Shown in pieces: positions 1 through 47,788 of a stretch of DNA of 47,788 bases. The notes below the pieces were generated by a model that was given only the letters and a program-made list of their open reading frames with translations, ran no database searches and was not told the origin of the DNA. Source of the DNA: Candidatus Epulonipiscioides saccharophilum (GTDB lineage Bacteria; Bacillota; Clostridia; Lachnospirales; Cellulosilyticaceae); assembly GCA_002007295.1 (NCBI GenBank), contig LNZM01000110.1, positions 1 through 47,788 of the forward strand. The letters are read 5' to 3'. The translations under genes were made by a program, and so were the position numbers. Numbering within the stretch: position 1 is the stretch's first letter; each line of letters begins with the position of its first letter.

Positions 1-130
1 GACTATATGTCCTGTTGTATGAAGGGTAATGGCATACCCATAACTAAAGGTTGGACGCTCAGAAATGAATTTGTATGTCCTTTAATCACTTTAGAATCCC
101 CCGCCTTTAGGCGTGGGGAGTGTCAAACTT
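1..130 (+). mobile_element. IS200/IS605-type right end (remnant)
   Basis: The hairpin at 98-118 (CCCC-CGCC, loop TTTA, GGCG-T-GGGG) followed by GAGTGTCAA has the look of the right end of IS200/IS605 elements, where the 3' part of the TnpB guide (omega) RNA also lies. No tnpA or tnpB reading frame is in the window; any would lie to the left. A related hairpin at 17543-17563 has CGCA/TGCG in place of CGCC/GGCG. If a tnpB is present upstream, its guide would be read from about base 125 onward. The assignment is by pattern only. Confidence 0.5.
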
Positions 131-440
131 TTCTTCCGTATAGCCACTTTTTAATATGTTGCTTGCGGATTTTTTTTTATGCTCGCAACAAAGTTAATGG
201 AGAAATTTTATAACCAATTTTATCCATTTTCTACTTTTTCAGATCTAATCCTCTATTTTTTATCTTTTCCTTTTATACATAAACAATTTATTTCTTAGTC
301 CTCAAAATGTCAACATTTTCAATTGGTTTTAGACAATTTTTAATACCAGCATTTTTTAATTTTTTACTGATGTTTTGCAAAAATAAATTGAATTGGAAAT
401 TTTTTTCCAAAATAAACCAAAAAAAAGTCAGAAAAAACCA
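131..440. other. AT-rich intergenic stretch before the first flagellin
   Basis: Very AT-rich DNA with long A and T runs. The open frames here lack ribosome binding sites and have low-complexity translations, so I see no gene. The only supported element nearby is the sigma-D promoter that follows. Confidence 0.5.
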
Positions 441-467
441 TAAAGTAAAATTAAATGTGTCCGATAT
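441..467 (+). promoter_or_regulatory. sigma-D (sigma-28) promoter of flagellin 1
   Basis: TAAA at 441-444, 16-nt spacer, CCGATAT at 461-467. This is an exact match to the Bacillus-type sigma-D consensus (TAAA, 14-16 nt, CCGATAT). It predicts transcription from about 474 and a leader of roughly 130 nt. The same layout occurs before the other two flagellin genes. Confidence 0.85.
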
Positions 468-601
468 ATAGTATTGTAAAGCGTTAGAAATAAAAAAGCA
501 ATAGAAATACAAAAGCGTTAGAAATACCAATTAGATAAAAAGATAAAAATCTAAACAACTGATATGCGAATTTTAATATACTTATAGGAGGAAATTAAAA
601 C

Positions 602-1837
602 ATGAGAATTAATACTAATTTAATGGCAATTAATGCACAAAGGAATCTAGGTGTAAACCAAGGGGAACAAGGCGGAATAATGGAGAAATTATCTTCAGGC
701 CTTAGAATCAACAGAGCTGGCGACGATGCTGCGGGTCTAGCTATCTCAGAAAAAATGAGAAATCAAATAAGAGGTTTACAACAAGCTAGTAGAAATGGTG
801 AGGACGGAATATCCTTAATTCAAACTGCAGAAGGTGCTCTTTCTGAAACACATGAAATGTTAAAGAGAATGAGAGAAATGGCTATTCAGTCCATGAATGA
901 TACATATACAGACGAGGATCGTAAAAAAATGAACTTAGAAGCTCAACAGCTTATAACAGAAATCGACGGTCTAGCTGTAAAAACTGAATTTAATGAGCAA
1001 AAACTTTTAACTGGTGATCCAACTGGTGACGGATTAGCAGAAGTAGCTATTCAACGTGAAAGTTTAGCAGCTGCTTTAGGAAGTTACTATACTAAAATAG
1101 GTAGTTACGAAACAAAAATGGGTAGTGCTTATAGAATAGAAGCTTCTACAAAAATGCACATTGCTCTTCAATCTGTTATTGATCTTGAGCAAAAAATTGC
1201 TGCGTTAGAAATCAGAGCGGCTGGAGAAGTTCCACCAGAAGGTCAAGATGTATTAAAGATTGTTAGTGATTTAAGAATTAGCTTAACCAACAGACAAACA
1301 TCTATTGCGAAGATGGAAGCATCCGCTGCTACACTAAAAGAATCGGCTGCAACACTAATGGCTTCTGCAATTTATATGGAGGCTAACAGAGTAACTTCGG
1401 CGGCTAAAGCTCTTCAAGCTACTATGAATGAAGATGTTGGACCAAATGAGTTCACTTTCCAAGTTGGAGCTAATAATGGACAAGTTATTAATTTAGGAAT
1501 TAAAGCTATGGACGCAACCGCTCTTGGTTTATCTGCAACAAAATTAGATACGCCAGAAAGTGCTGGTATAGCGCTTATAACAATCGACGCAGCGGTAGAG
1601 ATTGTATCTCGTCAAAGAGCAGAGCTTGGTGCTGTTCAAAATAGATTGGAGCATACAGTTAAAAACTTAAATAATACTGCTGAGAACCTACAAGCAGCAG
1701 AATCTCAAATAAGAGATGCGGATATGGCATACGAGATGGTTAACTTGACAAGAACTAACATTCTTTCTCAAGCTACACAATCTATGCTTGCTCAAGCAAA
1801 TCAAATACCACAACAAGTTCTTCAATTATTAAGCTAA
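602..1837 (+). CDS. fliC: Flagellin 1 with helical central insert
   Basis: Filament subunit of the bacterial flagellum, exported by the flagellar type III system. The N-terminal D0/D1 domain (residues 1-139) opens with MRINTNLMAINAQRNL and contains the LSSGLRINRAGDDAAGLAIS block. The C-terminal D1/D0 domain (about 279-411) ends in SMLAQANQIPQQVLQLLS. Between them lies an insert of about 140 residues rich in Ala, Ser, Lys and Glu (for example MEASAATLKESAATLMASA) that looks helical or coiled-coil rather than like the beta-rich D2/D3 of large flagellins. The start follows TAGGAGG. It is the first of three tandem paralogues, all 411-412 aa, each transcribed separately. The family call is certain; the fold of the insert is inferred. 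Confidence 0.97.
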   Translation: MRINTNLMAINAQRNLGVNQGEQGGIMEKLSSGLRINRAGDDAAGLAISEKMRNQIRGLQQASRNGEDGISLIQTAEGALSETHEMLKRMREMAIQSMNDTYTDEDRKKMNLEAQQLITEIDGLAVKTEFNEQKLLTGDPTGDGLAEVAIQRESLAAALGSYYTKIGSYETKMGSAYRIEASTKMHIALQSVIDLEQKIAALEIRAAGEVPPEGQDVLKIVSDLRISLTNRQTSIAKMEASAATLKESAATLMASAIYMEANRVTSAAKALQATMNEDVGPNEFTFQVGANNGQVINLGIKAMDATALGLSATKLDTPESAGIALITIDAAVEIVSRQRAELGAVQNRLEHTVKNLNNTAENLQAAESQIRDADMAYEMVNLTRTNILSQATQSMLAQANQIPQQVLQLLS

Positions 1838-1846
1838 TTAACATAC

Positions 1847-1874
1847 GCCCTCTAGATTTTCTAGAGGGTTTTTT
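1847..1874 (+). terminator. Rho-independent terminator of flagellin 1
   Basis: Stem CCCTCTAGA / TCTAGAGGG with a 3-nt loop followed by six T, starting 10 bases after the stop codon. It is copied once more 78 bp downstream. Confidence 0.9.
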
Positions 1875-1925
1875 ATGCGCAAATATGGTAACAAGTTCTT
1901 TAATTAATAAGCTAATTAACATATG

Positions 1926-1952
1926 CTCTCTAGATTTTCTAGAGGGTTTTTT
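1926..1952 (+). terminator. Duplicated second terminator after flagellin 1
   Basis: CTCTCTAGA / TCTAGAGGG stem (two G-T pairs) with a T-run, a copy of the terminator at 1847-1874. Confidence 0.8.
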
Positions 1953-2004
1953 ATGCGCAAATATGCTAATAAGTTCTTCAATTTCGAAACATTGCAGGGA
2001 AATA

Positions 2005-2110
2005 GTACACTTAAGCCTTCCTCTTGAGGAAGGTGGCAGCGAAGCTGACGGATAGAGTAAAAGAGCGAAGCGATGCACTTGACATTTACTTTTTTCTCCA
2101 GCGAAGTAGG
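2005..2110. repeat. Degenerate copy of dispersed palindromic repeat (family A)
   Basis: Contains CCTTCCTC / GAGGAAGG, then GTCAGC-type inverted sequence (CAGCGAAGCTGACGG), AAGAGCGAAGCGATGC and CTCCAGCGAAGTAGG. The last motif recurs at 3680-3693. It is related to the cleaner copies at 3720-3800, 5395-5980, 24780-24925 and 28100-28215. No coding signal is seen. Confidence 0.55.
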
Positions 2111-2125
2111 AATAATATTTTATAC

Positions 2126-2213
2126 TTCTAAAAATTAACTAAGAGATTTTTTTATGATTTCTAAAAATTAATTAAGAAATTTTTTATGCTTTCTAAAAAT
2201 TAACATATTGTTT
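2126..2213. repeat. 32-33 bp tandem repeat, 2.5 copies
   Basis: TTCTAAAAATTAA begins at 2126, 2159 and 2191. The first two copies are followed by (A)CTAAGAGA or (T)TAAGAAA and a T-run ending in ATG. Each unit resembles a weak terminator, so this may be another degenerated terminator duplication. Confidence 0.7.
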
Positions 2214-2244
2214 CCATTTTTTAAAAAAAATTCCAAAAAAAGGC

Positions 2245-2271
2245 TAAAGTATTTTTTTGCTTGTCCGATAT
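2245..2271 (+). promoter_or_regulatory. sigma-D promoter of flagellin 2
   Basis: TAAA at 2245-2248, 16-nt spacer, CCGATAT at 2265-2271, an exact consensus match with the same spacing as flagellin 1. The leader of about 77 nt contains a potential hairpin AAAGGTT / AACCTTT at 2282-2303. Confidence 0.85.
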
Positions 2272-2354
2272 ATAATTTTGAAAAGGTTCTTGAAGAAACC
2301 TTTATAAAAAAAAAATAGGCAAGGATGCCGCGTTTATTCAAGGAGGAATTTAAT

Positions 2355-3593
2355 ATGAGAATTAATACTAACCTAATGGCGATCAATTCACAACGTAACC
2401 TAAATATCAATCAAGGTTATCAGGGTGGAGTTATGGAAAAGCTTTCATCTGGTCTTAGAATTAATAGAGCTGGAGATGATGCTGCGGGCCTAGCGATTTC
2501 AGAAAAGATGAGAAATCAGATCAAAGGTCTACAACAATCTAGCAAGAACTCTCAGGATGGTATATCATTGGTGCAGGTAGCAGAAGGTGCACTTGGTGAA
2601 ACACATGACATGCTAAAAAGAATGAGAGAGATGTCAATTCAGGCTATGAATGATACTTATACAAGTGAAGATAGAAAGAAATTGGATATAGAGTTAAAGC
2701 AACTTATTACAGAAATCGATGGATTAGCAGACAAGACGGAGTTCAATGAGCAAGGATTATTGCTTGGGGATCCATCTGGAGCTGGTAGAGATTCAGTGGC
2801 TGTGAAGCGTCAATCACTTACAATAATAATAGGAAGTTACTATGGAAAGATGGGTCAATACCAGTCTTTATTAGGAGCTGCTTATTCTATTGAAGCAGGA
2901 ACAAGTATGCTAGCAGCGCAAACTAAACTTCTTGATTTAGAGCAAAATATATCTGCTCTTGAAATCAAAGCAGCTGGTGAAAGTAATAAGGCTAAAGCAC
3001 AAGCGGTATTAGTAAGTGTAACTCAAAAACAAGCTTCATTAGAAAGTATCAAGGCGAGAATAGCAGCTATCGAAGCATCATCGGCGCAAAAGAAAGCATC
3101 GGCAGCAGTTAAGAAACAATCAGCTATTGATTGGGAGGCCGGATCAGTTGTTAGAGCAGCAAACGATCTTCAGGCTACAATGAACCAAGCAGTAGGTCCA
3201 AATGAGTTTACTTTCCAAGTTGGTGCTAACAACGACCAAATTATTAAGTTAAACATCAAAGCTATGGATGCTGTTGCACTTGGACTTACAGCAACAAAAA
3301 TCGATACAACTGAAAGTGCGCATATAGCACTAAATTCTATCGACGCTGCTGTAGAGATTGTTTCTCGTCAAAGAGCAGAGCTTGGTGCCGTTCAAAATAG
3401 ATTAGAGCATACAGTTAGAAACTTAGATAATACAGCTGAAAATCTTCAGTCTGCTGAGTCTCAAATCAGAGATGCTGATATGGCACAAGAGATGGTTAAC
3501 CTTACTCGAGTTAACATTTTGTCTCAAGCTTCTCAATCAATGCTAGCACAAGCTAACCAAGCACCCCAACAAGTTTTACAACTATTAGGTTAA
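2355..3593 (+). CDS. fliC: Flagellin 2 with helical central insert
   Basis: Second flagellin, 412 aa, with the same conserved N-terminal (MRINTNLMAINSQRNL, LSSGLRINRAGDDAAGLAIS) and C-terminal (SQIRDADMAQEMVNLTR, QAPQQVLQLLG) domains. The frame is open further upstream to 2325, but AGGAGGAATTTAAT precedes the ATG at 2355 and the other two paralogues start at the same residue. The central insert (about 140-278) is again Ala/Ser/Lys-rich (IAAIEASSAQKKASAAVKKQ) and differs most between paralogues, as expected for a surface-exposed segment. Own promoter and own terminator. Confidence 0.97.
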   Translation: MRINTNLMAINSQRNLNINQGYQGGVMEKLSSGLRINRAGDDAAGLAISEKMRNQIKGLQQSSKNSQDGISLVQVAEGALGETHDMLKRMREMSIQAMNDTYTSEDRKKLDIELKQLITEIDGLADKTEFNEQGLLLGDPSGAGRDSVAVKRQSLTIIIGSYYGKMGQYQSLLGAAYSIEAGTSMLAAQTKLLDLEQNISALEIKAAGESNKAKAQAVLVSVTQKQASLESIKARIAAIEASSAQKKASAAVKKQSAIDWEAGSVVRAANDLQATMNQAVGPNEFTFQVGANNDQIIKLNIKAMDAVALGLTATKIDTTESAHIALNSIDAAVEIVSRQRAELGAVQNRLEHTVRNLDNTAENLQSAESQIRDADMAQEMVNLTRVNILSQASQSMLAQANQAPQQVLQLLG

Positions 3594-3607
3594 TTAATGA
3601 TATATAT

Positions 3608-3644
3608 ACTCACTTAATGAATTTTTCATTAGGTGAGTTTTTTT
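3608..3644 (+). terminator. Terminator of flagellin 2
   Basis: ACTCACTTAATGAA / TTCATTAGGTGAGT long stem with one mismatch or G-T pair, followed by seven T. A partial copy (ATTCACT-T-AGTGAAT plus T-run) sits at 3859-3879 on the far side of a family A repeat. Confidence 0.9.
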
Positions 3645-3654
3645 ATGTGTTTTT

Positions 3655-3805
3655 TTAGGGGACTGTCGCTTCATAGACTCCAGCGAAGTAGGAACAATAT
3701 TAAGTTGTTGACCAATGGAGTTGACGTAAAATTGCGGGGGAGGTGTCAGCGTTAGCTGACGGAGGGAGAAAGCGTGCATACAAGTTTTTGTTACTTCTAA
3801 GTAGT
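3655..3805. repeat. Dispersed palindromic repeat, family A
   Basis: Contains CTCCAGCGAAGTAGGAACAATATT, then GGGGGAGGTGTCAGCGTTAGCTGACGGAGGG with hairpin TCAGCGTTAGCTGA, then AGAAAGCGTGCATACAAGTTTTTGTTACTT. The tail AGAAAGCGTGC marks several other copies (5944, 17644, 24898, 28172). The copy lies between two versions of the flagellin 2 terminator. Confidence 0.75.
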
Positions 3806-3858
3806 TAATTTTCTTAAATTCCCATGTATGGAGTTAGGGCGATAAATTGAAGATATAT

Positions 3859-3879
3859 ATTCACTTAGTGAATTTTTTT
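3859..3879 (+). terminator. Partial second copy of the flagellin 2 terminator
   Basis: ATTCACT-T-AGTGAAT followed by seven T, preceded by GATATATAT as in the first copy. It probably arose by duplication and was later separated by the family A repeat. Confidence 0.65.
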
Positions 3880-3967
3880 ATGTATCGTTAAACAGCTTGT
3901 TTATCAATTGATGCACCGATTGATTTTCCAATCTGAATTTTATTTTTTAATTTTTTTAAAATTATAC

Positions 3968-3994
3968 TAAAGTTTATTTATTTTAATACGATAT
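3968..3994 (+). promoter_or_regulatory. sigma-D promoter of flagellin 3
   Basis: TAAA at 3968-3971, 16-nt spacer, ACGATAT at 3988-3994, one mismatch from consensus. The leader is about 90 nt. Confidence 0.8.
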
Positions 3995-4091
3995 ATATAT
4001 TAGAAAATAAAACAATAAAAAATGAAAATAATAGGTCTCATATCATAAAATGGCATGGACGCTATATTGAATATTCAGGGAGGAATTTAAT

Positions 4092-5330
4092 ATGAGAATT
4101 AATACAAATTTATTAGCAGTAAATTCACAAAGGAATTTAGGAATCAATCAAGCAGATCAAGGATCAATAATGGAGAAATTATCATCCGGGCTACGAATTA
4201 ATCGAGCTGGAGATGATGCGGCCGGATTGGCGATCTCCGAAAAGATGAGAAATCAAATAAAAGGGTTACAACAATCTAGTAGAAATTCAGAGGATGGGAT
4301 ATCCTTAATACAAACAGCAGAAGGGGCATTGGGAGAGACTCATGAAATGTTAAAAAGGATGAGAGAAATGTCCATTCAAGCAATGAATGAAACTTATACA
4401 AGTGAAGACAGAAAAAAATTGGATATAGAGTTGCAACAACTTATTACAGAAATAGATGGTGTTGCAGATAAAACACAATTTAACGAACAAGACTTATTAT
4501 TAGGAGATCCAACAGGCAAAGGTCTTGATAAAGTAGCATCTGCAAGAGTAAAATTAACAAGCGCACAAGCAAACTATTTCAATAAGATGGGTGAGTATCA
4601 ATCTGCTCTAGGAGTAGCTTATTCTATAGAGAATGCTACGAGTGTAATGCAGGCAAAAGATTTAATTATTAAATTGGAGCAAGACATAGCAGCGTTAGAA
4701 ACTAAGGCGGCGGGAAAAAGTGATGCAGCATCAGCGCAAGCAATTTTAAAGAGTGTAACAGATAAGCAAGTATCATTAGCAAGCGCACATGCGATTATAG
4801 CACGTGAGGAGGCAAAAGGTGCATCCGTAAAAGCTTCAGCCGAAGCAATTAGGTTAGTAGCAGCTTCAATTGAAAGAACATCTGTTGTTCCTGCAGCCGG
4901 AGAGGTTCAAGCAGCGATGAACCAAGAAGTTGGCCCAAATGAATTTAATTTTCAAGTTGGAGCTAATAATGGCCAAAATATTCAATTAAATATTAAAGCT
5001 ATGAATGCTATAGCACTTGGATTAATAGCAACAAAGATAGATACAGCGGAAAGTGCTGACTTGGCGCTAAGCACAATAGATGCGGCGGTAGAAATCGTAT
5101 CAAGACAACGAGCAGAACTCGGTGCGGTGCAAAATAGATTGGAGCATACGGTTAAGAATCTAGACAATACAGCTGAGAATTTACAGTCTGCGGAATCCCA
5201 AATTAGGGACGCTGATATGGCTCAGGAAATGGTTAATCTAACTAGATCCAATATTCTTGCGCAAGCTTCTCAATCTATGTTGGCTCAAGCCAACCAAGCT
5301 CCCCAACAAGTTCTTCAATTATTAGGCTAA
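4092..5330 (+). CDS. fliC: Flagellin 3 with helical central insert
   Basis: Third flagellin, 412 aa. The N- and C-terminal filament domains are almost the same as in the other two (MRINTNLLAVNSQRNL; SQIRDADMAQEMVNLTR; QAPQQVLQLLG). The insert (about 140-278) again has short helical periodicity (IAREEAKGASVKASAEAIRL). The start follows AGGGAGGAATTTAAT. The promoter is slightly weaker than those of the other two. The three copies are full length with no frameshift, so all are probably functional, perhaps building a mixed filament. Confidence 0.97.
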   Translation: MRINTNLLAVNSQRNLGINQADQGSIMEKLSSGLRINRAGDDAAGLAISEKMRNQIKGLQQSSRNSEDGISLIQTAEGALGETHEMLKRMREMSIQAMNETYTSEDRKKLDIELQQLITEIDGVADKTQFNEQDLLLGDPTGKGLDKVASARVKLTSAQANYFNKMGEYQSALGVAYSIENATSVMQAKDLIIKLEQDIAALETKAAGKSDAASAQAILKSVTDKQVSLASAHAIIAREEAKGASVKASAEAIRLVAASIERTSVVPAAGEVQAAMNQEVGPNEFNFQVGANNGQNIQLNIKAMNAIALGLIATKIDTAESADLALSTIDAAVEIVSRQRAELGAVQNRLEHTVKNLDNTAENLQSAESQIRDADMAQEMVNLTRSNILAQASQSMLAQANQAPQQVLQLLG

Positions 5331-5342
5331 TCTCTCTTGGTA

Positions 5343-5378
5343 ACTCCTTCCTTTAATAAATTTGGAAGGAGTTTTTTT
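5343..5378 (+). terminator. Terminator of flagellin 3
   Basis: ACTCCTTCC / GGAAGGAGT perfect 9-bp stem, 12-nt loop, seven T. Confidence 0.92.
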
Positions 5379-5394
5379 CTCGTTAACGCCCAGG

Positions 5395-5980
5395 CTACCT
5401 TTCCAGGGGCATAGGCGGGAACTTAAGAAGTCACAAAATTTTGAGGAAGCGGTGCCTCCATCTCCGAGGGAGGTGTCACGAAGTGACGGAGGGAGTTGGA
5501 GGGCATAGCCGGGAACTTAAGAAATCACAAAATGGCGGGGCGGCGGTGCCTCCATCTCCGAGGGAGGTGTCACGAAGTGACGGAGGGAGTTGGAGGGCAT
5601 AGCCGGGAACTTAAGAAATCACAAAATGGCGGGGTGGCGGTGCCTCCATCTCCGAGGTAGGTGTCACGAAGTGACGGAGGGAGTTGGAGGGCATAGCCGG
5701 GAACTTAAGAAATCACAAAATGGCGGGGCAGCGGTGCCTCCATCTCCGAGGGAGGTGTCACGAAGTGACGGAGGGAGTTGGAGGGCATAGTCGGGAACTT
5801 AAGAAATCACAAAATGGCGGGGCAGCGGTGCCTCCATCTCCGAGGGAGGTGTCACGAAGTGACGGAGGGAGTTGGAGGGCATAGCCGGGAACTTAAGAAA
5901 TCACAAAATGGCGGGGGAGGTGTCAGCGTTAGCTGACGGAGGGAGAAAGCGTGCCTTCTAGTTGTAGTTGCTTATGTGAT
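5395..5980. repeat. 94-bp tandem repeat array built from family A
   Basis: GGGAACTTAAG begins at 5417, 5511, 5605, 5699, 5793 and 5887, exactly 94 bp apart: five full units plus a sixth that switches to the usual family A ending (TCAGCGTTAGCTGA, AGAAAGCGTGCC). Each unit contains hairpin GTCAC-GAA-GTGAC nested inside CCTCCATCTCC / GGAGTTGGAGG, so every unit can fold into an extended stem. The units are nearly identical. The period is not a multiple of three, so the open frames crossing it are chance. Confidence 0.93.
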
Positions 5981-5990
5981 CTGTATAAAA

Positions 5991-6024
5991 AAACGAGCTA
6001 CCTTTTTTCGGCGCTCGTTTTTTA
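5991..6024. terminator. Bidirectional terminator between array and pflA
   Basis: AACGAGC / GCTCGTT stem flanked by A-run on the left and T-run on the right, so it works on either strand; on the minus strand it would end pflBA. A related element (GTTGTAGTT, ATGTGATCTGT, GAGC / GCTC) is at 14720-14835. Nothing more is seen up to 6102 apart from a degenerate repeat around 6050-6100. Confidence 0.8.
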
Positions 6025-6102
6025 TTTTTGGAATTATTAATGCGACAGCCACCTTGCAATTACCTCTCAGTCTATTTCGTTGTGGTGTGCCCCTCTGTCA
6101 AT

Positions 6103-6930
6103 CTACCAAATCGTTGAACTTACAAAATCCGGTTTTAGATTAGTAGAACTCACTAGTTGTATCTTTTGCTTCGACTTCTTACTTACCGGCTTATTAATGT
6201 GCACATCATAAATTGGTAATTCATACTTTTGAAACATTTCTTTTGTTTCTTCGACCAACTCTTCACTCGGTTCTGGTGTATTTGCTAATTTATATGCATA
6301 GCCTAGTTCCTTCCATTTGAATTCACCCATCTTATGAAATGGTAAAACGTCTATTCTCTTTACATTTTTTAACGTGGTTAAATATTTTGCTAACTCCTCT
6401 ATATCTTTCATATCATCTGTTAAATCCGGAACTAGAACATATCTTATCCATACTGGTATATGTCGCTGCATTAATTCTTGTGCGAAGTTTAAGGTTGGGG
6501 CCAATTCTACTCCTGTTAGCTTCTTATAGGTCTTTGGATTATAGGACTTTATATCCAATAATACTAAATCGGTGTAGTCTAGAACATCACCGATTTTATC
6601 GATGGGTATGAAACCCGAGGTGTCTAAGCATGTGTGGATACCTTTTGCTTTTACTTTCTTAAATATTTCCGATACGAAGGCTGCTTGAAGTAACGGCTCG
6701 CCACCACTTATTGTTAAACCACCTTTGGAGCTTTTCATGTAGGGCTTGTATTTTACAATCTCCTTTACTAGTTCATTAGAATCCATGGCTTCTCCTTCTT
6801 CTGCTTTCCAAGTGTCCGGATTATGGCAATACTGACATCTTAAAGGGCAACCTTGAGAAAATATAACGTATCTAATTCCTGGACCGTCTACTGTACCGCA
6901 TGATTCTATTGAATGAACTCTGCCTATCAT
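6103..6930 (-). CDS. pflA: Pyruvate formate-lyase activating enzyme
   Basis: Radical SAM enzyme that puts the glycyl radical on pyruvate formate-lyase. The 4Fe-4S motif CX3CX2C is C28, C32, C35 (GCPLRCQYCH), and SGGEP is at 75-79 for SAM binding. At 275 aa it is about 30 residues longer than typical PflA; the extra C-terminal tail (KPVSKKSKQK onward) is basic and has no recognisable domain. The start follows AAGGAGGAATAAAATT. It lies 182 bp downstream of pflB on the same strand, most likely the same transcript. The gap contains a family A fragment and a GTATTC / GAATAC hairpin near 7074-7096. Confidence 0.96.
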   Translation of the reverse strand: MIGRVHSIESCGTVDGPGIRYVIFSQGCPLRCQYCHNPDTWKAEEGEAMDSNELVKEIVKYKPYMKSSKGGLTISGGEPLLQAAFVSEIFKKVKAKGIHTCLDTSGFIPIDKIGDVLDYTDLVLLDIKSYNPKTYKKLTGVELAPTLNFAQELMQRHIPVWIRYVLVPDLTDDMKDIEELAKYLTTLKNVKRIDVLPFHKMGEFKWKELGYAYKLANTPEPSEELVEETKEMFQKYELPIYDVHINKPVSKKSKQKIQLVSSTNLKPDFVSSTIW

Positions 6931-7112
6931 AATTTTATTCCTCCTTAAAAAAAGAGGGAGATACCTCTATAATGTCGGCACTCCCTAAAATATATCTTTA
7001 TCTTTATCTTTATTTTAAACTTTAGTATCAATGATTTTCTGTAGTATAACCTCCCTCTGGGAGGGAGAAAGAAGTATTCAGCATAGCCGAATACTTAGCT
7101 TACGAAGCTTGA

Positions 7113-9344
7113 TTAAAATCTAGTGTGGAATGTTCGGTTGACAACATCCATTTGCTGCTCTCTTGTAAGTCTTACGAAGTTTACAGCATAACCGGATACA
7201 CGAATTGTAAGCTGTGGATATTTTTCTGGATGATCCATAGCATCTAATAGAGTTTCTCTATTGAATACGTTAACATTGATATGCTGACCAGTTTTTTCGA
7301 AGTAACCGTCTAGTAGAGAGGCAAGGTTATAATTTCTTTCGGTGTCATCTTTACCTAGGGCACCTGGGACAATAGAGAAGGTGTAAGAGATGCCGTCTTC
7401 GGCATGTTTGTAAGGAAGTTTAGCTACAGAGTTTAATGCAGCGACAGCGCCCTTTTTATCACGACCGTGCATAGGGTTAGCACCTGGGGCAAATGGCTCA
7501 CCGGCTTTACGTCCGTCTGGAGTGTTACCAGTTTTCTTTCCGTAAACTACGTTAGAAGTTATGGTTAGAATGGACATGGTTGGGATAGAATTTCTATAAG
7601 TTTTGTGTTTTCTAATTTCATTCATGAATATTTCAGTGATGTCTACGGCCATTTGGTCAACAGCATCGTCGTCATTTCCGAAGGCTGTATATTCTCCTTC
7701 TATTTCGTAGTCTTTGGCCAGACCTGTTTCGTCACGAATAACTTTTACCTTTGCATTTTTAATAGCAGAAAGAGCGTCTGTTACAACGGATAATCCAGCG
7801 ATACCTGTAGCAAAAGTTCTGATTATTTCTGGGTCATGCAATGCTAACTCTAGTTTTTCGTAGCAATATTTATCATGCATATAGTGAATAACATTTAATG
7901 CTCCAACATAAACACCGGCTAACCATTCCATAACTTGTAAGAATTTTTCCCAAACTTCATCGAACTGAAGATATTCGCTTGTAACAGGGGCAAATTTAGG
8001 TCCTATTTGGTCTCCAGACTTTTCATCTCTACCACCGTTGATAGCGTATAATAAAGCTTTGGCCAAGTTTGCACGCGCTCCAAAGAACTGCATTTGTTTT
8101 CCGATTCTCATTGCGGATACACAACATGCTATTCCATAGTCGTCTCCATGATATGGGCGCATTAAGTCATCATTTTCGTATTGTATTGAACTAGTGGCTA
8201 TACTCATTTTTGAACAGAATAATTTAAAGTTTTCTGGTAAATTAACTGACCATAACACTGTTAAGTTAGGCTCTGGTGCAGGACCTAAGTTATTTAGCGT
8301 ATGAAGAATACGGAAACTAGTCTTAGTTACTAATGTACGGCCATCTAAGCCCATACCACCAATAGATTCTGTAACCCAAGTTGGGTCGCCTGAGAATAGT
8401 TCATTGTAGGCTGGAGTTCTTAGGAACCTTATCATTCTTAACTTCATAACGAAATGGTCTATAAATTCTTGTGCATCTTCTTCGGTTATAACACCGTTGT
8501 CTAGGTCTCTTTGGATATAAATATCTAAAAAGCTTGTTGTTCTACCTAGTGACATAGCGGCCCCATCTTGCTCTTTAACAGCACCAAGGTATCCGAAATA
8601 AGTCCACTGAATAGCTTCTTGTGCATTTTGGGCTGGTTGAGAAATATCGAATCCATAACTGTTTGCCATTACTTTTAGTTCTTTTAAGGCTGATATTTGC
8701 TCTGTTATCTCTTCTCTTAGTCTAATAATATCCTCGGAAATAGCTGGTGTCTCGTACTGAAGCTTAGCTTTTTCTTTCTCTGTTATTAATTTATCTATTC
8801 CATATAATGCTACTCTACGGTAGTCTCCTATAATACGACCACGACCGTAAGCATCTGGTAATCCAGTAATGATTCCGGATTTACGAACTTTTCTCATTGC
8901 TGTTGTATAAGCAGCGAAAACTCCGTCATTATGAGTTTTTCTGTATTTAGTAAAAATCTCTTGAGTTTCTTTATCTAATTCATAACCATAAGCATGAAGA
9001 GCTTGCTCAACTGTACGAATCCCACCGTTTGGCATAATATTACGTTTTAATGGAGCATCAGATTGAAAACCTACTATGGTTTCTATTTCTTTATTTAAAT
9101 AACCTGGTCCATGAGAAGTTATAGTAGAAGGAATTTTGGTCTCGGCATCGTATACGCCACGCTTTAACTCTTCTTGCATCATTTCCATTACTTGTGCCCA
9201 CAACGCTGTTGTATTAGATGTTGGCCCAGCTAGAAAGTTATCGTCTCCGTCATAAGGTGTGTAATTTCTTTGAATGAAATCTCTCACATCAATATCTGTA
9301 GTCCAAGTTCCATCTGTGTTAAAGCCATCCCATTGTTTAAACAT
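7113..9344 (-). CDS. pflB: Formate acetyltransferase (pyruvate formate-lyase)
   Basis: Converts pyruvate and CoA to acetyl-CoA and formate in anaerobic fermentation; cytoplasmic homodimer. It is 743 aa, close to the usual 740-760. The catalytic cysteine pair is C407-C408 ([10 protein letters not shown]) and the radical glycine is G718 in RVSGYAVNF near the C-terminus, so the enzyme looks intact. [19 protein letters not shown] is also conserved. The start follows AAAGGAGATGG at slightly long spacing. A strong promoter with an overlapping palindrome lies 135 bp upstream. Confidence 0.98.
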
Positions 9345-9478
9345 AAATTAGTCCATCTCCTTTTATCATAAAGCTTATAGCCTTTGATTTATTAATAAAT
9401 AGTTAATTGTTTATTTGAACTTAATCGATTAATTAATTATTTATTTTGTTTTGTATTTTGTTTTGTATTTCTATTGTT

Positions 9479-9508
9479 AGTATACTCTGTATACTGTATA
9501 CATGTCAA
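9479..9508 (-). promoter_or_regulatory. pflB promoter with 15-bp palindromic operator in the spacer
   Basis: Read on the minus strand: -35 TTGACA (9508-9503), 18-nt spacer, -10 TATACT (9484-9479). The spacer holds TGTATAC-N-GTATACA (9488-9502), a perfect palindrome around one base. An operator in this place would block RNA polymerase directly. The repressor is not identified; it does not look like a Rex site. Confidence 0.75.
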
Positions 9509-9757
9509 TAGCTTTTTGAATTTTTTTTTTATTTTTCATAAAAAAAATTTGTTAATACCCTTATCTTGCAAAAAATATAATTTGATTTACTACAAGATTG
9601 TTAAAAATAAGCGCTGATTTTTATTAAAAAGTCTTATATTCATAATTAATTTGCTAAAATTATTTTCCTAACTACATTATAACAAAAGCAGTTTAAAACT
9701 ATTTGGATTGCAATTGTATATAAATAAAAAACTTTATATGCATATAGTATGTCCATT

Positions 9758-9787
9758 TTGACATAAAATTAGTATGAGAAATATATA
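9758..9787 (+). promoter_or_regulatory. Possible sigma-A promoter of the DUF368 gene
   Basis: TTGACA at 9758-9763, 18-nt spacer, TATATA at 9782-9787, about 60 bp before the start codon. The -35 is perfect and the -10 moderate. Confidence 0.5.
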
Positions 9788-9848
9788 GAAAATAAATGCA
9801 ACTTATGTTTTAATTAAAAATAAAGCAATAGAGCACATGGAGGTAAAC

Positions 9849-10709
9849 ATGAAAAATATAGTAATAGGTATGATTTTAGGCGTAGCCAATGTTATACCAG
9901 GTGTTAGCGCCGGTACAATGGCGGTAGTATTTAAAATTTATGATCAATTGTTAGATTCAATAAGTGTGGATTTAAAAAAACTGAAAAAGAACGCCAAGTT
10001 TCTAATAACTTTAGGTATTGGCGTTATAGCAGGAATCGTTTTATTTAGCAAATTAATAACATTTTTATATGATAATTATAATATGCAAACAAATTTTGTA
10101 TTTATTGGTGTAATACTTGGAAGTATACCGATGATTTACAAAAAAATAGTTAGCGAAAAAGATCTAGAAGTTGGAGGTATCCTACCTTTTATTATCCCGC
10201 TTATAATTATGCTCTACATGGCAGCAACGGGTGAAGAAAAGGCTAGTGGAGCTATAATACAGGAAATAAATTTAGCAACAGCATTGTTATTTGTGTTTGC
10301 TGGAGCGGTCAGTGCTTTTACAATGATCATCCCCGGGATAAGTGGATCATTTATATTGCTAACGATAGGGTGTTATGAGACAATAATAGCGTCGATATCC
10401 GAAATGACGAGTTTAGCAGTGAACTTTATAAATGGCTCAGCTTCTCTAGAAGATATATTCAGATCCTACTATTTATGGGTATTAATTCTTTTTGGAATCG
10501 GTGTTGTAATTGGCCTAATAGGTGGAAGCTCCTTAGTTCAAACACTCTTAAAAAAATACACACAAGGCACTTATTTAGTCATCTTAGGCTTGGTTGTTGG
10601 ATCTATTTTCACAATATATCCTGGTATCACATTTAATTTTACCGGATTAAGTGCTATTTTATTTATGATGGTAGCCTGCATTGTATCTTATCTATTTTCG
10701 GAAAGTTAA
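9849..10709 (+). CDS. DUF368 family polytopic membrane protein
   Basis: Integral membrane protein of the DUF368 family, about 286 aa with some eight hydrophobic segments. Two related signature stretches are seen: GVANVIPGVSAGTMAVVF near the N-terminus and a second at about 160 (IIPGISGSFILL). Some DUF368 proteins have been linked to polyprenyl-phosphate lipid carrier recycling; whether this one does that is unknown. An upstream ATG at 9837 is in frame, but the bases after it (GGAGGT) are the ribosome binding site for the ATG at 9849, so the shorter start is preferred. No operon partner is apparent. Confidence 0.85.
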   Translation: MKNIVIGMILGVANVIPGVSAGTMAVVFKIYDQLLDSISVDLKKLKKNAKFLITLGIGVIAGIVLFSKLITFLYDNYNMQTNFVFIGVILGSIPMIYKKIVSEKDLEVGGILPFIIPLIIMLYMAATGEEKASGAIIQEINLATALLFVFAGAVSAFTMIIPGISGSFILLTIGCYETIIASISEMTSLAVNFINGSASLEDIFRSYYLWVLILFGIGVVIGLIGGSSLVQTLLKKYTQGTYLVILGLVVGSIFTIYPGITFNFTGLSAILFMMVACIVSYLFSES

Positions 10710-10783
10710 ATAAAGTAAAAAAAAAATTAGACTATTATGCATATAATTTTAAATTTTGGCAGATAATATAATTAATGTCGTGG

Positions 10784-10860
10784 AACAGTATACTCACACT
10801 AGAAGTGTCATCTCATAATCAAGCGTTATGACACTTTTGTACTGTTGCTCGGCGTTTTTT
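10784..10860 (+). terminator. Large hairpin and terminator after the DUF368 gene
   Basis: Inner stem AAGTGTCAT (10803-10811) / ATGACACTT (10828-10836), outer stem AACAGTA (10784-10790) / TACTGTT (10840-10846), then a T-run at 10855-10860. The two nested stems are unusually elaborate for a simple terminator. Confidence 0.6.
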
Positions 10861-11033
10861 ATTGGGGCGATGAACTAAGAGGAAATTATAGAAGCGACTC
10901 CAATGCTATTAGGATAGAATAAAAACGTATATTTATTTACATATAATAGAAGCAAGTCCAAGGGCAGTAGCATATAATGGAAGTGTAAGACCAATTTAGG
11001 CTATAACAAAAAATCGGATGGGAGGTGTTTAAA
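10861..11033. repeat. Short imperfect repeats before the small membrane proteins
   Basis: Related blocks ATTATAGAAGC (10886), ATAATAGAAGCAAGTCCAA (10944) and ATAATGGAAG (10974) lie within 90 bp. They include TATAAT-like sequences but no convincing -35 box. This is the presumed leader of the gene at 11034. Confidence 0.4.
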
Positions 11034-11177
11034 ATGAGTGATGTTAAAGTTATAGTTATCGCTATTTCATTAGTGGCTATTGTTTTGATAATTTCCTTAA
11101 CCAAAGTGCCAGAAGACTTTGTGCTTTACAATGATTTAGATGGGACACAACATTTAACTCAAGAAACTCAAGAATAA
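11034..11177 (+). CDS. Small single-span membrane protein (47 aa)
   Basis: MSDVKVIVIAISLVAIVLII, then SLTKVPEDFVLYNDL and a short polar tail. One hydrophobic span (about residues 5-22) is followed by an outward or cytoplasmic tail of 25 residues. The ribosome binding site GGGAGGTG is ideal and spaced 8 nt from the ATG. The paralogue at 11254 shares the pattern MSD-K-VIVI-S-VAIVLII-LT, which supports real translation of both. Function unknown; single-span peptides of this size can be toxins, regulators or complex subunits, and nothing here decides between these. Confidence 0.75.
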   Translation: MSDVKVIVIAISLVAIVLIISLTKVPEDFVLYNDLDGTQHLTQETQE

Positions 11178-11253
11178 TTTTTAAGGATCAAAAAATTGGA
11201 TTATGAAGTTTTCTTATATTTTAAAAATTCAAAAAAGAAAGAGGTGATATATA

Positions 11254-11418
11254 ATGAGCGATACAAAAGTTATAGTCATATCAGTTTCAATAGTAGCTAT
11301 TGTATTAATAATTGCTTTGACGGAGACACCCGGACGAGGTAATTTAAAAATCTTTGAAGAGTTTGAAACTTCTATAGAACTAAATGTAGCGCCAGATGAA
11401 GAGACGAGTGCAGAATAA
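11254..11418 (+). CDS. Small single-span membrane protein, paralogue (54 aa)
   Basis: Starts MSDTKVIVISVSIVAIVLII and continues with ALTETPGRGNLKIFEEFE and an acidic tail. The N-terminal 23 residues closely match the 47-aa protein 76 bp upstream, while the tails differ completely. It has its own GAGGTGATATATA ribosome binding site. The conserved span with divergent tail suggests selection on the membrane part. Function unknown. Confidence 0.75.
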   Translation: MSDTKVIVISVSIVAIVLIIALTETPGRGNLKIFEEFETSIELNVAPDEETSAE

Positions 11419-11577
11419 CAGACATCATTAAAAATACACTAAACAGCATTTCCTTCATAATCCAATATATTTCTCTTAAAACAGCAAGGGGTTGTCACAA
11501 AATTACGGTTAATTAGGCTAAAATATATGTAATTCAGGCCCCTTAAATTGGGCCAAAATATGCGTTATAGCAAACAA

Positions 11578-12210
11578 TTAATCGTTAACTAATTCAGTTC
11601 TATTTAATCTTTCTACCTTATTTGGGTTATTGGATTTTTGTGGTATGACTAAAGGTTCGTTATCGGCGAGCCAGTCTAAGTCAAAGGCCAAATCATCCAT
11701 GATAGATTCTAAAATTAGTATTAAATTTTGAAAATACTCTTTTTGTACTTCATCTTTTTCTTGATTTTCCAAAATAAGTAGTTTAGCATATTTTTTGATG
11801 GATTCTTGATAACAAGATAATTTAATTTCTTTGAGTTTTTCAGTTTTTATATAAGAGCCCATGATGAAGCTAAAAGTACCAAAAATTACAGCCGGAAGTG
11901 CTATTAATACCGTACCTAAAACTACGCTACTGCCTATAATTAGGCCTGAATTTATTAAGCCATCTGTGGTACTGTCTAGCTTTAAAAATGCACCATCTAA
12001 ATATAGGGCTAAAATTCCTGCTAGAGATCCGAGACCAAGACCGATAGATCCTATTGTAATTTCGGATATTATCTTTATATCAATATCACTAGTTGGTTCG
12101 TCGCCTACTATTTCACCTATTTCTTTTAAGATTTTTTTGGTTGCTTTTAATGTAGCTACATTTTGAAATTTCATTTTCTTTTTCGTATTTGCATGATCAT
12201 TCATTGTCAA
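11578..12210 (-). CDS. Hypothetical membrane protein, 210 aa
   Basis: Not recognised. The N-terminal 45 residues are basic then acidic. There are two hydrophobic segments (about 50-70, IGSIGLGLGSLAGILALYL, and 88-118, with Gly/Ala/Val-rich helices), then a charged, probably helical cytoplasmic tail with KKYAKLLILENQEKDEVQKEY. The start is ambiguous: TTG at 12210 lies 5 nt after AAGGAG, and an in-frame ATG lies two codons later. It is on the same strand as the lipoprotein gene to its right, 95 bp from it. Confidence 0.6.
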   Translation of the reverse strand: MTMNDHANTKKKMKFQNVATLKATKKILKEIGEIVGDEPTSDIDIKIISEITIGSIGLGLGSLAGILALYLDGAFLKLDSTTDGLINSGLIIGSSVVLGTVLIALPAVIFGTFSFIMGSYIKTEKLKEIKLSCYQESIKKYAKLLILENQEKDEVQKEYFQNLILILESIMDDLAFDLDWLADNEPLVIPQKSNNPNKVERLNRTELVND

Positions 12211-12305
12211 TATTGCTCCTTAAAATTTTCGTGTATTCCTTAAACTTTTCATGTATAAAATAAATATTGACAAAAATATCATAGTTTAAACAGTTTTTAT
12301 TAAAA

Positions 12306-13652
12306 TTATTTGCTTTCTAGCAGTCTTTTTTCTTCAGCCCATGATTGGATAACATGATCTTTAAATTCATTCCAGGATATATCACCTGTAGCATATTCAG
12401 TAAGTTTAGTACCTATGAAGTTTTTAAAATCTTGCCCAGGAAATACCGTAAAGATCCAGGGTATTATCTCTTGATTAGTATTTATCTCGTCTAAAATTGC
12501 TTGCGTCAGAGGATTGGATGGCTTTTCGTCATCTGAAAAACTAGTATATGGTGCTATATATCCTAGATCGTTATTGATAATATTTTTGCCTTCTGTAGAT
12601 GTTAGTAACCAATCCAAAAAATCTTTAGTTGCTTGAATATCTTCTTTGGATGCATTTGCATTGATAGATAAGTAATTTTCATTTCCTATAACCAAGCCAT
12701 GTTCTTCTTCACCATCTAAATTCATGTAAATCGGCAAAAATTTTATATTGTCTGTATCTATACAATTACTACTCATGCTTTTACTCTTAATATCTTTTAT
12801 TTGGTTCCAAACCCAATTTCCATTTTGTATCATAGCTACTTCCTCGTATGTAAATTCTAGGAGTGAGTCCACTACGGTTCTATTCTTTGTTAGTTCTGAT
12901 TCTAACGTTGAATTATTTAAGTACAAATCAAATATATTTTTAAAATTTTCATGATATAAAAAATCTATCGTTTCGCTATCACTTATACCCTTATCCTCAA
13001 ATTCAAAATAGATAGGTATATTTAATAAATGTGTATGCCATCTCCATTCTTCTGTTTCGAATAAGGATGTCGTCCCAAATACTCCTGTAATATTTAATTG
13101 ATCCTTTTTCGCTTGCATATCTTCGACGACTATTTTTAGTGTCTCAAAATTATTTATTTCATCCATGGATTTTGCTTTAGATCCATCTATATTAAAATAT
13201 CTTTCCATTATTGATGCGTTGTAAAGTATTCCATATCCTTCTATTGAAAGTGGCAATCCGTATACTATTTCATCTTCACCATATAAAGCTAAATCTTTGC
13301 TAGTCAATAAATGGTATAAGTGATAGTCAGTTAAATCTAAGCAATCACTCTGCCTGTCAACTAAGTTTACCGGTCCATTTACATGAAACAATGTCGGCGG
13401 ATTAGGACCATGTAACTCTTCTTCTAAAATATCTGCATATTTTGTTCCATTGTTTGTAATTACTTTCACATCAATACCTGTTTTTTCTGTATACTTCTCT
13501 GCTATTTCTAGCCATATTAACTCGACTTCTGGTTTAAAGTTAAGATAATAAACTTGGCCTTTTTCTATACTTGTTGCATTGGTGATCGTGCATCCGGTTA
13601 AGCCTAGTATAAGACTAAGGGAGCATAAAATGGCTAACTGCTTTTTTAACAT
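12306..13652 (-). CDS. Solute-binding lipoprotein, family 1 (orphan)
   Basis: Lipoprotein of the ABC sugar-binding type. Signal peptide with lipobox LTGC (Cys21 would be lipidated), mature length about 428 aa. Family-like features include PLSIEGYGILYNASIMERYF, the block around EVAMIQNGNWVWNQI and a C-terminal helix region (ASKEDIQATKDFLDWLL), typical of extracellular solute-binding protein family 1. The start follows GGAGGTGAAGAC. No permease or ATPase gene is nearby, so it must use a transporter encoded elsewhere or act as a sensor. The ligand cannot be told from sequence. Confidence 0.88.
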   Translation of the reverse strand: MLKKQLAILCSLSLILGLTGCTITNATSIEKGQVYYLNFKPEVELIWLEIAEKYTEKTGIDVKVITNNGTKYADILEEELHGPNPPTLFHVNGPVNLVDRQSDCLDLTDYHLYHLLTSKDLALYGEDEIVYGLPLSIEGYGILYNASIMERYFNIDGSKAKSMDEINNFETLKIVVEDMQAKKDQLNITGVFGTTSLFETEEWRWHTHLLNIPIYFEFEDKGISDSETIDFLYHENFKNIFDLYLNNSTLESELTKNRTVVDSLLEFTYEEVAMIQNGNWVWNQIKDIKSKSMSSNCIDTDNIKFLPIYMNLDGEEEHGLVIGNENYLSINANASKEDIQATKDFLDWLLTSTEGKNIINNDLGYIAPYTSFSDDEKPSNPLTQAILDEINTNQEIIPWIFTVFPGQDFKNFIGTKLTEYATGDISWNEFKDHVIQSWAEEKRLLESK

Positions 13653-13961
13653 GTCTTCACCTCCAGGTTTATTTGAGTAGATATAATATTAATGTAATTA
13701 TATGTTTATGATATTGATATTGATTAATATAATTTTTAACAATATTTTTTTGTTTTTTTTGGATGATCGTTCACGTTGTTGATTTGGACAAAAAAAAAGA
13801 TCCGTTAAAGGAACTTTTTGCTAATATAATGCTAAGGACTTTGTGTACTATATACACATAGGCCCTGATTAGTAGCTGTCCATCCTCCGAAAGAAAGTGG
13901 CTACGAAGCAGCTGGATGGAGTTGGAAAGCTTAATGGGGTCGAGAGGTATGATTAAAAATA
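13653..13961. other. Intergenic: minus-strand terminator and repeat fragment
   Basis: 13790-13818 reads on the minus strand as AAGTTCC-loop-GGATCTT followed by nine T, a terminator for the nuclease gene to the right. 13870-13930 (CATCCTCCGAAAGAAAGTGG, CAGCTGGATGGAG) resembles a degenerate family A repeat. The 13660-13780 stretch is AT-rich and should hold the lipoprotein promoter, which I could not fix. Confidence 0.5.
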
Positions 13962-14684
13962 CTAACTTGCATTTTCAAAGTCAGAATAATAAGTTTGGCC
14001 ATCTATTGTATATTCTATACTATAGTGATTCGGAGTTTGAGTTTTAGTATCGGGATAAGTTATAAAGGCGCTGAAGTCAGTACATCCGCCAGCTTTTCGA
14101 ATAGCACTTTCGAGGTCAGATTGAGCACCGTATCTATTTACTTTACTGTCCTGTGGTGTTATGTTATAAGCATTGGAAACACCGCCTAATGAATCTGCAA
14201 TGACGTGACCTTCATCTAAAGTGGGACTTTCGGTTCCTGGAACTTTGGCCTCATCGGAATAATATCGACCGGATTTTAAAACAGGTTCTGAATCATCATC
14301 TTGAAGAATAATTTTTTCGGCGAAAACGGCAACTAGTTGGCCGTATTCATTGGTGATAGCATAGTAATCACGGTCACCATAGCCGATGTCAACAATTACG
14401 TTAGGTTCTCTATGACCGGATAAGTTTCCACCTTCCACTTCTAACCATTTATGATCGGCTAATAAATTTAGGTCTGCAATATTTTCGACATCATTTAAAT
14501 CTTTCACAGTTTCTTGTGTGGTAGTTTTTTGTATGGTAGTTTCTTTTTGAGGAGTTTCTTTTTGAGCATTCTCTAAAGTAACTTTGTTTTTATCTACCGT
14601 TTTTTTCTCATTTATGCCACATCCGGATAAACATAAAGATGTTATTACAGTGGCGCTACATAAAATCGTTAAATACTTTTTCAT
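13962..14684 (-). CDS. DNA/RNA non-specific endonuclease lipoprotein
   Basis: Secreted nuclease of the endonuclease NS / Spd-Sda1-like type, 240 aa. Lipobox LSGC puts Cys22 as the lipid anchor, followed by a Thr/Gln/Lys-rich linker to about residue 70. The nuclease domain carries LDEGHVIADSLGG, the counterpart of the DRGH motif with the general-base His, and NITPQDSKVNR with the metal-binding Asn. The frame is open further upstream, but AGGAGAAAAAAT precedes this ATG and the lipobox then falls at the right distance. It would degrade extracellular or incoming nucleic acid. A paralogue with a different anchor lies immediately upstream. Confidence 0.88.
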   Translation of the reverse strand: MKKYLTILCSATVITSLCLSGCGINEKKTVDKNKVTLENAQKETPQKETTIQKTTTQETVKDLNDVENIADLNLLADHKWLEVEGGNLSGHREPNVIVDIGYGDRDYYAITNEYGQLVAVFAEKIILQDDDSEPVLKSGRYYSDEAKVPGTESPTLDEGHVIADSLGGVSNAYNITPQDSKVNRYGAQSDLESAIRKAGGCTDFSAFITYPDTKTQTPNHYSIEYTIDGQTYYSDFENAS

Positions 14685-14801
14685 TATTTTTTCTCCTGAA
14701 TTAATTTGATAGATCAACTTTTAGTTGTAGTTACTCATGTGATCTGTTTACAAAATTTATTACTTTTGAGGTACTGCTACCTCGTAATTATATCATGAAA
14801 T

Positions 14802-14835
14802 GAAAAAATGAGCTACCCCTTTTTGAACGCTCGTT
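14802..14835 (-). terminator. Terminator after the second nuclease gene
   Basis: Minus-strand reading: GAGC, 15-nt loop, GCTC, then ATTTTTTC. Related in sequence to the element at 5958-6024. Confidence 0.6.
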
Positions 14836-14844
14836 TTGTGATTA

Positions 14845-14892
14845 ACCTCTCAGTCACTGCGTGACAGCTCTCCTAGAAGGAGAGTCTAGTTA
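14845..14892. repeat. Dispersed palindromic repeat, family B
   Basis: CCTCTCAGTCACTGCGTGAC followed by AGCTCTCCTAGAAGGAGAG: two adjacent hairpins, GTCAC-TGC-GTGAC and CTCTCCT-AGA-AGGAGAG. Same family as 15905-15965, 26174-26222, 42225-42270 and 47270-47310. Confidence 0.85.
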
Positions 14893-15741
14893 ACTTGCAT
14901 TTTCGAAGTTAGAATAATATACCTGACCATCGATAGTATATTTGTAACTATAATAGCTTGGAGTTTGAGTTTCATTATTGGGATAGCTTATTACGGCACT
15001 GAAGTTGGTACATCCACCGGCTTTCCGGATAGCTTTTTCCATTTCTGCTTGAGCGCCATGTCGATTGACGGTACTATCTTGAGGTGTTATGTTGTAAGCA
15101 TTGGATACTCCACCTAATGAATCAGCAATGACGTGACCTTCATCTAATGTTGGGCTTTCGGTTCCTGGAACTTTGGCCTCATCTGGATAATATCGACCGG
15201 ATTCTAAAACAGGCTCGGTACGATCATTTTGCAAAATAATTTCGTCGGCTAGAACAACAACGAGTTGACCGTACTCATTGGTTATAGCATAGTAATTGCG
15301 GTTACCAAATCCTATATTAACAATTACGTTTGACTCTCGGTGACCAGATAAATCTCCACCATCTACTTCTATCGTTTTATGTGTATCCAATAATTTTATG
15401 TCTGCAACGTTTTTTATGTTAGTTAAACTGTTTTCGGATACTGCCTGTTCGGATTCAGCTGACGCTCCGTTTTCGGCCGTATTTTCGTTTTGCGATGTAC
15501 TTTCTTGTGTGGTTGTCGTCGCTTCACTTGCTTTATCATTGGATGATGAACTAGATAACTTAGGTGTCTTTACAACGATAGAAGTATTTTTAATTTTAGG
15601 TAATTTGAATCCGAACATTGAAAATATTTGAGCTACAAATAATATGGCTCCAAGAATTGCAATAAGGTATATTTTACTTCGCACTCCAAAATATACTACT
15701 AATGTCAGTATTAAAAAAATAAAAATTTCCGACTTACGCAT
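14890..15741 (-). CDS. Membrane-anchored non-specific endonuclease, paralogue
   Basis: Paralogue of the preceding lipoprotein nuclease, 283 aa. The C-terminal 165 residues are very similar, with the same LDEGHVIADSLGG and NITPQDSTVNR catalytic blocks. The N-terminus is unrelated: two hydrophobic segments (about 5-20 and 24-44) and then a 60-residue Ser/Thr/Glu/Asn-rich linker. So the same catalytic domain is presented on a transmembrane anchor instead of a lipid. The start follows AAGGAGGTAATTAAGC. The stop codon falls at the edge of a family B repeat. Confidence 0.87.
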   Translation of the reverse strand: MRKSEIFIFLILTLVVYFGVRSKIYLIAILGAILFVAQIFSMFGFKLPKIKNTSIVVKTPKLSSSSSNDKASEATTTTQESTSQNENTAENGASAESEQAVSENSLTNIKNVADIKLLDTHKTIEVDGGDLSGHRESNVIVNIGFGNRNYYAITNEYGQLVVVLADEIILQNDRTEPVLESGRYYPDEAKVPGTESPTLDEGHVIADSLGGVSNAYNITPQDSTVNRHGAQAEMEKAIRKAGGCTNFSAVISYPNNETQTPSYYSYKYTIDGQVYYSNFENAS

Positions 15742-15838
15742 GCTTAATTACCTCCTTGTAATTTTCTTTCTTTGCCAAATTGTTAGTAATCCTAAGTATT
15801 TTGTAGTCATGGTATAATATGGTATATGTACTGAAGAT

Positions 15839-15867
15839 AGTATACTATTTTTATATGTAGAAGTCAA
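15839..15867 (-). promoter_or_regulatory. sigma-A promoter of the membrane-anchored nuclease
   Basis: Minus-strand reading: TTGACT (15867-15862), 17-nt spacer, TATACT (15844-15839), about 100 bp before the start codon. Confidence 0.75.
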
Positions 15868-15889
15868 GCAATTGAGAATATTTTTATAA

Positions 15890-15975
15890 GGCTCTCCGCC
15901 GTGGCTCTCCTTTTAGGAGAGCTGTCACGCAGTGACTGAGAGGTTAGAGAGGTGTTAGTCAAGCTGACTGAGAGA
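15890..15975. repeat. Dispersed palindromic repeat, family B, overlapping a gene end
   Basis: GGCTCTCCTTTTAGGAGAGC, GTCACGCAGTGAC, TGAGAGGTT, then a second TTAGTCAAGCTGACTGAGAG. Hairpin GCTCTCCT-TTT-AGGAGAGC is perfect. The right part encodes, on the minus strand, the last residues (SLSQLD) and stop of the Sel1 protein. Confidence 0.85.
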
Positions 15976-17247
15976 TTTTAATATTTTTTTGGCTCTCAAA
16001 TCACCCTGTTCGGCTAAGACGGAATATAAATCGAGAGCTATCTTTTCATTTTTGGCTATACCGATGCCATTTTCATAGCATTGAGCGAGTTTAAAAGTTG
16101 CTTCTAAATGACCTTGATGGGAAGCTTTTTCGTACCAGATGAAAGCGTTATTATAATTTGCGGTACCGATTTTTTCTGATTCGAAATAATTACCAACGAT
16201 ATATTCGGCTTCGCAGTGACCTTGAGAGGCTGCATTAAAATAGTAGTAGAAAGCTTCTCTATGGCTAATGGCCAAATCGCCGATGCCCTGAGCATAGCAG
16301 TGGCCGAGCATAACCTGCGCATCTGTATGACCTTTTTTGGCGGCCTTAATAAACCAGTCTATGGCTTTTTCGTAGTTTTGGATAGGTTGAAGTTCTCGAT
16401 TATAATAGCAAAGGCCGATTCTGTACTGCGCATCAGAATATTGTTGCAAGGCTGAATTATAATATGTCTTAAAAGCTAAGGCAGCATCTTTTCGAACGCC
16501 AATACCTTTTTCATAGCAACGAGCTACGTCATACCTAGATGGACCATCGCCTTGTTTGGCTAAGGCGGAATAGCGATTGAAAGCTTCTTTTTTATTGAAA
16601 TCGATACCAAGACCACGTTCAAAGCATAAAGCGACACGACGTTGTGCTTCTGTATGTCCTCCATTGGCTGCTTTTAAGTACCAGTTAAAGGCTTGCCCCA
16701 TGTTTTCAGCAATGCCCTTACCATGTTCGCTACATAGTCCAAGTTTATACTGCGCTTCTATACTCCCTTGCTCGGCTCCCTTTAAGTACCACTTAAAAGC
16801 TTTAATGTCATCCGGGTGTATCCCAAGTTCATAACACTGAGCGACTTTTAATTGATATTCTACTTTATCTTGATTGGCCCACGCTAGATATTGCGAAAAA
16901 TCTTCTAACGTAATCCCTTTAACTCTTTTATGTATTTTTTCAGGTAATAACTCCCCAAACTTAGCATAGGCAAAATATTCTATAGCTCGAGTTGCTTTTT
17001 TTATATCCCACATGTATTGATCCGTCAACTTATCTATTTGCTGTTGTATTTGTTCCGGATCGTCTAGTGTGGTTAAATCCTGCATTACTCTTTCATGAAC
17101 ACCACATTCTATGGCCTGTTTTAGTAGTTTAGTGTCTTCTTCTTCTATTCTTAAATATACTATTATATTTTTTAACATATCCTTGTTGGTGAATACCGAT
17201 TCTCCCTGCTGGTTATAAATTTCTCTTAATCTCTCTTTGCTTTTCAT
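15955..17247 (-). CDS. Sel1-like repeat protein
   Basis: 430 aa. From about residue 130 it is made of roughly eight Sel1/TPR-like repeats of 36 residues with the pattern A-Y-LG-CYE-G-G---D---A--WY-KAA-QGH-EAQ. Such superhelical repeats bind partner proteins; many Sel1 proteins work in signalling or secretion. No signal peptide or membrane segment is seen, so it is presumably cytoplasmic. The N-terminal 120 residues (KERLREIYNQQGESVFTNKD) are not recognised. The frame extends ten codons further upstream, but AAGGATGAGATCA precedes this ATG. The C-terminus SLSQLD is encoded by a dispersed family B repeat, so the original end may have been lost. Confidence 0.85.
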   Translation of the reverse strand: MKSKERLREIYNQQGESVFTNKDMLKNIIVYLRIEEEDTKLLKQAIECGVHERVMQDLTTLDDPEQIQQQIDKLTDQYMWDIKKATRAIEYFAYAKFGELLPEKIHKRVKGITLEDFSQYLAWANQDKVEYQLKVAQCYELGIHPDDIKAFKWYLKGAEQGSIEAQYKLGLCSEHGKGIAENMGQAFNWYLKAANGGHTEAQRRVALCFERGLGIDFNKKEAFNRYSALAKQGDGPSRYDVARCYEKGIGVRKDAALAFKTYYNSALQQYSDAQYRIGLCYYNRELQPIQNYEKAIDWFIKAAKKGHTDAQVMLGHCYAQGIGDLAISHREAFYYYFNAASQGHCEAEYIVGNYFESEKIGTANYNNAFIWYEKASHQGHLEATFKLAQCYENGIGIAKNEKIALDLYSVLAEQGDLRAKKILKSLSQLD

Positions 17248-17277
17248 TGATCTCATCCTTTCTTGCTTTTTGAGCAT

Positions 17278-17720
17278 CGATATTATTTTTGCTACATTTT
17301 ATAAATTCTAAATGGATTTTATAAATACTCACAATATTTTATGCTCACGATGCTAATTTATATGACTTTCATTCAGGTTCCCCGCTCAACCTCGCCGACC
17401 AGGCTCTCCTTCTAGGAGCATAGCCGGGAACTTAAAAATCTTTTAGTTAACTTTACCAAAAGGTTTTTCTGCAGGGCTTTCGTCAGTAAGCCTATGGTAT
17501 CAATCGTTTGAGGGATTGTACTACGTGTAGATTAGATACAAGCCCCCGCATTTATGCGTGGGGTAATTGACCTGTATGCCTTCCAAGGAAACTGTCATAA
17601 AATCCGAGGAAGCGATGCCTCCCTCCGGGTTCATATCAGGGAGGGAGAAAGCGTGCATACAAGTTTTTGTTGCTTTCAAGTAACTTGCAAATTTTGCATT
17701 GTATTTCTGTCAGAGATTGG
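17278..17720. repeat. Repeat-rich intergenic stretch with IS605-like hairpin
   Basis: Between the Sel1 and uxaB genes there is no supported gene. 17400-17440 has fragments of family B and family A (AGGCTCTCCTTCTAGGAG, CATAGCCGGGAACTTAA). 17455-17566 looks like a second IS200/IS605 right end: hairpin CCCC-CGCA-TTTA-TGCG-T-GGGG at 17543-17563, preceded by a structured stretch (CAGTAAGCCTATGGTATCAA). 17590-17690 is a family A copy ending AGAAAGCGTGCATACAAG. Confidence 0.6.
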
Positions 17721-17724
17721 GGCG

Positions 17725-17764
17725 AAAAAAAAGAGCTATACACCATAAAAAGGTGATAGCTCTC
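17725..17764 (-). terminator. Terminator of uxaB
   Basis: Minus-strand reading: AGAGCTAT-CACC, 7-nt loop, GGTG-T-ATAGCTCT, then a T-run (17731-17725). A 12-bp stem with one bulge. Confidence 0.85.
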
Positions 17765-17826
17765 TGGTCCTATTTATTTTCTGCTATTTCTATCGCAACG
17801 CATATATCTAATAAAAGCTGCTATTC

Positions 17827-19269
17827 TTACTTCGTGAGAGCATTTTTAATTCCATTTTTTAATATATCCTTTAAATATTTTGTTACTTGCTCTTCTAAAT
17901 CGGCTAATTTACTTAAATCGGTCTGCCAAAACTCGGACAAGGTTTTGTGGACAATTTCTTCTATACTATCTTTGGTTTTCCATAATTGATGGAAAAAGTC
18001 TAGGGATTCGAGGTCATCTTTAATTTTATAAGTTTGGCCGTTGTCTCGGTGACCGATGTAATCGTCGCCTTGTTTTTCTATTTGATAAAATCTTATTAAT
18101 CCGGCGATAGAAAATGCAAATTGTTTTGGTGCGGCATTAAATTTATTTACATAATCCAGTATTGTTGGGATACATCGAGCTTCAAATTTCGAAGTATTAT
18201 TAAGAGTTATATCTATCAGGTTGTGAACGATATGAGGATTATCAAATCTTTCTAAAACAGAATCTGCGAAGCTTCTTAATTCGGCCAAGTCCATGTTGGT
18301 AGCAGGAATTATTTCGTTACTAATTAAGTCTTTTTCGAATTGGCCAAAAGTATCGTCTCTAAAAAATTCTAATACTGTGTTAAAACCGGCTAAATACGCT
18401 AAAGGAACGACAGCGGTATGGCTACCATTTAGGATACGAACTTTTCTTTTTTTATACGGCGTTACATCTTCTGTCCAAATTACGTTGGCTGCCGTTTTAT
18501 GAATTGGTAATCTATCTTTATATTTTTCATCTGCTTCGATTACCCAAAGGTTGAAAGATTCGCAGGCTACTACCATTTTGTCTTCGTATCCTAATTTTTC
18601 GGTTATTGATTCTATTTCATTTCTCGGATATCCGGGTACGATTCTATCGACTAAGGTACTGGCAAATTCATTATTTTTTTCTATCCAGGTTTTAAATTCT
18701 TTTTCTAAATTCCATTCATCAGCATATTGTAAGACGAATTTTTTTAACATTGCACCGTTGTTGTCGATTAATTCTACAGGTAAAAGTAGCATACCTTTAT
18801 TTGGATCTGCATTAAAAAATTTATAGCGATGATATAAGAAGGCGCAAATCTTTGCAGGAAATGATTTTTGAGGAGCATTCTCTAATTTTTCTTCCTTATA
18901 ATAGGTAATTCCTGATTCGGTAGTATTCGAAATAATTACTTCTAAATCCGGACTTTCGGCTAATCGAACCAATTCGGAATAATCTTCATAAGGATTTATG
19001 CAGCGAGAAATTGAGTGGATAGTCTTAAATGTTTCTGCATTTCCGCCTCTCATTAATACGTTGTATAAACAATCCTGGCTATTTAGTAGTTCACCTAAAC
19101 CTTCTTGTATTGGTTGACAAATTACTATTCTGCCTTGATATTCTTCGGTTTCGTTTGCTAATTCCACCATCCAGTCTGCAAAAGCTCTTAAAAAATTACC
19201 TTCTCCAAATTGTAATATTTTTTCTGGGTATTGCGTAAATTTTTTCTCTACTACTGTTTTTATATTCAT
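17827..19269 (-). CDS. uxaB: Tagaturonate reductase (altronate oxidoreductase)
   Basis: NADH-dependent reduction of D-tagaturonate to D-altronate, in the Ashwell-type hexuronate route. 480 aa, the usual length. The N-terminal nucleotide-binding domain has LQFGEGNFLRAFADWMV. The catalytic region contains KKRKVRILNGSHTAVVPLAYL, the conserved Lys-Asn-His cluster of the mannitol dehydrogenase family. The start follows GGAGGGTTTTAATTC. It is transcribed away from the sugar operon at 19634 and shares with it an operator sequence, so the two sides are probably induced together. No altronate dehydratase (uxaA) or uronate isomerase (uxaC) is in the window. Confidence 0.93.
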   Translation of the reverse strand: MNIKTVVEKKFTQYPEKILQFGEGNFLRAFADWMVELANETEEYQGRIVICQPIQEGLGELLNSQDCLYNVLMRGGNAETFKTIHSISRCINPYEDYSELVRLAESPDLEVIISNTTESGITYYKEEKLENAPQKSFPAKICAFLYHRYKFFNADPNKGMLLLPVELIDNNGAMLKKFVLQYADEWNLEKEFKTWIEKNNEFASTLVDRIVPGYPRNEIESITEKLGYEDKMVVACESFNLWVIEADEKYKDRLPIHKTAANVIWTEDVTPYKKRKVRILNGSHTAVVPLAYLAGFNTVLEFFRDDTFGQFEKDLISNEIIPATNMDLAELRSFADSVLERFDNPHIVHNLIDITLNNTSKFEARCIPTILDYVNKFNAAPKQFAFSIAGLIRFYQIEKQGDDYIGHRDNGQTYKIKDDLESLDFFHQLWKTKDSIEEIVHKTLSEFWQTDLSKLADLEEQVTKYLKDILKNGIKNALTK

Positions 19270-19300
19270 GAATTAAAACCCTCCTAATATGTATTTAAAA

Positions 19301-19317
19301 GTCTGGTAGCACCAATT
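19301..19317. promoter_or_regulatory. GntR-type operator O1 (uxaB side)
   Basis: CTGGTAGCACCAATT. The core TGGT-NNN-ACCA fits FadR/UxuR-type operators. It lies about 10 bp past the predicted uxaB start of transcription. It is identical over 14 bases to O2 at 19554-19570. Confidence 0.8.
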
Positions 19318-19333
19318 TCAAGATAATAACATT

Positions 19334-19362
19334 ACTATAACATTCCATCTTAAAAAAGTCAA
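19334..19362 (-). promoter_or_regulatory. sigma-A promoter of uxaB
   Basis: Minus-strand reading: TTGACT (19362-19357), 17-nt spacer, TATAGT (19339-19334). Start of transcription expected near 19327, with O1 just downstream. Confidence 0.8.
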
Positions 19363-19513
19363 CTTAATTATTAAAAAAGCCAACTTGTTTTTTTTACAAT
19401 GTTTAACATAAAATCATACTATATATTAGTTATTTGTTACTAGCATCAGGATAAAAAATTATATTTGACATATTTTTTTGTGGATTGTCGTATAAAATTG
19501 TTAAAAATTCATA

Positions 19514-19542
19514 TTGCAATTAATGTGTTACAATGTTATACT
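19514..19542 (+). promoter_or_regulatory. sigma-A promoter of the CoA/sugar operon
   Basis: TTGCAA at 19514-19519, 17-nt spacer, TATACT at 19537-19542. Transcription is expected from about 19549, so operator O2 would be transcribed first. The rest of the 364-bp divergent region is AT-rich without further recognised sites. Confidence 0.8.
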
Positions 19543-19553
19543 TAATTTAAATA

Positions 19554-19570
19554 AATTGGTAGCACCAATT
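19554..19570. promoter_or_regulatory. GntR-type operator O2 (operon side)
   Basis: AATTGGT-AGC-ACCAATT, a perfect 7-bp inverted repeat around three bases, a few bases after the predicted start site. The position suits repression by a roadblock. The likely binder is the GntR regulator encoded at 27347-28042. Confidence 0.85.
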
Positions 19571-19633
19571 CATAATTATAATTCATGATTGTTGAGAGGT
19601 TTTTAAAGTTACATAGATAAGGAGAGAATTTTT

Positions 19634-20764
19634 ATGCATTTAAAAGGAATTACTTGGAATCACACCAGAGGAAAATTACCTGTACTTGCTACAGCGCAAA
19701 GATACATGGAAATGCATCCTGGTGTTACAATAGATTGGCAGGCTAGATCGTTAAAAGAATTTGGCGATGCTCCTATTGATATATTAGCCCAAGACTACGA
19801 TTTAATAATACTAGATCATCCATGGATGGGCTTTGCAGCAGAAAATAAAATTTTGTTACCTTTAGAACATTTTTTAGAGCCAGAATTTTTAGCAGATCAA
19901 AAAGCAAATTCTGTTGGTAAATCTTTTCAAAGTTACAATTACACTCATCAATATGCTCTCGCTATCGATGCTGCTTGTCCGATAGCTTTTTATTCTAATG
20001 AAAAGTTAAAGGCTGATAATGCGAGCTTACCTACGACTTGGTCCGAAGTGATAGATTTGGCTAAACGAGGAAAAGTTTACTGCGGTGGTAATGGCACAAG
20101 TATCCTCATGCAATTCTATATGCTTCTTGCTACTAAAACGGATGAAAAACTTTTTGTTGACGGTATTATAGCAGATAAAGAAATACAAAAAGAAAGTTTA
20201 CTAGAAATACAAGAACTTTTCAGTTATTTACCGAACTGTGTATTTTCTAAAAATCCGATTGGAGTATATGAAGTTTTGGCGAGTCCAAAAACAGAATATT
20301 ATTATTGTCCGTGCGATTTTGGTTATTCTAATTACTCTCGAGTCGGATACAGTTCTAACCTAATCACCTCGGCTAACGTGGTAAAATATAATGGCAAAAT
20401 GTTAAAAACGACGCTAGGCGGAGCGGGATTTGCGATTTCGAATAAATGTAAAAATATTGAGTTAGCGCTAGATTATTTAAAATACACTGCATCGGGAGAA
20501 ATACAGCAAAGTATTTATGTAGAAAATGGAGGGCAACCTGGCCATAGAAGTGCTTGGACGAATAGTCGGGCCAATGAGCTAACAAATAGCTTCTTTAATA
20601 ATACTCTTGAAACATTGGATAATGCATATTTACGTCCACGCTATGACGGTTATTTAAGTTTTCAAGAAACAGCTGGTCCGCTAATTCGGGATTGGATTAT
20701 GAACGAAGGTAATGTGGATGAACTTATTGATAATATTCATGATCTTTTTATCTACAGCATATAA
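19634..20764 (+). CDS. Solute-binding-protein fold without signal peptide
   Basis: 376 aa, related to family 1 extracellular solute-binding proteins (features such as DLIILDHPWMGFAAENKILLPLE, ACPIAFYSNEKL, GGAGFAISNKCKNIELALDYLKY). Unlike those, it starts directly with the first strand of the mature fold (MHLKGITWNHTRGKLP) and has no signal peptide, lipobox or membrane segment. AAGGAGAGAATTTTT before the ATG leaves no room for a longer start. It therefore should stay in the cytoplasm, as a ligand sensor, sugar or CoA-ester carrier, or enzyme partner. It is the first gene of the operon, 32 bp before the CoA-transferase, with no permease genes nearby. Confidence 0.85.
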   Translation: MHLKGITWNHTRGKLPVLATAQRYMEMHPGVTIDWQARSLKEFGDAPIDILAQDYDLIILDHPWMGFAAENKILLPLEHFLEPEFLADQKANSVGKSFQSYNYTHQYALAIDAACPIAFYSNEKLKADNASLPTTWSEVIDLAKRGKVYCGGNGTSILMQFYMLLATKTDEKLFVDGIIADKEIQKESLLEIQELFSYLPNCVFSKNPIGVYEVLASPKTEYYYCPCDFGYSNYSRVGYSSNLITSANVVKYNGKMLKTTLGGAGFAISNKCKNIELALDYLKYTASGEIQQSIYVENGGQPGHRSAWTNSRANELTNSFFNNTLETLDNAYLRPRYDGYLSFQETAGPLIRDWIMNEGNVDELIDNIHDLFIYSI

Positions 20765-20796
20765 GTTTATTGGATGAAAAAAATTAGGAGGCAGAA

Positions 20797-23127
20797 ATGA
20801 AACCGTTAGAAGGAATAATTGTGTTGGATTTTGCTCAGTATTTAGCAGGACCATCCGCAGCTTTAAGACTAGCAGATTTAGGTGCTAGGGTTATAAAAAT
20901 AGAAAGGCCACAGGGTGGAGATAATGGACGAAGGTTAGTATTTAAAAATTTAATATCAGATAACGATGGCGTTTTGTTTCATACTATTAATCGAAACAAA
21001 GAAAGTTTTTGTGCGGACTTAAAAAATTTGGATGATTTAAAGATCGTCAAAGAATTAATCAAAAAAGCAGATATAATAATAGAAAATTTTAGACCAGGGA
21101 TAATGGAAAAACTGGGACTTGGTTATGAAGACGTAAAAAAGATTAATCCTAAATTAATTTATGCTACAGTATCTGGATACGGATTAGATGGTCCATGGGT
21201 AAAACGACCGGGCCAAGATCTTATGCTGCAATCTTTATCAGGGCTAACATTATTAAACGGAAGCCGAGACGATCTACCAACGCCTGTGGCGCTTGCTATG
21301 GCTGATACATATGCTGGTATACATTTAGTTCAGGGGATCCTATCATGTTTGTATAGCAGATTTAAAACTGGTGTTGGCGCAAGAGTGGCGGTAAGTTTGT
21401 TGGAATCTATTTTAGATTTACAATTTGAATTTATAGCTACGTATATAAATGATAATTATACTTTACCAGTTAGGGCTAAATTTAACAATGCTCATGTTTA
21501 TTTACCGGCTCCTTATGGTATTTATCAAACTAAGGATAATTTTTTAGCTTTAGCGATGGGATCCGTACCGCTTCTTGGAGAAATTTTAGAGCTTAGTGAG
21601 TTATCTAAGTATGACAATCCGGCTAGTTGTTTTGCAAATCGAGATGAAATCAAAGAATTGATCCAGTCCAAACTAATTCAGGATTCTACCGAAAATTGGT
21701 TGACTAAATTAAAAGAGGTCAATTATTGGGCATCAGAAGTTTTGAATTGGAAAGAACTTATAGATCGTCCGGGATTTAAGTCCTTAGACATGTTAATCAA
21801 TGTCGGTAGACCCGGCCATAGAGATATTATCACAACAAGATGTCCTATTAGGGTTGATGGAGAAGTTTATAAATCCAATAAATGGGCACCAGCTTTGGGT
21901 GAAGATACCTCGAAAATTATGAAAGAATTTAACTTATGTTCTCAGCCAATAGAATCTAGTTCTAAATTAGCCGTAGAATCTAGTTCTGAAAATAATTTGG
22001 TTTTGCCTTTAGCCGGTGTTAAAGTGCTAGATTTGTGTCAATTTTTGGCTGGTCCTTCTGCGGCTTTACGATTAGCGGATTTAGGGGCCGAAGTTCTTAA
22101 GGTAGAACAACCTTCTGGGGATATTTGTAGAACTCTTTATTCTTCTAATTTGATTATCGATGGCGATAGCACTTTATTTCATGTAATTAATCGTAATAAA
22201 GATGCTGTATCCATAGATTTAAAATCAGATGTTGGTCAACTTCAGATTCAGAAGTTAGTTAAAAATGCGGATGTCGTTTTGATTAATTTTAGACCTCATG
22301 TGGCCAAAAAATTAGGTATAGATTACGATTCTTTAAAAGTCATTAATCCTAGCTTAGTCTATGGTGAACTTACCGGATTTGGGCATGTCGGTGAATGGGC
22401 TAACGAGCCAGGTCAGGATTTGCTAGTACAATCTATTTCTGGGATGACTATGGCTAACGGTAACCGAGATAAGTTGCCTACTCCGGCCGGTGTGTCTATA
22501 GCAGATTTGATTAGTGGTCAACATTTAGTTCAGGGCGTTCTGGCTGCGCTTCATCGAAAAGAATTATTTGGGAAAGGTGCTTTGGTGCAGATTAGCATGC
22601 TAGAGTCTATGATGGATCTTCAATTTGAAGGATTTACTACTTTTCTTAATGACGGAAATGAAATTCCTCAGCGTAGCAAAATTAGCAATGCAAACTTTTA
22701 CACGAATGCACCGTACGGTATTTACAAAACTAAAGATTGGTTTATTACTTTAGCGATAGCACCGATTCCTTTACTTGGCCAGTTACTTAATTGTCCAAAA
22801 CTAGAAGAATACAGCGATCCGGTTACATGGTCTACAAAACGTGATGAAATAAAAGCTATTTTAGCTGACCATCTATTAACTAACAACACTCAGTTTTGGC
22901 TCGATATATTACAGCAACATGATATTTGGTGTTCTAACATATATAATTGGGATATGTTATTGGAAACGGATGCTTTTAAAAATTTAGAAATGCTACAAGA
23001 AATAAAATTACAAAGTGGCAAAACCATGACAGTTTTAAGATGCCCTATTTCGATTAACGGCCAGCGATTTTATTCCGATAAACCATCACCTAAAATAGGT
23101 CAGGATAATCATAAATATTTAAATTAA
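20797..23127 (+). CDS. Fused tandem CaiB/BaiF family III CoA-transferase
   Basis: 776 aa: two complete family III CoA-transferase domains in one chain, residues 1-382 and 405-776, joined by a Ser-rich linker (about 385-400). The halves align with an offset of almost exactly 400. Both have the N-terminal VLD-QFLAGPSAALRLADLGA block, NFRPG/NFRPH, and the catalytic Asp that forms the acyl anhydride (D170 in AMADTYAG, D570 in SIADLISG). Family members are usually interlocked dimers of single-domain chains of about 400 aa, so this fusion could form the two-domain ring from one gene. It transfers CoA between carboxylic acids; the acid here is unknown. 20 bp before maoC. Confidence 0.93.
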   Translation: MKPLEGIIVLDFAQYLAGPSAALRLADLGARVIKIERPQGGDNGRRLVFKNLISDNDGVLFHTINRNKESFCADLKNLDDLKIVKELIKKADIIIENFRPGIMEKLGLGYEDVKKINPKLIYATVSGYGLDGPWVKRPGQDLMLQSLSGLTLLNGSRDDLPTPVALAMADTYAGIHLVQGILSCLYSRFKTGVGARVAVSLLESILDLQFEFIATYINDNYTLPVRAKFNNAHVYLPAPYGIYQTKDNFLALAMGSVPLLGEILELSELSKYDNPASCFANRDEIKELIQSKLIQDSTENWLTKLKEVNYWASEVLNWKELIDRPGFKSLDMLINVGRPGHRDIITTRCPIRVDGEVYKSNKWAPALGEDTSKIMKEFNLCSQPIESSSKLAVESSSENNLVLPLAGVKVLDLCQFLAGPSAALRLADLGAEVLKVEQPSGDICRTLYSSNLIIDGDSTLFHVINRNKDAVSIDLKSDVGQLQIQKLVKNADVVLINFRPHVAKKLGIDYDSLKVINPSLVYGELTGFGHVGEWANEPGQDLLVQSISGMTMANGNRDKLPTPAGVSIADLISGQHLVQGVLAALHRKELFGKGALVQISMLESMMDLQFEGFTTFLNDGNEIPQRSKISNANFYTNAPYGIYKTKDWFITLAIAPIPLLGQLLNCPKLEEYSDPVTWSTKRDEIKAILADHLLTNNTQFWLDILQQHDIWCSNIYNWDMLLETDAFKNLEMLQEIKLQSGKTMTVLRCPISINGQRFYSDKPSPKIGQDNHKYLN

Positions 23128-23147
23128 AAATAAAAGGAGAGTTTAAA

Positions 23148-23588
23148 ATGATAAAAGACATATTTTTTGAAGATTTTCAAATAGGTCACCTTAGAGAAGG
23201 CGGATCTCGTACAATGACAGAAACTGATTTTGTTTTACATGCTGGGCACACTGGTGATTTTTATCCTCATCACGTAGATGCAGAGTTTTGTAAGAGTACA
23301 GAATTTGGCCAAAGGATAGCACATGGAACTATGATTTTTAGTATTGGTATGGGTTTACAATGTGGAGATATAAATCCTAGAGCTTTTACTTATGGTTATG
23401 ATAGAATGCGCTTTATTAAGCCGGTCTTCATTGGTGATACGATTAAAACTGTGGTGAAAATTAAGGATAAACGAGATAATCCTAAAAATCCAGCCCGTGG
23501 ATTTGTGACAGAACAGATTGAAATTACTAATCAAAAAGGCGAGTTAGTTTTAGTTTGCGAACATATTATCAGTGTTGAAAAAAAGTAG
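23148..23588 (+). CDS. MaoC-like (R)-specific hydratase
   Basis: 146 aa, hot-dog fold. The hydratase motif is present: D37 and H42 in TGDFYPHHVDAEF, followed by GQRIAHGTMIFSIG. These are the catalytic Asp/His and oxyanion-hole region of (R)-enoyl-CoA hydratases, so it likely adds or removes water on a CoA thioester, matching the CoA-transferase upstream. The start follows AAAGGAGAGTTTAAA. Its last 23 codons are repeated, decayed, right after the stop. Confidence 0.9.
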   Translation: MIKDIFFEDFQIGHLREGGSRTMTETDFVLHAGHTGDFYPHHVDAEFCKSTEFGQRIAHGTMIFSIGMGLQCGDINPRAFTYGYDRMRFIKPVFIGDTIKTVVKIKDKRDNPKNPARGFVTEQIEITNQKGELVLVCEHIISVEKK

Positions 23589-23668
23589 AGTAAAAATATG
23601 AAATCACTAATCAAAAGGTGAACTTGTCCTAGTTTGTAAACATATTATTAGTGTTGAAAAAAATAGAG
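23521..23668 (+). repeat. Tandem duplication of the maoC 3' end
   Basis: AAATTACTAATCAAAAAGGC onward (23521-23590) is repeated as AAATCACTAATCAAAAGGTG onward (23601-23668), about 80 bp apart, with roughly ten substitutions and two single-base gaps. The copy has lost the reading frame and leads into the zinc dehydrogenase ribosome binding site. Confidence 0.9.
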
Positions 23669-23683
23669 GAGTGTGTATTTATA

Positions 23684-24700
23684 ATGAAAGAAATTATGAT
23701 GCAAAATGCTTTTGATGTCGCTATTTTAGAAAATGAAATGCCGGTTGCTAAAGAAGGGGAAGCATTATTAAAAATTTTATACGGTGGAATTTGCGGAAGC
23801 GATCTTAGCAGTTATCGTGGGACGATGAAATACATCAATTATCCTACAGTGCCTGGTCATGAATTTTCAGCTGAAATAGTTGAAATCGGCGATAATGACA
23901 AAGGGCTTAAATCCGGAGACCTTGTTACAGCGATACCGTATTTTAATTGCGGTCATTGTTATTCTTGCCAAAAAGGCTTAGTTAATTGCTGTTCTACAAA
24001 CCAAACCATGGGCATACACAGGACCGGAGCATTCGCAGAATATATCACATTACCAGTGGAAAGATTATTTGCTGGCAATGGTTTATCGGCCAAAACATTA
24101 GCGTTAGTAGAGCCATTTTGCATAAGTTATCATGGAATTAAAAAAGCTAACATTCAAAAGGGTGATAAAGTTCTTATCGTTGGGGCTGGGACGATCGGCG
24201 TGTTAGCAGCGATTGCGGCCTTAGAGAATGAGATAGAATTGACTATTTGTGATATATCGCAAAGCAAGGTAGATTATGCGAAAAAATTTGGCGTTCAAAA
24301 TACTATATGCAACAGTAGTCCGGAAGTGTTTGCTGCCGAAGTTAATCGACTTACGGACGGAAATGGTTATGACATTGTAGTAGAGGCCGTTGGGCTACCA
24401 AGTACATTCCAAAATTGCATGGATGCCGTAGCTTTTGGCGGCAAAATGATTCAACTAGGTGTTGGTAAGCAAAATGTGGATTTATTTTTTACGACTATCC
24501 AACAAAAAGAGCTTAGCATTTATGGATCCCGAAATGCTAGAAGAGAAGATTTTAAGGAAGCCATAGAGTTGCTTTCAAGTGGCAAAATCAAGGTAGATGA
24601 TGTAGTAACAAATATGTACAACTTCGAAGATGCTCCAAAAGCATTTGCAGATTTCCACTCTAATGCAGGATCGATGTTAAAGGTTATGATTGAGTTTTAA
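23684..24700 (+). CDS. Zinc-dependent medium-chain dehydrogenase (candidate L-aldonate 5-dehydrogenase)
   Basis: 338 aa, sorbitol/threonine dehydrogenase-like. Catalytic zinc ligands C37 (GGICGSD) and H59-E60 (GHE). Structural zinc cysteines C89, C92, C95, C103. NAD fold with VGAGTIGVLAA. The upstream in-frame ATG at 23651 lies in the duplicated maoC tail, and AGAGGAG before 23684 supports the shorter form. Related enzymes include L-galactonate 5-dehydrogenase (LgoD/YjjN of E. coli), which makes D-tagaturonate, the substrate of the co-regulated UxaB; that substrate is an inference from context. Confidence 0.88.
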   Translation: MKEIMMQNAFDVAILENEMPVAKEGEALLKILYGGICGSDLSSYRGTMKYINYPTVPGHEFSAEIVEIGDNDKGLKSGDLVTAIPYFNCGHCYSCQKGLVNCCSTNQTMGIHRTGAFAEYITLPVERLFAGNGLSAKTLALVEPFCISYHGIKKANIQKGDKVLIVGAGTIGVLAAIAALENEIELTICDISQSKVDYAKKFGVQNTICNSSPEVFAAEVNRLTDGNGYDIVVEAVGLPSTFQNCMDAVAFGGKMIQLGVGKQNVDLFFTTIQQKELSIYGSRNARREDFKEAIELLSSGKIKVDDVVTNMYNFEDAPKAFADFHSNAGSMLKVMIEF

Positions 24701-24714
24701 ATAAGAATGAAAAT

Positions 24715-24930
24715 GAAAAATATTGCGGGAACTTAAGATTGAAAGTGTATAGAGAAACATTACGGGGCTAGAGCACCATAAGAATCCCTCAGATATTGTT
24801 TCTGCTTCGCTGGAAAGGGAGCTGTCACAAAATTGTGGGGAAGCGGTGCCTCCCTCTCCGAGGGGAGGTGTCACGAAGTGACGGAGGGAGTTGGAGGGAG
24901 AAAGCGTGCCTTTTAGTTGTATTTTAAATT
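24715..24930. repeat. Family A repeat inside the operon
   Basis: Contains GCGGGAACTTAAG, GGAAAGGGAGCTGTCACAAAA, GGGGAAGCGGTGCCTCC, CCGAGGGGAGGTGTCACGAAGTGACGG and AGAAAGCGTGCCTTTTAGTTG, the same modules as in the 94-bp array. It separates the zinc dehydrogenase from the mutarotase by 258 bp, and its hairpins could reduce or uncouple expression of the downstream genes. Confidence 0.85.
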
Positions 24931-24958
24931 AAGAGTGAAAAATATAGGAGGCGAATTT

Positions 24959-25282
24959 ATGCAAAGATATGGGCAAGTAATTAAAGTGAAACCGGATCAA
25001 ATAGAGAACTATAAATATCATCATAAAAATTCTTGGCCGGAAATAAATGCTATGATTAAGGAATGTAATATACAAAATTATTCCATTTATCTTAAAGATG
25101 ATTTTCTATTTAGCTATTTCGAGTACGTTGGTTCTGATTATGACTCTGACATGGCAAAAATGGCCGCCGATAAGAAGACACAAGAGTGGTGGGATTTGGT
25201 AAAGCCGTATCAAACACCATTAAAAACTAAGCAACCTGGAGAATGGTGGGCCGATATGGAAGAAGTATATCATTTAGATTAA
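24959..25282 (+). CDS. L-rhamnose/L-fucose-type mutarotase (RhaM-like)
   Basis: 107 aa, the usual size of the RhaM family (DUF718), which interconverts alpha and beta pyranose anomers. Family blocks are RYGQVIKVKPDQIENYKYHH, SWPEI, SIYLKDDFLFSYFEY and TQEWWDLVKP, with the catalytic His in YKYHH and the paired Trp present. The ATG at 24959 is chosen because AGGAGGCGAATTT precedes it; a longer frame starts inside repeat DNA. 25 bp before the lactonase gene. It fits an L-sugar substrate. Confidence 0.88.
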   Translation: MQRYGQVIKVKPDQIENYKYHHKNSWPEINAMIKECNIQNYSIYLKDDFLFSYFEYVGSDYDSDMAKMAADKKTQEWWDLVKPYQTPLKTKQPGEWWADMEEVYHLD

Positions 25283-25307
25283 AGGAAAACGAGGTGAATA
25301 TTAAAGA

Positions 25308-26168
25308 ATGCAAAAAATTATAGATGCACATTTTCACATATTTGACGTAGATCGGTTTACTGTTGAATGGCTAAAAGATGTAGAGATTTTAAATAGACCA
25401 ATTTTATTAGAAGAGTTCGAAGCATTTAAAAATACAGAAGAGTACGACTTAACCGGTGCTGTCCATATAGAATTGGATAGTATAGCGAGCCAAAAGGGGG
25501 CTGAAAACGATTATTTTTCGAATTTGGCAATAGAAAGAGGAGATTTTGTTAAGGCAGTCATTTTGTATGCTAACATGCTAGATCCAAACATGTCGGATTT
25601 CATTTCTCCTTATTGTTCTAATGACCGTGTTCTTGGCGTAAGGCGTATTTTACATGTAGATGAAACGCCGCCGGGCACGTGTCTAAATAATGTTTTTATT
25701 GAGAATGTAAAAAAATTGGGAGCCTTAGATCTGCATTTTGAAGCATGTATGCGATCTGGCGAAATGGGAGATTTATATAAGTTAGCTAAGCAATGTCCGA
25801 ACACGTTAATTGTTTTAAATCATATGGGTTTGCCTGATGTTGCGGCCTTAAAGGATCCATCTCGTATTGTCGAAATAGATCGTTGGAAACATGGCATTCT
25901 TTTGCTTGCTACTTTAGATAACGTGGTGTGCAAAATATCCGGATTATCGAGTAGTGAACCTAAAGAGATAGAAGAGATAGTTGGATTCTGTACCAGCCAA
26001 TTTGGCCCAGAGAGAATAATGTTTGCTAGCAATTTTCCGGTTTGTAATTTGAGCATAGACTTTGATAGTTGGACCAAAGCGATGCTAGAGCTTTTTGCCA
26101 ATAAAACATCAGCCGAGCGAGATTTATTTTTCTATAAAAATGCTGAACGAATTTATAAAATAAAATAG
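25308..26168 (+). CDS. COG3618-type sugar lactonase (amidohydrolase 2 family)
   Basis: 286 aa TIM-barrel amidohydrolase. The N-terminal metal motif IDAHFHIFD (HxH), VLNHMGLPDV with the barrel His, and FASNFPVCNLSIDFDSW match L-fucono- and L-galactono-1,5-lactonases of COG3618. It should open the lactone made by the sugar dehydrogenase. The ribosome binding site GAGGTG lies about 12 nt before the ATG, slightly far. It sits between the mutarotase and a Gfo/Idh dehydrogenase, which supports the lactonase role. Confidence 0.85.
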   Translation: MQKIIDAHFHIFDVDRFTVEWLKDVEILNRPILLEEFEAFKNTEEYDLTGAVHIELDSIASQKGAENDYFSNLAIERGDFVKAVILYANMLDPNMSDFISPYCSNDRVLGVRRILHVDETPPGTCLNNVFIENVKKLGALDLHFEACMRSGEMGDLYKLAKQCPNTLIVLNHMGLPDVAALKDPSRIVEIDRWKHGILLLATLDNVVCKISGLSSSEPKEIEEIVGFCTSQFGPERIMFASNFPVCNLSIDFDSWTKAMLELFANKTSAERDLFFYKNAERIYKIK

Positions 26169-26230
26169 TAGGCTCTCTTGGCTCTCCTTTTAGGAGAGCT
26201 GTCAACGAAGTTGACTAAGAGGTTAATCCA
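26169..26230. repeat. Family B repeat inside the operon
   Basis: GGCTCTCCTTTTAGGAGAGC, TGTCAACGAAGTTGAC, TAAGAGGTTAATCC: two hairpins (GCTCTCCT-TTT-AGGAGAGC and GTCAAC-GAA-GTTGAC). The variant GTCAAC/GTTGAC replaces GTCAC/GTGAC with pairing kept. It directly precedes the ribosome binding site of the next gene. Confidence 0.85.
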
Positions 26231-26242
26231 AGGAGGTAAGAA

Positions 26243-27319
26243 ATGATAAAAGATATATCCGAATTAAAATATGTACCTGCGATGCCGGAGGATCCAAAAG
26301 CTAGACCAATATACATAGTCGGTGCAGGTGAAATTATTAAGGATGCGCAAGCGCCAGCATACATTTTAGCAGGATATCCGATGAAAGGTATTTACAACCG
26401 AACGGTTGCGACAGCGCATAAAGTGGCCAAAGAATTTGGTATCGAAAAAGTTTACGAAGATCTAGACGAGATGATTGCGGATTGCCATGCTAATAACGGT
26501 GTTTTTGATGTAGCATTGCCTGCTAATTTAACTGCTATGGTTTTACGCAAATTACCAGAAGGTAGCGGTGTTTTAGTTCAAAAGCCTATGGGTGAGAGTA
26601 TAGAAGAGGCGACAGAAATTTTAAATATTTGTAGAGAGCGAAATCTTGTGGCTGGTGTAAATTTTCAACTACGTCAAGCGCCGTATATGATTCAACTGAA
26701 TGAATTATTAAATAGTGGATTAATTGGTGAAATATACGATGTAGAATGGCGTGTGATTACTTTACAACCTTGGCATTTATGGACCTTTTTAAATGATAAA
26801 GAAAGATGCGAAATAAATTATCACAGCATTCATTACATAGATGCTATCAGATCGATTTTCGGTGATCCAACTGCTGTTTGGTGCAAAACAATGAAAAGTC
26901 CCAAAGCACCGAATCTTAGTCAAACATCCAGTTCTATCATACTAAATTACGGCGAAGATATTCGAGTAACGATCAATACAAATCATGGCCATGATTTTGC
27001 GCCCGACTATCAAGATTCTTGTTTAAAAATTGAGGGCACAAAAGGTGCTATAAGACTAACTTTAGGATTGATTTTAAATTATCCAGAAGGTCGCCCTGAC
27101 AAATTAGAATACGTTATAGATGATGGAAAAGGATGGCAAGAAATACCGATTGTTGGTAGCTGGTTTCCAGAAGCTTTCATTGGTTCTATGGGCGGTTTAT
27201 TAAAAAAAATGGAAGATCCTTCTTTTAATTATATGAACAGTGTAGAAGATGCATATAACACGATGCGAGTTGTAGAAGCTTGCTACAAATCTAGCCAAAG
27301 TGGTGGTACTCTTATTTAA
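26243..27319 (+). CDS. Gfo/Idh/MocA family dehydrogenase
   Basis: 358 aa NAD(P)-dependent oxidoreductase. The N-terminal Rossmann fold starts with IYIVGAGEIIKDAQAPAYILAGY. The catalytic Lys is in VLVQKPMGES, where the usual EKP reads QKP. NYHSIHYIDAIRSIFGDP supplies the conserved His/Asp region. The start follows AAGGAGGTAAGAA. In this operon it is the best candidate for the first oxidation of a free sugar to its lactone, although it could also oxidise another ring position. Confidence 0.88.
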   Translation: MIKDISELKYVPAMPEDPKARPIYIVGAGEIIKDAQAPAYILAGYPMKGIYNRTVATAHKVAKEFGIEKVYEDLDEMIADCHANNGVFDVALPANLTAMVLRKLPEGSGVLVQKPMGESIEEATEILNICRERNLVAGVNFQLRQAPYMIQLNELLNSGLIGEIYDVEWRVITLQPWHLWTFLNDKERCEINYHSIHYIDAIRSIFGDPTAVWCKTMKSPKAPNLSQTSSSIILNYGEDIRVTINTNHGHDFAPDYQDSCLKIEGTKGAIRLTLGLILNYPEGRPDKLEYVIDDGKGWQEIPIVGSWFPEAFIGSMGGLLKKMEDPSFNYMNSVEDAYNTMRVVEACYKSSQSGGTLI

Positions 27320-27346
27320 AATTATTTGAATGGACGTGATGATTAA

Positions 27347-28042
27347 ATGGACTTAACTCCAGTAACCAAAGTGACCATAACAGAACAAATAATGGAACAA
27401 TTGGCAAATCAAATTATATCGGGTAGTTTAAAGCCGGGTGAACAATTGCCGACTGAACGTGACTTAGCAGAAATTTTTGATGTTACCAGAGGCCGGGTTC
27501 GTGAGGCTTTAAGAGCGTTATCTCTTATTGGAATGATTATAATAAAACCCGGTGGCGGTAGTTTTGTTTGTAATAAAGACGTTCTGATTCCTAATCGAAC
27601 TATATCCTGGATGTATCATGAAGAATTAAATAATCTGAAGGATATTTATTCGGCTAGACGCTTGATTGAATCCGAGATCTATTTGTCCTGCTTTGATATT
27701 GCAGATCGGCAAACTATTATTCATATCCGAAAGTTGGTCTCTCAGCTGGATAGCCAATTAAGCCCAGCAGCATTCTTAGATCAGCTGAATAGTTTAGATT
27801 TATATGTAAGCTCCAAGTGTGGCAATGGCGTTTACCATAAACTTATGCAAACACTCGTTCTTCTTAGATCTGAATCTTCTATTAACATACTAGGATCAGA
27901 TGAGACCAAATTGTCGGCAATAGAACATAGAAAAAAAATTGTCTCGGCTTTTGAAAAGAATAACCGTATACTATTAGAAAAAAGCTTGGCCGATTTTTTT
28001 AATGATTCTCTAAATTATATCTTGGATCAAGATCAGGATTAA
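27347..28042 (+). CDS. GntR family regulator, FadR-type (FCD domain)
   Basis: 231 aa. Winged-helix domain at residues 9-76 (TEQIMEQLANQIISGSLKPG, TERDLAEIFDVTRGRVREAL, GGGSFV), then an all-helical FCD-like ligand domain. The usual metal-binding His in the FHxxI-ASGN stretch is missing: here it reads LYVSSKCGN. A later His (IEHRKKIVSAF) is kept. It is the last gene of the operon with a weak ribosome binding site (GTGATGATTAA). It is the likely repressor for operators O1 and O2, whose TGGT-NNN-ACCA cores match this subfamily. Confidence 0.9.
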   Translation: MDLTPVTKVTITEQIMEQLANQIISGSLKPGEQLPTERDLAEIFDVTRGRVREALRALSLIGMIIIKPGGGSFVCNKDVLIPNRTISWMYHEELNNLKDIYSARRLIESEIYLSCFDIADRQTIIHIRKLVSQLDSQLSPAAFLDQLNSLDLYVSSKCGNGVYHKLMQTLVLLRSESSINILGSDETKLSAIEHRKKIVSAFEKNNRILLEKSLADFFNDSLNYILDQDQD

Positions 28043-28043
28043 A

Positions 28044-28070
28044 CCTCTCTAAATGAGAGGATTTTTTTTT
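28044..28070 (+). terminator. Terminator of the CoA/sugar operon
   Basis: CCTCTC-TAAAT-GAGAGG followed by nine T, directly after the gntR stop codon. Confidence 0.92.
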
Positions 28071-28074
28071 GCTC

Positions 28075-28278
28075 CCCTGGAAGGCATAGCCGGGAACTTA
28101 AGAAGTCACAAAATTGCGGGGTAGCGGTGCCTCACTCCCGGAGGGAGGTGTCAGCGTAAGCTGACGGAGGGAGAAAGCGTGCATACAAGATTTTGTCGCT
28201 TTCGAGTAAATTGTAAATTTTGTAAGCTTGCATCGTTTTGCTGTTACCCAGACTTTAATACACGCAGTGACTAAGAGG
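28075..28278. repeat. Family A copy followed by a family B fragment
   Basis: CATAGCCGGGAACTTAAGAAGTCACAAAATTGCGGGG, GGAGGTGTCAGCGTAAGCTGACGG, AGAAAGCGTGCATACAAG, then at 28259-28278 CACGCAGTGACTAAGAGGTT. It fills the space between the operon and the convergent flaR-like gene. Confidence 0.85.
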
Positions 28279-28917
28279 TTACTTTCGTACATGACTTCTA
28301 ACATAGCGTCTTGGGCGTGTCACTATCCTTTCTTTTGGTCTTCGTAGTCGATTCATTATTACTGTGTCCACTATATTTTCAATGTTTTCTATGTGATTGG
28401 ATTTGCTCTCAAATCCAATGAATTTTAAAAATAAATCCAATTCATGTTGATTATACATTACTATTGTCTTTTTATTATAATGCTTTCTCACTGCCCTTAA
28501 AAATGCGGCGTGTTTTGGTAATCGCCCTTTGTATAATAACCAGCTTATAAATTCATAATCCATCTTTTCTGTACATCCTAGAGGTAAATCTGCTCTTGTT
28601 TGCCCATGATATTTTATAAATCGATTCAGACATCTAATAAAACAGTCTACTCTATTAAAATTTAATTCTATTATATACGTAGCTTGTTTTAGTCTTTCTT
28701 TAACATAATAATTTTTATAGTTGCCATCTATAATCCAGTTCGACTGTTGCATGAAATTCTGTACCATATTTTTGGCTTCGAGCGGATCTCTTTCTTGCCA
28801 GTTGGCTGTAAATTTTACACTGTCTAAATGTAAAACCGGTACGTTATATATATCACCTAGTTTTGTTGCTAACGTTGATTTTCCACTTCCACTGTATCCA
28901 AGAATTGCTACTTTCAT
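28279..28917 (-). CDS. P-loop kinase-like protein (FlaR/topology modulation type)
   Basis: 212 aa. Walker A GYSGSGKST at residues 7-15; LHLDSVKFTANWQERD, IIDGNYKNYYVKERL and FIKYHGQTRADLPLGC match the small adenylate-kinase-like proteins often named DNA topology modulation protein FlaR. The true activity is not established for the family. The C-terminal 20 residues (RRPKERIVTRPRRYVRSHV) are very basic and run up to a family B repeat, so the end may have been altered. The start follows AAAGGGATGATAAGTTT. Confidence 0.7.
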   Translation of the reverse strand: MKVAILGYSGSGKSTLATKLGDIYNVPVLHLDSVKFTANWQERDPLEAKNMVQNFMQQSNWIIDGNYKNYYVKERLKQATYIIELNFNRVDCFIRCLNRFIKYHGQTRADLPLGCTEKMDYEFISWLLYKGRLPKHAAFLRAVRKHYNKKTIVMYNQHELDLFLKFIGFESKSNHIENIENIVDTVIMNRLRRPKERIVTRPRRYVRSHVRK

Positions 28918-29057
28918 AAACTTATCATCCCTTTATTTTATAGTTTTTACATATGAATCCTTCTTCTTTAATATTACCGATTATCGAAAAAAATAATACG
29001 ATCTACGAAATGATAAATATAAATTTTACTGTAAAAAATAAGCTGTATTGGCATTGT

Positions 29058-29086
29058 TTGGACTTATATATAATATAAATTATAGT
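29058..29086 (+). promoter_or_regulatory. sigma-A promoter of the DUF4003-type gene
   Basis: TTGGAC at 29058-29063, 17-nt spacer, TATAGT at 29081-29086, about 40 bp before the start codon. Confidence 0.65.
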
Positions 29087-29126
29087 ATATAACTTTGTCC
29101 TTATTATTCAATCGGAGGTGTAAATA

Positions 29127-30071
29127 TTGTTAGATTTTAAATTAAGATGCAATAATTTTATTTTGAACTGGAATATTATAGATGATGTATTTGAAGGTAC
29201 TGGAGATTACATATATCCTGTCTGTTCATATTTGTTTATAGATGAAGAAAAAATTTTAAATGAAAAAATTTTACAAGAATATTTAGATATTTTCAATCAA
29301 CATCAAGAAATATTCTCAAATTTTTCAGGTGATCATATACCTGCTTTGTTTACCTGTTTATTAGCTAGCATGAGTAATCCAACTAGACACCTAAAAAATG
29401 CTATACAATTTTACAAAGAGTTATGTCAACATTTTCAAAGCTCTGAATATCTGATGATCGGAGCTATATTTATGGTAGACGTTATACGTCCGAATCAATA
29501 TATTGAAATAGCCAAACGAACCAAAGACATCTATGACATTATGGAAGGTGCACACAGGATATTAACGGCTAAAGAGCATATAGTATTTGCGATGTTCATG
29601 GCTGCATCTGCACGGAGTAACACAAAATATATAGTGAACGCATCAGAATATTATAATCAATTAAAAAAGAAATTTTCTGCTGGAGGGCCATTACTTTCTA
29701 TTAGTTATGCGATATCGATGTATGATTGGACAAATAAACCATCACGAGTAATTAACTTATTTGATATTTTAGTATCCAACAAACTCCATTATGGAACATC
29801 GCATGAATTATCCACATTAGGAGTAGCCGCTATGAGCAATGCACATTTAAAGCTTATGGCCCCACAGATTGTTACAACCAACAAAATCTTATTTAATTTA
29901 AAAAATTATGGTAATTCTATATCTGCCAAAAAGGCTAAATTAGCACATGCATCCATGATAGTGTCGTCTGTATATCCACATGCAAAAACCGATACAATGG
30001 ATAAAATATCTATTAAAACTAGTGTTGCTCGTTACTCTTTATTTTTAACCGCTCTTGCTGGGAAAATATAA
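29127..30071 (+). CDS. DUF4003 family protein
   Basis: 314 aa, all-helical, no signal peptide or membrane segment. Resembles the DUF4003 family of Firmicutes in overall pattern (an alternation of short helices with motifs such as FTCLLASMSNPTRHLKNAI, FAMFMAASARSN, STLGVAAMSNA). Function unknown. It starts with TTG, placed six bases after GGAGGTG. Own promoter; the next gene follows after 115 bp. Confidence 0.65.
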   Translation: MLDFKLRCNNFILNWNIIDDVFEGTGDYIYPVCSYLFIDEEKILNEKILQEYLDIFNQHQEIFSNFSGDHIPALFTCLLASMSNPTRHLKNAIQFYKELCQHFQSSEYLMIGAIFMVDVIRPNQYIEIAKRTKDIYDIMEGAHRILTAKEHIVFAMFMAASARSNTKYIVNASEYYNQLKKKFSAGGPLLSISYAISMYDWTNKPSRVINLFDILVSNKLHYGTSHELSTLGVAAMSNAHLKLMAPQIVTTNKILFNLKNYGNSISAKKAKLAHASMIVSSVYPHAKTDTMDKISIKTSVARYSLFLTALAGKI

Positions 30072-30186
30072 GAAATTTTTATAATGAAAACATGTATTGA
30101 GATGGCAATTTTTGGTTAAACTTTCATTATGCCAATATATTTTACACTTTGGCCAATTTAAAATTGAAAAAAATAAAGGGGGCACC

Positions 30187-31632
30187 ATGTTGTTAAAGAA
30201 AGAATATAAATATGCTTATCTCGGTTATACGGCCGAGGACAAATCGGCCATGACAGAATATGCCGAGCGATACAGACAATTTATTTCTAAAAATAAGACT
30301 GAAAGAGAATGTGTTGAAAGTTTTATTTCTCTAGCAAAGGGATACGGCTACCGTGACCTAAACGATCTCATAGATTCTAAAACGCCTTTAAAGGCTGGAG
30401 ACAAAGTTTATGCTAACTACATGAACAAAACTCTACTAACCTTCTGCATTGGCTCTGAATCTGTATCTAGTGGATTAAATATTTTAGGATCTCATGTAGA
30501 TTCGCCTAGACTAGACTTAAAGCCTAATCCATTATATGAAGATAACAAGTTTGCTATGTTTAAAACCCACTATTATGGCGGTGTTAAAAAATATCAATGG
30601 GTTACTTTACCTTTAGCTATGCATGGTGTTGTCGCCAAAAAAGATGGCTCCGTAATGAAAATTTGCATCGGCGAAGATGAAAATGATCCAGTCCTTGGCA
30701 TCTCAGATCTATTACCACATCTATCAGCTGATCAAATGGAGAAACGTTTACGTGAAGCTATCGGCGGTGAAGATTTAAATATTTGCGCCGGTACCTTCCC
30801 AATCGATTCTAAAGAGAATAAAGATTCAGCCGAGAACAAAGATGCGGTCGAGAACAAAGATAAGGCTACAACAGATAAGGTTAAAGAAAATATATTACAA
30901 ATCTTGAATACCAAGTATGATATAACCGAAGAAGATTTGTTCTCATCTGAAATAGAGCTAGTACCCGCTGGATCGGCCAGAGATTACGGCCTAGATAGAA
31001 GTATGATTTTAGGCTATGGCCAAGATGATAGAGTCTGCGCCTATGCTTCTTTTGAAGCTCAAATGGAAGTAAATAACCCAAAATACACAACCTGTTCTAT
31101 TTTTGTAGACAAAGAAGAAATCGGTAGCTATGGAGCATCTGGGATGCAATCTCAATTTTTTGAAAACAGTGTAGCAGAAATTTTAGAATTATTAGGTGAA
31201 TTTTCCAACATAAAATTAAGAAGAGTATTAGCTAATTCTAGAATGTTATCATCGGATGTTAGCGCCGGATATGACCCTAATTTTCCAAGTGTATTAGAAA
31301 AGAATAATGCGCCTTATTTAGGTAAAGGTGTTGTTCTTATGAAATATACTGGTTCACGTGGAAAAGTTGCATCCAATGAATCGAATGCAGAATATGTGGC
31401 TAAGTTAAGAGATTTAATGGAAAAAAATAATGTGACTTGGCAAACTGGTGAATTAGGTAAAATCGATCAGGGTGGCGGCGGTACGATTGCTCATATTTTG
31501 GCCAAACACGGCATGGATGTTATCGACTGCGGTGTGCCCGTTCATAGTATGCACGCACCATGGGAAATTACGTCCAAAGTTGATTTATATGAAATGAAAA
31601 AAGCTTATGTAGCATTTCTTAAGGATGCTTAA
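30187..31632 (+). CDS. M18 family aminopeptidase
   Basis: 481-aa zinc aminopeptidase of the aspartyl aminopeptidase type, normally a dodecamer in the cytosol. Metal and catalytic blocks: GSHVDSPRLDLKPNPLYE, YGQDDRVCAYASF, FVDKEEIGSYGASGMQS and the C-terminal CGVPVHSMHAPWEI. An acidic/lysine low-complexity stretch at about 205-230 contains three ENKD units (SKENKDSAENKDAVENKDKA), probably a surface loop. The frame is open 30 codons further upstream, but AAAGGGGGCACC precedes this ATG. Confidence 0.93.
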   Translation: MLLKKEYKYAYLGYTAEDKSAMTEYAERYRQFISKNKTERECVESFISLAKGYGYRDLNDLIDSKTPLKAGDKVYANYMNKTLLTFCIGSESVSSGLNILGSHVDSPRLDLKPNPLYEDNKFAMFKTHYYGGVKKYQWVTLPLAMHGVVAKKDGSVMKICIGEDENDPVLGISDLLPHLSADQMEKRLREAIGGEDLNICAGTFPIDSKENKDSAENKDAVENKDKATTDKVKENILQILNTKYDITEEDLFSSEIELVPAGSARDYGLDRSMILGYGQDDRVCAYASFEAQMEVNNPKYTTCSIFVDKEEIGSYGASGMQSQFFENSVAEILELLGEFSNIKLRRVLANSRMLSSDVSAGYDPNFPSVLEKNNAPYLGKGVVLMKYTGSRGKVASNESNAEYVAKLRDLMEKNNVTWQTGELGKIDQGGGGTIAHILAKHGMDVIDCGVPVHSMHAPWEITSKVDLYEMKKAYVAFLKDA

Positions 31633-31649
31633 CAAAGGAGATATTTATA

Positions 31650-32132
31650 ATGTCAAATCCAGTAGTAAAAATGAAAATACAAAACGGTGGAGAAATGAGA
31701 ATAGAATTATTCCCAGAGATTGCTCCGCTAACCGTTGAAAACTTTATAGAATTAGTTAAAGATAACTTTTATGACGGCTTAATTTTTCATAGAATTATCA
31801 AAGGTTTCATGATCCAAGGTGGCGACCCTAAAGGTACTGGCCTAGGTGGTTCTGGTAAACACATTAAGGGTGAATTTAGCTCAAACGGCGTACCAAATAA
31901 TCTATCACACAAACGTGGCGTAATATCCATGGCTCGTGCTAGTGATCCAAATTCGGCTAGTTCTCAATTTTTCATTGTGGATGAAGATTCTCAATTTTTA
32001 GATGGTAATTACGCAGCCTTTGGAATGGTCATAGATGGCTTAGACGTGGTTAGTCAAATAGCTAACGTGAAAACGGACACTAGAGATAAGCCGATTTCGC
32101 CAGTTGTTATTGAGTCTATTGTCTTAGAATAA
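31650..32132 (+). CDS. ppiB: Peptidyl-prolyl cis-trans isomerase, cyclophilin type
   Basis: 160 aa, cytosolic single-domain cyclophilin (no signal peptide). FHRIIKGFMIQGGDPKGTG includes the catalytic Arg of FHR, and SSQFFIVDEDSQFLDGNYAAFG completes the active site. 17 bp after the aminopeptidase stop with AAAGGAGATATTTATA, so the two are cotranscribed. Confidence 0.95.
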   Translation: MSNPVVKMKIQNGGEMRIELFPEIAPLTVENFIELVKDNFYDGLIFHRIIKGFMIQGGDPKGTGLGGSGKHIKGEFSSNGVPNNLSHKRGVISMARASDPNSASSQFFIVDEDSQFLDGNYAAFGMVIDGLDVVSQIANVKTDTRDKPISPVVIESIVLE

Positions 32133-32144
32133 TTGCGAGGAAAC

Positions 32145-32205
32145 AGCCCAGCTCCCCTTCCAGCGAAGCTGACTGAGGGGTACTCCTGGAGTTGTCGCTT
32201 CGTAA
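32145..32205. repeat. Family B-like repeat, degenerate
   Basis: CAGCTCCCCTTCCAGCGAAGCTGACTGAGGGG: hairpin CAGC-GAA-GCTG inside CCCCT / AGGGG. Followed by CTCCTGGAGTTGTCGCTTCG, also seen near 3660. Confidence 0.6.
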
Positions 32206-32241
32206 TCATCTTTTGGCGAAATCTATATTCAAATTTTAGTT

Positions 32242-32272
32242 GCTTGCCATTTTTCCTGGCAAGCTTATTTTT
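32242..32272 (+). terminator. Terminator of the aminopeptidase-ppiB operon
   Basis: GCTTGCCA, 7-nt loop, TGGCAAGC, then TTATTTTTT. Confidence 0.9.
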
Positions 32273-32338
32273 TATTTACGGAAAATTGACAATTATTACC
32301 AATAGACAGTAATAGACTAAAAAAATTGAATTTTAGTC

Positions 32339-32367
32339 TTGTCATTTTTCCGGATATATGTTATAGT
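32339..32367 (+). promoter_or_regulatory. sigma-A promoter of rpsB
   Basis: TTGTCA at 32339-32344, 17-nt spacer, TATAGT at 32362-32367. Leads to a leader of about 104 nt. Confidence 0.8.
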
Positions 32368-32392
32368 TAGCACGCAAAATACAAAAAACGCA

Positions 32393-32477
32393 CGCATACA
32401 TTTACCTAAACTGGGTGAAATATTATTTATTATATTTTTCAGTATGCGGAGGACAAACCTATAGGAGGATTATAAAA
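32393..32477 (+). ncRNA. Candidate structured leader of rpsB
   Basis: CGCATAC (32393-32399) can pair with GTATGCG (32442-32448), enclosing ACC-TAAACTG-GGT and GAAATAT / ATATTTTTC, a possible three-way junction just before the ribosome binding site AGGAGG. Ribosomal protein leaders often regulate by binding their own protein. Whether this matches a catalogued S2 leader I cannot tell. Confidence 0.45.
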
Positions 32478-33245
32478 ATGAGCGTTATATCAATGAAGCA
32501 ATTATTAGAAGCGGGTGTACATTTTGGACACCAAACAAGAAGATGGAATCCAAAGATGAAAGAATACATCTTTACAGAAAGAAATGGTATTTATATCATC
32601 GACCTTCAAAAAACAGCCAAAAAGATGGACGAAGCATTCTATGCTATGAAAGACATTGCGGCTGAAGGTGGAAAAGTCCTTTTTGTTGGTACTAAAAAGC
32701 AAGCCCAAGACTCTATAAAAGCAGAAGCTCAACGATGCGGTATGTACTATATTAACCACAGATGGTTAGGTGGAATGCTTACAAACTTCCAAACTATTAG
32801 AAGTAGAGTAGATCGTCTTAAAAAATTAGAAGAGATGGAAACAAACGGAACTTTCGACTTGTTACCTAAAAAAGAAGTTCTAGAATTGAAAAAAGAGATG
32901 GTTAAGCTTGAAAATAATCTTGGCGGTATTAAAGAAATGAAGAGCGTTCCAGATGCTATTTTCATAATTGATCCAAGAAAAGAAACTATAGCAATACAAG
33001 AGGCGCACATTTTAGGAATACCGGTATTTTCTATTGTGGATACAAACTGTGATCCAGACGAAATAGATTATCCTATCCCTGGAAACGACGACGCTATTCG
33101 TGCGGTAAAACTTATCACGGCTAAAATAGCGGATGCAATAATCGAATCTAACCAAGGTGAAATATTTGATGCTGGCGAAGAGCCGATTCAACCGGAAGTA
33201 GAAGAGACATTAACTTTTGAAAATTTAGTTAGCGTGGAGGAATAA
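32478..33245 (+). CDS. rpsB: 30S ribosomal protein S2
   Basis: 255 aa. [27 protein letters not shown] is the family start; [13 protein letters not shown] and [15 protein letters not shown] are conserved. The frame opens 21 codons upstream, but ATAGGAGGATTATAAA precedes the chosen ATG. 5 bp before tsf in the standard rpsB-tsf pair. Confidence 0.98.
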
Positions 33246-33250
33246 TTATT

Positions 33251-34171
33251 ATGGCTATTACAGCTTCAATGGTAAAAGAATTACGTGAAATTACAGGTGC
33301 AGGGATGTTAGACTGCAAAAACGTGTTGGCCGAAGTAGAAGGCGACATCAAAAAAGCAATAGACGTTTTAAGAGAAAAGGGCCTAGCTAAGGCAGCTAAA
33401 AAGTCTGGCCGAATCGCAGCAGAAGGTTTAGTTATGCAAATGGTTTCTGACGACAGAAAAAAGGCAGCTTTAGTAGAAGTCAATTCTGAAACTGATTTCG
33501 TGGCAAAAAACGAAAAGTTTGTAAAGTTTGTTAAAGACCTTACTAAATTGGTTCTTGACACTCAGGTTAAAACTGTGGATGAACTTAAAACTTTTGTTTA
33601 TCCAGACGCATCCGGTAAGACAGTTTCAGAAGTACTAACAGAAAATATAGCTACAATTGGCGAAAACTTGTCCATTCGTAGAATTGCTATTATGGGTTCT
33701 TCCGGCACAATTGCTTCTTACACTCATGGCGGTGGCAAGATTGTTGTCCTAGTTGACGTTGATAGCACCGACGAAAAGGCGGAAGAAGTAGGTAAAAATG
33801 TGGCTATGCAAATCGCTGCTCTAAATCCTGAGTATATCTGCATGGAAGATATCTCTTCTGAAACTATTGCTAAAGAACGTGAAATCTTACTCGTTCAGGC
33901 CAATAATGAAAATGCAGAAGCTAAGAAACCTAAGCCAGAAAAAATTATTGCGGGTATCGTTGAAGGTCGCCTTAATAAAAATCTTAAAAGCTTTTGCTTG
34001 CTAGAACAAGATTATGTTAAAGATCCTAGCCTAACTGTTGCCAAATATATTCAAGCAGAACTTGGCTCAAAAGATTTAATTAGATCTTTCATTCGTTTCG
34101 AAACTGGTGAAGGCCTAGAGAAAAAAGATGAAAATTTCGCCGAGGAAGTTGCTAAACAACTACAAAGCTAA
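33251..34171 (+). CDS. tsf: Translation elongation factor Ts
   Basis: 306 aa, nucleotide exchange factor for EF-Tu. N-terminal UBA-like domain with LREITGAGMLDCKN; core with ETDFVAKNEKF, then VALNPEYI-like region (IAALNPEYICMEDI) and LLEQDYVKDPSLTVAKYI. Start after GGAGGAATAATT. The last 15 codons occur again twice downstream. Confidence 0.98.
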   Translation: MAITASMVKELREITGAGMLDCKNVLAEVEGDIKKAIDVLREKGLAKAAKKSGRIAAEGLVMQMVSDDRKKAALVEVNSETDFVAKNEKFVKFVKDLTKLVLDTQVKTVDELKTFVYPDASGKTVSEVLTENIATIGENLSIRRIAIMGSSGTIASYTHGGGKIVVLVDVDSTDEKAEEVGKNVAMQIAALNPEYICMEDISSETIAKEREILLVQANNENAEAKKPKPEKIIAGIVEGRLNKNLKSFCLLEQDYVKDPSLTVAKYIQAELGSKDLIRSFIRFETGEGLEKKDENFAEEVAKQLQS

Positions 34172-34301
34172 TTTTATCTTAATACCTAACAAAGGATGAA
34201 AATTTCGCCGAGTAAGTTGCTACACAACTATAAAGCTAATTTATGAAAATTTAGCCGAGGAGGAAGTTGCTAAACAACTGCAAAGCTAATTTTTATCTTA
34301 T
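34126..34301 (+). repeat. Two decayed extra copies of the tsf 3' end
   Basis: GATGAAAATTTCGCCGAGGA through CAAAGCTAATTTTATCTT (34128-34180) recurs at 34195-34242 (GAGTAAGTTGCTACACAAC) and at 34243-34301 (GCCGAGGAGGAAGTTGC). The copies carry substitutions, an in-frame stop in the second and a 3-bp insertion in the third, so they are non-coding relics. Confidence 0.93.
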
Positions 34302-34315
34302 GGTACTAAATTAAA

Positions 34316-34346
34316 TGGAGGATTCTCATGTCCTCTATTTTTTTTA
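34316..34346 (+). terminator. Terminator of rpsB-tsf
   Basis: GAGGA, 8-nt loop, TCCTC, then TATTTTTTTT. Short stem. The following 125 bp up to pyrH have no clear feature; an AT-rich promoter is likely. Confidence 0.7.
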
Positions 34347-34471
34347 ATATTTATTAACCAGCTCATAATCCTAAAATGGCATATGTAAACACCACAATAA
34401 ATATAATAGAAAATAATGTTCAGATTATGACGCAAATCCATTTTATTTAAAAAATATTGATGAGGTGAAGT

Positions 34472-35173
34472 ATGCAATACAAAAATGTCTTAGTAAAACT
34501 AAGTGGTGAAGCTTTAGCCGGAAATAAATCAACTGGATTCGATAATGAAATAATTCATAGCGTTATGCAGCAATTAACCGACATGGTCAAAAGTGGATTT
34601 TGGGTTAGCGTTGTTATCGGCGGTGGCAACTTTTGGCGTGGCCGTTCTTCCGGTTCTATGGATCGCACTAAGGCTGACCAAATAGGCATGCTAGCCACAG
34701 TTATGAACGCATTATATGTGTCCGACTTTACGAAAGAATATGAAATAGAAAGTGTAATAATGACTCCATTTTTAGTTGGAACAGTGAGCGAACTATTTAA
34801 CAAAGACAAAGCTAGAGAATATTTAAAGGCAGGAAAAATCGTTTTTTTTGCTGGAGGAACAGGACATCCGTATTTTACAACCGATTCGGGTGCCGTATTA
34901 AAAGGTTGTGAAATAGGTGCTGATATATTACTATTTGCCAAGAACATCGACGGAGTCTATGATAGCGATCCTCGGACTAATCCGAATGCTAAAAAGTACG
35001 ATGTTATTTCATGCCAGGATATAATTCAAAAAAACTTAAATCCAGTAGACTTATACAGTGTGGTTCTATGCAAAGATAATAAGCTACCGATTATTGTTTT
35101 TGATTTAAATGAAGAAAACGGAATAATAAGAGTCGCAAATGGTGAAAATATAGGTACAAAGATTACAGTATAA
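34472..35173 (+). CDS. pyrH: UMP kinase
   Basis: 233 aa, hexameric bacterial UMP kinase (UMP to UDP). NVLVKLSGEALAG, VVIGGGNFWRG, GMLATVMNALYVSD, FFAGGTGHPYFTTDSGAVLK and FAKNIDGVYDSDPRTNPNA are all conserved. Start after GATGAGGTGAAGT. 18 bp before frr. Confidence 0.98.
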   Translation: MQYKNVLVKLSGEALAGNKSTGFDNEIIHSVMQQLTDMVKSGFWVSVVIGGGNFWRGRSSGSMDRTKADQIGMLATVMNALYVSDFTKEYEIESVIMTPFLVGTVSELFNKDKAREYLKAGKIVFFAGGTGHPYFTTDSGAVLKGCEIGADILLFAKNIDGVYDSDPRTNPNAKKYDVISCQDIIQKNLNPVDLYSVVLCKDNKLPIIVFDLNEENGIIRVANGENIGTKITV

Positions 35174-35191
35174 CTAAGGAGAAATATTATT

Positions 35192-35734
35192 ATGAAAAAG
35201 TTTGAAGAAAAAATGGAAAAGTCAATTGTCTCATTAAAAGAAGATTTTAACACTATCAGAGCCGGCCGTGCTAATCCTAACATTTTGGATAAGATTGTTG
35301 TTGATTATTATGGTACACCAACCCCTATTAAGCAAGTTGGTAACATCGTTGTTCCAGAGGCTAGAATCCTTCAAATCCAACCTTGGGATAGCTCCTTACT
35401 AAAGGGTATTGAAAAAGCTATTAACGAATCTGACCTTGGTATTAATCCTTCTAACGATGGCAAAGTTATTCGACTTATCTTTCCGGAATTAACAGCAGAA
35501 AGACGTAAAGAATTAACTAAGGAACTTAAGAAAAAAGGTGAGCACGCTAAAGTGGCTATTAGAAATATTCGTCGTGAAGCCATTGACGCTTTCAAAAAAC
35601 AAGAAAAAGCTCATGAGATTACTGAGGATGAACTTTCTGCTAGTGAATCTAAAATCCAAAAACTTACTGATAAATTCGTTGCGGAAATAGATAAATTAAT
35701 CGATCAAAAAAGTGCCGAAATTTTATCAGTATAA
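35192..35734 (+). CDS. frr: Ribosome recycling factor
   Basis: 180 aa. Splits the post-termination ribosome with EF-G. Characteristic FNTIRAGRANPNILDKI, YYGTPTPIKQVGNIVVPEAR, INPSNDGKVIRLIFPELTAERR. Start after AAGGAGAAATATTATT. Confidence 0.98.
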   Translation: MKKFEEKMEKSIVSLKEDFNTIRAGRANPNILDKIVVDYYGTPTPIKQVGNIVVPEARILQIQPWDSSLLKGIEKAINESDLGINPSNDGKVIRLIFPELTAERRKELTKELKKKGEHAKVAIRNIRREAIDAFKKQEKAHEITEDELSASESKIQKLTDKFVAEIDKLIDQKSAEILSV

Positions 35735-35757
35735 TATTTTTTTTAAGGAGGGCTCTT

Positions 35758-36453
35758 ATGAGTTATGTGCCGAAACACGTGGCTTTTATTATGGATGGAA
35801 ATGGCCGCTGGGCTAAAGCAAGAAATTTGCCACGAAGTGCTGGTCATAAAAAGGGTAGTCAAATCTTGCGTGAAATTGTAGAATATTGCGCTGAAATAGG
35901 GATCCAATATGTGACAGCATACACTTTTTCAACAGAAAATTGGAGTAGGCCAAAAGAAGAGATTGATGGTATCATGTCTCTTTTAGAAGATTACCTTGAC
36001 GATGCTATTAAAAAATCCAAAAAACGTAACATCAAAGTTAAAGTAATAGGCAAAAAAGATGGATTATCCAATAGCATTATTAACAAAATTCAAGAGTTAG
36101 AAAGCAAGACAAAAGATAATTCAGGGCTATGTGTGATTTTTGCTATCAATTATGGCGGTAGAGACGAAATCATTCGTGCTACCAACAAAATATTGGCCCA
36201 AATTCAATCAGGTATATCATACGAAATAACACCAGAAATATTTTCGGATTTCTTAGATACTAAGGGTATACCTGACCCTGACTTTTTAATACGTACTAGC
36301 GGAGAACTTCGGATAAGTAATTTTTTACTTTGGCAGCTAGCATATACTGAGTTCTATTTTACTGATAAACATTGGCCCGATTTTAGTAAAACCGATCTAG
36401 ATTTAGCACTTTTAGAATATGTACAAAGAAAGCGCAGATTTGGTAAGGCTTAA
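35758..36453 (+). CDS. uppS: Isoprenyl (undecaprenyl) diphosphate synthase
   Basis: 231-aa cis-prenyltransferase that makes the undecaprenyl carrier for wall polymers. HVAFIMDGNGRWAKARNLPRSAGH contains the catalytic Asp; TAYTFSTENWSRPKEEI and DPDFLIRTSGELRISNFLLW are conserved. Start after AAGGAGGGCTCTT. Confidence 0.97.
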   Translation: MSYVPKHVAFIMDGNGRWAKARNLPRSAGHKKGSQILREIVEYCAEIGIQYVTAYTFSTENWSRPKEEIDGIMSLLEDYLDDAIKKSKKRNIKVKVIGKKDGLSNSIINKIQELESKTKDNSGLCVIFAINYGGRDEIIRATNKILAQIQSGISYEITPEIFSDFLDTKGIPDPDFLIRTSGELRISNFLLWQLAYTEFYFTDKHWPDFSKTDLDLALLEYVQRKRRFGKA

Positions 36454-36560
36454 AAATTTTGGGCAACATTTATGAAAAGTTCAAACTACATTGGGACAAC
36501 GTTTGTGAAAAATTCAGATTACAAATTTTGGGCAACCTTTGTAAAAAATGTGATGTAAAA
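36454..36560. repeat. Degenerate 32-37 bp tandem repeat, three copies
   Basis: ATTTTGGGCAACATTTATGAAAA, ATTGGGACAACGTTTGTGAAAA and ATTTTGGGCAACCTTTGTAAAAA, with the GGG(A)CAAC core at 36461, 36493 and 36530. It lies directly after the uppS stop and is not an obvious copy of coding sequence. Confidence 0.75.
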
Positions 36561-36594
36561 AAGTTAAAAATAGACAATGGAAAGGAATATTAAT

Positions 36595-37401
36595 ATGTTC
36601 ATTAGAATATTGACTGGATTAATAGGCATTCCTTTTGTTTTATGGATTTTAATAAGTGGAAGTTTAGTCATGCAAATCAGTGGGATTATACTAGGTTCTA
36701 TTGCCATAATGGAGTATTTTAGAGCAATAGAAAAGGTATATAACCCAATGAAAATATTTGGCTTTTTTCTAGTTATTATATACTTCATATTTTTATCATT
36801 TTGGATGGAGAACTATTATATATATATTTCTCTAGTTTTATTGCTGCCATTAATTGGTAGTGTACTTACCTATCCTAAATATACAATAACTGATATAGCA
36901 ACTACGATATTTGGAGTATTATATGTTGGACTATTATTTGGATTACTAGTTGGCATCAGAAACTTAGATAACGGATTATTTTGGGTAATCCTTTTATTCG
37001 TATGTACCTGGGGAAGCGATACCAGCGCCTACTTTGTAGGCAAGCTATTTGGTAAAGTAAAGCTAGCACCAGAACTAAGTCCAAAGAAAACAGTAGAAGG
37101 TGCTATCGGCGGAGTAATAGGCTCCAGCATATTTGTATTTATATATTGTTTAATCATGCAAGGCTTAGGACAAACAATGTTTAATGCTAACCAAATATTT
37201 ATCATAATACTCGTTGCCTGCTTTGCTGCTATATTATCTCAAATCGGCGACTTGGCAGCATCATCCATTAAGCGAAACGTAGGAGCTAAAGATTTTGGCA
37301 AAATATTTCCGGGCCATGGCGGGGTCTTAGATCGATTTGATAGTGTACTTTTGACAACGCCGTTTATATACGTTATAGCATATTTATTTAGCGTGTTTTA
37401 A
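36595..37401 (+). CDS. cdsA: Phosphatidate cytidylyltransferase
   Basis: 268 aa, about seven or eight membrane spans. Makes CDP-diacylglycerol for phospholipid synthesis. The C-terminal signature is present: SSIKRNVGAKDFGKIFPGHG, then GVLDRFDS. An upstream ATG at 36577 is in frame, but the bases after it (GGAAAGGAATATTAAT) are the ribosome binding site of the ATG at 36595. Confidence 0.95.
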   Translation: MFIRILTGLIGIPFVLWILISGSLVMQISGIILGSIAIMEYFRAIEKVYNPMKIFGFFLVIIYFIFLSFWMENYYIYISLVLLLPLIGSVLTYPKYTITDIATTIFGVLYVGLLFGLLVGIRNLDNGLFWVILLFVCTWGSDTSAYFVGKLFGKVKLAPELSPKKTVEGAIGGVIGSSIFVFIYCLIMQGLGQTMFNANQIFIIILVACFAAILSQIGDLAASSIKRNVGAKDFGKIFPGHGGVLDRFDSVLLTTPFIYVIAYLFSVF

Positions 37402-37428
37402 TTTTCTTGAAGATAAGGAGATCTAAAA

Positions 37429-38583
37429 ATGAAAAAAGTTGCTATCCTTGGTTCAACCGGCTCTATCGGAACTCAATCTTTAGAAGTTATCAGAAACATG
37501 GACAATATAAAAATTACCGGATTATCCTGTAATCAAAATATAGATTTATTAGAAAAACAAATCTATGAATTTCATCCGGAAATAGTTTGTGTTACAAACA
37601 AAAATAAAGCGGCCGAATTACAAACTAGACTAAGAAATAATCAGAATAAAACCGAAGTCGTAACCGACACTTCCGGATTAATATCCATTGCTAGATCGGG
37701 AGAACAATTATTGATTACGGCCGTTGTCGGTATGATCGGATTACTCCCCACTTTATTGGCCATAGATACAGGGATAGATATAGCATTGGCTAACAAGGAA
37801 ACTTTGGTTTGTGCTGGCAAAATCATGATGGATCACGCCAAAGATAATGGAGTCCGAATAATACCAGTAGACAGCGAGCATGGTGCCATATTTGAATGCT
37901 TACGATCTGGTAACAAAAACGAGGTTAAACGACTCATATTAACTGCATCTGGTGGTCCTTTCCGAGATTATTCTGCTGAACAATTACAGGATGTAACCGT
38001 AGAACAAGCATTAGCTCATCCTAATTGGAACATGGGTAAAAAAATTAGCATCGACAGTGCTACTTTGATGAACAAAGGATTAGAAGTAATAGAAGCTAGC
38101 TTTTTATTCGAAATAGCAGCAGAAAAAATAAATGTAACTATTCATAAAGAAAGCATTATTCATTCCATGGTCGAATTTATAGACAATTCTATCATTACTC
38201 AAATGGGATTACCAGACATGAAACACCCTATAAGCTATGCTATTAATTATCCAAAAAGACTACCCTGTTCTCTTGTAAACAGCATGGATTTTAGTAAAAC
38301 ATTTAGCCTAAATTTTAGCGAGCCAAACTACAAACTATTTCCTTGTTTAAATTTAGCTTACGATGCTCTTAAATCTTCTGGTACAGCCCCTTTAGTCCTA
38401 AATTCAGCCAACGAAGTAGCGGTCGAATTGTTTTTAAAAAAACAAATAAAATTTACTGATATTCCAAAGCTTATTCATAAAGTTCTAGATCAACACATAA
38501 TTATAAATAGTCCATCTTTAGATGACATCTTAGAAATAGATAATTGGGCAAGAAAAATTGCTTATAATAAAGGGGTGAAATAG
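37429..38583 (+). CDS. dxr: 1-deoxy-D-xylulose 5-phosphate reductoisomerase
   Basis: 384 aa, second enzyme of the MEP isoprenoid route. NADPH motif GSTGSIGTQSLEVI; ALANKETLVCAG; PVDSEHGAIFECL with metal ligands; ATLMNKGLEVIEA. Start after AAGGAGATCTAAAA. Its TAG stop is immediately followed by the TTG start of rseP. Confidence 0.97.
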   Translation: MKKVAILGSTGSIGTQSLEVIRNMDNIKITGLSCNQNIDLLEKQIYEFHPEIVCVTNKNKAAELQTRLRNNQNKTEVVTDTSGLISIARSGEQLLITAVVGMIGLLPTLLAIDTGIDIALANKETLVCAGKIMMDHAKDNGVRIIPVDSEHGAIFECLRSGNKNEVKRLILTASGGPFRDYSAEQLQDVTVEQALAHPNWNMGKKISIDSATLMNKGLEVIEASFLFEIAAEKINVTIHKESIIHSMVEFIDNSIITQMGLPDMKHPISYAINYPKRLPCSLVNSMDFSKTFSLNFSEPNYKLFPCLNLAYDALKSSGTAPLVLNSANEVAVELFLKKQIKFTDIPKLIHKVLDQHIIINSPSLDDILEIDNWARKIAYNKGVK

Positions 38584-39612
38584 TTGATATATTTTTTAAT
38601 ATTCATTATAATTTTTGCTACGTTAGTAGTTGTGCATGAATTAGGACACTTTATAGCTGCCAAAAAATTTGGTGTAGCTGTTAACGAATTTGCTATCGGA
38701 ATGGGTCCAAAATTATGGAGCAAGAAAAAAAATGAAACGCTCTACACTTTACGCTTATTGCCTATTGGTGGATACTGCGCCATGGAAGGTGAAAACGAAG
38801 AATCTAACAACCCAATGGCCTTAACAAGTAAAACACCTTGGCAAAGAATAATAATCTTTATTGCCGGTGCCTTCATGAACGTTATACTAACCTGGGTCCT
38901 TATGTTAATCATATTAGCCTATAACGGATATGCATCAACCATAATCGACAGCGTCGTTCCTGGTTCTGCCATAGAGTTAGTCGGTTTACAACCCGGAGAT
39001 CAAATAATAGCTATTGACGGAATAGCCGTATCGAAATTAACCGATGTGAGTGCGTTGGCCGATAACGATCAGATAGAATATGTGATGACTATTCTAGATC
39101 AAAATGGAGTAACCAAAAATATAGTTATAATTCCGCAAATAGATGAAAATGGAAACAAAGTATTTGGTTTTTATGCTAGATCTGTAAAATATGACTTTTT
39201 TGAAATACTTCCCGAAAGCTTCTCCGAAACCTACATCATGCTAAAAGAAGTAGTCAACGGCTTCTGGATGCTGATTACCGGCTCCGTTAGCGTTAAAGAA
39301 ATGGCCGGCATAGTCGGTGTAGCTCAGTTAACTACCGAGGTTTGGGATGTTTCTATCCAAGAAAGTATCATGTTCGCAATCATGAATATGCTAAAAATAG
39401 CAGCCATCTTGTCTGCTAACCTAGCCGTACTAAATTTACTACCATTTCCTGCATTAGATGGCGGAAGAATATTGTTTGCTCTCATAGAGCTAGTTCGTGG
39501 CAAACCATTAAACCAAGAAAAAGAAGCTATGTTTCACTTTGCTGGCTTTGTTCTCCTGATGATATTAATGGTTGTTGTCCTATATAATGATGTAACAAGA
39601 CTAATCGTATAA
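38584..39612 (+). CDS. rseP: Site-2 protease (RseP/RasP-type zinc metalloprotease)
   Basis: 342-aa intramembrane protease. VVVHELGHFIAAKKFGV contains the HExxH zinc site in the first span. PDZ domain in the middle (VVPGSAIELVGLQPGDQIIA). The C-terminal LNLLPFPALDGGRILF holds the third zinc ligand. It starts with TTG directly after the dxr stop, with AAAGGGGTGAAA as ribosome binding site. It cleaves anti-sigma factors and signal peptide remnants in relatives. The last 32 bases are duplicated downstream. Confidence 0.95.
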   Translation: MIYFLIFIIIFATLVVVHELGHFIAAKKFGVAVNEFAIGMGPKLWSKKKNETLYTLRLLPIGGYCAMEGENEESNNPMALTSKTPWQRIIIFIAGAFMNVILTWVLMLIILAYNGYASTIIDSVVPGSAIELVGLQPGDQIIAIDGIAVSKLTDVSALADNDQIEYVMTILDQNGVTKNIVIIPQIDENGNKVFGFYARSVKYDFFEILPESFSETYIMLKEVVNGFWMLITGSVSVKEMAGIVGVAQLTTEVWDVSIQESIMFAIMNMLKIAAILSANLAVLNLLPFPALDGGRILFALIELVRGKPLNQEKEAMFHFAGFVLLMILMVVVLYNDVTRLIV

Positions 39613-39658
39613 AAATTGTTCCATAGAATGATGCAACAAGATGAATCGTATAAAAATA
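39586..39658 (+). repeat. Tandem duplication of the rseP 3' end
   Basis: AATGATGTAACAAGACTAAT onward (39586-39617) is repeated at 39627-39658 with three mismatches, 41 bp apart. The copy creates a false ATG (ATGAATCGTATAAAA) in frame with ispG. Confidence 0.88.
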
Positions 39659-39682
39659 TATAACAAGGAGAGCAGATTAAAT

Positions 39683-40729
39683 ATGACAAGGATAATCCGT
39701 GTGAAGGATGTTTACATTGGTGGCAATCATCCAATAAGCATCCAATCTATGTGTAACACAAAAACGACTGAGGTAGAAAAAACGATAGCTCAAATCCATG
39801 AGTTAGAACAAGCTGGATGTGAAATCGTCCGTTTAGCTATACCAAGCATAGAGGCAGCAAACGCTTTATCTAAAATTGTACCTTCTGTTTCGATTCCTAT
39901 AGTAGCCGATATTCATTTTGACTATCGGTTAGCTTTATATGCTATGGAAAACGGCGTACATAAACTAAGAATAAATCCTGGTAACATTGGCAAAAAAGAG
40001 AATGTTATACAGGTTGTGAAAATGGCCCAGGCCTATAACGTACCTATAAGAATAGGTGTAAATTCCGGATCAATAGAACCTAACTTGCAAAAACAGTACG
40101 GTGTATCCGCCATGGCTATGTATCTGAGCGCTAAAAATCAAATAGAATTATTAGAAGAATTGGGATTCCATGATATTTGCGTGTCCCTAAAAGCTAGCAA
40201 CGTAAAATTAAGCATAGAAGCATACGAACTATTTTCTCAAAACTACGATTACCCACTCCACGTCGGCATAACAGAAGCCGGTACACTCTACACCGGTGCG
40301 GTCAAATCAGCAGTCGGATTGGGAGCAATACTATCAAAAGGAATAGGCGACACAATAAGAGTATCCCTATCCGATCACCCAACCAAAGAAATAGAATGTG
40401 CTAAACTTATCCTATCGACCCTAGATTTACGTCGCTTCAACAATGTAAAAATAATCTCATGCCCAACATGTGGACGAACCGAAATAAATTTGATAGAATT
40501 GGCGAATAGAATAGAAAATTACACGAAAAATTATAATGTGGATATGAAAGTGGCGGTAATGGGATGCGCCGTAAATGGGCCGGGAGAAGCAAGAGAGGCG
40601 GACCTGGGTATAGCCGGAGGAAAAGGGGCCGGGGTTATATTTAGTAAAGGCCAAATAATAAGAAAAGTAGCTGAGGATGATCTTTTTAGTGTGTTTTGTG
40701 AAGAATTTCAAAAATTTATCTATCAATAA
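39683..40729 (+). CDS. ispG: 4-hydroxy-3-methylbut-2-enyl diphosphate synthase
   Basis: 348-aa iron-sulfur enzyme of the MEP route (gcpE). PISIQSMCNTKTTEVEKT; LRINPGNIG; 4Fe-4S cysteines in SCPTCGRTEI and VMGCAVNGPGEA. The start at 39683 follows AAGGAGAGCAGATTAAAT; the earlier in-frame ATG at 39641 comes from the rseP tail duplication. In many clostridia polC follows ispG; here folA follows instead. Confidence 0.96.
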   Translation: MTRIIRVKDVYIGGNHPISIQSMCNTKTTEVEKTIAQIHELEQAGCEIVRLAIPSIEAANALSKIVPSVSIPIVADIHFDYRLALYAMENGVHKLRINPGNIGKKENVIQVVKMAQAYNVPIRIGVNSGSIEPNLQKQYGVSAMAMYLSAKNQIELLEELGFHDICVSLKASNVKLSIEAYELFSQNYDYPLHVGITEAGTLYTGAVKSAVGLGAILSKGIGDTIRVSLSDHPTKEIECAKLILSTLDLRRFNNVKIISCPTCGRTEINLIELANRIENYTKNYNVDMKVAVMGCAVNGPGEAREADLGIAGGKGAGVIFSKGQIIRKVAEDDLFSVFCEEFQKFIYQ

Positions 40730-40745
40730 ATTAAGAGGTGAAAAA

Positions 40746-41213
40746 ATGATAAGCATGATAGCAGCAGTAGCTAATAACGGTGTAATCGGAATGGATAACA
40801 ATTTGCCATGGCGTATAAAAGAAGATCTAGCATTCTTTAAACGGATGACAAAAAATAAAACTGTAATAATGGGCCGAAAAACCTTTGAAAGCATAGGTAA
40901 GCCACTCGCTGGTAGAAAAAATGTTGTATTGACTTCGACCGCCAATATTAAGGATACCGAAGTAGTAAATAATTTTACTCAAACTTTAGAGATAGCTAAA
41001 CTAGACAATGCTTTTATCATTGGAGGAGCAAAAATTTACGAATTATTTTTGCCGTATACAGATGTCTTATACATTACTGAAGTGAATCTAAATGTAGCCG
41101 GTGATACACTATTTCCAGAATTTAAACACCTATTCGATTGTATTGAGATTTGGCCCAAAAATGATAAAGATAGCAATATAGATTATAGATTTACAAAATG
41201 GATTCGCAGATAG
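40746..41213 (+). CDS. folA: Dihydrofolate reductase
   Basis: 155 aa. ISMIAAVANNGVIGMDNNLPW with the catalytic Asp region (IKEDLAFFKRMT), VIMGRKTFESIGKPLAGRKN for NADPH, and the FIIGGAKIYELFLPY block. Start after AAGAGGTGAAAAA; the longer open frame overlaps ispG and is not used. 16 bp after ispG, so probably cotranscribed. thyA, its functional partner, lies 1.2 kb away on the other strand. Confidence 0.95.
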   Translation: MISMIAAVANNGVIGMDNNLPWRIKEDLAFFKRMTKNKTVIMGRKTFESIGKPLAGRKNVVLTSTANIKDTEVVNNFTQTLEIAKLDNAFIIGGAKIYELFLPYTDVLYITEVNLNVAGDTLFPEFKHLFDCIEIWPKNDKDSNIDYRFTKWIRR

Positions 41214-41244
41214 TTGACTGAAAATTCGAAAACAAACTAAGAGG

Positions 41245-42111
41245 TTAGGAGGGGGCGCCATGTAAATCTTTAATTATTCTTCTAACTTCTATAATACTTA
41301 ATTTCAGCTTTTGGGCTATTTCATTTTCGTTCATTCCAAGATCTAACAATATTCCTATTTGTCCTTTTCTTTGTCCTTTTCGTTCGGCTGCATCAAGTTC
41401 GGATTTGTATATTACTGTATTCTGAATTTGACGTTCATAAATTTTTCTTTCAACATCACTCATTTGTAAAATATTTAATGCTTCATCTACTCTAGACATA
41501 ATTTTAACTTTAGCATTACTCGTAACTTTACTATTTTTTAGTAAGTATAGCCATTCATCAAAACGAGTTTTTATTTCTCCATTAAATCTATCCGGCAAAA
41601 TTATATAATACTCTGGAAAAATTGTAGGATCATAGTCTGTATGTGGTGAATAGGTTGCTATAGCCATTTGGTTTGACTCATTTAGCTGAGTGTTAGTTGT
41701 AAGTCCTGTAAATTCCATTTTGCCATGATATATGTTATCATAACCTAATCCAAGTTCAAAATACACGATATTAATAGAAATTACTTTTGTTATAGTGGCA
41801 TATTCTTCACCTAAAGATATGTTTTCTACAATATTTTTACTTGTTCCGTACAACATTCTCTTTAAATAATCTGGTTCTTCATTATTTTGGATCTCAATTA
41901 TATATCTATTGCCTTGGTTATCTTTTACTAGAATATCAGCTCTATTGAATTTATCAAAAGCAGTATCTTGATTGCTCTCGCTTTCAAGAATTTCTTCTAC
42001 CTTGATATCCAAATTTGTTAAATCTGAAATAAATGCTTCCAATATATCGAAATTGCTTTTTTTTCTAAGTACTGTTTTTACGGCCCAATCAAATCTTATT
42101 AGATGTTTCAT
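41245..42111 (-). CDS. PD-(D/E)XK nuclease family protein (Rpn/transposase-like)
   Basis: 288 aa of the PDDEXK nuclease/transposase-like family (Rpn group). Nuclease core D59 (NRADILVKD), E73 and Q75 (YIIEIQNNEEP). After the core come YLKRMLYGTSKNIVENI, and near the end the DAAERKGQRKGQIGILLDLG stretch with a helix-turn-helix-like segment (MNENEIAQKLKLSIIEVRRI). Related Rpn proteins promote RecA-independent recombination in E. coli; here only the family is supported. The start follows AGGAGGACTTTAAA. The C-terminus HGAPS runs into repeat DNA (CTAACCTCTTAG). Confidence 0.85.
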   Translation of the reverse strand: MKHLIRFDWAVKTVLRKKSNFDILEAFISDLTNLDIKVEEILESESNQDTAFDKFNRADILVKDNQGNRYIIEIQNNEEPDYLKRMLYGTSKNIVENISLGEEYATITKVISINIVYFELGLGYDNIYHGKMEFTGLTTNTQLNESNQMAIATYSPHTDYDPTIFPEYYIILPDRFNGEIKTRFDEWLYLLKNSKVTSNAKVKIMSRVDEALNILQMSDVERKIYERQIQNTVIYKSELDAAERKGQRKGQIGILLDLGMNENEIAQKLKLSIIEVRRIIKDLHGAPS

Positions 42112-42221
42112 TTTAAAGTCCTCCTGCTATACATAATATAGCCTATATTTTACTCTTTCAATTTATTCTGTCAACTCCCTTTATTAGCTTATGATAACAC
42201 CTTTTAACTTCTCAATCCCTC

Positions 42222-42270
42222 AACCTTTCAACCTCTTAGTCACTACGTGACAGCTCTCCTAAAAGAAGAG
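42222..42270. repeat. Family B repeat
   Basis: AACCTCTTAGTCACTACGTGAC, AGCTCTCCTAAAAGAAGAGCC: hairpin GTCAC-TAC-GTGAC and an imperfect CTCTCCT / AGAAGAG. Directly adjoins the 13-bp tandem array. Confidence 0.85.
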
Positions 42271-42361
42271 CCTGGGCGGAGAACCTGGGCAGAGAGCCTG
42301 GGCGGAGAACCTGGGCAGAGAGCCTGGGCGGAGGACCTGGGCGAAGAGCCTTGGTGGAGAG
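42271..42361. repeat. 13-bp tandem repeat, seven units
   Basis: CCTGGGCGGAGAA / CCTGGGCAGAGAG alternate. Units begin at 42271, 42284, 42297, 42310, 42323, 42336 and 42349, so there is a 26-bp higher-order period. The final unit is CCTTGGTGGAGAG. GC-rich in an AT-rich context. Probably expanded from the end of the adjoining family B element. Confidence 0.93.
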
Positions 42362-42385
42362 CCGAATGCGAATGCATAGCTTCTA

Positions 42386-43165
42386 TTATATGGCTACTTC
42401 CGCCTTAATGGACTTATGCGGATTATAATCCACTAACTCAAAATCTTCATACTTAAAATCAAATATAGAATCTACTTTTCGTAAAATTTTTAGCTCTGGC
42501 AATTTCCTCGGCTCTCTTTTTAACATCCGTTCTACTTGTTCCATATGATTTAAATAAATATGCGCATCTCCTATCGTATGAATAAATTCTCCAACTTTCA
42601 ACCCGGATACATGAGCAACCATATGCAGCAGCAAAGAATAAGACGCTATATTAAACGGGACACCCAAAAATGTATCAGCAGATCTTTGGTACATTTGACA
42701 CGATATTCGGCCGTTACATACATAGAATTGAAAAAATATATGACAAGGTGGTAGGGCCATTTTGTCTATTTCCGATGCGTTCCACGCATTCACTATTAAC
42801 CTTCTGGAATCTGGATTTTCTTTTATTTGCTTCATGACATTTGCTATTTGATCGACTCCATTAAAATCTCTCCATTGTGATCCGTATATCGGTCCTAACT
42901 CGCCTTGCTCATCCGCCCATTCATTCCATATATTCACGTTATTTTCTTGCAAATATTTTATATTCGTTTCTCCTCTTAAAAACCACAACAACTCATGAAC
43001 TACTCCCTTAAAATACGTCCGTTTTAATGTTACCAATGGATATCCTTCGCTTAAGTCAAATCTCATTTGATATCCAAAAATACTTTTTGTTCCTACTCCC
43101 GTACGATCTTCTTTTAAATCTCCATCTTCCATTATCTTCTTTACTAATTCCTTATATTGTTTCAT
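42386..43165 (-). CDS. thyA: Thymidylate synthase
   Basis: 259 aa, folate-dependent dUMP methylation. Arg block [40 protein letters not shown], catalytic Cys in [29 protein letters not shown], and the C-terminal YDPHPxIK equivalent [13 protein letters not shown]. Start after GAGAGGGCGAAGG. Its product dihydrofolate is recycled by the nearby folA. Confidence 0.97.
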
Positions 43166-43350
43166 CCTTCGCCCTCTCTTCTTCTATGAAATAATTCTGT
43201 TGGTTATTTTATTTTGCCAATCTACTCTTTTCGTAAATAATTCCTTGTATTATTTGATTTTGTCCTTCTTTTCTACGATCGAATAATTTTTGGTTAAATT
43301 TGACATCGAAGATTATATATTACATTCAAATTACAATATTTGCTTATTTG

Positions 43351-43379
43351 TTGACTTTTGTTTTTTTGTAGTATATAAT
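43351..43379 (+). promoter_or_regulatory. Strong sigma-A promoter far upstream of the acidic secreted protein
   Basis: TTGACT at 43351-43356, 17-nt spacer, TATAAT at 43374-43379. No gene start lies before 44115, so the predicted transcript has a leader of about 730 nt. Confidence 0.75.
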
Positions 43380-43518
43380 TCCAATTAAATTTAGATATCT
43401 ATATAATTAAAAGTCTATTACACATACATATATATGTCAATTAATTTTATATATCTATAGCATTACAATTTTGCTACAAAAATGGATATTAATCTAAATA
43501 TCCATTATCTAATATAAA

Positions 43519-44010
43519 GCATATAAATTTTAGGCGGATTTGAGCAACTAAATTATTTTAGCGATACTTTTTTCCGCTTAACTGAATACATATAAACTTT
43601 TAGCAAACTTGGGCAACTAAATTATTTTAGTTACACTTTTTTGCTACTTAATACATATAAACTTTTAGCGGACTTGGGCAACTAAGTTATTTTAGTTACA
43701 CTGGTTTGCTACTTAATACATATAAACTTTTAGCGGACTTGAGCAACTAAATTATTTTAGTTACACTTTTTTGCTACTGACTGCATAGAAATGTTAAGTG
43801 GATTTGGTAGGAACCTTTTTGCTATTTAATGCATCTAAATTTTAAGCGGATGTAGTAGCAAACTTTTTTCCGCTTAATTCATCTAAATTGTAACTGGATT
43901 TTGTACACACTTTTTTTCGCTCAATGCATATGAATTTTAAGCGGATTTGCTATCATCAACCAATTTATTTTAGGTATACTTTTTTTTCCGCTTAATACAT
44001 ATAAATATAT
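43519..44010 (+). repeat. 65-bp tandem repeats in a long 5' leader
   Basis: Units start ACATATAAAC / GCATAGAAAT at 43588, 43653, 43718 and 43783, 65 bp apart; a related unit is at 43519. Further units at 43831, 43879 and 43925 are about 48 bp long and lack the middle module; a last partial starts at 43997. The middle module AACTAAATTATTTTAGTT is an inverted repeat (AACTAAA / TTTAGTT). The two first repeat steps are nearly identical while the outer ones are degenerate. No reading frame is maintained. Confidence 0.88.
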
Positions 44011-44114
44011 AAGTCAAACCAAAATCCTTTACATAATCTACAGCTAAATATTTGGACTCGCTTTGATGTTATCAATCGATTGATTTTGTTAAAATTACAA
44101 GGAGGATTTCAATC

Positions 44115-47100
44115 ATGAAATTATCAAATAAACTAGCTGCCCTTTTTGCGGCTACTGCTATGACATTTAGTATACCAGCGCAAGCTATTCAATATAGTGC
44201 AACCAAAGAACCAATGTCTACTCTAACTAAAGATAACTACAATAAATATTGGTACGTTCAGTTAGATAATTATCAGGCTGAGAACAAAGCTATTAACTTA
44301 ATTCTCAACAACAATGACTATGATTCTATAGAAAAAACTTTGGCTTTTTCTGTAATAGGTAATGATATTCGATTCGATAAAACTTTTTTTACTGAAACTA
44401 TCGGTAGTGAACCATTTAGCGATTTGGATATTACTGACTTTTTTATCGATGGAAAAAATTTAACTGAACATACTATTTACGCTTTAGAGGATACTTCTAG
44501 AAATAATGATGGTACTAAAAACTTTGTGGGTTATCCGGATGCTTATCCGTCCGATGGCTCTAATCCAGAATTACCTCATAGACTTTTTGTTATCGATGAT
44601 GACGGTAACTATACTTCTTATGTTTCTTCTTCTTACGCTGCTAAAAAAGGTTATATTAACAACACTCAGGGTGAAACCGGTTTAGAATATAGTCCACCAG
44701 CCGACGTAGAAGAAGTGTTCTTATTTGCTCGGGCTTCGGAAACTATGGCTATGGGCCGAGCTATATATTATAAACCGTTAAAAAACGTCTACGTTAATGT
44801 TGTCCCTGATTCGGCCGGTAGCAAAACATTAGTAGCTAATTTCCACGACGAAATAGAAGCTATCTACGATCCAGTGGCCGACGGTTTATTGCTAGCTGAA
44901 TCTGGTGATTTATCCGAACTTCCGAATACAAACAATCCTTATACTAGTGCGTACACTTTTGCTCCGGGCGTAAGTAATCCGTTTGATGCGCAAGTGTATT
45001 TAAAAGAATTTACTATTTATCCAGAGGAAACGGATGAACTATTCGTAGAATTTTTCCAAAACTTTAACACTGGCCTAGATTCACGAATGTATATACCGTT
45101 AGCATTCTCAGTTACTGGAACTTCTCCTTTTGTCAGCTTGGAAGGTAACAGACTCTATGAGGACAAAATTCTTCTTAGTACCTCTACTACAGTAGATAAG
45201 GATGTAATAGACATTGTCTCAAAATCAGAAGGAAAAATTTCAATAAACGGAAACGGAAATCTCGGTGCATTTGAATTTGAAGAAAAACAAGAATATGTTT
45301 TTTACGGTGAATTTGCTGCGACCGATGACTGGGAGGATGACTTCGTTATAGATCCAGATAAATCCGGTGACAACGGGACATTCGGTGGTATAACCTTCTT
45401 ACTTCAGTTAGATGATCCTGAGTTGGAATTTGCTTTAGAAGAAGGCGATAGATTGTGGGATGAAGTAAGTTATGACGCAATCGGCAACGTTATCGACCAA
45501 AAAGCGGGCGAATTACAAGAATATATCGAACTAACTGGCGGATTAAGAAGACAAGAAAATTATCTTCAAGTAGAGATATTAGCAGCTGAAGGCAATGAGA
45601 TGCTCATGAGAATTATTGATACCACCCAAGAATGGGATAAGAGATCATACGAAGGATCAATAATTTTGAAAAACCTTCCAGTTCAAACCGCATCTAGGCA
45701 TGTTGAATTAACTCCGGGTGACTTAAATTTAAAGATAACCGAAGTGGATGATTTAGAATATCAAGATAGAGGTGGCGATTTAGGGCTATTTGACTTTAAC
45801 GATGCTAATGCGCTAGAAGAAGAAATAACCATAGCCCAAATAGTAGATGATGAAGTGATCATCAACATTTTAGAGGAAGTAGATTTAGTTGCTGGCCAAG
45901 ACCCAGACAAAATAAAATTAAGCTTTAGCGAGCTAATTGGTGGAGCCATAGATGTAAGAGACGAATTCTTTTTACGTTTCGTAAACGCTCAGATGACCGA
46001 AGATTGGCTAGATCAAGTAAAATTCGAATTCGATCATTATTCTCTAAACAACGATCCGGATTATGACATCCTGTATGAAGATGACAAAGAGTACGTTTTA
46101 GATCTCGATGCTCTGTACGATGTTTGTTTAAATGTTGGTATAGTTTCTGGCGACTCCAAAGAGGATAAAGAAGAATCATGGCATGAATTGCTCAGCAATC
46201 TAGAATTCGAACTAGAAATTTATGCTAAAGCCGGCGCTAGTGGCTACATGCAACTTATTATAGAAAGTGACAACTTAAAAGATGGCGAAGTTACTTTAAG
46301 AATAGGTAGTACGCAGCCATCCTTTAAAGTTACTTATGAACCTGCATATGTGGACGTAACTCAATATGGCCAAGAAGGTGGTAAAATTGTTATTACCGAA
46401 ACTGATGAGGAAATGTTCAAAGATGGCCAAGAAATCCTATTAGCTATTGAAGAGCTCGGTTTTGACAACGATGTCTTAGACAATGCTGAAATTTACACCG
46501 ATTATTATTCAGGTCTAGAAGTTAAGGATAGCTTTAAAGACGGTGTCCTAGTTCTAACCATTGATGACGAGTCAGATGATGGGGCCGGATCAATAACAAT
46601 AGAAGATATACCATACAAACTTTGGGCCGGAACTCCTCGTGGCGCTTATAATTTATATATTGGCGGAAATGCTCTTGCTTTCGGTAATCCTTCTTACGAC
46701 GATCTTCTTACCGAATCAAAAGACGACGAAGAAGATACTTATTACGAATTTACGGATTCCGCCGACATCACTATAGAAGATTTCTTAACCGTGGCCACCG
46801 GTCCACAAGTACAAAAAATCGTTAGCGTCGTCGACTTTAGAACTGGTATCACCACTAAAAATGGAGTGCCCGTTTATATCGATTCTGAACCTTACATCAC
46901 GCCAGAGGGTTGGTCCATGATCGGCGTTAGAGATTTAGCTACATTGTTCGAAATCCCAGCTGATAAAATTAGTTTCAGTCATGACGATAAAAATGTTCTC
47001 AATGTTACCATTATTAAAGGTACCATAGGTGAGCCAGGCTCCACTATCATTACTATGAAAAATGGCTCCAAAATTTTATACGTAAATGGTAATCCGGTTA

Positions 47101-47228
47101 TAATGGGGACTCCTATGGCCATAGGATCCGATAGTAGATCGTATGCGCCGATAAGACCAATAGCAGAAGCGTTGGGATTAACAGTGTCATGGGACTCGCT
47201 CTATCAACGTGCTACTTTTTCTAACTAG
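44115..47228 (+). CDS. Large acidic secreted protein with copper-amine-oxidase-N-like C-terminal domain
   Basis: 1037 aa. Signal peptide MKLSNKLAALFAATAMTFSI with AQA cleavage after residue 24. The body (25-900) is rich in Asp and Glu, with repeated DDxED and beta-strand-like stretches, and is not recognised. Residues about 906-1037 resemble the copper amine oxidase N-terminal-like domain common in clostridial surface proteins (GVPVYIDSEPYITPEGWSMI, SYAPIRPIAEALGLTVSWD, RATF), thought to bind the cell wall. No sortase motif or membrane anchor. The start follows ACAAGGAGGATTTCAATC. It could be a surface-layer or adhesion protein; a paralogue begins at 47691. Confidence 0.85.
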   Translation: MKLSNKLAALFAATAMTFSIPAQAIQYSATKEPMSTLTKDNYNKYWYVQLDNYQAENKAINLILNNNDYDSIEKTLAFSVIGNDIRFDKTFFTETIGSEPFSDLDITDFFIDGKNLTEHTIYALEDTSRNNDGTKNFVGYPDAYPSDGSNPELPHRLFVIDDDGNYTSYVSSSYAAKKGYINNTQGETGLEYSPPADVEEVFLFARASETMAMGRAIYYKPLKNVYVNVVPDSAGSKTLVANFHDEIEAIYDPVADGLLLAESGDLSELPNTNNPYTSAYTFAPGVSNPFDAQVYLKEFTIYPEETDELFVEFFQNFNTGLDSRMYIPLAFSVTGTSPFVSLEGNRLYEDKILLSTSTTVDKDVIDIVSKSEGKISINGNGNLGAFEFEEKQEYVFYGEFAATDDWEDDFVIDPDKSGDNGTFGGITFLLQLDDPELEFALEEGDRLWDEVSYDAIGNVIDQKAGELQEYIELTGGLRRQENYLQVEILAAEGNEMLMRIIDTTQEWDKRSYEGSIILKNLPVQTASRHVELTPGDLNLKITEVDDLEYQDRGGDLGLFDFNDANALEEEITIAQIVDDEVIINILEEVDLVAGQDPDKIKLSFSELIGGAIDVRDEFFLRFVNAQMTEDWLDQVKFEFDHYSLNNDPDYDILYEDDKEYVLDLDALYDVCLNVGIVSGDSKEDKEESWHELLSNLEFELEIYAKAGASGYMQLIIESDNLKDGEVTLRIGSTQPSFKVTYEPAYVDVTQYGQEGGKIVITETDEEMFKDGQEILLAIEELGFDNDVLDNAEIYTDYYSGLEVKDSFKDGVLVLTIDDESDDGAGSITIEDIPYKLWAGTPRGAYNLYIGGNALAFGNPSYDDLLTESKDDEEDTYYEFTDSADITIEDFLTVATGPQVQKIVSVVDFRTGITTKNGVPVYIDSEPYITPEGWSMIGVRDLATLFEIPADKISFSHDDKNVLNVTIIKGTIGEPGSTIITMKNGSKILYVNGNPVIMGTPMAIGSDSRSYAPIRPIAEALGLTVSWDSLYQRATFSN

Positions 47229-47690
47229 GTGCTCCGCTCAGGATCTCAGCCAAAGGGTTGATGAAAGGCTCTCCTTCTAGGAGAGCTGTCACGCAGTGAC
47301 TGAGAGGTTAAAATTAATCAAGCTTACTTTATTACATTGGCTTTGAGTTTTTGTTACATTTCATATTTACAGTTTTAGTTTCATAATTTTTATCATAAAT
47401 TTAACTGTACAGTTTCTTTTATATTCTTACTTACCTTTTATGCTGTGCAGTTTTAAATATTTTTTTTAGGCTTTACTTTTCTTGTATTTTAATAGTATGA
47501 ATTTGTTTTAATAACTCTTTTTGTGTACTACAATATAATTTTTATATTACCTGTTACATATATATATATAAGTTAAAGAAAATTCCAATATATACCTTTT
47601 GTATTAATTTAAATATTAATATCATCTATTATCGAATTATCTTTAACTTTCTTACTCACACGTTGCTTTATTACAAGGAGGATTTAAAAA
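47229..47690. other. Intergenic stretch between the two secreted-protein genes
   Basis: A family B repeat at 47265-47310 (GGCTCTCCTTCTAGGAGAGC, GTCACGCAGTGAC, TGAGAGGTT) follows the stop and may act as the terminator region. The remaining 380 bp are AT-rich, with TATAAT-like sequence near 47531 but no convincing -35 box. The 65-bp repeats of the first gene's leader are absent here. Confidence 0.6.
47265..47310. repeat. Family B repeat
   Basis: Perfect hairpins GCTCTCCT-TCT-AGGAGAGC and GTCAC-GCA-GTGAC, ending TGAGAGGTT; nearly the same as the copy at 15905-15950. Confidence 0.88.
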
Positions 47691-47788
47691 ATGAAATTAC
47701 GTCAAAAATTAGCTATGATTCTTGCAGCTACTAGTTTAGCTACTACCGTTCCAGTTACAACCCAAGCTATTCAGTATGCTGTTACTAG
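47691..47788 (+). CDS. Start of a paralogous secreted protein (cut by the window end)
   Basis: 32 codons are visible: MKLRQKLAMILAATSLATTV and on through TTQA, a signal peptide with predicted cleavage after residue 26, followed by IQYAVT. The gene at 44115 has AQA then IQYSAT at the same place, and both start codons follow ACAAGGAGGATTT. The two are therefore adjacent paralogues. The rest lies outside the window. Confidence 0.85.
   Translation, partial: MKLRQKLAMILAATSLATTVPVTTQAIQYAVT

Follow-up and report, generated by a model that had tools for sequence, protein, structure and literature searches.

Which sugar does the divergent locus around uxaB in Candidatus Epulonipiscioides saccharophilum serve, and by what chemistry might that sugar be broken down? 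For many bacteria, L-fucose from the glycans of mucus, milk, plants and algae is a food source, and to our knowledge the known routes rely on metal enzymes that dehydrate free L-fuconate. In the window, the whole 47,788-nucleotide stretch of DNA that was analysed, a single gap separates uxaB from a divergently oriented eight-gene operon. A first-pass annotation read them as an L-galactose route, a reading that omits three of the eight operon genes: those for a solute-binding-protein-like (SBP-like) protein, a CaiB-CaiB fusion and MaoC, which lie within its span and are the most conserved. We put even odds (about 0.5) on the operon encoding a non-phosphorylating L-fucose-type route in which fuconate would be loaded on CoA, dehydrated by MaoC and unloaded again. 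All genes of the locus were confirmed at the coordinates given in the first-pass annotation, and the features are as follows.

17827–19269, minus strand: UxaB-type dehydrogenase, tagaturonate reductase subfamily (NF002969, 594.7 bits, cut-off 359)
19303–19315, no strand assigned: uxaB-proximal operator copy, CTGGTAGCACCAA (motif search)
19334–19362, minus strand: promoter-like TTGACT-17-TATAGT toward uxaB (consensus match only)
19514–19542, plus strand: promoter-like TTGCAA-17-TATACT, with TG before the −10, toward the operon (consensus match only)
19556–19568, no strand assigned: operon-proximal operator copy, TTGGTAGCACCAA (motif search; recurrence in homologous loci)
19634–20764, plus strand: SBP-like protein, predicted to be cytosolic, maltose-binding-protein fold, no signal peptide (PF01547; predicted structure)
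20797–23127, plus strand: CaiB-CaiB fusion, family III (CaiB/BaiF) CoA-transferase pair (PF02515 in two stretches, 614 bits)
23148–23588, plus strand: MaoC/(R)-hydratase-type enoyl-CoA hydratase with a D37/H42 dyad (PF01575, hot-dog family)
23684–24700, plus strand: zinc-dependent medium-chain dehydrogenase (PF08240/PF00107)
24959–25282, plus strand: FucM-type (L-fucose) mutarotase (PF05336)
25308–26168, plus strand: COG3618/Amidohydro_2 lactonase, probably L-fuconolactonase-type (PF04909)
26243–27319, plus strand: Gfo/Idh/MocA dehydrogenase, proposed aldose 1-dehydrogenase (PF01408/PF02894)
27347–28042, plus strand: GntR/FadR-type regulator, proposed binder of TGGTNNNACCA (PF00392; motif co-occurrence)

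The two sides of the locus share an operator, as the first-pass annotation had claimed. The motif TGGTAGCACCA occurs twice in the gap, and a whole-genome motif search of the 3.19 Mb genome found no other exact copy (n=2). Both copies closely follow a sigma-70-like promoter, each on its own strand; the number of promoter-like matches, 6 versus 4.2 in shuffles, is by itself not above chance. Homologous operons of other genera are likewise closely preceded by the motif, which stands ahead of the SBP gene in 8 of the 13 loci that contain this GntR regulator and in 0 of the 67 that do not. The operon may be repressed by the GntR regulator, whose FCD match (22.9 bits) falls just under the cut-off of 24.3. 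Beyond the divergent gap no specific regulon emerged, the loose motif TTGGTNNNACCAA with one mismatch giving 138 sites against 116 in the control.

The operon begins with the three genes left out of the earlier route. No export signal peptide or lipoprotein anchor was found on the SBP-like protein, and 89 of 91 relatives lack a hydrophobic N-terminus, both exceptions being over-extended ORFs; in a comparison set of genuine transporter SBPs from the same loci, four of five exceed the threshold. A transport function was rejected for this gene on the missing signal peptide and on its neighbours, which are CoA-transferases rather than permeases. Its AlphaFold2 model (pLDDT 95.1) has the predicted fold of maltose-binding protein, with a Foldseek TM of about 0.8 to sugar-binding proteins. 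No relatives were found in viral contigs. The CaiB-CaiB fusion carries the catalytic Asp in both halves (D170 and D570), a residue conserved in 134 of 134 cases; the pair is encoded by separate adjoining genes in L034 and L036, and is fused also in the planctomycete locus L105. MaoC matches 4ffu (8.6e-59) and (R)-specific enoyl-CoA hydratases, with D37 conserved in 69 of 69 and H42 in 58 of 69 (11 lack it). By our assignment L-fuconate has the 3R configuration, which fits an (R)-specific MaoC.

These genes form the core of a module that spans six phyla. It was followed through 91 loci, made up of 80 of at least 576 confirmed SBP relatives, 7 plasmid loci and 4 order-level loci, and its SBP-like, CaiB and MaoC genes are the most conserved part (CaiB in 82 loci, MaoC in 72, Gfo in 68 and the lactonase in 48). 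MaoC or a crotonase is present in 79 of the 91; 12 have neither, and 8 of these are contig-limited (<21 kb). In six gammaproteobacterial loci an unrelated enoyl-CoA hydratase (crotonase) replaces MaoC, which favours CoA-thioester chemistry.

The remaining enzymes bear on the identity of the sugar. The mutarotase, Amidohydro_2, zinc dehydrogenase, Gfo/Idh and GntR families named earlier are borne out by PF05336, PF04909 and further profiles. The mutarotase had been called RhaM-like; by similarity, not activity, it is much nearer to the solved L-fucose mutarotase 7byu (2.6e-31, 111 bits) than to YiiL (2.6e-8, 37 bits) or a rhamnose mutarotase (2.9e-7, 34 bits), and it was rejected as a rhamnose marker. 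For the lactonase the best NCBIfam model is that of L-fucono-1,5-lactonase (NF052480), at 96 bits far below the cut-off of 400, and among solved structures it matches 6uvz (4.6e-24) and 4dlf (2.5e-13). The zinc dehydrogenase, proposed earlier as an LgoD-type L-galactonate 5-dehydrogenase, reaches no NCBIfam cut-off (no model named LgoD surfaced, and the library may lack one); its nearest solved relative is RspB (4ilk).

At least one L-fucose marker (FucP, L-fucose dehydrogenase, lactaldehyde reductase or a fucosidase-type GH) accompanies the module in 29 of 91 loci. Flavobacterium loci encode FucP (TIGR00885) and an SDR-type L-fucose dehydrogenase (NF052481), both over cut-off, one Enterobacterales locus has a lactaldehyde reductase over cut-off, and GH95, GH29 and GH141 glycosidases occur in homologous loci. 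In the organism's own genome GH29 scores over cut-off at six places, four of them near full length, so that at least four alpha-L-fucosidases are predicted. A tally of carbohydrate enzymes in 60 of 146 large neighbour ORFs, with one or two per family, was not decisive; it included one GH29, one L-fucose isomerase domain and one rhamnosidase-like domain. A canonical L-fucose isomerase was rejected for the own genome, where three PF02952 matches are weak (49.1, 48.6 and 29.6 bits); of the two profiled, one is nearest to sulfoquinovose isomerase, below cut-off, and the other has no family.

Could the sugar instead be L-rhamnose, or another 6-deoxy or L-sugar besides L-fucose and L-galactose? Of the 91 loci, 25 encode RhaT-like transporters with at least 35% identity, in two types (19 and 6), and the best match of the FAH protein, which stays under its cut-off, is 2,4-didehydro-3-deoxy-L-rhamnonate hydrolase. 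This is nevertheless very doubtful, as the RhaT scores stay under the equivalog cut-offs, the mutarotase is of the L-fucose type, and the loci are linked to FucP, fucosidase and L-fucose dehydrogenase. The substrate is most likely L-fucose or a close L-galacto-configured sugar. Between the two, L-fucose is favoured over L-galactose by the 7byu-type mutarotase, the fucose genes in homologous loci and the GH29-rich genome. An oxidative, co-regulated route for an L-galacto-configured sugar, with mutarotase, dehydrogenase and COG3618-type lactonase, survives from the first-pass annotation; its choice of L-galactose is disfavoured, and L-galactose could conceivably be an additional substrate.

LguA and BVU_0219, the known L-galactose dehydrogenases, are presumably aldo-keto reductases rather than Gfo/Idh enzymes. 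In the accessible part of the Luteolibacter study they group with plant L-galactose dehydrogenase (GALDH), which argues against casting the Gfo/Idh protein as an L-galactose dehydrogenase (PMC12632266). The search for uxaA elsewhere in the genome, suggested along with the L-galactose route, found this altronate dehydratase gene over cut-off on contig C47 (6421–6822), beside a second uxaB. Since the genome has this separate uxaA–uxaB pair, the window's uxaB, 47.6% identical to the C47 copy, is by sequence a paralogue; its subfamily assignment holds, and its part as the tagaturonate step is weakened. The divergent uxaB is kept at 71–72% identity in L034, L035 and L036, all from the window's own family.

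This linkage in three relatives, the common operator, the uxaA on C47 and the equivalent route that the Luteolibacter source, as far as available, describes as proven (PMC12632266) would suit a path from L-galactose to L-galactonate, then by the zinc 5-dehydrogenase to D-tagaturonate and by UxaB to D-altronate for UxaA elsewhere, the first three operon genes being accessory. We consider it quite unlikely: uxaB adjoins the module in only 3 of 91 loci, whereas SBP, CaiB and MaoC are almost always present, the mutarotase belongs to the fucose type, and the LgoD assignment lacks support. The lgu pathway for L-glucose and L-galactose does resemble the window in its UxaB-type reductase LguC, and it has a gluconate/galactonate dehydrogenase, LguD; it uses altronate dehydratase and KDPG aldolase, and the accessible text names no mutarotase, COG3618 lactonase, CoA-transferase or MaoC in the cluster (PMC12632266). 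The red-algal habitat once hinted at finds no support in the analysis.

If the sugar is L-fucose, which enzyme dehydrates L-fuconate? A full-length fuconate-dehydratase match is present in 2 of 29 module-bearing genomes and missing from 27. In the window genome, the search for FucC/FucD gave partial matches only (29% and 24%), to an MR/MLE protein without assignment and to a D-galactonate dehydratase. Anaerostipes hominis (L110) has the lactonase, mutarotase, Gfo and aldolase; UxaA was not found there, a single ILVD/EDD protein is present, and its FucD relatives are D-galactonate dehydratase only. Of 16 genomes tested, 13 encode UxaA-family proteins, among them all six of the Flavobacterium type. 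FucD is matched at 64% in the Flammeovirgaceae genome of L056, and Shinella, Roseibium and Sinorhizobium carry an annotated L-fuconate dehydratase and an SDR together with module genes (in the latter two also a hydrolase), so that a plain replacement of FucD by the module does not hold for every genome. The Sinorhizobium phenotype papers found do not name the module genes in their accessible parts.

This neighbourhood in the three alphaproteobacteria lends some weight to an L-fucose-type operon in which SBP, CaiB and MaoC do not dehydrate fuconate and instead act in parallel to the ordinary pathway, for example on an additional or a substituted sugar acid, or in side-product salvage. The CaiB–SBP pair can also sit apart from other module genes, and Flavobacterium loci with an L-fucose dehydrogenase of their own carry Gfo and SBP2 in addition; as this SDR enzyme is present, Gfo may serve another role there. 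However, the Anaerostipes, Clostridia MAG L042, Enterobacterales and Flavobacterium loci hold a fucose route complete save for the dehydratase, and we regard a parallel role as rather unlikely.

Several known systems resemble parts of the proposed route. In the mesaconyl-CoA steps of the 3-hydroxypropionate bi-cycle, a family III CoA-transferase is paired with a MaoC-type hydratase on hydroxy-acid thioesters, as would be the case in the module. We know of no such CoA-thioester cycle with a sugar acid substrate or a binding-protein-like partner. Cj0483 of Campylobacter jejuni is, we assume, UxaA-like. The C. jejuni fuc locus shares a DapA-type enzyme, mutarotase, hydrolase, dehydrogenase and FucP with the clostridial and flavobacterial relatives, and has Cj0483 as predicted dehydratase; CoA-transferase and MaoC are not among the genes given in the accessible part of the source (PMC6946681). 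The non-phosphorylating L-fucose pathway, as outlined in the part available, runs through FucM, FucA, FucB and FucC and then FucH or FucF-FucG (PMC11199699). The window shares its fucose-type mutarotase, its COG3618 lactonase and probably its sugar 1-dehydrogenase, and the homologous loci its aldolase and lactaldehyde reductase or its SDR and FAH hydrolase. By the same partial account, the module differs in replacing or joining the enolase-superfamily FucC with SBP, CaiB-CaiB and MaoC, and the window in using a Gfo/Idh dehydrogenase, and a zinc dehydrogenase and UxaB paralogue rather than the known cleavage enzymes.

What the sequences show is which genes are there, the operator, their conserved linkage, the catalytic residues and the lack of known dehydratases from key genomes; each reaction of the proposed route, and what the binding protein does in it, is inferred. 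The FucM-type mutarotase would act first, followed by Gfo/Idh oxidation at C1, and the COG3618 lactonase would then yield L-fuconate. The cytosolic sugar-binding protein may hold the acid or deliver it to the CaiB-CaiB heterodimer, which would put the aldonate on CoA. MaoC would remove water across C2–C3 to form a 2-keto-3-deoxy acyl-CoA, whose CoA the transferase would pass to the next aldonate. Cleavage of the 2-keto-3-deoxy acid would fall to aldolase and lactaldehyde reductase in Clostridia and Enterobacterales, and to an SDR and a hydrolase in Flavobacterium. In the family to which the window belongs, the cleavage enzymes may be replaced by the zinc dehydrogenase and the UxaB paralogue, which would probably act at C5; the L110-type aldolase is absent from the window genome (one 26% DapA-family match), which counts against the scheme.

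At slightly under even odds, the module is a widespread CoA-dependent aldonate dehydratase, in which a CaiB pair activates, MaoC or crotonase dehydrates and a periplasmic-type binding protein serves as cytosolic partner, replacing metal-dependent dehydratases in L-fucose catabolism in several phyla, including gut bacteria. No report joining fuconate with CoA-transferase and MaoC, or using aldonyl-CoA-type terms, was found in the open-access literature. The genes seem to be an undescribed set that removes water from a CoA-bound sugar acid, a route that seems new for sugar acids. If so, CoA-thioester dehydration would be a second way to dehydrate sugar acids, and a transport-type binding protein would have been recruited into cytosolic metabolism. 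Genes annotated as "extracellular solute-binding protein", "CoA transferase" and "MaoC", with at least 576 SBP relatives, would gain a testable role, and the missing dehydratase step would be filled in bacteria such as Anaerostipes hominis.

The locus at 17827-28042 consists of uxaB on the minus strand and an eight-gene operon diverging from it.

Genes of the uxaB locus
Within 17827-28042, minus strand: uxaB, divergent from the operon
19634-20764, operon gene 1: substrate-binding-protein-like (SBP-like, maltose-binding-protein-like) protein
20797-23127, operon gene 2: double CaiB/BaiF CoA-transferase (CaiB, family III), 776 residues
23148-23588, operon gene 3: MaoC-type hydratase
23684-24700, operon gene 4: zinc dehydrogenase
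24959-25282, operon gene 5: RhaM-family mutarotase
25308-26168, operon gene 6: COG3618/Amidohydro_2 protein (lactonase)
26243-27319, operon gene 7: Gfo/Idh dehydrogenase
27347-28042, operon gene 8: GntR/FadR-type regulator

The 3' end of maoC (23534-23584) is repeated just past its stop at 23613-23663 (82% over 51 nt), the trace of a partial duplication lying between maoC and the gene for the zinc dehydrogenase. A 57-nt repeat (91%) at 17640-17696 and 28166-28222 brackets the whole locus, its copies 10.5 kb apart and both in GC-richer, repeat-like stretches; by eye, similar sequence lies near 24730-24930, and the repeat is possibly a dispersed small element. Inspection by eye of the rest of the window finds three tandem flagellin-like genes (602-5330), each with an unusual middle domain, and two adjoining membrane- or lipoprotein-like proteins (13962-15741) sharing a near-identical endonuclease-like C-terminal domain.

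The 364-bp gap at 19270-19633, between uxaB and the operon, holds two operator copies, CTGGTAGCACCAA at 19303 and TTGGTAGCACCAA at 19556. Each lies directly downstream of a sigma-70-like promoter, and the promoters point away from the gap middle; since shuffled sequence gives 4.2 promoter matches on average and the gap has six, only this placement is informative. The 3.19 Mb genome contains just two exact copies of the core, TGGTAGCACCA, and both belong to this gap; a degenerate 13-mer with one mismatch allowed is not specific (138 genome sites versus 116 control sites). Among 80 named loci of other organisms, 13 have the same regulator, and in 8 of these TGGTNNNACCA lies upstream of the SBP-like gene by no more than 150 bp; 0 of the 67 without the regulator show this (shuffle control: mean 0.021, maximum 1 of 13). 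Two congeneric genomes (loci L034 and L035) have two such sites each in the same divergent gap; the gap of a third relative, L036, has none. Given the rarity of the core and its distribution, the operator site is real, and its likely reader is the GntR protein encoded in the operon itself.

Genes 1 to 3 of the operon are the most conserved part of a widespread module. Relatives of the SBP-like protein were confirmed in at least 576 places in one scan, and the best 80, kept for locus analysis, fall, judged by record title, in Bacillota, Chloroflexota, Bacteroidota, Pseudomonadota, Acidobacteriota and Planctomycetota. Of 295 genomes in the order to which the window belongs, 19 have matches at E 0.001, the window's own included; apart from that genome, only six belong to this type (E < 1e-70). 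Adding seven plasmid loci and four from this order gave 91 loci, in which tblastn finds CaiB (82), MaoC (72), Gfo (68), lactonase (48), mutarotase (20) and GntR (16). Among the 62 loci of at least 21 kb, CaiB is present in 58, as is MaoC or a crotonase; the MaoC relatives are 48-90% identical to the window's. Many loci from Bacteroidota have, between their CaiB and Gfo genes, a member of a second signal-less binding-protein-like family (SBP2, cluster 5; 29 loci between L027 and L120).

Several lines of evidence bear on the sugar. The nearest solved structure to the window's mutarotase is the L-fucose mutarotase 7byu (2.6e-31), against 2.6e-8 for E. coli-type YiiL and 2.9e-7 for a rhamnose mutarotase. 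The lactonase has 6uvz and 4dlf as solved relatives, the latter being the L-fucono-1,5-lactonase. L-fucose permease and L-fucose dehydrogenase exceed cut-offs in Flavobacterium loci, as does lactaldehyde reductase in an Enterobacterales locus; homologous loci also carry GH95, GH29 and GH141 (a fucosidase family), a fucosidase adjoins the Persicobacter module, and in Shinella, Roseibium and Sinorhizobium a gene annotated as L-fuconate dehydratase neighbours the module. At least one fucose marker occurs in 29 of the 91 loci, many of them Flavobacterium and hence not independent. RhaT-like transporters (at least 35% identity) occur in 25 of the 91, and the two scanned score under the RhaT cut-offs. 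One Flavobacterium protein (L107:170-2671) is a glycoside hydrolase-mutarotase fusion, GH141 with a C-terminal RhaM-family domain (residues 730-832). The window genome itself has GH29 matches above cut-off at six sites, of which four span almost the full length, and only weak fucose-isomerase domain matches. On this evidence L-fucose is the most probable substrate; L-galactose, whose sole difference is at C6, may also serve.

The known non-phosphorylating L-fucose route, as outlined in PMC11199699, runs through FucM, FucA, FucB and the dehydratase FucC, then FucH or FucF plus FucG. The loci of Anaerostipes hominis (L110), a Clostridia MAG (L042) and Enterobacterales hold a RhaT-like transporter, lactonase and Gfo, with mutarotase and a DapA-type aldolase in most; lactaldehyde reductase occurs in three loci (L042, L045, L068). 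Flavobacterium loci hold FucP, L-fucose dehydrogenase and lactonase, with an SDR and a hydrolase in most. An enolase-type dehydratase is missing from the loci of both groups. Queried with the L-fuconate dehydratase (FucD) of Shinella, only 2 of 29 module genomes give full-length matches (those of L056, 64%, and L091, 40%). The next best (36-39%, Paenibacillus and Alicyclobacillus) are shorter proteins of about 375 residues, and ten Flavobacterium-type genomes (G295-G304) give marginal matches or none, except for a partial one in G302 (1.4e-16). Because UxaA-family proteins occur in 13 of 16 genomes tested, the argument is clearest for A. hominis, which has no UxaA-family protein, one ILVD/EDD protein and, as its sole FucD relative, a D-galactonate dehydratase. 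We therefore propose that CaiB-CaiB, the SBP-like protein and MaoC would jointly dehydrate the aldonate. The stereochemistry agrees with this proposal, since L-fuconate has the 2S,3R configuration and hydratases of the MaoC type are R-specific.

The two CaiB domains probably act as a pair, being separate adjoining genes in the window's relatives (L034-L036) and fused again in a planctomycete (L105). Both window domains and all 134 of 134 aligned sequences keep the catalytic Asp. In the MaoC alignment D37 is kept in 69/69 and H42 in 58/69, V replacing it in the other 11; the solved structure PDB 4ffu, labelled only 'oxidase', is that of a close homologue of the window's MaoC (8.6e-59). Six gammaproteobacterial loci (L075, L077, L086, L089, L095, L121) have SBP, CaiB, CaiB and a crotonase-type enoyl-CoA hydratase, with MaoC and Gfo absent. 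Most have an aldehyde dehydrogenase, and a GH2 glycosidase adjoins in most; this variant probably handles a different sugar acid, perhaps one with 3S configuration. The strongest argument from sequence for CoA-thioester chemistry in the module is that either of two unrelated enoyl-CoA hydratase folds can occupy this one position.

The AlphaFold2 model of the SBP-like protein (pLDDT 95.1) resembles sugar-binding proteins at TM about 0.8 (T. maritima MalE3, Agrobacterium sulfoquinovosyl-binding protein), and 51 positions are invariant among 29 diverse sequences. The window copy has no signal peptide, so a cytosolic role is likely; the hydrophobic-looking N-termini of 2 of the 91 sequences belong to over-extended ORFs that contain the usual start internally. 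The protein would hold the acid or deliver it to the CoA-transferase.

Some observations do not fit. In the alphaproteobacteria Shinella, Roseibium and Sinorhizobium, the annotated L-fuconate dehydratase stands in the same gene run as module genes: the module there either acts on a different acid or is redundant with the dehydratase. The window's family lacks the aldolase (four genomes each give one DapA-family match of 24-26%) and has the zinc dehydrogenase and a UxaB paralogue in its place. Another uxaB, 47.6% identical, adjoins uxaA on contig C47 of the same genome, by which the window copy is judged a dedicated paralogue. A natural guess, by analogy with the L-galactonate route, is that these two enzymes would oxidise, then re-reduce, the aldonate at C5.

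The proven Luteolibacter L-galactose route proceeds through LguA, then LguD, LguC and altronate dehydratase, LguA grouping with plant L-galactose dehydrogenase and Bacteroides BVU_0219 (PMC12632266). Neither a CoA-transferase nor MaoC is named for that cluster. The zinc enzyme of the window operon does not score above the cut-off of any family. The L-galactose route of the first-pass annotation is thus partly supported: its uxaB, mutarotase, lactonase and two dehydrogenases are all present, and an oxidative, co-regulated L-galacto-type route stands. Its gene list omits operon genes 1 to 3, and its sugar is probably one hydroxyl off, given the fucose-type mutarotase and fucose-gene neighbours. 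Open-access literature on CoA-transferase and MaoC with fuconate or fucose, or on aldonyl-CoA, yielded no description; on that evidence a CoA step of this kind, should it prove real, would be a novelty among sugar acids.

Follow-up and report, generated by a model that had tools for sequence, protein, structure and literature searches.

A conserved solute-binding protein, CoA-transferase and hydratase gene set in sugar-acid operons: a possible CoA-cycling aldonate dehydratase

Introduction

CoA-transferase/dehydratase cycles are known from carnitine (CaiB/CaiD), cinnamoyl-CoA:phenyllactate and bile acid (BaiF/BaiE) metabolism. Carnitine-type cycles combine a family III transferase carrying a catalytic Asp with an enoyl-CoA hydratase, a pairing that recurs in the module described below, and recycle CoA from product to substrate, which would hold for the module as well. 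The latter differs from them in its location in a sugar operon, in the exchangeability of MaoC with crotonase-type enoyl-CoA hydratase (ECH), in its cytosolic solute-binding protein (SBP) partner and in its paired or fused CaiB.

The enolase, IlvD/EDD and UxaA (altronate dehydratase) families convert aldonates into 2-keto-3-deoxy-aldonates, the same net reaction as that proposed here. These are metal or iron-sulphur enzymes that take the free acid as substrate (PMC9795676, PMC6336799), and a text search found the word CoA in neither paper. As far as we have found, dehydratases that depend on a metal or an iron-sulphur centre are the only ones described for sugar acids. The nonphosphorylating L-fucose pathway proceeds through FucM-FucA-FucB-FucC-FucF/G or FucH (PMC11199699). 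Full-text literature searches on CaiB, MaoC and SBP with sugar pathways returned no description of the module, and the terms searched did not bring it up in a paper on gaps in catabolic pathways either.

Results

The operon and its surroundings

The window, that is, the whole analysed stretch of 47,788 nucleotides from Candidatus Epulonipiscioides saccharophilum, contains an operon headed by three genes (Table 1). An earlier note had assigned positions 19634-23588 to a signal-less SBP, a double CaiB and a MaoC protein with its Asp and His, and all three ORFs (376, 776 and 146 aa, respectively) were confirmed.

Table 1. Features of the operon and of the adjoining divergent gene
Feature	Position	Strand	Remarks
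Tagaturonate reductase UxaB	17827..19269	-	divergent from operon; NF002969 594.7 bits, cut-off 359
FadR/GntR-type operator-like site TCTGGTAGCACCAAT	19302..19316	.	uxaB side of divergent promoter region
Second operator-like site ATTGGTAGCACCAAT	19555..19569	.	upstream of SBP gene
Signal-less solute-binding-like protein (SBP)	19634..20764	+	family with invariant TWxHxRG, DHP, DAA and RPR motifs
Fused double family III CoA-transferase (CaiBa-CaiBb), predicted	20797..23127	+	catalytic Asp in both halves
MaoC-type (R)-enoyl-CoA hydratase/3-hydroxyacyl-CoA dehydratase	23148..23588	+	closest solved relative S. meliloti MaoC 4FFU
Zinc alcohol dehydrogenase (Zn-ADH)	23684..24700	+	ORF open from GTG 23651; likely start ATG 23684
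RhaM-type deoxysugar mutarotase	24959..25282	+	ORF open from 24917; likely start ATG 24959
Amidohydrolase resembling L-fucono-lactonase	25308..26168	+	Pfam Amidohydro_2
Gfo/Idh/MocA dehydrogenase	26243..27319	+	candidate sugar 1-dehydrogenase
GntR-family regulator, FadR-type	27347..28042	+	FCD domain score slightly below cut-off
Intrinsic-terminator-like hairpin, operon end	28044..28060	+	

The mutarotase, dehydrogenase and lactonase types of the operon recall the L-fucose pathway. All three belong to the right families; the mutarotase scores 50 against the RhaM equivalog cut-off of 99.6, the amidohydrolase reaches 96 bits with NF052480 (fuconolactonase; cut-off 400), and the Gfo/Idh/MocA protein is 40-45% identical to its counterparts in alphaproteobacterial and Bacteroidota clusters. 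Whereas the pathway is complete in many homologous clusters, no FucC-type aldonate dehydratase was found among the genes of the window operon, which possesses CaiB, SBP and MaoC in addition.

The product of the divergently transcribed uxaB, which adjoins the operon in related genomes too, would be D-altronate, and the gene probably belongs to the regulon of the operon. The altronate-forming UxaB and the trio operon have an operator-like site in common: TGGTNNNACCA occurs three times in the window as against 0.32 expected, and a matching pair of operator-like sites is present in Ca. Epulonipiscium viviparus.

The CoA-transferase

The CaiB ORF matches CoA_transf_3 (PF02515) twice, both domains being full (E 1.2e-184). 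The catalytic Asp of family III (Frc D169) is present in each half and in all 31 aligned CaiB copies, and by domain and catalytic Asp the protein is predicted to be a family III CoA-transferase (CaiB/Frc). No further CaiB gene was found in the window genome. L-carnitine CoA-transferase, an alternative named in the earlier note, was rejected (191.2 bits; NF002914 cut-off, 413), as were formyl-CoA, oxalate, succinate-glutarate and mesaconate CoA-transferases, all of which fell below the NCBIfam equivalog or subfamily cut-offs (419/750, 379/522, 353/442, 343/700 and 337.5/504 bits/cut-off). As to bile acid metabolism, the other alternative of the note, the operon lies in a sugar context. Relatives of CaiB include racemases and enzymes acting on small acids.

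The binding protein

The SBP matches SBP_bac_1 (PF01547) with an E-value of 9.5e-15. Upstream of its start the frame is open for only nine more codons (385 aa in all), so that no signal peptide could be encoded; this rules out a secreted protein with a missed start. Accordingly, the window protein lacks the export signal of an ABC-transporter SBP, and in most homologs the TWxHxRG motif lies at residues 2-12. The binding protein thus appears, as predicted from sequence, to stay in the cytosol. Matches to PDB profiles are mainly SBPs, as are the fold matches listed, the latter obtained with a model built from a four-row alignment (mean pLDDT 65) and usable for the overall fold only.

Enzymes with a binding-protein fold do exist, for example MqnA/MqnD and thiaminase I. 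It may therefore be asked whether the SBP is itself the catalyst, CaiB and MaoC merely preparing or finishing its substrate. An alignment of 16 sequences (28-71% identical to the window protein) contains 41 invariant columns, many of them polar (H10, R12, D61, H62, D112, Y231, Y234, Q301, R334 and R336 among these), and the SBP is the sole part of the module kept in Microvirga. However, one fixed ligand would equally fit such strong conservation, and the closest sequences and, in the low-confidence model, the closest folds are those of ordinary sugar-binding proteins. We regard catalysis by the SBP as decidedly unlikely.

The hydratase

The MaoC ORF (Pfam MaoC_dehydratas, E 1.1e-22) has an intact Asp/His hydratase pair (GDFYPHH), the His lying five residues after the Asp. 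In MaoC/hydratase 2 proteins an Asn usually stands two residues past the Asp; in the module MaoCs, which retain the Asp/His pair, this residue is Tyr or Phe. Over 143 residues, the structure 4FFU (E 8.6e-59 to the window MaoC) and the MaoC encoded in the S. meliloti pSymB cluster have the same sequence; 4FFU is a structural-genomics MaoC protein whose PDB molecule name, 'oxidase', implies no such function.

A crotonase-type ECH takes the place of MaoC in Sinorhizobium, Azospirillum, Variovorax, Streptomyces NBC_00184 and one genome from the order to which the window belongs. Six of seven ECHs matched the catalytic Glu motifs. The two folds are unrelated and have enoyl-CoA chemistry in common. 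MaoC or the unrelated ECH is present in 28 of the 29 loci examined; the remaining one contains two UxuA-type dehydratases instead. Microvirga has kept the SBP and carries two UxuA-family proteins in place of CaiB and the hydratase. This swapping lends support to the enoyl-CoA step that the earlier note had suggested, as does the finding that CaiB and hydratase are missing together where there are UxuA dehydratases.

Distribution

The gene set is conserved and occurs both in relatives of the giant bacteria of fish guts and in many bacteria unrelated to them. A second genus of the window's family has the same gene order, and so has E. viviparus, which encodes its two CaiBs separately, so the trio is not a chance grouping; this order and the co-location across phyla rule out fortuitous neighbours in one draft genome. 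Loss of the trio in relatives would have spoken against the earlier proposal; instead, it is kept across several phyla. The family of signal-less SBPs is sharply bounded and comprises members from Bacillota, Bacteroidota, Alpha- and Betaproteobacteria and Streptomyces, the survey outside Bacillota covering plasmids only. CaiB adjoins the SBP in 141 plasmid records, as against 145 that carry the SBP (adjacency: at least 80% of the joined CaiB+SBP query in one place), and the context across phyla is nearly always a sugar or sugar-acid operon. Within the window's phylum the module is rare. In the relatives set it turned up in five of 96 genomes, counting that of the window, which was also the sole carrier among 398 evenly drawn genomes of the phylum. 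A widespread Bacillota pathway is therefore rejected, and the window lineage probably acquired the module.

Neighbouring genes in other loci

Several module operons contain genes for the steps on either side of aldonate dehydration and no aldonate dehydratase. The Azospirillum operon reads SDR-CaiB-SBP-ECH-FAH-ALDH-ABC; its FAH protein resembles 2-keto-3-deoxy-D-arabinonate dehydratase (2q18, E 1.7e-16) and is devoid of the hydrolase HxxE, and none of the genes typed encodes an aldonate dehydratase. The Variovorax and Streptomyces loci are similar. A second Martelella cluster combines CaiB, ECH and FAH without SBP, and in Methylobacterium the trio is followed by an AMP-binding acyl-CoA ligase.

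The trio could also be an end-product CoA shuttle for a short acid derived from the sugar, such as lactate or another hydroxy acid, rather than for an aldonate. L-fucose routes do release lactate or lactaldehyde (PMC11199699), and small acids are substrates of CaiB relatives. However, MaoC and ECH need a 3-hydroxyacyl- or 2-enoyl-CoA, neither of which lactate gives directly, and the route of the Azospirillum operon seems to lead via FAH and ALDH to 2-oxoglutarate without an acid of this kind. We therefore hold this explanation to be very improbable.

Alphaproteobacterial L-fucose clusters contain, besides the module, an enolase-type fuconate dehydratase (FucD), replaced by UxaA in Ponticoccus, and also a second enolase-family protein. 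Since module and classical dehydratase coexist, the module would there have to serve another substrate or step. Ordinary aldonates might then generally be left to classical dehydratases, the module acting, still through CoA, on a side substrate. This could be a deoxy-sugar acid that is blocked in some way, O-methylated or epimeric for instance, and the reaction could be methanol elimination or epimerisation at C2/C3; the racemases among the CaiB relatives would fit such a role. Yet Azospirillum, Variovorax and Streptomyces offer no candidate other than the module for the dehydration between the sugar dehydrogenase and the 2-keto-3-deoxy-acid dehydratase, and we consider a side substrate rather unlikely overall.

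Discussion

On the basis of gene content, conservation, catalytic residues and co-occurrence, we lean towards regarding the trio as a CoA-cycling aldonate dehydratase, for which we infer substrate, direction, CoA transfer and recycling, and the role of the binding protein as follows. CaiB would load CoA onto the carboxylate of the aldonate; for the window operon the most probable one is L-fuconate or an acid that matches it in C2-C4 configuration. Because the thioester would acidify the alpha-proton, MaoC could remove water between C2 and C3, the enol giving 2-keto-3-deoxy-aldonyl-CoA. CaiB would then pass CoA from this product to the next aldonate and free the 2-keto-3-deoxy acid, by analogy with CaiB/CaiD in carnitine dehydration, while the cytosolic SBP probably binds the acid sugar on behalf of CaiB. 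In the window, the preceding steps would be those of an L-fucose-type route, catalysed by the RhaM mutarotase, the Gfo/Idh dehydrogenase and the amidohydrolase lactonase. As no FAH-family enzyme (FucG) was found in the window genome, aldol cleavage or oxidation by the Zn-ADH is proposed to follow; the proposed role of the latter is to oxidize the 2-keto-3-deoxy acid or the sugar.

The co-location of SBP and CaiB, the kept catalytic residues and the exchange of MaoC for ECH argue for a CoA-cycling dehydratase, as do the Azospirillum-type operons, the UxuA swap in Microvirga and the acyl-CoA ligase in Methylobacterium. D-altronate, L-galactonate and D-arabinonate share one C2-C4 configuration, and a single dehydratase takes these together with L-fuconate (PMC6336799); this shared configuration and the operator-like site shared by UxaB point in the same direction. 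The main point against is the coexistence of module and classical dehydratase in the alphaproteobacterial L-fucose clusters. The enolase-, UxaA- and IlvD-family proteins of the Epulonipiscium genomes, although encoded elsewhere, also count against it.

More tentatively, the module might represent a further, hitherto undescribed kind of aldonate dehydratase, operating on CoA-thioesters of sugar acids from deoxyhexoses and pentoses in several phyla, in which the CoA-transferase would depend on a cytosolic SBP, either as a partner or as a catalytic subunit. If true, CoA-thioester dehydration would be a new type of step in deoxysugar and pentose breakdown. It would provide structure 4FFU with a function and explain many genes of rhizobia, marine bacteria, Streptomyces and gut bacteria that are labelled merely 'extracellular solute-binding protein' or 'CoA transferase'. 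The SBP would, moreover, be an example of a transport binding protein re-employed in the cytosol.

Results

The module of a signal-less solute-binding-like protein (SBP), a family III CoA-transferase (CaiB) and a hydratase is present and conserved, catalytic residues included, beyond the window, with its genes co-occurring and following a replacement pattern. CaiB and SBP, joined as a single query, were both found in one place in 141 plasmid records. The locus survey covered 29 distinct loci (the window, L001, L007-L026 and L028-L034); CaiB adjoins SBP in 26, lies nearby in two (Jannaschia and Streptomyces ITFR-6) and is missing from one, and either MaoC or a crotonase-type enoyl-CoA hydratase (ECH) occurs in 28 of the 29. 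About 18 kb separate MaoC from SBP in S. meliloti. Several loci show a four-base overlap between the reading frames of CaiB and SBP, in either order (e.g. L010, L012, L024, L031), which suggests coupled expression. The exception is Microvirga, where SBP occurs without CaiB or hydratase and two UxuA-family proteins are encoded directly upstream. On the Streptomyces sp. ITFR-6 plasmid (L015:7364-23348), transposase genes lie around and within the SBP-FAH-CaiB-MaoC-ALDH set (FAH, FAH-family protein), suggesting that this set is mobile. Modules of the ECH type (L019, L022, L026, L031, L034) are repeatedly accompanied by DUF4432-type 'aldose 1-epimerase family' proteins, which hold the slot that RhaM has in MaoC-type modules.

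An ORF and domain check bore out both the coordinates and the families (SBP, double CaiB, MaoC) that the earlier note had assigned to the first three genes of the window operon. Its CaiB is the sole CaiB gene found in the draft genome. The closest named relative in the scan, Candidatus Epulonipiscium viviparus, has an identical gene order, but CaiB is encoded by two separate genes. The order is also the same in G009, a genome from a second genus of the family, with extra genes inserted within the operon whose ORFs suggest a sugar ABC transporter; its Gfo/Idh gene (L028:3279-4354) is broken into two overlapping frames by a frameshift or an assembly error. The two halves of the window CaiB share 45% identity, and each is closest, outside the family, to its own Bacteroidota counterpart. 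CaiBa and CaiBb are paired in Epulonipiscium and Bacteroidota and fused in the window, in agreement with an obligate pair.

Only nine open codons precede the ATG of the window SBP. A TWxHxRG motif lies at residue 2-12 in most homologs, its later position in two being due to early TTG starts. The window protein and fifteen homologs (28-71% identical to it) have 41 invariant columns in common, among them several His, Arg, Asp and Tyr. The family has sharp boundaries, since two different queries, run on plasmid records at limits of 1e-10 and 1e-20, each returned 145 records. Bacteroidota and Croceibacterium clusters contain a second, separate and apparently signal-less SBP family, together with two CaiBs.

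The gene divergent from the operon encodes a tagaturonate reductase, scoring above the curated cut-off, and is retained next to the operon in related genomes. We take TGGTNNNACCA, present in the intervening region, to be an operator form of FadR-type GntR regulators. The pattern has three matches in the window versus 0.32 expected, and a corresponding pair of sites is present in E. viviparus. Given the site pair and the retained neighbourhood, the reductase therefore probably belongs to the regulon of the operon. Its product, D-altronate, shares its C2-C4 configuration with D-arabinonate and L-galactonate; L-fuconate is also a substrate of the single altronate-family dehydratase examined in the same work (PMC6336799).

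Coordinates of features in the window and in compared loci
Feature	Location	Strand	Content or remarks
Operon	19634-28042	+	SBP, fused CaiB-CaiB, MaoC, Zn-ADH, RhaM, amidohydrolase, Gfo/Idh, GntR
Terminator-like hairpin	28044		closes the operon
Operator-like site TGGTNNNACCA	19304 and 19557		two copies, divergent promoter region
Flagellin-like genes	602-5330		tandem of three, by translations only
Paralogous ORFs	13962-15741		two, adjacent; same C-terminal nuclease-like half, different N-termini
Microvirga ossetica plasmid locus	L033:9934-15759		two UxuA-family, SBP; then SMP-30 lactonase, SDR, aldose epimerase
Methylobacterium nodulans locus	L032:10327-14723		MaoC-CaiB-SBP, then AMP-binding acyl-CoA ligase
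4FFU protein gene, S. meliloti pSymB	L035:3762-4223		identity over 143 residues; in L-fucose-type cluster
Second signal-less SBP family	L007:15667-16794, L008:15436-16668, L025:15446-16705, L030:5426-6613		with Gfo/Idh and second CaiB

Discussion

Three observations point to an enoyl-CoA/3-hydroxyacyl-CoA step. First, Sinorhizobium, Rhizobium, Azospirillum, Variovorax, one Streptomyces and a genome from the window's own taxonomic order have a crotonase-fold enzyme in place of the MaoC-fold one. Second, the Azospirillum gene order is SDR-CaiB-SBP-ECH-FAH-ALDH, followed by an ABC importer, and no IlvD, enolase or UxaA protein was found among the genes typed at this locus. Its FAH protein is similar to 2-keto-3-deoxy-D-arabinonate dehydratase and does not contain the His-x-x-Glu signature of diketo-acid hydrolases (PMC6336799). 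The steps on either side of aldonate dehydration are therefore encoded there, with only CaiB, SBP and ECH between them. Variovorax and two Streptomyces loci largely follow this pattern, and in a second Martelella cluster SDR, CaiB, ECH and FAH occur together, but SBP is missing. Third, Microvirga, where CaiB and hydratase are both missing, has UxuA-family proteins, the pattern expected of functional replacement.

Family III CoA-transferases employ aspartate-based chemistry. By this route CaiB would convert an aldonate and an acyl-CoA to the aldonyl-CoA; the thioester would lower the pKa of the alpha proton, MaoC or ECH would then take out water, and the resulting 2-enol would tautomerise to the 2-keto-3-deoxy-acyl-CoA, from which CaiB would reload the next aldonate, CoA being needed only catalytically. 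The acyl-CoA ligase beside the Methylobacterium trio could prime this cycle. Genes for PdxA and a four-carbon acid sugar kinase also lie close to that trio. We infer the substrate, the direction of the reaction, the recycling of CoA and the role of SBP in the module.

The CoA cycle would be of the type known from the carnitine system, from which the module would differ in acting on sugar acids and in its unusual cytosolic binding-protein partner. The aldonate dehydratase families named in work on these enzymes and on nonphosphorylating pathways are IlvD/EDD, enolase and altronate-dehydratase (PMC9795676, PMC6336799, PMC11199699); none of these three papers uses the term CoA. No description of such a module was found among 5.39 million open papers, a set with few subscription papers. 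A solved structure, 4FFU, exists for the MaoC encoded in the S. meliloti cluster; it carries only the name 'oxidase'.

Less easily accommodated are the alphaproteobacterial L-fucose clusters, in which the module adjoins an enolase-type fuconate dehydratase (replaced by UxaA-type genes in Ponticoccus), as well as another protein of the enolase family, an SDR resembling KDF dehydrogenase and, often, the hydrolase. There, the module may either serve another sugar acid entering by the same importer or perform a different step.

Epulonipiscium genomes likewise encode enolase-, UxaA- and IlvD-family proteins outside the operon. The window mutarotase and lactonase score below the equivalog cut-offs, so that L-fucose itself counts as a candidate substrate of the operon. 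These genomes also encode KDPG-type aldolases, and no FAH protein was found in them; a FucG-type end, the FAH-family step of the nonphosphorylating L-fucose pathway (PMC11199699), is therefore unlikely, and the route in Epulonipiscium likely ends in aldol cleavage.
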